Shown in pieces: positions 1 through 27,189 of a stretch of 27,189 bases of DNA. The stretch covers positions 1 through 27,189 of IMG/VR virus record IMGVR_UViG_3300010885_012806; one strand, given 5' to 3'. A program made the position numbers and the translations under genes. Below the pieces are notes generated by a model, which did not search any database, was not told the DNA's origin, and worked only from the letters and a program-made list of their open reading frames with translations. The first letter of the stretch is position 1. The number at the start of each line of letters is the position of its first letter. This stretch comes from a virus.

Positions 1-92
1 ATTTGTTGATCGTCTACATTGATTTGAATAACAGGATAACCTAACCTTCTCAGGCAGTAATCCTTTAACTCTTGGCGGCTTGTTGGTCTCAT
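1..92 (-). CDS. 13: Neck protein gp13-like, N-terminal 30 codons (partial at window edge)
   Basis: Only the first 30 codons lie in the window; the reading frame runs off the left edge. The visible protein begins MRPTSRQELKDYCLRRLG and continues YPVIQINVDDQQ. This resembles the start of T4 gp13 as I remember it: an xELKxxxLRRLGxPxIxxxxxxxQ pattern. gp13 forms, with gp14, the neck that closes the filled head and joins it to the tail. The start is fixed by an AAGGAG ribosome site 7 bases before ATG. A T4-type late promoter box sits at 111-118 and a hairpin terminator just before it, so the gene begins a new transcription unit. Its place after the baseplate/fibre block matches T4, where gene 13 follows gene 12 and wac. 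The call rests on 30 residues plus gene order. Confidence 0.68.
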   Translation of the reverse strand, partial: MRPTSRQELKDYCLRRLGYPVIQINVDDQQ

Positions 93-110
93 TAACAGAC
101 TCCTTTTATA

Positions 111-118
111 TATTTATA
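111..118 (-). promoter_or_regulatory. T4-type late promoter box upstream of the gp13-like gene
   Basis: The minus strand reads TATAAATA, an exact match to the T4 late promoter -10 consensus used by RNA polymerase with the phage sigma factor gp55. It lies 18 bases before the ATG at 92 and directly after the terminator hairpin. This gives a very short leader containing the ribosome site. In such AT-rich DNA the octamer can occur by chance, so the position before a start codon is the main support. Confidence 0.65.
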
Positions 119-119
119 C

Positions 120-150
120 AAAAAGAGTTTGCTAAAATTATTGAGCAAAC
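120..150 (-). terminator. Hairpin terminator ending the tail-fibre transcription unit
   Basis: On the minus strand GTTTGCT (150-144) pairs perfectly with AGCAAAC (133-127) around a 10-base loop, followed by TCTTTTT (126-120). This is a 7-bp stem plus T-tract, the form of an intrinsic terminator. The stop codon of the gene ending at 138 lies inside the loop. It is the only convincing terminator I see in the window. Confidence 0.65.
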
Positions 151-494
151 AAGTATTGAACCTTTGTAAGGTCATTTACTGATAATTTAACCGAATCACC
201 CATAGTTTCAAGGCTAATTGGTGTCCATTGAACTTCAACTTCCTCGGCTAAAAGAACGGAAAATTCTTTTAAAAACTCTTCTTTAGAATCTTCCTGAACC
301 GTAGATTCTGATTCTGATTCTTTTGAATACTTCTTAACCAACTTAATGCGTTGTTCTTCAACTGTTTTTAGTTCAGAATTTAATGTGTTAACTAGTTTCA
401 TCATTTTAAATGAAACAGAAACAGGAATCTCAGTATCTAACAACTTGCTTAAAACACCAACAGAATTATAAATTTCACCTAACTTCACTTTCAT
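138..494 (-). CDS. Small DUF1617-like phage protein, function unknown
   Basis: This 118-residue protein starts MKVKLGEIYNSVGVLSKLLD. It has a helical N-terminal half rich in Lys and Glu (SELKTVEEQRIKLVKKY, about 39-56), a low-complexity acidic Ser/Glu segment (about 57-72), and a C-terminal part with EEVEVQWTPISLE. The overall pattern (short helical start, ELKxxEExRxKLxxKY, acidic linker, EVExxxxxISLExxG, final hydrophobic stretch) resembles DUF1617 proteins, which I know mainly from siphophages of Gram-positive bacteria. An AAGGAG site lies 8 bases before the ATG. It sits between the giant fibre gene and the neck gene and ends in the terminator hairpin. A role as fibre or tail assembly helper is inference from position only. 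Confidence 0.5.
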   Translation of the reverse strand: MKVKLGEIYNSVGVLSKLLDTEIPVSVSFKMMKLVNTLNSELKTVEEQRIKLVKKYSKESESESTVQEDSKEEFLKEFSVLLAEEVEVQWTPISLETMGDSVKLSVNDLTKVQYLFAQ

Positions 495-513
495 AGCAGT
501 ATCTCCTTAAAAT

Positions 514-3500
514 TTAGAATGATAAACGAGTAAACTTAACAGCGTACTGTTTTCCAGCACTAATAGTATTTAGCAACAAATTATATCCGCCTGAAACAAA
601 ACTTGAAGAAAATGTTAAAGATTTTATTAGATCGTTGTTATTATTTGCAATAGTTGAATATTGTGGTGTTTCCATAACAACACGCATATCACTAGTACCG
701 AATCCAATAACCTTTACACGAACCGACATAGATACGTATATATTAGTAAAATCATTAATATATAATTCGTATATATTAGTTTGTCTTTGTAAACCTGTAT
801 TATTAGTGTCAATAATATTTATTACTGTGTTTAAATTTCCCAAAACTTGTTTTGTTATTATATCAGAATACGTATTTAATGAAGATGTATCATTAATTTG
901 AATACCTCTTGCAAATTTCATATTTCCGGATACAGAACTAATTGAAGAATTGTTATCTAATAATATATTAGATTTAAATATAATTGATCTAGATGAGGAT
1001 TGGGTTACTGTATTCCAACCAGCAGCAAACATTATATCATTTGAAACATTTGAATCTGTGTATATTTGTATCTGACTAGATTGTTTAACAAATCTAAGAT
1101 TAGAATTATCTGCACCAAAAATGTAATTTATGTTGCCAGAATTTGATTGTATATCTAAAGAATTTTGTGTGTATAATTTAGTTTTAATATTTCCAGTTAA
1201 TTCAAATACACCACTATTTGAATTAAATACAAAATTACCAATATTATTTGATAATTTATTATTTTGAATTTTTACATAACTTTCTGTGCCATAAGATTCT
1301 AAAATTAAATCAGCAAAAGAACTTAGTCCAGCAGATCTTGAAACACTTATAGTAGCATTTGATTCTGCTTTAAATTTAAAACCAAACACATTTGTTGCGC
1401 CAGTAATAAATTCAAACATATTATAATTTGAATTTTTAAATATTTTTCCGTTTATATCTAAAATTCCACCAAGTTTTGGTGCTAAATCTTTAAATATACT
1501 TATTTCACTAACAGATATGTTTATACCAGCAGTTGTATTATTAATAGTAATTCCACTAGAACCAATTAATTTTAATACACCATTTGGTATATTAAACGTA
1601 ACAGGAAATTGTGCAACAACAGCATCATTAATTACATTTGTAATATTTACCGTTGATATTGAATTAATATTAACCAACGACCGAAGATCTGTTACAGTAA
1701 GACCAACAACTTCTCCTGTAATCTTTCTTCCTAAAACAGTATTAGGATTAAGAATTAAATTCTTTGCACTAAATCCTGAAGTATTTGTAACCGCAACAGA
1801 ACTAGCAACTTTTACTGAATTTGCAGGCATCGGTGAAAGATCAAATTTAGCCGTGTAATCACCATTAGTATTAAATGATGGATATACGCTTATATTTGTA
1901 TATAATTGACTGTTAAATGAATCTGCAATTTTAATACTATCAAATATTAATTTTGTTGCTATTTTTGAACTAGATTCTGATACAGTTTGTATAGATTTTA
2001 ATCCATTACTTGCTGCTGCACCAGCACTAATTATAATATTATTATTATTGTCTTTTGTTAAAGTAACATTTGTTCCTGCAACAAACTTAATTGTCTCTAA
2101 AACATTAGTACTATTAATTGTTGTAGTAGTTCCATCAGTAATACTAATTTGTTTAAAATAATTACTAGAAGATAATCCTAATATTGCTTTAATACTAGTT
2201 GCACTAAGACCCGTAATATTACCGTCAGCAAGTCTTCCTAATAATGTATTTTCACCAACAAGCACATCACTTGGATTTTCATCAGTACTATCATTATTTG
2301 CCTTTACTGTATAGGCATCCATTGGTGCTAGATGATTATTTGTGATAGAATTTGATTTTACATTAAAGGAAATAGTTGCGTTATCTGTTGTACCGAAAGA
2401 TGGACTAATTGTTTGCGTTTCGTTGAATTCTAAAATAGAATTACTTGTAACAGAAGTATAATATGAATTATTATCTAATTTTATTTTATTAAAACCTTTT
2501 ACTAGTGGCGCAATATAATGTGCCAAATCAACACTAATTTTTATTTCATTTTGATTATTAGTAGATCCGTCTAAACCGGATATAATGATTCCATTGCCTG
2601 CTACAAAACTTAATATATCATCATTACTATTTGCTTGTATAAGTGTTGTTCCGTCTGTATTATCAGAAGAAATTTCAATATATTTAAATGTTGGTTGTAG
2701 TGGTTGAATCCATCCAGTATCTGCTATACCCAAAAGCATTCTAAGATCACTACGATTTAAACTTTTAATATTACTTGTAGTTCCGGTTTCATCTGTAATT
2801 CTACCTACAACATAACCAGCAATAGCAGATGGAACACCGTCTCCACCTGGACCAGGACCAGGAACTAATACACTATTAATGTAAAAGTTATAACTTCCGT
2901 CTATAGAAAATGCGGGAATAGATTGGAATTGTACATCGATAGGATTTCCTGATGAATCAGATGCCTTGATTGCGTATGCAGGCATTTGAGCAAGAATACT
3001 ATTGGTTACGCTATCAACAGCAGGAACAGATGTTCCTGTTGCTGTTATAACAAAACCATTATTAGTATTTGCTGTTATAGAGATACCAGTTCCTGCAAAG
3101 ATTTCTAAAGTATCGTTTGAATCAACTGAATTTATAGTGAACTCTTCATCGTCTGTTGAATTAGCAACAATTTGAACTACACCAAAACTATTTGGAATAC
3201 TTAATTCAACTTCAATTTCAGCTCCTGCTGTACTGTTAACCTCAACTCCTAATCCATTCATTCCTGTAAGTATAATATTACTATTAATACCTGTAGCAGG
3301 TACACTATTAACACGACTAAATGTGTTTTGTGTTCCAGCACCACCCGAAGCAGAAATTAAGATAGCATCATCGGTTGTGTGAGTTAGGGTAATACCTGCA
3401 CCGCCACGGAAACTTAATGTATCATTTATAGTTTCTGGAGTAAAAACAAAGTGTTCATTGATTAATGAATTTGTTACGGAAATATTATTAAATATAGCAT

Positions 3501-6500
3501 TTTGGGATAGACTAGAATTTAATAAAATTCCGGTATTATAACCAGTTCCAATAATAACTTGTTTAACGTTATTATCTGGTTTTATTGTAGTTAATGTATT
3601 TCCGTCTGTATTTGAATTTGATAAATAATATGCTATACCACCCTCAATAACCGCATATGCTAATCCACTAAAAGTAAATTCACCAATAGTTACAACATAA
3701 CATTTATTATCTGTTATTTTTTCTACTATACCTATATAATTACTATTACTTTCTGTATCACAATCAGCCTTAACTAAACGATTATAATTTAAAGCAGAAT
3801 CTCCATTATCATCAATGGTTCCATTAATTCTAACCATATCACCCATTCTAATATTAATATCAAAATCTTCAGTAACATAACGATTTGACCACCTAAAGTC
3901 TAAAATTCCATTAGAATTAGTAAAAGGAATAATTCCTTCAGTATAATTTTGATCATAACTAGTTTTTGGTTTATTACTAAACTGTGTTGATCCTGCAATA
4001 TTACCAATAAAAAACTTATCAGTAACTCTAAATTCTGCGCTTTCATCAGCAGGATTTATTCTTCCAGTAAATATTGGTTTATTAACATAATCTGATGGTG
4101 GATGGTATAATAATATTCGATCGCCATCAGTATCTAAAACATAATCACCATCAGTATTAGTTTCATATATATCGTTTTCTGTTGTAACAGGAGCATAGTC
4201 TCCATTAAAGCCAAATGATACCATATTTTCATCAGAATATAGTTGTATCTTAAAAAACTTATTAGAATCTTGTGTATCTGTTTGGATTTTAATACTAGGA
4301 TTCGTTTGTGAATTTAAAAGACCAATTCTAAATTCTGGTTGTTCTGTATTAACAAAACTCTTTCCCTTAACTCCTATATTTCCAGAAGAAATCCAAGAAT
4401 CATTATAACCAATATATTCAAACTTAACTACTTCGGATTGTGAATTTAATACTAATCCACCAAAAATGTCAATTCTTTTTGGTAATATTTCTCTTTTTTC
4501 GTTTAAATGAATATAGGGTGATGTAACAGAAAACTTAACAGTATCTAGAGTTACATTGTCAAAATTAAATTCAACAAAAGAATTTATTTCGGTATTTTTA
4601 AAAATATGGTTACCTTTAACATTAACAGGTAACATTTCTGAAGCAGAAATTCTTTTAATAGGAGTAACAAAATCATTTGAGTAATATTTTTCAAACGAAA
4701 TATAGTCATTTTCTGAAATAGTATCTGATGGTAGATTAGTAAGACTTATTCTTAAACCATTTGGTGTTGAAATAATTCCACCATTTTGTGATATATTGAT
4801 TGATGTTATTACTTCACTATCAGAAATAATTGTTGTTGTTATGTCACCATTAGATCCAGTAAGATTCGTTTGATTATTTCCATCTACCTGATCATTTGAT
4901 GTGCCTATTTGCTCGTTTGTTCTGCTTAACCATTCTGAAACTGTATCACTAGTTTTAATTGGTGTTACATATTTTCTATTTGGTCTTTCCAAATAATCAA
5001 TACGAGCAGTCCACATGGGAACTTGACCCTCTTCAGATGACAAAGTTCCGTTTACACATTCCCTGCAATCATTGTTTCCGTTTGAACAATTTGAGGCAGC
5101 AAAATAAATTCCTAATTTTGGTACAGGAGATCCGTTTGCTCCTGAATGATTAGCAATATTTAATGCATCATTTTCTGCTAAATCTTGTCCTTGAGCAATT
5201 GTTGAAAAATCTTGAAACCACGGGCCAGTATAATCGTGAAGATCATTAAATTCTGCTGCATTTGCAGCAGCAGCACCTGCATTTGATTGATCAAATGGAC
5301 CAACAAGACCAGGATTATCTAAATCTACTGTTTTTAAGTATAATTTACCCAAATCATAATCAGTAATTTGAAAATATCCAGTTTCTGATATTGGTATTTC
5401 AGTATCAACACCACTAACACGTCGTACAATAGAAAATTTTGGTTGTCTAGTACATCTACATCCCGATAGTGTAAGTTTACAGAATATATCTGCACATGTA
5501 ATATGAGCGGAATCTACACCAGCAGTTGTTACTTTTACTGCATAAGGTTTAGATGCACTTGGAGCTTCTGCAGGCATAAGAGTTATTATTTTTGTTGTAT
5601 TTTTTGGATCAAGGTTACACGGAATACTATCACTTGTTATAATTAAGTTTGCTGGTCTAGAGGCCTTTAAACAAGTAGATTTTACAATAGATGCAGAACT
5701 TGAAGAACTAGAACTAGAACTAGAGGAGTTACAAGAATTTGGTTGATATAGAGCTATTGAGTGTCTTTCACCTGCACCAATAACAGAATATTTTCCAGCC
5801 GTTGAATTCTTTTTCCAATACTTTGTTTTATTGTTGTAAATATAACTAGTATTAATATTATTATTGTAAACAGTTTCTACCCCACCACTAATATAAAATC
5901 CAGATTGTGGATAAGTACCTGCTGTTGTAGAACCACCACAACAAAAGAATGAATTGTGACCCCACGCTATTACACTTCCATCACTTCTTAATGCTACGGA
6001 ATGATTCATTCCAGCTGCTATTTTTGTATAGGTTAATCCTGCTGGTAATGTTGGAACGTTGCATTGACCTGACGTATTTAATCCCCATGCCATTACTCTG
6101 CCATCTGACAATATTCCAAGAAAATGACAAGCTCCAGCTGCTATAGAAGTATAAAATCCGTCTGTTTGGGGTTGAAATGCAACTACACGAGGGTAGTTAC
6201 CTTCATAATTTGGTTGATTGCCCCAAACTACTACTGTTCCGTTAGATCGTAACCCAATACTTCCATGCGCAGAAGCGTCTATTTGTGTAAAAGGAAGATT
6301 TTGATATGGCCCAAATTTTGGAACAACGCATTGACTATAATCGTTACGACCCCATGCTTCAATAACACCATCTTCTGTTAATGCTAAAATGTGTCCACCG
6401 CCCCATGTTGATCCTGTTGCTACTTGTACATATTTTATATTATTATTTGGAACATTAAGTTGTCCATAGTCGTTATTTCCCCAAACAGTAACTAATTGAC

Positions 6501-6939
6501 TTCCTTTTAAAATTGCCACACCATTAAACCGCCCAATATCAAAATCAATACAAGAATCTGGCTGGGTTAGTGGAATAGGAATATCTTTTCCCATAATACC
6601 GTAATCCATATCATCACCAAAACCCCACTTTTCAATAGATCCATTAGTAGTAAGACCAAAACTAAAATCTCTAGTTCCTAATACCTTTGTATAGTTAGTA
6701 CTTGGGGAATTTATAATCCAATCACCACCCGTCATTGATGTAACAGTATCAACAAGTACTTCGTGTAAACCCCAAACTTTAACCTGTATAGGACAGCCAC
6801 TACTAGAACTAGAAGATGATGAACTACTAGAATTTGACGATGAACTAGTACTGCTTGAAGAACAGAATGTATCACAAGATCGCAACCCATCAAAAGGTGG
6901 GTTTGAACTATCAGATCCTATTTTCCATTCGTCTATCAT
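514..6939 (-). CDS. Giant tail fibre/adhesin with RCC1 propeller and repetitive shaft (2141 aa)
   Basis: A putative virion fibre or receptor-binding protein. Modules in order: a Cys-flanked poly-Ser tract (residues 27-47); an RCC1-type block (about 50-400) with seven blade signatures of the form V-x-x-WGxN, several followed by GQCNVP or GQLNVP; a second poly-Ser tract (405-415); a Cys-rich segment with TCADIFC and GCRC (about 416-500). Next comes a region that looks like other phage fibre domains (about 1032-1140, GDMVRIN...IGIV...YYLS). The shaft (about 1150-1830) has two interleaved repeat families: five copies of an F-x-A-G-x-G-I-x-I motif and three MPAxxxKAxx...LGRxxxGxxxxL units. The last 130 or so residues look like a beta-rich tip. 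The start has CAGGAG upstream, 20 bases after the preceding stop. Function in host recognition is inferred from size, repeats and locus; I recognise no close named homologue. Confidence 0.8.
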   Translation of the reverse strand: MIDEWKIGSDSSNPPFDGLRSCDTFCSSSSTSSSSNSSSSSSSSSSSGCPIQVKVWGLHEVLVDTVTSMTGGDWIINSPSTNYTKVLGTRDFSFGLTTNGSIEKWGFGDDMDYGIMGKDIPIPLTQPDSCIDFDIGRFNGVAILKGSQLVTVWGNNDYGQLNVPNNNIKYVQVATGSTWGGGHILALTEDGVIEAWGRNDYSQCVVPKFGPYQNLPFTQIDASAHGSIGLRSNGTVVVWGNQPNYEGNYPRVVAFQPQTDGFYTSIAAGACHFLGILSDGRVMAWGLNTSGQCNVPTLPAGLTYTKIAAGMNHSVALRSDGSVIAWGHNSFFCCGGSTTAGTYPQSGFYISGGVETVYNNNINTSYIYNNKTKYWKKNSTAGKYSVIGAGERHSIALYQPNSCNSSSSSSSSSSSASIVKSTCLKASRPANLIITSDSIPCNLDPKNTTKIITLMPAEAPSASKPYAVKVTTAGVDSAHITCADIFCKLTLSGCRCTRQPKFSIVRRVSGVDTEIPISETGYFQITDYDLGKLYLKTVDLDNPGLVGPFDQSNAGAAAANAAEFNDLHDYTGPWFQDFSTIAQGQDLAENDALNIANHSGANGSPVPKLGIYFAASNCSNGNNDCRECVNGTLSSEEGQVPMWTARIDYLERPNRKYVTPIKTSDTVSEWLSRTNEQIGTSNDQVDGNNQTNLTGSNGDITTTIISDSEVITSINISQNGGIISTPNGLRISLTNLPSDTISENDYISFEKYYSNDFVTPIKRISASEMLPVNVKGNHIFKNTEINSFVEFNFDNVTLDTVKFSVTSPYIHLNEKREILPKRIDIFGGLVLNSQSEVVKFEYIGYNDSWISSGNIGVKGKSFVNTEQPEFRIGLLNSQTNPSIKIQTDTQDSNKFFKIQLYSDENMVSFGFNGDYAPVTTENDIYETNTDGDYVLDTDGDRILLYHPPSDYVNKPIFTGRINPADESAEFRVTDKFFIGNIAGSTQFSNKPKTSYDQNYTEGIIPFTNSNGILDFRWSNRYVTEDFDINIRMGDMVRINGTIDDNGDSALNYNRLVKADCDTESNSNYIGIVEKITDNKCYVVTIGEFTFSGLAYAVIEGGIAYYLSNSNTDGNTLTTIKPDNNVKQVIIGTGYNTGILLNSSLSQNAIFNNISVTNSLINEHFVFTPETINDTLSFRGGAGITLTHTTDDAILISASGGAGTQNTFSRVNSVPATGINSNIILTGMNGLGVEVNSTAGAEIEVELSIPNSFGVVQIVANSTDDEEFTINSVDSNDTLEIFAGTGISITANTNNGFVITATGTSVPAVDSVTNSILAQMPAYAIKASDSSGNPIDVQFQSIPAFSIDGSYNFYINSVLVPGPGPGGDGVPSAIAGYVVGRITDETGTTSNIKSLNRSDLRMLLGIADTGWIQPLQPTFKYIEISSDNTDGTTLIQANSNDDILSFVAGNGIIISGLDGSTNNQNEIKISVDLAHYIAPLVKGFNKIKLDNNSYYTSVTSNSILEFNETQTISPSFGTTDNATISFNVKSNSITNNHLAPMDAYTVKANNDSTDENPSDVLVGENTLLGRLADGNITGLSATSIKAILGLSSSNYFKQISITDGTTTTINSTNVLETIKFVAGTNVTLTKDNNNNIIISAGAAASNGLKSIQTVSESSSKIATKLIFDSIKIADSFNSQLYTNISVYPSFNTNGDYTAKFDLSPMPANSVKVASSVAVTNTSGFSAKNLILNPNTVLGRKITGEVVGLTVTDLRSLVNINSISTVNITNVINDAVVAQFPVTFNIPNGVLKLIGSSGITINNTTAGINISVSEISIFKDLAPKLGGILDINGKIFKNSNYNMFEFITGATNVFGFKFKAESNATISVSRSAGLSSFADLILESYGTESYVKIQNNKLSNNIGNFVFNSNSGVFELTGNIKTKLYTQNSLDIQSNSGNINYIFGADNSNLRFVKQSSQIQIYTDSNVSNDIMFAAGWNTVTQSSSRSIIFKSNILLDNNSSISSVSGNMKFARGIQINDTSSLNTYSDIITKQVLGNLNTVINIIDTNNTGLQRQTNIYELYINDFTNIYVSMSVRVKVIGFGTSDMRVVMETPQYSTIANNNNDLIKSLTFSSSFVSGGYNLLLNTISAGKQYAVKFTRLSF
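1510..3429 (-). repeat. Interleaved protein repeats of the fibre shaft
   Basis: Two repeat families alternate in the fibre protein. Family one (five copies, key pattern F-x-A-G-x-G-I-x-I followed by IxISA) has its conserved Gly near residues 1182, 1285, 1450, 1624 and 1796; the last three are spaced about 173 residues. Family two (three copies starting about 1318, 1539 and 1703) has the pattern MPAxAxKA, then VLGRxxxGxIxGL, then a short DLRxLLGI-like end. Similar units are common in phage tail fibres. The near-constant spacing suggests tandem duplication of a composite unit of about 170 residues. Confidence 0.7.
5695..5727 (-). repeat. Poly-Ser tract between RCC1 block and fibre body
   Basis: Residues 405-415 of the 2141-residue protein are an unbroken run of eleven serines, preceded by SCN and followed seven residues later by TC. 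Codons are mixed AGT, TCT and TCA forms rather than one triplet, giving a short-period DNA repeat. It marks the exact end of the RCC1 block and is probably a flexible linker. Confidence 0.8.
6799..6861 (-). repeat. N-terminal Cys-flanked poly-Ser tract
   Basis: Residues 27-47 are serine apart from one Thr and one Asn, flanked by CDTFC before and GCP after. Mixed serine codons are used, as in the other tracts of this locus. It separates a short N-terminal segment, likely the attachment end, from the RCC1 block. Confidence 0.8.
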
Positions 6940-6959
6940 TTATCAATACTCCTGTGTTT

Positions 6960-9900
6960 TTAAATGTCTACAATAGCAAGTGAATGTGTAGAGCCTGCTG
7001 ATATGTATTTAGCTCTTTTTCCTGAAGCAAACTGTGTAATCCAATAAGCCCCATTTATACTAGTAGTATCAATAACAGTTGGTGTTTTGGTAACATATGG
7101 AATATCTGTTCGTATTTGCATAGATGATCCAATTTGTCTAAAAGTATTATCTCCCCACCCAAATACCCATCCAGTATCTTTTTCTATAGCAAGAATATGA
7201 TTTCCACCAACAGAAACGTCTGTAAATTTAATAGGAATTCCGTCTTTATCCTTTTTAATCCAAAGTTTTTGTGCTAATTGGGTTTCACTTTCAGTAGAAG
7301 AAACATGATATCCGTTATAATTTGCTGGTATAATTGCTCCAGTCGTCGCGACAATCTTAGTTCCATTTGCATACGGCTTAGTACTTCCTAATTGTCCATA
7401 TGTGTTATTCCCCCAACAATACATATAACCTTCAACAGTTAAGGCAACTCCTATATTTGATGAAAGAAAGTTCCCCATCATAATTTTTGTAAACAAATGT
7501 TTGTTTGGATTTTCAATTCCACTAACATATCCTAGTTCAGGATAAAGGCTTCGTCTACTAAAAGCACTAGGTTCACTATCTGTTATTCCACTAAGATTTT
7601 GATATCCAGAATATTGATTTAAATTATTTTTTCTTGGCCAAATAGTATTATAAAATGTTTCACCATCTAAACCAGGATTTTGCCAACCATAGACTTGTCC
7701 TGAAGTTTTTAATCCTAAATTAAAATTTGTTCCAGAAGAAACTGTTTTCATATTTGTGTTAAATATTATAGGTAGATTTAATTTTGAGCATATTTTCGGC
7801 CACGCTGTTGGACACTGTGTACCAGTATTAGAAGTATATTCTAAAATTTTGTTATCCGAACCTATAACAGTTATCTTATCGTATGCTACAGAAACATATT
7901 TACATCCAGTAGATAATTCAGGTAATGTATAATATATAAAACCATTTGTATCTTCGTTTTGTACAATACCTGGCATTGTAACACCAGGACCCCAACACCA
8001 AACACTACCATCAGATCTTAATACTGCTGTTATATCGTATGATGATACAACTTGGATACATGATCCAGCAGAAGTCAATGATTGAGGAATTTTTTCTCCA
8101 TAATTACTATCTACAACACCAAAAACTGCTAATGAACCATTAGATTTAATAATATAGGAATCTAAATCTCCAGTAGCAACCATTAGTGGATTATTTCCAA
8201 TAGTACCTGGTATCATAGATTGACCATATTCGCGATTAGATCCAGAATTACCAGTTCCAGCACCCCACGCAATTACCTGTGTGGTTGCTGATGACGAACT
8301 TGAAGATACGGAAGAACTGCTTGAAGAACTACTAGAAGAACTGCTTGAAGAACTAGAAAAATTTGGGTTAATACATTTATAAACCATGTTTGGTAAATTA
8401 TTGTTTCCACCAATAGTATTGGTGCTATAAACAAAATTACTAGAATCAATTAGTTGTACTAAACCAACACTATAAACAATTTCTGTCCAATAATTTTTTG
8501 TAATAGAACCATTACTGTTTATATCAACAGGATCTCCAACACTACCTGTATTTTGATATACTAGTAAATGTGTTTTATTTCCATCCGAGTTAAATTCAGA
8601 AGATTCAACAATCATATCAGGATACTGTATCTCATTCCACGCAAAAACATAAAAACCACTAGCCGGTATAAGTTCGTCAACAAGTGAAATTACATTTTCA
8701 ATAAATCCATGAGAATCTAATACAATATATGAATATTCAGAAAGATTTGTTCCAGGTATACCTGCTAATTCTGCATAACCATCATTAAGATATGAATATT
8801 GTGGAATACGAATACGCACAATTTCTAAATGATTTGGTATATAAGCACAAGAAGACGATGAAGAGGGCTCATTATAGGTAAATGTTGTTGTAGCCGATCC
8901 TCCTGGCGTATTAACGTAAACTGTTTTAGCCCCTGCTGTATTTGGTAATGCCGTTCCTGTAATTTGAGAATCTGTAATAACAGGATTTTGTATAAGTTTA
9001 GTTCCAATTTTTAAATCACTAGCAAGTGTCATTAATAAACCACTGCCTGTTATTGTAATGGGTGTATTGTTTGTGGTAAGACCATTATTGGGTGTAATAT
9101 TACTAATAGTTGGAGATTGAAGATAAAGATAATTAGTGCTTACAGATCCGCCAATACTAGTAATTGTTACTAACACATTGCCATAGTATATTGATGCAGG
9201 TGCGTAGAAATGAATTTCGCCATTATTACGTGGTGTACTATAACTAGTTACTAAAACATCATCAACAGTTATAGTATCAATATTACTAGCATAATATAAA
9301 TCACTTCCAGTTACTGTAATAAGTGTTGTACCGTCTTGATGACCTTGATTTGGTGTTAATGTATTGATAAACGGAGCAGAAATATATTTAATTTGCGTGG
9401 GTGATGTGACAGATCCACCAAGAGTTGTTACAATTAAATTCTTTAATCCATCTGTTATTATTTCTGGACTTGTTCCTGTAATTTGCGAAGAAGAACTAGT
9501 TACATTAAGTAAAGAAACACCACCAATAGTTGCTGATGCTGATGTTAAATTAGATCCGTTGATAGTGATAACTGCACCACCGACTCGTGGACTAGCAGGT
9601 GTTGTACTATTTGCTACAAAATTAGAAGTATAACTAGAAATTGTTGGAGGTGTAATATATGTAAATGAAGCTGGTGACGAGTTTACACCCGATACGGTAA
9701 CTATAGTATTTTTAACGCCTGCTATTCCTGCTGGTGTTATGCATGTAATAGTAGTTGAAGTTGGAGTTCCTACAATTGTTGCAAAATTTCCATCAATTTT
9801 TACTGTTGCGCCACTAGTAAAATTGCTTCCTGTAATAATAACAGTTGTTCCTCCAGTTGTTGGTCCAGAGGTAACATTTAAGGAAATTGCACCTAATGTT

Positions 9901-11672
9901 GGAGTTGTATAGGTAAATGCACTAGATGCTGTAATACTTCCGGCTAGAGTAGTTATAGCTATATTTGAAGGACCAATTGATCCTGCTGGTGTAATTGCAG
10001 TAATTGTTGTGTTGTTTATAACACTAATGCTTTTTGCATTATTTCCTCCAACAGTAACGTTTGTTGTTCCTGTTAAATTTGTTCCTGTAATTGTAATTGA
10101 TGTACCACCCAAAGCAGTACCCGTAGATGGGGAAACATTACTATAAGTTGCTACTGCATAATAAGAAAATGATCCCGCATCGCTTTCACCGCAATTAGTT
10201 GCATATACACTATCTCGTATTATTAAATTATATGTTCCTGCAGTTTTTGATGGTGTAGTGCAAGTAATAGTTGTATTATTAACTTTATTAAAATTAGTAG
10301 CTAGTGTTCCGCCAATAAGAACTTCAGAAGCATCATTAAAATCTGTTCCTGTAATTGTAATTGAAGTTGTTACATTTTGTGCAGACGTTGCTGGGTTAAT
10401 TAAAGTGATAATTGGTTTTGCTGGAGCCTTTGGAACTGCACCCATAAATTTTTCAGTTCCAGAATTTCCAAATATTTTTAAAAATTCTGTGTTTCCGTTT
10501 ACAGTTTTTTTCCAATATTCACCTAATAGACTATCAAATACTTCTGCACTTCCATTTGATGAGGATAGTGTATTATTTGAATCATATTGTTCGCTATACA
10601 CACCACATTGTCCACTGTTGTTTCTGCCACGCACAATTACAGTATTATCATTAAATAATATTGCAGTAAAGTCAGTACCACAAACAATATTTTGTATTGT
10701 GTTGGTACTTTGTGTTACCCAATAAGCATTAGTAAGACTATTTGTGGTTGTACTAGACCCACCAACACGAGTAAACCCACATTGACCGTATCTGTTATCA
10801 CCCCAGCCCCAAATACTGTTATCTGATCTAACTGCTACACAAAAAAATCTACCGGCTGCAATTAAACTACAAGCACCAATAGAACTAGGTACATTTAAAG
10901 TTCCGTAGTCAACTCCACTTACATTTCCCCAAACCTTTACAGCAAATCCTGATGTTAAACCTATAGTATGATATCCGCCAAATGCAATATTATTAAATGC
11001 AATATTTAATGGTGCATTTAGAGTGTTTTCTGATTTTCCCCATAATTTTATATAATTAGTAGTAGGAAGAATAACAGCAGATACATATGCTCCAGTAATA
11101 ATTTTATTTGCTGTTCCAATATTTTTTTTCCAATAATTACCTAATAGACTATTATTACAAGGATCACTTGCTGCACAACCACTACAAGTAGAGGTAAATG
11201 CTGCTCCTGTTTTACTAAATTGTTCGGGTTTATCACCACACTGCCTCCACCCAGTTGCACCACAATTACCAATAATAAAATTTTGACCCCACGCATAAAT
11301 AAGACCATTTTCATCAATAGCAGTAGAAAAACCTACTCCACACCCAATTTGTTTAAAATTAGCAACAGATCCACCATTAAATGTTTTTTTCCAATAATTA
11401 CCCGATAGACTATTAACAGCAACACTACCAGACGAGACAGTATGATTAGATTCATATTGTTCTTCTATTATACCACACTGTCCGTGTGTGTTATCTCCCC
11501 AACTAATAATACTTCCATAACCGTAAGTAGTATTATAATCAACTAAAGCTATAATATGATCAGATGATATTTTAATATCATAAAATGTATAACCAGATGG
11601 AATATTTAATAAACCAAATGAATCTCCAGTTTGTATAGATCCCCATAAATTTAATTTATTACACGAAGACAT
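6960..11672 (-). CDS. Giant modular adhesin: RCC1 - 6x IPT/TIG - lamin-tail-like - poly-Ser - RCC1 (1570 aa)
   Basis: A putative phage surface or fibre protein. Modules in order: an RCC1-type propeller (1-412) with seven blade signatures such as ISWGDNTHGQCG and IWGWGDNRYGQCG; six tandem IPT/TIG immunoglobulin-like domains (about 418-505, 507-588, 590-673, 675-763, 766-850, 853-934), each with P-x-x-G-x-x-x-G-G-T-x-x-x-I-x-G-x-x-L-like starts; a short Ser stretch (937-941); a lamin-tail-like domain (about 942-1103) with AELAGIPGTNL, LIPASGFYVFA and THLLVYQNTG; a poly-Ser tract (1106-1128); and a second seven-signature RCC1 block (1130-1570). The start overlaps the preceding stop as TAATG, with CAGGAT upstream. 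RCC1 and IPT domains usually mediate binding, so cell-surface binding is a reasonable inference. No catalytic motif is visible. Whether it is a fibre, whisker or decoration protein cannot be told. Confidence 0.8.
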   Translation of the reverse strand: MSSCNKLNLWGSIQTGDSFGLLNIPSGYTFYDIKISSDHIIALVDYNTTYGYGSIISWGDNTHGQCGIIEEQYESNHTVSSGSVAVNSLSGNYWKKTFNGGSVANFKQIGCGVGFSTAIDENGLIYAWGQNFIIGNCGATGWRQCGDKPEQFSKTGAAFTSTCSGCAASDPCNNSLLGNYWKKNIGTANKIITGAYVSAVILPTTNYIKLWGKSENTLNAPLNIAFNNIAFGGYHTIGLTSGFAVKVWGNVSGVDYGTLNVPSSIGACSLIAAGRFFCVAVRSDNSIWGWGDNRYGQCGFTRVGGSSTTTNSLTNAYWVTQSTNTIQNIVCGTDFTAILFNDNTVIVRGRNNSGQCGVYSEQYDSNNTLSSSNGSAEVFDSLLGEYWKKTVNGNTEFLKIFGNSGTEKFMGAVPKAPAKPIITLINPATSAQNVTTSITITGTDFNDASEVLIGGTLATNFNKVNNTTITCTTPSKTAGTYNLIIRDSVYATNCGESDAGSFSYYAVATYSNVSPSTGTALGGTSITITGTNLTGTTNVTVGGNNAKSISVINNTTITAITPAGSIGPSNIAITTLAGSITASSAFTYTTPTLGAISLNVTSGPTTGGTTVIITGSNFTSGATVKIDGNFATIVGTPTSTTITCITPAGIAGVKNTIVTVSGVNSSPASFTYITPPTISSYTSNFVANSTTPASPRVGGAVITINGSNLTSASATIGGVSLLNVTSSSSQITGTSPEIITDGLKNLIVTTLGGSVTSPTQIKYISAPFINTLTPNQGHQDGTTLITVTGSDLYYASNIDTITVDDVLVTSYSTPRNNGEIHFYAPASIYYGNVLVTITSIGGSVSTNYLYLQSPTISNITPNNGLTTNNTPITITGSGLLMTLASDLKIGTKLIQNPVITDSQITGTALPNTAGAKTVYVNTPGGSATTTFTYNEPSSSSSCAYIPNHLEIVRIRIPQYSYLNDGYAELAGIPGTNLSEYSYIVLDSHGFIENVISLVDELIPASGFYVFAWNEIQYPDMIVESSEFNSDGNKTHLLVYQNTGSVGDPVDINSNGSITKNYWTEIVYSVGLVQLIDSSNFVYSTNTIGGNNNLPNMVYKCINPNFSSSSSSSSSSSSSSSSVSSSSSSATTQVIAWGAGTGNSGSNREYGQSMIPGTIGNNPLMVATGDLDSYIIKSNGSLAVFGVVDSNYGEKIPQSLTSAGSCIQVVSSYDITAVLRSDGSVWCWGPGVTMPGIVQNEDTNGFIYYTLPELSTGCKYVSVAYDKITVIGSDNKILEYTSNTGTQCPTAWPKICSKLNLPIIFNTNMKTVSSGTNFNLGLKTSGQVYGWQNPGLDGETFYNTIWPRKNNLNQYSGYQNLSGITDSEPSAFSRRSLYPELGYVSGIENPNKHLFTKIMMGNFLSSNIGVALTVEGYMYCWGNNTYGQLGSTKPYANGTKIVATTGAIIPANYNGYHVSSTESETQLAQKLWIKKDKDGIPIKFTDVSVGGNHILAIEKDTGWVFGWGDNTFRQIGSSMQIRTDIPYVTKTPTVIDTTSINGAYWITQFASGKRAKYISAGSTHSLAIVDI
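8289..8357 (-). repeat. Poly-Ser tract with 12-base tandem DNA repeat
   Basis: Residues 1106-1128 are serine except one Val. On the minus strand the DNA shows a period-12 repeat (AGTTCTTCAAGC, AGTTCTTCTAGT, AGTTCTTCAAGC). Length variation by slippage between related phages would be in frame whenever it changes by a multiple of three. The tract joins the lamin-tail-like domain to the C-terminal RCC1 block. Confidence 0.8.
8871..10421 (-). repeat. Array of six IPT/TIG domains
   Basis: Six tandem units of about 82-89 residues each. Recurring elements are P-x-I/L-x-x-I/V-x-P, then GGT-x-I-x-I-x-G-x-x-L/F, a central xIGG or VGG strand, and a late TITxxTP element with AGxxNxxVTTxxG. Repeats 2 and 3 are the most canonical; repeat 5 is the most divergent. 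IPT/TIG arrays form rigid rods in bacterial adhesins and phage tail proteins. Confidence 0.8.
10505..11412 (-). repeat. Dispersed DNA repeat encoding DSLxGxYWKK in the N-terminal RCC1 block
   Basis: The plus-strand pattern TTTTTTTCCAATAATTACC followed by YGATAGACTA-like sequence appears at 11384-11412 and 11122-11150, with a diverged copy at 10505-10532. On the coding strand these give SLxGxYWKK insertions within RCC1 blades. Copies one and three also share the flanking EQYxSNxTxSS segment, so a stretch of about 40 residues was duplicated within the gene. Confidence 0.65.
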
Positions 11673-11899
11673 TATCTATTATCCTGTTTTGAAATGATAC
11701 TTAATATATTTTTTATTTCGTTCATGGTTTTATCAATAGTATTTAGTTTATTTTCTAACTCGTTATATTTGTTATTTAAAGAATTTAAAGTTTTAGAAAC
11801 ATTCAATTTATCGTAATTGCAGTTTAACAGTGCTTGAGTTTTTGGATCTCGTTTAAGATTAGAGTTTCCGTAAACAGGTATTAAATTATTTATCTTCAT
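11672..11899 (-). CDS. Small coiled-coil structural-region protein (75 aa)
   Basis: This short protein has a polar N-terminus with YGNSNLKRDPKTQALLNCNY, then a probable coiled coil (about 33-70) with Leu/Ile at heptad-like spacing (LNSLNNKYNELENKLNTIDK). The pattern of nLxRDxxTxALxNxxxxxxx followed by a coiled coil resembles small hypothetical proteins I associate with the structural region of marine T4-like phages, where the segment often reads LVRDxxSGAIxNxD. It overlaps the upstream large gene by ATGA and the downstream giant gene by TAATG, so it is translated as part of the same unit. A role in fibre attachment or trimerisation is possible but unproven. Confidence 0.65.
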   Translation of the reverse strand: MKINNLIPVYGNSNLKRDPKTQALLNCNYDKLNVSKTLNSLNNKYNELENKLNTIDKTMNEIKNILSIISKQDNR

Positions 11900-14800
11900 G
11901 AAATTGCTATTCCTATAAAATCATTAATTTTTGGAACAACCGCACCATTATTACTAAATAAGCATATTTTAAATGCAAATTTATCAAAAGAACCTATGTC
12001 TTCGGGTAGAGTAAATTCCATTTCGTTAAACTCTCCATTTTTTGAGTTAAATGGTAGACCATTATAAACCATTTCTCTGTAGGGCAATTCATTAAAATTA
12101 CCATGAGATCCAACTGCTTCTGTTCTAGCAAAAACAGCCACTGCAGTTCCTGCTGGTTTATTTATAGTTAAAATTACTTTGCAATTTACAGCATCAAAAC
12201 CATCAGCAAGAGTTACCATTTTACTTATATATCTTGAAGTTGCTGGTCTTTTTAATAGTAATGTACTAGGTTTAACAACAGCCTTTGGTAATTTCTCGTT
12301 CTTTATAATTTCTGATGTAATAGTGCCATTTACATCAACTTCGTTTGTGTCAATAAGATTTCTTACTAATATTATTCCAGATTTTTGTATATCAATTACA
12401 GGACTAACATACGGATTGTATATTACAGATTCAAAAGAAATTTTTATTGTATTTGAATTAGTTAATGATGTTTGAGTTTTATCCAAAATCATACTTTTAT
12501 TTAATATAATATCAGTATCAAAAGTTACATTTGAGTAAGATAAAGAACTATTTGAACTAATTAATTCTAAATTTGTTATTGTTGCTGTATCTTTTACATC
12601 CATTATATAATTTTTAAAATTTATTAATTCATAGGTTAATTCATTTTCATTTTGTTCAAACATTCCAAATGATTCAGCGTAACCAGTTTCTTGTGGTGGT
12701 TGAGTATTAATAATAAAATTAATAGATGCAGTTTTTGGTGTAGTTAAAGATGCACCTTCCATAAAAGTACAAAGATTTGCACTAAACATTAAATCTGTTG
12801 TTCCATCTGCTGACCACGTGGAAGCGTTTGATGAACGGAAAAATTCTCCAACATACGGTTGTGATATAATTTTTCTATTTGTTGTAGAAGAACCAATATA
12901 AATTGGAGACGGAACGCTTATATCATCTTCACCTATAGTAGCAGCATATACGGAATATTTTGTGCTATCTGAATGCAACACAATACAATGTTCACCAGCT
13001 TCAAGATATACTGGAGGATCAAAAGTAAAACGTGTATATCTTTGATTGTTTTTAATATCAGGTAATACGGCAATTTCCGTTTCAGATAAAGCTATAACTT
13101 TACTAGCAGGAACAATAGAAACACCATGCGAATGTACATTTTTACTATCAGGATAACCGTTAACAGTTGGTCTTAATTCTGCCATAACTGGTTGTGTTGC
13201 GTCTTTAGTTGAAAAACAAAAATCAAAACTAGAAATATAAACACCAGAAGGATAAAGATCTTTATTTATAGTAAATGTTTGTGCAATTGGATCTATTGTT
13301 TTTATAACAATATCTCTCTGTTCGTTTGTCAACTGTACAGTTTTAGTTTGAAATTTTCTTCCTTCTGCAATAGTTTCTTGTTTTGTAAGAGTTAAACCAC
13401 TAGCAGAAAACACACCAGAAGCATACATTGTTGTTTTTATACTAAATTTATCATTTGTAGAACTATCTGTAATATTAAATGTACGATCTCCTGTTCTATA
13501 AGAACCTTCTTTTATTGTGAATTTTATAATAACATTTCCCAAACTATTTGTTTTTGGTATATAATTTAATGTTTTAAATGGAGTTCCTAAAGTATTTTGT
13601 TCTGTGACAACAGAACACAATTCATCAACATTTACATCATCTAAAAACACATATAATTTTGTATTTGGTTTTAAACCCGTGACATAAAGATATAAATCTT
13701 GTGCACGAATATAGTGTGCTATAGAGACATCAGTAACTCTTTCTCCTAAACTAACATTTTCGTGTTGAATATCTAAACTAGTTTTACTAACGTCTCTTGT
13801 TTGAACATCATGAACTTGTGTTTGTCTTCCACCGTGTGCAGATGTGTTTTTAGTATATTCTTCAACAGTAGTCCATTCTCCGTATTTAGTTCCCCATACT
13901 CCCTGATTACTATTAATAAGTGTATTTGTTATATTATTTAATACCTCATCAAACCCCTTTAATAGATCAACACGCAAATCTGGAAGTTGTTTAATGTCAA
14001 TCCAATCATCTACGGCAGGATCAATTGTAACATGACCTAATGATTTTATACCGTCCAATGGAACCAACGAAACTGCACTACTAGCCGCTGGCTGAACAAT
14101 AAAAGGTTTATTGCGAGTTGTAGTATTAAGCATATATAAACCAGTATTAAGTTTTTCTCTAAATCCAGTTTCCATAATTTTTCTAATATCAATAGATTCT
14201 TCACCAGTAGTATAGGTGTCATACTTAACTTCCGAAAAATCATTAGAATTATTAAATTTAAATCCAAATCTAGATGTCATAAATGAATGTCTTAATAAAT
14301 TTTCTCTTATATCAATACAACCATTATAATCTCTATCTGAAGTATCTGATATTAAATATGTTTCATAATTATCAACAATTATTCCATTTTTAGATCTATC
14401 CAATCCATTAGAATCTGTAACTATAAGATCTGCTGCTTTTTTTTCTACTATTGATAATTGTGTGTAATATTCAACGTTTTTAATTCGTTTTTCTAATTTA
14501 CCAATATCTCTCATAGTATAACGTTTATTTTCAATTGCATTAGTTTTAATATCAGAAACATCTAAAGTATATCCTGGAATAAAAATATCATACAATTTCA
14601 TTGCATCAGGTATTTCTTTTGTTGGTATTGATGGATTAATACCAGGAATACCTTCTTCTATTTTAAACACGCCGTCTTTAGTTAAATATAAAGAATCTCT
14701 TCTTGATAGGTAATGTGTTCCTGTAACAATAAAAGAATCTGATGGTAATAATGAAAAAGATACTTCAATTTTAGTTGAATCATCATAAGGATTTTCATTG

Positions 14801-17800
14801 CTTCCAATTGTTTTTCCTGATTTAATACTATATATTGGTCTAAAATCAATTATTGCGCTTTTATGTAATTTTTTATTATTTTTCCCAACAACAGAATAAC
14901 CAATTTCCTCATTTGGAATTTGTGATTTTGTGCCATAACGATAAGAATTTTTAACAACAGGACCAATAATCCCATCTGATTTTCTGTGTTCAAAATAGGA
15001 ATAAATGATTGTAATCTCTGTAAGGCCTTCTGTTATTTTTTGGTTTAAATTATCAGTAGACGTATTAACAGAACTTATACCAAGAACAGAACACATTTCT
15101 TTAGTATAATCATAATTAAAAGATATTTTTGAAAAACCGTATATATCTTTTCTTTCACCAGTATCTAATATAAAATATTTTGTTACGTCACTAATAATGT
15201 TATTAGCATTAGTATAAAGTATCTGATCTATTTTATAAACATCAGATTTTGTTAAATAGAAATATATATTGGTATCATATGTTTCACCTAAAGATGCTGT
15301 AGCAGCAGATCCAGGAATATGTTTTAAAGTTCTTGTTTCGCTATTTATTTCTAGATCTTTTATTCTATAGTTAGAAATATCTATTGCATAATCTGCTGAA
15401 AAAATAAAATTATCAGATGCTCCCGATGGTTTTATAATAGTCACAACTGGAGGATTACTAGAAGTTTTTGTAACATATTCATTTCCAAAAGTTTCTCTAT
15501 TTATATCAGTTCCTGTTTTATAGATTAATTCATATCCTGATTGTATTCTTGCGCCGCCAGTTTGATCTGTTGATAGTTGAACCGATCCACCACCATTCCA
15601 CGAGCCAGATATAGTTTTTCTTACTAACAATTGTCCAGGTTCAATATTAGAAAATATAAAACCACCTTCTAATTCATAAATAAAACCATTTTTAATTAAA
15701 TTATTAAGATAAATGCTACCATATGCATCGCATGAAGTAATATTTTCGTATTGATTTAGTCTAAAAAGAATACTAGTATCATAATATGATGTAATTTTTG
15801 TATTTTTATCAAAAATAACATCATTAGCATTTAATCTTTCAATTATTAATGCTTGTTTAGTTGTGTTAATAGTAGGAGAAGTTAATATAGAATCTATTAC
15901 TAAAGCCTTTGCTCCACTATCATGAATAATAACATCACCTTTATTAAAAATATGAAGACTATTTGTTAAAATTAATTTATTATATTTTGTTGATTCTGGT
16001 ATAACTTGAAATAAATTATTATTTTGATATGAAAAACTATAGCAATTTTTTAATATAGTATCCATTGTATAATTTCCAACAGGATTAATGTCAGAAAGAT
16101 ATATTTTAAATTTATCATCACCCATATGGTTAACTTTAGTAATCAGACACGTACCAATTTTTGGACTAGCGTCAGGAAGATATACTACACCACTACTAAA
16201 AAATTGTGAAGAAGTTTTAGTTAGTTGTTCTGATTCAATATTATATTTTATTTGACTTGTATTAACATAAAATAATGATTTATTTCCAATAGCAACTACG
16301 CGATTAATAAGATATGGAAAATTATCTGGTGTATAACCTTCTGGATTTCCTATTTTTAATAATGCCGTATCTGTACCTATTGAATTTGTAATGTTTAATT
16401 TTGTATTATTTAATGATTTAAATGTCAATACTGTTGGTTGATTTAAACTTTGACCAAAAGTTTTTGCTTTACTAAAATTTATAACTTCAAAAGTTGCTCC
16501 AGGATCGGAATTAAGAGGAGATGTTAAATTTTTATTATACTGTGTAATAATATCACCAATATTATAATTAACAGAATCACTCCAACTAGAAGATTCTGTT
16601 ATATTTTGTATTGCTGTATTTCCAACAGTATAGTCTTTTCCAGTTAATTCATATGGAGAAGAAATATTTGCAAAAAATCCAGAAGAAAGATTTATATTAC
16701 TAGTATTTTGATCTATTGCACTTCCACCTAAACCATCTCCGCAACCACTATCACCAAAATAATATATTTTTCCAAATTCTTTTTGAAATTTAACAGTAGT
16801 AATTGCAACAAGAGTTTTTAAAGATTTATCCCACGCTAATGTTTCTCCACTTATTTTTGAAAGATATTCAGAACCATCTACAATACTTGAAGACATATAA
16901 CTATATTGAACAAGATCTTCACTACCTCCTGTTAAAACAGGAACATAATTTATTCCAGTAGAACAAACAGAATCATTAAAAACAATTTCTTGAATATGTA
17001 TTGTTGAATTTGCATCAGCATTTACCCATAAAACATTATCTATAGCAAATCTTCCACATGGGTTTGTTAATAGTCCACCTTCTAGACTCTCTTCTATATA
17101 CCAATATCTTTTCCCCGCCCATTCTGTAACATAATTTGGACCACCACTAGTATTTGTATAATCTGCTTTTAATAAATTATTACTTAAAGATACTATATAA
17201 GATTCAGATACAGAACCATCAGAATTAGATGTAGCTGATATTGTTGCTAGAATTTTTCCAGTTGCTATAACCTGGTTTTGTTCTAAATTATCATTACTAC
17301 CATTTCTTATAATAATATTTTTTAATAAATTACCGTAATCATAATGATATGGTGGAGTGGATGGGCCAGTAAAATACGATTTATCAGTTTTATAAGTAAC
17401 TGTAATTTTCATTACATTAAAAAGGTCTGTAATATGATCTATGCTACTTCCAAAAGAAAATGTTTGACTAAATGGAACAGTTATTTTTGCATTTTTATCT
17501 TTATGATTAGAAAAAATAACATTATTGTCGTAATCAAAAAAACCATCTAATGATTTGATAAATATAGTTTGTTTATTATCTGAAGGAACGTATCTTAATA
17601 ATAGACCAGTAAAAACTACTTTTCCTGTAACATCGGCTTGTTTAACGATATATGGCGCAGTTGTAAGTTCATAATTATCAACAAATCCATTAGAAGAATA
17701 AGGATCATATGCACTTCTTGCATTATTATAATAATTTTCATTTGAAACAATTTTAATAACATTTGATACACTTGTTGATAATTTTCTAAACTCATAAGAA

Positions 17801-17871
17801 ACATCTGTTCCTATTTCTTCAATTTTATTAAAAGGAGAACCTAAATTTGAATTAAAATTTGTTGCAGTCAT
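11896..17871 (-). CDS. Large virion structural protein, DUF4815-superfamily C-terminal features (1991 aa)
   Basis: Probably a peripheral baseplate or fibre-connecting protein. Several signatures match the large DUF4815-type proteins of cyanophages: IDFRPIYS near residue 1005; an LTKDGVFKIEEGIPGINP segment and RYTMRDIGKLEKRIKNVEYY (about 1115-1135); SIAHYIRAQDLYLYVTGLKP followed by FLDD (about 1380-1410); DPIAQTFTINKDLYPSGVYI with ELRPTVNGYP (about 1523-1575); and ADGFDAVNC near 1890. The first 900 or so residues are beta-rich and I do not recognise them. The start has ACAGGA upstream and a near-consensus late promoter (GATAAATA, 17878-17885), 25 bases after the preceding stop. The preceding gene carries the N-terminal DUF4815 part, so the two may form one complex. 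Confidence 0.75.
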   Translation of the reverse strand: MTATNFNSNLGSPFNKIEEIGTDVSYEFRKLSTSVSNVIKIVSNENYYNNARSAYDPYSSNGFVDNYELTTAPYIVKQADVTGKVVFTGLLLRYVPSDNKQTIFIKSLDGFFDYDNNVIFSNHKDKNAKITVPFSQTFSFGSSIDHITDLFNVMKITVTYKTDKSYFTGPSTPPYHYDYGNLLKNIIIRNGSNDNLEQNQVIATGKILATISATSNSDGSVSESYIVSLSNNLLKADYTNTSGGPNYVTEWAGKRYWYIEESLEGGLLTNPCGRFAIDNVLWVNADANSTIHIQEIVFNDSVCSTGINYVPVLTGGSEDLVQYSYMSSSIVDGSEYLSKISGETLAWDKSLKTLVAITTVKFQKEFGKIYYFGDSGCGDGLGGSAIDQNTSNINLSSGFFANISSPYELTGKDYTVGNTAIQNITESSSWSDSVNYNIGDIITQYNKNLTSPLNSDPGATFEVINFSKAKTFGQSLNQPTVLTFKSLNNTKLNITNSIGTDTALLKIGNPEGYTPDNFPYLINRVVAIGNKSLFYVNTSQIKYNIESEQLTKTSSQFFSSGVVYLPDASPKIGTCLITKVNHMGDDKFKIYLSDINPVGNYTMDTILKNCYSFSYQNNNLFQVIPESTKYNKLILTNSLHIFNKGDVIIHDSGAKALVIDSILTSPTINTTKQALIIERLNANDVIFDKNTKITSYYDTSILFRLNQYENITSCDAYGSIYLNNLIKNGFIYELEGGFIFSNIEPGQLLVRKTISGSWNGGGSVQLSTDQTGGARIQSGYELIYKTGTDINRETFGNEYVTKTSSNPPVVTIIKPSGASDNFIFSADYAIDISNYRIKDLEINSETRTLKHIPGSAATASLGETYDTNIYFYLTKSDVYKIDQILYTNANNIISDVTKYFILDTGERKDIYGFSKISFNYDYTKEMCSVLGISSVNTSTDNLNQKITEGLTEITIIYSYFEHRKSDGIIGPVVKNSYRYGTKSQIPNEEIGYSVVGKNNKKLHKSAIIDFRPIYSIKSGKTIGSNENPYDDSTKIEVSFSLLPSDSFIVTGTHYLSRRDSLYLTKDGVFKIEEGIPGINPSIPTKEIPDAMKLYDIFIPGYTLDVSDIKTNAIENKRYTMRDIGKLEKRIKNVEYYTQLSIVEKKAADLIVTDSNGLDRSKNGIIVDNYETYLISDTSDRDYNGCIDIRENLLRHSFMTSRFGFKFNNSNDFSEVKYDTYTTGEESIDIRKIMETGFREKLNTGLYMLNTTTRNKPFIVQPAASSAVSLVPLDGIKSLGHVTIDPAVDDWIDIKQLPDLRVDLLKGFDEVLNNITNTLINSNQGVWGTKYGEWTTVEEYTKNTSAHGGRQTQVHDVQTRDVSKTSLDIQHENVSLGERVTDVSIAHYIRAQDLYLYVTGLKPNTKLYVFLDDVNVDELCSVVTEQNTLGTPFKTLNYIPKTNSLGNVIIKFTIKEGSYRTGDRTFNITDSSTNDKFSIKTTMYASGVFSASGLTLTKQETIAEGRKFQTKTVQLTNEQRDIVIKTIDPIAQTFTINKDLYPSGVYISSFDFCFSTKDATQPVMAELRPTVNGYPDSKNVHSHGVSIVPASKVIALSETEIAVLPDIKNNQRYTRFTFDPPVYLEAGEHCIVLHSDSTKYSVYAATIGEDDISVPSPIYIGSSTTNRKIISQPYVGEFFRSSNASTWSADGTTDLMFSANLCTFMEGASLTTPKTASINFIINTQPPQETGYAESFGMFEQNENELTYELINFKNYIMDVKDTATITNLELISSNSSLSYSNVTFDTDIILNKSMILDKTQTSLTNSNTIKISFESVIYNPYVSPVIDIQKSGIILVRNLIDTNEVDVNGTITSEIIKNEKLPKAVVKPSTLLLKRPATSRYISKMVTLADGFDAVNCKVILTINKPAGTAVAVFARTEAVGSHGNFNELPYREMVYNGLPFNSKNGEFNEMEFTLPEDIGSFDKFAFKICLFSNNGAVVPKINDFIGIAIS

Positions 17872-17877
17872 TTAATG

Positions 17878-17885
17878 TATTTATC
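17878..17885 (-). promoter_or_regulatory. Possible late promoter, one mismatch, before the 1991-residue gene
   Basis: The minus strand reads GATAAATA, one base from the T4 late consensus, 6 bases before the ATG at 17871. That is closer to the start than the exact boxes elsewhere, which would leave almost no leader. It could instead simply be AT-rich spacer following the ACAGGA ribosome site. Confidence 0.2.
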
Positions 17886-17896
17886 CTGTTTTAATA

Positions 17897-20017
17897 TCAT
17901 AGTGGTGCGTTCTCGTTTGTAATAAATAAAACCGATTCCTTATTAAATGGTGACACTAAAGCTGGATTCGTATTTTGATTAATACTAACACTACTTCTAA
18001 AAGGAATCCATTCTATTATAGTTCCTGTTGCTAAACCATCTGTGGTTGATAAAAATTTTAATTCTCCACCGTCAGTATTTATATCAACAATATTAGTTTC
18101 ATATCCATTAATAGAAAATAAATTATCTCCGGCTTTTACAATTAATTCATTTTCTAAGGGGGCATCTATTTGACTAACCGATTCCATTAAATGATCAGAA
18201 CCTCTAGCCTTATTAGCATCAATATTTACAACATTAGATGTTTCATATTCAAATCCTTGTACATATGCTCTTCCACTATTTGCAGAAATAACAAATTTAT
18301 CAGAATTACCAACAGGCGTATCAAAACTAGTATAAATTCCATTATTTCCATTTAAAAATTCAGGTAATCCTAGTGTTGTTGAAAGAATTTGTGTAACAGT
18401 TCCTGTAGAAGATGTATTATTATTATCTGGTGATTTTCTTGATATAGCAGATCCACTAATAACACTTGTCCAGGATAGTTCAGTTAGTTGTTTTATTACT
18501 ATGTAATTTGTACCAACATCAGTAACTTCACCTATATGACGATTTGAATAATAAATACTATGGTGGTAATTTGTAGTTTCGGTTACAGAATTAAAAATTA
18601 AATAATTAGTTAAAATTGAATCTGTATTATCAGCTGCTGGAAAAATTAAATCTCCAATTTCTGGATAATTGCCAACAGAAAATGCACCATTAAATAATAT
18701 TTTAAAATATGTAACTCTAAGGTGTTCTTTCATATCTAATAAAAATGGTCTTACTGTGTAAGATCCAGATTCATCATAGGTTCTTTTTGCAAATAATTTT
18801 AAAATTTCTGAATATTGTTTTTCTACATTAGTTTTAATTACGTCAATTATTCCACCACGAACTCTAATAATTTCGGTATAATTATCAGGAAATACTGGAT
18901 CAGATATATCAACATTATTTTGTATTATATCTATATTAAATTTAAGACGATCTGCGCCAGGAGCAGTTGCATTTGTAAAACTACTAGCATTATCTCCTAA
19001 ACTAGAATCTTGTAAAATTGTAACATAATTGTATGTGAATAAAAACCCTACACTTTTATATGGATACGCAAATAGTTTTCTACCCCAGCCAGAATTATTT
19101 CCTAGAGTATTAGTTTTAGATATAGTTCCAATATTTCTCCACAGCAAAGATAATGTATATTCCGTTGTAATTAAAGAACCAGTAGTCTCTGATGTGGTAT
19201 TTAAAATAACATTGCTTTCTGGAACATTTATAAATTTTCCATCTTTATAAACAATACCAGAAGTTACATTTACAGTATAAAGATCGTTTATATTTTCAAC
19301 TAATAGATTTGCATTTATATTTGGGGTAGAAATATATATTTGATCTATAATTTGAAATGTTATTGGATTTCCGTTTACTATGCCACGATCAATTGCATAA
19401 AGAGTAGGATCAACCATTCCACCACTAGTTTTACTTACTTCTTGTAAGGTTAAACTAGTAAACTTTTTAATATGAGTAGTTGATCCTTTAATAAATTTAT
19501 AGACTAGAATTAAATCATCTTTATCTGTTTTTGGAATCAAATCAATAATTTCAATTTGAAAATCATCTTCTAAATCTTTTATAGCACTTCGTGTTGTATA
19601 CGGAGTAGTACCACTAGTTACCATAGATGGAACAAAAGTTGTTCCTAAATTTGTATTATTATTTGTAACAGTTCCTGTTGAATCTGTTGGTTTTTTAAAA
19701 AATATAGATCTACAAGCAGAATCGTTTGTAAAATCATCTGTCAAAGCAACACCATTAGAATTTTTAATACTTCCTGTTTTAACTCTAAGAAAACCGTAAG
19801 TAAATAGATTAACCTTACAACCAAATACTATAGCCCCATCCACAAAAACATGATCAGAAAATTTAGAAATTTGATTTTGTAAAATGCTCTGTAATTGAGT
19901 TAATTCTCTAGCCTGAACAGGTTTTCCTGGATTGAATAAAATTTGAACGAAATTCTTATTATCGTCAAAATCATCATAGTATTTGTCATCAAGATCGTTT
20001 GGTGTTTTAAATGGCAT
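17897..20017 (-). CDS. DUF4815-type virion structural protein (706 aa)
   Basis: The N-terminus has a strong family signature: YYDDFDDNKNF, ILFNPGKPVQARELTQLQSI and LQNQISKFSDHVFVDGAIVF (residues 13-65). This is the pattern of DUF4815 proteins in cyanophages and related T4-like phages, where they are virion-associated and encoded beside baseplate wedge genes. Near the C-terminus, SGRAYVQGFEYET (about 580-592) matches the family's GKAYVxGYExE segment. In the relatives I remember, the chain continues well past this point; here it stops at 706 and the next gene supplies the later signatures. The start has a weak AGG site, an exact late promoter box (20027-20034) upstream, and a perfect 12-bp palindrome over the start region. 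It likely occupies the role of T4 gp9/gp10-type peripheral wedge proteins; that is inference from position. Confidence 0.8.
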   Translation of the reverse strand: MPFKTPNDLDDKYYDDFDDNKNFVQILFNPGKPVQARELTQLQSILQNQISKFSDHVFVDGAIVFGCKVNLFTYGFLRVKTGSIKNSNGVALTDDFTNDSACRSIFFKKPTDSTGTVTNNNTNLGTTFVPSMVTSGTTPYTTRSAIKDLEDDFQIEIIDLIPKTDKDDLILVYKFIKGSTTHIKKFTSLTLQEVSKTSGGMVDPTLYAIDRGIVNGNPITFQIIDQIYISTPNINANLLVENINDLYTVNVTSGIVYKDGKFINVPESNVILNTTSETTGSLITTEYTLSLLWRNIGTISKTNTLGNNSGWGRKLFAYPYKSVGFLFTYNYVTILQDSSLGDNASSFTNATAPGADRLKFNIDIIQNNVDISDPVFPDNYTEIIRVRGGIIDVIKTNVEKQYSEILKLFAKRTYDESGSYTVRPFLLDMKEHLRVTYFKILFNGAFSVGNYPEIGDLIFPAADNTDSILTNYLIFNSVTETTNYHHSIYYSNRHIGEVTDVGTNYIVIKQLTELSWTSVISGSAISRKSPDNNNTSSTGTVTQILSTTLGLPEFLNGNNGIYTSFDTPVGNSDKFVISANSGRAYVQGFEYETSNVVNIDANKARGSDHLMESVSQIDAPLENELIVKAGDNLFSINGYETNIVDINTDGGELKFLSTTDGLATGTIIEWIPFRSSVSINQNTNPALVSPFNKESVLFITNENAPL

Positions 20018-20026
20018 AGGTACCTA

Positions 20027-20034
20027 TATTTATA
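20027..20034 (-). promoter_or_regulatory. T4-type late promoter box before the DUF4815 gene
   Basis: Exact TATAAATA on the minus strand, 9 bases before the ATG at 20017. The stop codon TAA of the preceding gp8-like gene lies inside the box. The spacing is short and the leader would be minimal. Confidence 0.5.
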
Positions 20035-21670
20035 AAGAAATTATTACTCGTATGTTTAATGCAGTATCAGTAGATAATGTTGTTGGATATATGTTTTCCA
20101 AATATTGAATTCTTCCCGATTGTTTAATATATTGAGCCCCAATAACACTAGTTATAGTAAAAGATGGTGACAGACTTTCTGTAACTAATGTATTTATATT
20201 TAATTTTTTAATATTTGGGTATGCTGTTGTAAATGTTCCAAATAATGGCAAAACTGCAATTACTGGCGTGTCTGCCCCAGAGGGTGGTTCTGCTATAGAG
20301 ACAACTATACCATATGCAGTTATATTACCAAAACCATCAACAGTACATATGTAACTATCTAGTAATATTCCTGTTTTAGTGCTGTTGGCTCTTGTTGTAT
20401 ACAGTAAAGTACACCCTGTTAAACTTTCTCTAATATCAGCTAGATCCTCAAAAGCAATTTCATCATAAGATTCTGATTTTATAATACCAAACTGCCTAAT
20501 ATCATTAGATTCATAATCGGAACTTCCAATAGTTAAAACTACAGGATTGGTTTTATCATATGCGTTTACACCTGTAGCAGATATTTTTTTATAAAGCATT
20601 AATTCTGAACACTTTAATGTGTTTATTGGTGAACTTTTTAAATTATTTCTAATAGAGAATACAGGAGTAACTGTATAATTATTTTGAATTCCACCAATAG
20701 TTATACCTAAATCTTGATATTCATATCCATAATCCAAAATACTTATACTTTCTATAGTTTTTGTATTTTCATTTATATTTGAATATGCAATAAAACCATA
20801 CCCACTTCCTTTTACTATAATACCAGGGACAATACTGTATGTATAGCCATCAATATTATTAGGTGGTTCAATACATGTTTGAACAGAAAAAACATTATTA
20901 ATAAAATTAGAATCTTTTATTTTTAAAACGTATTTTACAATACCATTTTCTCTTAAAATTAAATCCCAATTTTTATAGTAATTTGGTGATTTATTAATAA
21001 CTGAATTCAATGGAATTTGTAAATGAAGTGTATCATTATTTGTATTGATACTATCTACATAATAATTTGAATTATCTGGAACATACCATAAAAATTCAGT
21101 ATTTCCTGTAACATTTAATTTTAATATATTTTCATCTGTATTTGAATAATAGTTGTTTAAAATTGGAAAATGTGTTGATGTACAAAATGGATTTGATGCA
21201 AAATTTGGAACAGTATAGATAAGTTTCCACTGATATTCGTCACCAAGAAGGCACAATCCAAGTTGATTATTATCAGTTGTTCCTATACAATTTGGAGAAA
21301 ATGTAGATTCACTATCATGTCCATTGTGAATACAAATCCACACATTAAGATTTGTTCCATTTTCTGATGTGATATAATAGTTTTTTGTTTTTAGGTCAAC
21401 ACTACTAGAATATTCAGTATACACACGACCAAGCACCCAGTCGTTTCTTTCTATCACATAAGCAAAATCTGAAGATTTTAATTTATATAATGCAATTATA
21501 CCCATTTTACAATCCATATCTTCTTCTATTGATTGATTTAATGGAGGAGAATTATCTGAATCTGGCCATGTTGTTGGCTTTCCTAAAAATAACCAATTTT
21601 TTCCATTAGATAATGAAGTTTTTAGACTTATTATAGATTCTGTTTTTAAACTATTTCTAAAATTATTCAT
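20030..21670 (-). CDS. 8: Baseplate wedge protein gp8-like (546 aa)
   Basis: gp8 is a dimeric wedge component that binds gp10 and gp6/gp7 in the T4 baseplate. The first 160 residues follow the T4 gp8 plan as I remember it: FRNSLKTESI (T4 KFRTE), WLFLGKPTTWPDSDNSPP (T4 FITFGRSEPW), CKMGIIALYKLKSSDFAYVI then RNDW (T4 MMGTVKVLPSMLDAVIPRRDW), VWICIHNG (T4 VYRCLD), and DEYQWKLIYTVP (T4 DGYVWEYLFEIP). T4 gp8 is 334 residues; the extra 200 or so here are C-terminal, with GYGFIAYSNINENT-like Gly-rich beta segments. The start overlaps the preceding stop as ATGA, and an exact late promoter box lies 22 bases upstream. Gene order 6 - 7 - 8 as in T4 supports the call. Confidence 0.8.
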   Translation of the reverse strand: MNNFRNSLKTESIISLKTSLSNGKNWLFLGKPTTWPDSDNSPPLNQSIEEDMDCKMGIIALYKLKSSDFAYVIERNDWVLGRVYTEYSSSVDLKTKNYYITSENGTNLNVWICIHNGHDSESTFSPNCIGTTDNNQLGLCLLGDEYQWKLIYTVPNFASNPFCTSTHFPILNNYYSNTDENILKLNVTGNTEFLWYVPDNSNYYVDSINTNNDTLHLQIPLNSVINKSPNYYKNWDLILRENGIVKYVLKIKDSNFINNVFSVQTCIEPPNNIDGYTYSIVPGIIVKGSGYGFIAYSNINENTKTIESISILDYGYEYQDLGITIGGIQNNYTVTPVFSIRNNLKSSPINTLKCSELMLYKKISATGVNAYDKTNPVVLTIGSSDYESNDIRQFGIIKSESYDEIAFEDLADIRESLTGCTLLYTTRANSTKTGILLDSYICTVDGFGNITAYGIVVSIAEPPSGADTPVIAVLPLFGTFTTAYPNIKKLNINTLVTESLSPSFTITSVIGAQYIKQSGRIQYLENIYPTTLSTDTALNIRVIISL

Positions 21671-23505
21671 TTTATTATTGTATTAACCTTTATATTTATA
21701 AGGTCAATAATCCGTAAATCTCCAAATGATGTATTTTCGTTATAGGGTTTATCTGTTCCATAGGAAGAATCTGTACTCATATTTATAAGATCTCTTGGAT
21801 GTATTCCTACACCCCAATATTCCTGATTTATATCATCTGGATGTATTTGACCAAAATTGATTAATTTTGTACCAGTACGATCTATAGTTGTAAGATTAGA
21901 AATAGTTGTAAAAGATCCAGCAGGAGAACGACGTGATATTTCTTCTGTTATTATTCCTGCAGCTATTGGTAGGTTTATTATTTTTGCACCATTTAATAAC
22001 GGAGTAATATAGGTTTTTACTTCTGCTGATATATCAAAACCTGTTTCTCCAAATAGAATTCCATTTGGAAACATACGAAATGTCATAATTTCATCAGTAC
22101 TGTTATCAGTGCTAGAAGTTTGTATATAATTTAAATCTTGAATTGTTTGTGTAGTATATGGAAGATAATTGCCAATTAATAGTTCAGTTTGTGTTTCTGG
22201 AGTATTAACATGTTCAAATGATACCTGTGATATAGATAATGGAGTATATGTAGAGAATATTTTAAATCCAGCAGGATGTGCTAATTTTTTAATAATATTA
22301 ATAGAAGTTAAAGGATTTGCATCACCTTTAACGTCGTATGAATGTGTTTGCCAATAGATATTATCAGGAATTAATCTATTTTGTTCAGATAAAGCACCAC
22401 CTAATGTATCAAATCTTCCACGTGTGCCATCAGAATTTAGTGGCGGAAGAGATAATATGTTGTTTCCGTTTTTTATTACACTTATTTCAGTTTCTACATC
22501 TACACCATCTAAATTTTTTAGAATATATACTGGAGTTGTGTTTGTAAAAAGACCAGAAACTTCATGAAGAAACAATCTAGCCCTATATCCACCAACAATT
22601 GTAGAAACAAAAGTATTTTTTATTATAGCATGAGATTCAATTTCATCACTAATGTTTCTTTGATATATTTTTAAATTAATCAAATCGCGACCTAATGCTG
22701 GGCTTATAACATAGATATCAATAGTTTTATCAACTGTCCAAATAGCATCAGATGGTCTTAGTAAATACTCTCTAGGATAAAAAATACTAGCTTCTTTATC
22801 AAATAGCAATCTGAATAAAAATTTAATTGAGTTTTCTGTACCCTTAGAATCATAAAACTGTTTAATATTTTTCATCAAACTGCGTTCATTTAATAAACCA
22901 CCAGTTTGTCTATCTTTAGTAAGATTTAAATTAAAACCAGGCATCAATTCATTTCTAAAATAATCTAAAATATAATTAGGAACAGTATCAATATCTTTAT
23001 AATTTTCTAAATTATAGTGTATTAAATTTGGATTATTTGATTTTTCTAAAAATTGATAATATGTTTCTATAAAATTAACAAATGTTGGATATTCATCTTG
23101 AATAAAATTGGGTAAATTATATTTAATTATTCTACTTGTTTCAACTAATGGTTTCGTTTGATCTAAAACAGTAGTAAACAGTACTTCAAATTCGGTCTGT
23201 GGAAGTTTTAAACCAAATCTGTTTACAGAATAACCACTTAATTTATTAAATTCTGTGGTAACATTAATATTAAAAGTATCTGTTGGTTTATTTGATGTGT
23301 GTACTAATTCATCATTAAGAAAAAATTTAATAGCCGAAAAATGTATATCATTATCCATATTATAGTGAATTGGTATAAATCCACCATATGAATCATTTGG
23401 CAGTAATACAGTACTTGGTAATAATGCAACTATATTCAGATTTGATATAGAAACAGGAGTTGTTTCTCCTGTTAAATTTGTTAAAATGGTTGCTTTATTT
23501 TTCAT
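21667..23505 (-). CDS. 7: Baseplate wedge protein, gp7-like position and fold (612 aa)
   Basis: In T4 the (gp6)2-gp7 heterotrimer is the universal wedge core; P2 gpI and TssG are the simple equivalents. Here the protein directly after gp6 has the marine-phage pattern LPNFIQDEYPTFVNFIETYY (131-150), YFRNELMPGF (182-191), IKQFYDSKGTENSIKFLFRL (214-233) and IFYPREYLLRPSD (241-253). The FYxxKGTExxIxFLFRLLF segment is reminiscent of tail protein I family sequences. It is much shorter than T4 gp7 (about 1030 residues). Start overlaps the gp6 stop as ATGA with no clear ribosome site, so coupled translation is likely. Function is inferred from order and this pattern; direct similarity to T4 gp7 is not something I can see by eye. 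Confidence 0.6.
   Translation of the reverse strand: MKNKATILTNLTGETTPVSISNLNIVALLPSTVLLPNDSYGGFIPIHYNMDNDIHFSAIKFFLNDELVHTSNKPTDTFNINVTTEFNKLSGYSVNRFGLKLPQTEFEVLFTTVLDQTKPLVETSRIIKYNLPNFIQDEYPTFVNFIETYYQFLEKSNNPNLIHYNLENYKDIDTVPNYILDYFRNELMPGFNLNLTKDRQTGGLLNERSLMKNIKQFYDSKGTENSIKFLFRLLFDKEASIFYPREYLLRPSDAIWTVDKTIDIYVISPALGRDLINLKIYQRNISDEIESHAIIKNTFVSTIVGGYRARLFLHEVSGLFTNTTPVYILKNLDGVDVETEISVIKNGNNILSLPPLNSDGTRGRFDTLGGALSEQNRLIPDNIYWQTHSYDVKGDANPLTSINIIKKLAHPAGFKIFSTYTPLSISQVSFEHVNTPETQTELLIGNYLPYTTQTIQDLNYIQTSSTDNSTDEIMTFRMFPNGILFGETGFDISAEVKTYITPLLNGAKIINLPIAAGIITEEISRRSPAGSFTTISNLTTIDRTGTKLINFGQIHPDDINQEYWGVGIHPRDLINMSTDSSYGTDKPYNENTSFGDLRIIDLINIKVNTIIK
21693..21700 (-). promoter_or_regulatory. 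T4-type late promoter box before the gp8-like gene
   Basis: Exact TATAAATA on the minus strand, 22 bases before the ATG at 21670 and inside the last codons of the gp7-like gene. A second exact copy lies at 21780-21787, about 110 bases before the same start. This box would give extra gp8 transcript in addition to read-through. Confidence 0.45.
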
Positions 23506-25331
23506 AAATTAGAACGATATGAAACATCTGTAATATTAATCTTAATAGCATTTGATGAAAATTCGTCAACCTTTAAAATAGTATTTTTTTCAGCAAATAT
23601 ATTTGCTGAATCTGGAAGAGCATATGTATTTAAAGTATCAGAATTTATAAGACTTATTGGTTGAAAATTTGTAATTTTAATTTCTCCATTGGGATAATCT
23701 ATTACTCCAATTGTATCAACCGTAATAGTAGCCCCAGATTCATCTAAATATACTATATCAAAATTATTATCTAAACCATTTTTAAATTGACATATTCTAT
23801 TTACATTAGTTTTATCTGTATATAAAAATAAAGTACTGTTTATAGTTACTTCAGAACATGTAGTTTTTCGTAATGGATTTTTAAATTTTACACTATAATT
23901 AGTTAATTGTGAAAAACTAGGTATAAATCTTTTTTCTAATACGATGCCAACAGTTACACCCTTTATAGATTCATCTAAAGCATCAATAATAGGAACAAGT
24001 TCATTTAGATAAAAATCTCCATTAAAAATATCAATTGTGTTATCAATATAATTTTGTATTGATGTCTGAATTTTTGTCTGTAATGCTGATTTTGATATTC
24101 TTAATTTTGCTGGATTTAATTGAATATTAGTAGTAGTATTAAGATAGGTATAATCTGGATCTTCAAAAGTAGGAGTAATTCCAATTACAGAACGATCTCG
24201 TTTAAGAATTGTCGCAATATCTTGTTTTTCATTTAGTGAAAGTGTTTCTCCATTTTTTGGTTTAACACAAATAAATATTTTACTGTATTCTGGTGGATTA
24301 TTATCTTCTCCGCCCCAACAATTTACATCTTTTATATTTGGAAATTGTTTCATCAATATAGCAGAATAATCATCAACAGTTACTGCTCTCTCTTGTGTCG
24401 TAAATGATTTTGGAGCTTTAATTCGTATAGACTCTATTGATTCTTGATCTGCTCCACCATATGAAGCACGAATTGTTGTTATTGTATTTGATATATTTGT
24501 AAAAAGATCACAAGAAAATGTAGATACAGAACCATTAAAACCAATTCCATTAGAATTAGGTCTTGCGACTAAATAAGAACAAGTAATTTTATTACCGTCT
24601 GCTAATTTTTTACCTAAAACACCATCACCAAAATATATCTGATAAAAACCATCAGAATTTTCTTCTACAAAAAAGGCTAAACTATCTTCTGTTATTTTTG
24701 TAATATCTTTTACTTGTTCCCAGTTATCATTTTCTCCGGTAGTATTAGATTCTGAACTTTGAACAGATACATCAATTGTAGTAATATCAACATTTTCTGT
24801 TGTTAAAATATATTTTTTAAATGGGTAATTTATATCATGAACAAATGACCTTGTTATCAAATCTCCCTGAACTAATTCTATATTACTAGACTGAAACACT
24901 CTTAAGCCATTGTCGTAAATGTAATTATCCGAAAGAGTATAAAATGGTATTACTGTTCCATCTTTTGTTGCATGAAATTGTGTATACTTTGGAATAAATA
25001 AATCATCACCAATAATAGTATGTAATTGGCTATCCTGTAATCCAATTTGAACTATACTTTTAGCAGCTTTAACAGAACTAGGTATATATCCGATATTGCG
25101 AGCAAGAGATACTACGGATGATCTTTTAACTGCACTATCTAAAAACATTTCATTAAAGGTCATATTATTATAAAACATTTGATAATATGTGTTATAAGAT
25201 AATAAATCCATAAGTATATTTAAACTCGAACCTTCAAAATTATAACCAGAAAATTTACTTTGATTTTTTAAAAAATTAATCAGATTTAATTTTATATTTT
25301 CAAAATCTATATTTTTAATATCTAGGTTCAT
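23502..25331 (-). CDS. 6: Baseplate wedge protein gp6 (609 aa)
   Basis: gp6 forms the iris-like ring of the baseplate inner wedge and is homologous to P2 gpJ and TssF. The N-terminus is characteristic: DFENIKLNLINFLKNQSKF (9-27), YNFEGSSLNILMDLLSYNTY (30-49), FNEMFLDSAVKRSSVVSLAR (59-78), then GYIP. The middle has GFYQIYFGDGVLGKKLADGN (about 228-247), a typical gpJ-type FGDGxxGxxLxxG motif. Further on, FTTQERAVTVDDYSAILMKQ is followed by FPNI (310-333) and then CWGGEDNNPPEYSKIFICVKP. Length is close to that of T4 gp6 (660). It overlaps gp25 upstream and the gp7-like gene downstream, both by ATGA, which fits stoichiometric wedge assembly. Confidence 0.95.
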   Translation of the reverse strand: MNLDIKNIDFENIKLNLINFLKNQSKFSGYNFEGSSLNILMDLLSYNTYYQMFYNNMTFNEMFLDSAVKRSSVVSLARNIGYIPSSVKAAKSIVQIGLQDSQLHTIIGDDLFIPKYTQFHATKDGTVIPFYTLSDNYIYDNGLRVFQSSNIELVQGDLITRSFVHDINYPFKKYILTTENVDITTIDVSVQSSESNTTGENDNWEQVKDITKITEDSLAFFVEENSDGFYQIYFGDGVLGKKLADGNKITCSYLVARPNSNGIGFNGSVSTFSCDLFTNISNTITTIRASYGGADQESIESIRIKAPKSFTTQERAVTVDDYSAILMKQFPNIKDVNCWGGEDNNPPEYSKIFICVKPKNGETLSLNEKQDIATILKRDRSVIGITPTFEDPDYTYLNTTTNIQLNPAKLRISKSALQTKIQTSIQNYIDNTIDIFNGDFYLNELVPIIDALDESIKGVTVGIVLEKRFIPSFSQLTNYSVKFKNPLRKTTCSEVTINSTLFLYTDKTNVNRICQFKNGLDNNFDIVYLDESGATITVDTIGVIDYPNGEIKITNFQPISLINSDTLNTYALPDSANIFAEKNTILKVDEFSSNAIKINITDVSYRSNL

Positions 25332-25720
25332 CTAGTTTTTTCTACCTTTAGTGTTAATACTTGTTGGTTATCCGGTTGATCTGTTACAGAGAAGACTATC
25401 ACTATAACTAATTGTTTATCTTTATCGTCAAATTTCACACTAATATCAGAAGGTAAAATGCGTGGTTCATATTTTAAAAGAATTTTTTTTATATCTTTTT
25501 CAATTTCTTTTCCAAAAATTGGATAAAAATTTTCAAAAAGATAGGAAGTTAAACCAGCATCTAGATCATAATTAAAGGCTTTTTCGTATTTTTGCAAAAA
25601 CAAAATAGTTTTCATACTCTGTTTAATAGCATCTACACCAGTTTTAACAGAAACATCCCCTGTAAAGGGATTAGCCATGAAGTTTAGATCAAGATCTGTG
25701 GTGTTTAAAACTTGTTTCAT
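25328..25720 (-). CDS. 25: Baseplate wedge protein gp25 (130 aa)
   Basis: gp25 clamps the baseplate wedge to the sheath ring and is homologous to TssE of type VI secretion. Key features: DLDLNFMANPFTGDVSVKTG (9-28), matching the family's DxDLxFxxNPxTGDxxxK start; AIKQSMKTILFLQKYEKAFN (31-50), matching the VKQSxxNLxxTxxxERPF helix; and LTSYLFENFYP (57-67). The family's usual E-R-P-F reads E-K-A-F here, so the conserved Arg-Pro is lost. Length fits T4 gp25 (132). The start overlaps the upstream membrane-protein gene as ATGA and the stop overlaps gp6 as ATGA. Confidence 0.92.
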   Translation of the reverse strand: MKQVLNTTDLDLNFMANPFTGDVSVKTGVDAIKQSMKTILFLQKYEKAFNYDLDAGLTSYLFENFYPIFGKEIEKDIKKILLKYEPRILPSDISVKFDDKDKQLVIVIVFSVTDQPDNQQVLTLKVEKTR

Positions 25721-26352
25721 TTACTTATATTTATTGTGGAATTTATGATTCTGGTGTAATATTCAAAAAGATTTAAGGTTTCTTTTGTGTCTTGATTCTC
25801 TATATCTTCATATTCACACCATTCAACTGATATAAATCCAGTTTTTAAACCTTTTGAGCATATTGTGGATTTTGTCATAAAGGCTACCGTGTTTCTGGCT
25901 TCATAGTATCCCCGTAGTTGATTATCCACAATATCTTTTGTATAGTGAAGATTGACCCCTTCTTCCTGAAGAACGCCTACAATGCCTATCCAGCGGGTTA
26001 TAAGAAGCCCCTGTGAGCTCTCTATGGTGTGGTTTATACCCAAAGAACAGGATTCGTTTGTTGTAGTGAATTTAAGGATACTTTCTCCGTCAAAAAAGTG
26101 TCCTCCATTGTGAAATTTAGATATAGATGTTCGGGATGCGTTTAAGTTTACTCTCATTTCTGTCAGATATTCATCTAAAACTGTGTGTAAACGAACAAAA
26201 TTGAGTGGTATAGAGGTTATTTCAACCTTTTTACTGAATAATTTCTTAATATGTGTTGATAGTGCTAATACACCACCCACCAAAAATGAAAATATATACG
26301 AACCTACTATAAAATATGTATCAATGTTGGTTGGTGTTTGTAATGGTGTCAC
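25717..26352 (-). CDS. Membrane-anchored protein with possible GAF-like domain (211 aa)
   Basis: Function unknown. One N-terminal membrane segment (about 13-33, YFIVGSYIFSFLVGGVLALS) is followed by KK-rich basic residues, then a helix and a soluble domain with SRTSISKFHNGGHFFDG (73-89). It continues with IESSQGLLITRWIGIVGVL (110-128) and ends with FISVEWCEYED. The R-x-x-I-x-x-F-HNG motif with a later conserved hydrophobic core recalls small N-terminally anchored GAF-like proteins seen in phages and plasmids; this is my weakest family inference here. Translation starts at GTG: AAGGAG lies 5 bases upstream and no better in-frame ATG precedes the membrane segment. An exact late promoter box is at 26375-26382. 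GC is visibly higher than in the neighbours (near 48% in 25981-26040). A membrane protein inside the hub/wedge operon is unexpected. Confidence 0.6.
   Translation of the reverse strand: MTPLQTPTNIDTYFIVGSYIFSFLVGGVLALSTHIKKLFSKKVEITSIPLNFVRLHTVLDEYLTEMRVNLNASRTSISKFHNGGHFFDGESILKFTTTNESCSLGINHTIESSQGLLITRWIGIVGVLQEEGVNLHYTKDIVDNQLRGYYEARNTVAFMTKSTICSKGLKTGFISVEWCEYEDIENQDTKETLNLFEYYTRIINSTINISK
25728..25735 (-). promoter_or_regulatory. Possible late promoter, one mismatch, before gp25
   Basis: The minus strand reads AATAAATA, one base off the late consensus, 7 bases before the gp25 ATG and within the last codons of the membrane-protein gene. Single-mismatch sites are common in this AT-rich DNA, so this is weak support. 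Confidence 0.2.
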
Positions 26353-26374
26353 GATAACTCCTTAATATGTACCG

Positions 26375-26382
26375 TATTTATA
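26375..26382 (-). promoter_or_regulatory. T4-type late promoter box before the membrane protein / gp25 / gp6 unit
   Basis: Exact TATAAATA on the minus strand, 22 bases before the GTG at 26352, in the short gap just after the PAAR gene stop (26387). The spacing leaves room for a start of transcription and the AAGGAG ribosome site. This is the best-placed late promoter in the window and would drive the ATGA-coupled run down to gp8. Confidence 0.65.
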
Positions 26383-26386
26383 ATAA

Positions 26387-26653
26387 TTAGCCAATGAACA
26401 CATTTCCTGACCCCGTTGTTTTATGACCACATTGTGCTTTATCGCCTTTTCTGACTATTCCTAAACCACCTGAGAAAACAGTACTCGAACATTCCATCAT
26501 TTTTGCCCTAGAATGTATACCTTTCCCGTGTGGTTTTACTTTAGTTCCTAAAACAGCAACTTCATTATTATTAACAAGAACATTATTGGTGTATGTTTGT
26601 AATAATAACCCTTCAGCCTTGTCTTGTAAACACCTAGCCGCTCCAGATGCCAT
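26387..26653 (-). CDS. 5.4: PAAR-repeat spike-tip protein (T4 gp5.4-like, 88 aa)
   Basis: PAAR proteins form the sharp, metal-binding cone on the tip of the central spike in phages and type VI secretion. Visible features: GAARCLQDKAEG at the N-terminus (4-15), matching the PAARxxD start; the central PHGKGIHS (41-48); and TVFSGGLGIVRKGDKAQCGH (58-77) followed by GSGNVFIG (81-88), the typical C-terminal strand set and NVFxG ending. Candidate metal ligands are Cys75, His77, His42, His47 and Cys8. Length is close to T4 gp5.4 (97). The start overlaps the stop of the upstream gp5-like gene as TAATG. T4 also places 5.4 after gene 5, so partner identity is well supported. Confidence 0.9.
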   Translation of the reverse strand: MASGAARCLQDKAEGLLLQTYTNNVLVNNNEVAVLGTKVKPHGKGIHSRAKMMECSSTVFSGGLGIVRKGDKAQCGHKTTGSGNVFIG

Positions 26654-27189
26654 TATTTACACTCACGTATTCTAGATTCTGTTGGAGTCCAAGAATCTGC
26701 TCGAACATGTGGAACAGATTTAAATTGTTCTCCACCAAAAGTTTCTTGTTTTGCTAATAATGGTTTATTTCCATTTAAATCTATTTTTTTACCTTGAATT
26801 GTTATATTAGAACTAGATAGTATATTTACAGAATCTTTACTAAATAATTTAAACATTTTATTAGTATAGATATCTAAATCAGGAGAAGTTATATTCATAG
26901 ATACATCAGAAATCATAATTGTATTCTGTCCCCATATCGTTGTGAGAGTACTCTGAAGTTCAAGTTCTTTCACGCCCAAAGCTCGAATTATTATTGCTGA
27001 CAATTCATATGTCTTCATAAACATATCTATAACGTTACCATAAACCGTTGCATATTTATTTCCCTCCTTGATATAAATCTCTGAGTCACCTTTTTCAAGT
27101 TCTAAGTGATCAAAAGGTCCCCACACCTTTGTATCTCTAAATCCACCAATTTCATTCACAACATCACCTTTAACAACAGTATGCATATG
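26653..27189 (-). CDS. 5: Baseplate hub/spike protein gp5-like, C-terminal part (5' end beyond the window)
   Basis: The frame is open to the right edge: the codon before the first visible Met is CAT (His), so the true start lies outside the window. The visible 177 or so residues have VVKGDVVNEIGGFRDTKVWG, KGDSEIYIKEGNKYATVYGN and ITIQGKKIDLNG, an alternating beta pattern with repeated GDxxxxI and GNxxxxV turns. This resembles the trimeric beta-helix needle of gp5/VgrG-type spikes. It is directly followed by the PAAR tip gene, as in T4 (5 - 5.4). No lysozyme domain is visible in this part; it could lie upstream or be absent. The segment with MFMKTYELSAIIIRALGV is less regular and may interrupt the helix. 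Confidence 0.65.
   Translation of the reverse strand, partial: HMHTVVKGDVVNEIGGFRDTKVWGPFDHLELEKGDSEIYIKEGNKYATVYGNVIDMFMKTYELSAIIIRALGVKELELQSTLTTIWGQNTIMISDVSMNITSPDLDIYTNKMFKLFSKDSVNILSSSNITIQGKKIDLNGNKPLLAKQETFGGEQFKSVPHVRADSWTPTESRIRECK

Follow-up and report, generated by a model that had tools for sequence, protein, structure and literature searches.

Beta-propellers occur in known or putative receptor-binding proteins of phages, among them the phi11 receptor-binding protein, PRD1 P2 and phiKZ gp131C, the last of which is seven-bladed and lies at the baseplate periphery (PMC4901313). Proteins of the RCC1 family have been detected by mass spectrometry in virions of Vequintavirinae W70 (PMC11370258) and of GAP32 (PMC5259590), and phAPEC6 encodes eleven RCC1-like proteins, for which a role in ordering DNA was guessed (PMC7247149). 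RCC1 proteins are common in phages, where their usual label is 'regulator of chromosome condensation' and their PHROGs category is 'DNA, RNA and nucleotide metabolism'. Our literature search, which covered open papers, found no description of an RCC1-TIG-RCC1 protein in a fibre slot.

The locus described here lies in a contig of an uncultured T4-like virus, IMG/VR record IMGVR_UViG_3300010885_012806, of which we analysed a stretch of 27,189 nucleotides (the window). Its sequence gives good support to three complete seven-bladed RCC1-type propellers in two adjacent genes of the fibre slot, P0001 and P0002 (Table 1).

Propellers, rod and fibre in P0001 and P0002

Curated profiles clearly recognise RCC1 repeats in both proteins. 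P0001 matches WD40_RLD (1.9e-54, 3 stretches) and RCC1_2 (2e-42, 9 stretches, 142 bits), and P0002 matches RCC1_2 (1.5e-26, 91.9 bits) and WD40_RLD (1.1e-30, 107.6 bits), the last falling under its curated cut-off of 150. RCC1_2 is far over its cut-off of 22 bits in both, and the Pfam RCC1 profile, with a cut-off of 21.7 bits, scores 49 bits in P0001 and 24.6 bits in P0002. An independent blade profile, built from RCC1 proteins of other phages only, recovers nine matches in P0001 (4.5e-29) and five in P0002 (1.7e-20); seven and four matches, respectively, reach at least 5 bits, and each of 600 shuffles gave at most one. RCC1-type propellers are also among the best matches of both proteins in PDB searches, with BLIP-II the best sequence match of P0002 residues 157-353 (5.2e-18). 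When the blocks were aligned profile to profile with 20 viral propellers, two to four blades of each block matched at probabilities of 96-99%; since these matches cover part of each block, they confirm the family and not the blade number. The original prediction of three RCC1-type propellers in two adjacent genes, at both ends of the 1570-residue protein and near the N-terminus of the 2141-residue one, holds in substance; Pfam, the blade profile and the PDB searches all confirm the family.

The number of blades had been derived from seven V/I-x-x-W-G signatures per block. Counted strictly, that figure holds for P0002 (seven) and fails for the two P0001 blocks (five in the N-terminal and three in the C-terminal one). 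No strict signature lies outside the three blocks anywhere in either protein, and shuffled proteins contain a mean of 0.2-0.4 and a maximum of 3. Read by sequence, each block has six whole core blades, and its seventh blade is split between a WG strand at the N-terminal end and half a blade at the C-terminal end: LNLWG (7) with FLKIFG (397) in the P0001 N-terminal block, QVIAWG (1132) with KYISAGSTHS (1555) in the P0001 C-terminal block, and QVKVWG (52) with YSVIGAGERHS (384) in P0002. One core blade of the P0001 C-terminal propeller (~1250-1280, CKYVSVAYDKITVIGSDNKILEYTSN) was assigned by eye, without a profile match. The same half-blade, six-blade, half-blade pattern is seen in clear phage RCC1 proteins of S-SRM01, and blade counts of complete RCC1 ORFs in viral contigs, made with a profile that included the window's own blades, have a sharp maximum at 7 and include a few of 21 and 28. 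Seven blades in each of the three blocks, as predicted, therefore draw their support from degenerate signatures together with the split blade, not from the strict count. The P0002 block, with its seven strict signatures and its BLIP-II match, is the strongest sequence case.

Structure modelling was favourable for one of the two P0001 propellers. In the AlphaFold model of residues 1135-1570, whose input was an alignment of the three window propellers only and began beyond most of the closing strand, the strand groups fit seven blades at modest confidence (pTM 0.65, mean pLDDT 53), and Foldseek matched this model to UVR8 and RCC1 over its whole length (best E 6.8e-16, TM 0.5-0.6). The N-terminal propeller, modelled from a three-row alignment, reached a pLDDT of 34.5 and gave no usable propeller model. 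A loop motif, S-L-x-G-x-Y-W-K-K and variants of it, recurs between the blades at window positions 10437-11672 and 6963-8282, and is absent from every other ORF compared.

Table 1. Features of the fibre slot and its flanks. Positions are those of the window; residues are those of the named protein.
Feature	Position	Strand	Description or basis
P0010	138..494	-	Conserved small ORF, downstream slot edge; homologues at the equivalent place in L015, L027 and L020/L021
P0002	514-6939	-	ORF, 2141 aa; extent as originally predicted
P0002 long-fibre body, 658-2141	517..4968	-	Homologue of the complete fibre, itself without propeller, in related viruses
P0002 orphan cysteine-containing domain, ~416-657	4969..5694	-	9 Cys in 413-657 vs none in two fibre-body segments counted
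P0002 second poly-serine linker, ~404-415	5695..5730	-	Translation; AGAACT tandem repeat at 5704-5724
P0002 RCC1-like propeller, 52-397	5749..6786	-	Pfam; BLIP-II match; seven strict WG signatures
P0002 poly-serine linker, ~25-48	6796..6867	-	Translation
P0001	6960-11672	-	ORF, 1570 aa; extent as originally predicted
P0001 C-terminal RCC1-like propeller, 1131-1570, to stop codon	6963..8282	-	Pfam WD40_RLD best stretch 1132-1568; AlphaFold; Foldseek
P0001 poly-serine linker, ~1106-1129	8286..8357	-	Translation; tandem repeats at 8299-8358
P0001 domain without family, ~935-1105	8358..8870	-	Lies between TIG domains and serine linker
P0001 six IPT/TIG (Ig-like) domains, ~417-934	8871..10424	-	Pfam TIG 3.8e-53, 6 stretches; exact ends by eye
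P0001 N-terminal RCC1-like propeller, 1-412	10437..11672	-	Pfam; independent blade profile; sequence landmarks
P0011	11672..11899	-	Small virion-structural-type ORF, upstream slot edge; phrog_473; homologues in L015 and L027
P0003	11896..17871	-	DUF4815/VrlC-like tail protein, upstream of slot; phrog_358 and phrog_877, DUF4815

Six TIG domains and a serine linker, overlooked in the original prediction, join the two propellers of P0001. The six-TIG stretch matches plexin and MET in the PDB and is probably a rod between the propellers. For the domain that follows it, Pfam gave no match on 8292-8720 even at E 5, and no relatives of the TIG segment or of residues 986-1115 were present among the ORFs of the contigs compared. 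A lamin-tail-like reading of residues 935-1105 was dropped, as Pfam gave it no support. P0001 as a whole has no phage match, and outside its propellers it shows no known fibre or attachment homology, no recognised attachment domain and no trimerisation shaft. No relatives of whole P0001, whole P0002 or the C-terminus of P0003 emerged from searches by peptide pattern.

P0002 begins with a short N-terminus, followed by poly-serine, the propeller, a second poly-serine stretch, an orphan domain of ~240 residues (no Pfam match at E 5 and no relative among the ORFs compared) and, from residue 658, the fibre body. Residues 658-2007 align with the fibre of the related contig L015 (33% identity, E 2e-178), which has the same flanking genes; we infer that the L015-type protein is a fibre from its length, repeats and locus, as it has no Pfam match. 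The N-terminal end of many fibres faces the baseplate. The P0002 propeller comes before the part that aligns with the start of the relative's fibre; it is possibly baseplate-proximal and need not form a 'head' at the distal tip.

The fibre slot in this virus and its relatives

P0001 and P0002 occupy a slot whose upstream side is formed by T4-like baseplate-wedge genes and DUF4815/VrlC-like tail genes. P0003 matches adsorption-associated tail proteins by tblastn, and P0011 overlaps the start of P0001 at 11672. The DUF4815-type tail protein (window 11896-20017) is split over P0004, which holds the N-terminal part of the profile, and P0003, which holds the C-terminal part; the same two-ORF split is found in related contigs, and contig G010 has a single ORF of 2480 aa. 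P0009 (window 25717-26352, 211 aa, phrog_14038) is conserved in position across many related contigs and may have an N-terminal membrane segment. At the window edge (26387-27186), adjoining the wedge genes, P0013 is a PAAR-motif protein (phrog_281); the P0012 ORF beside it has no PHROGs match and probably belongs to a larger tail-tip protein in contig L008.

In related viruses the slot is free of propellers. Two near-identical related contigs (gp6 46% identical) carry a small P0011-like ORF followed directly by one RCC1-free fibre of 1467 residues, and the order in L027 is identical, its fibre ORF being ~1400 residues long; in both L015 and L027 a P0010 homologue comes next after the fibre. 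The slot is empty in L020/L021, where nothing separates a small ORF at the P0011 position from the P0010 homologue. Among 80 loci that have a P0003 homologue, a set that includes duplicates of one virus and in which 41 loci extend at least 5 kb downstream, no RCC1 ORF occurs in the DNA covered, so this group of viruses can do without the module. A PF13540 search of nine relatives gave no match, but its controls gave none either. The original prediction had called for a comparison with other T4-like marine phages; in the related viruses compared here, the three-propeller architecture is not shared. Because the relatives' slot holds either one propeller-free fibre, corresponding to P0002 from residue 658, or nothing, ~6.7 kb (4969-11672), comprising P0001 and the first 657 codons of P0002, is extra in this virus. 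Among direct repeats between 500 and 12000, examined as a DGR check within the 27-kb record only, the 20 largest families include no long near-identical repeat.

A possible adhesin module and its alternatives

The position and domain content of these genes make a host-binding role for the propellers plausible, all the more so because unrelated phages, too, repeatedly have RCC1 where fibre or baseplate genes lie. An RCC1 DNA pattern matched at least 120 viral stretches, with an RCC1 ORF in 119 of those listed, and RCC1 genes were found in 47 records of named phages. Tail fibres precede or adjoin them in S-SRM01, BUCT-ZZ01, PBES 02 and LIBA6276; in SP-15 and LIS04 the RCC1 gene adjoins a pectate-lyase-type protein downstream of baseplate genes. 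PollyC and SeaP4 have RCC1 at a tail-fibre locus, with the propeller C-terminal to a weak T7-fibre-like N-domain (~6e-5, just under the cut-off). With RCC1 genes in so many phage records, and RCC1 proteins in virions (PMC11370258, PMC5259590), the suggestion that these modules may be a distinct class of host-binding head was too strong.

Further RCC1 loci were noted. In a 157-kb T4-like contig (L235+L236, IMGVR_UViG_3300042453_002354, 107661-113279, minus strand), a 1873-aa homologue of the baseplate-wedge protein P0006 has ~17-18 RCC1 blade matches, about three propellers, in its C-terminal two thirds. A laminin-G-type and RCC1 protein of 1243 aa (L188, 1544-5272, minus strand) adjoins homologues of gp25 and gp6. 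In L231, L233 and the Ppr_SeaP1-4 records, the RCC1 matches of four phages isolated on one Pseudomonas strain differ in extent and score at the same locus, which hints at a variable RCC1 part among close relatives.

We favour, with some reserve, the reading that P0001 and P0002 form a fibre-slot adhesin module. The two proteins would fill the variable slot downstream of the baseplate-wedge genes, P0001 as a dumbbell of propeller, six-TIG rod, domain without family, flexible serine linker and second propeller, and P0002 as the relatives' long fibre, extended at its N-terminus by a propeller and an orphan domain. Loops on the rigid seven-bladed rings would probably bind glycan or protein ligands on host or environmental surfaces, and the propellers would add attachment points beside the fibre. 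The analysis establishes the fold family, the blade number at sequence level, the place in the slot and the lack of propellers in the slot of related viruses; from these we infer the presence of P0001 and P0002 in the virion, their copy number there and their binding of ligands.

It is possible, though on balance unlikely, that the propellers are structural or decorative instead, acting as spacers, as docking parts between fibre and baseplate, or as whisker-like surfaces with no part in receptor recognition. The N-terminal place of the P0002 propeller, ahead of the conserved fibre body, would fit such a role, and poly-serine linkers and TIG rods are likewise well suited as spacers. However, the content of the slot varies among relatives from nothing to one fibre to the present module, as expected for host-range parts, and the propeller of PollyC and SeaP4 lies C-terminal to its T7-fibre-like N-domain.

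A DNA role like that of eukaryotic RCC1, in which the propellers would order or condense the packaged genome, is very improbable. It has been proposed for the eleven proteins of phAPEC6 (PMC7247149), and it agrees with the family name and the PHROGs category, but the propellers here share their proteins with a long fibre and with TIG domains, and their genes lie in a fibre slot after baseplate genes. Many propellers of the RCC1 type, moreover, have functions unconnected with DNA; the PDB sequence nearest to P0002 is that of the beta-lactamase inhibitor BLIP-II. That same match could be taken to mean that these proteins are BLIP-II-like inhibitors of host factors, secreted or intracellular and unrelated to adsorption. 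We give this equally little credence: a shared superfamily does not imply a shared ligand, fusion to a fibre body of 1484 residues would be odd for an inhibitor, and inspection of the translations revealed no secretion signal. Least probable of all is that mis-assembly joined the RCC1 region to the contig, since the raised GC at 5001-11000 (0.33-0.38 vs ~0.28) and junctions covered by no second contig are set against a P0011/P0001 overlap of the kind that neighbouring genes have here, a single open frame in P0002 from the propeller through the conserved fibre, and a GC rise that falls mainly on codon positions 1 and 2 with GC3 close to the backbone. For the same GC3 reason, raised GC was ruled out as proof of recent import.

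Beyond the adhesin reading of this locus, one may tentatively ask, with somewhat more doubt than belief, whether RCC1 propellers are a general modular adhesin head of phages that has been acquired many times, by fibre slots, by T7-type fibres and by wedge proteins of the baseplate. The present virus would then be an extreme form, a dumbbell beside a propeller-capped long fibre, with several heads that bind surfaces simultaneously. The fusions to a fibre and to Ig-like rods seen here, and that to a baseplate-wedge protein in another contig, point to a role on the outside of the virion instead of one in ordering DNA. If this is true, dozens of misannotated phage genes would be candidate host-recognition parts, approachable in culturable phages.

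Relation to known systems

The best PDB matches, BLIP-II, UVR8 and eukaryotic RCC1, are seven-bladed RCC1-type propellers like those described here, but they are cellular or secreted, have unrelated ligands and lack any fibre or TIG context. Nor does the context of the present genes give reason to expect the Ran- or nucleosome-binding activity of eukaryotic RCC1. Among phage propellers, those of the phi11 receptor-binding protein and PRD1 P2 are five-bladed, and none of the phi11, PRD1 and phiKZ propellers is called RCC1 in PMC4901313. The jumbo coliphages phAPEC6 and GAP32, together with W70, resemble this virus in having RCC1-type proteins, detected in the virion for W70 and GAP32, but these are described as separate proteins, in up to eleven copies in phAPEC6 (PMC7247149).

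Contig IMGVR_UViG_3300042453_002354 has about three propellers tied to the baseplate within a T4-like structural cluster; its propellers, however, are C-terminal on the P0006-type wedge protein, outside the fibre slot. PollyC and Ppr_SeaP4, T7-like phages of Pseudomonas, share an RCC1 domain in a protein of the tail-fibre locus, but have one propeller region, C-terminal to the weak T7-fibre N-domain match, and a podovirus-type tail. S-SRM01 and BUCT-ZZ01, freshwater cyanophages of the Kyanoviridae, combine a T4-like background with RCC1 propellers of the half-blade, six-blade, half-blade pattern: S-SRM01 has three RCC1 genes downstream of the long tail fibre distal subunit, and in BUCT-ZZ01 the neighbours of RCC1 are a tail fibre and a VrlC-like gene. 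Unlike P0001 and P0002, these are separate genes with one propeller (345-405 aa) or about two (700 aa) and no fusion to TIG domains or fibre. What is new in the present virus is the arrangement; the RCC1 propeller itself is a known, poorly understood and probably misannotated part.
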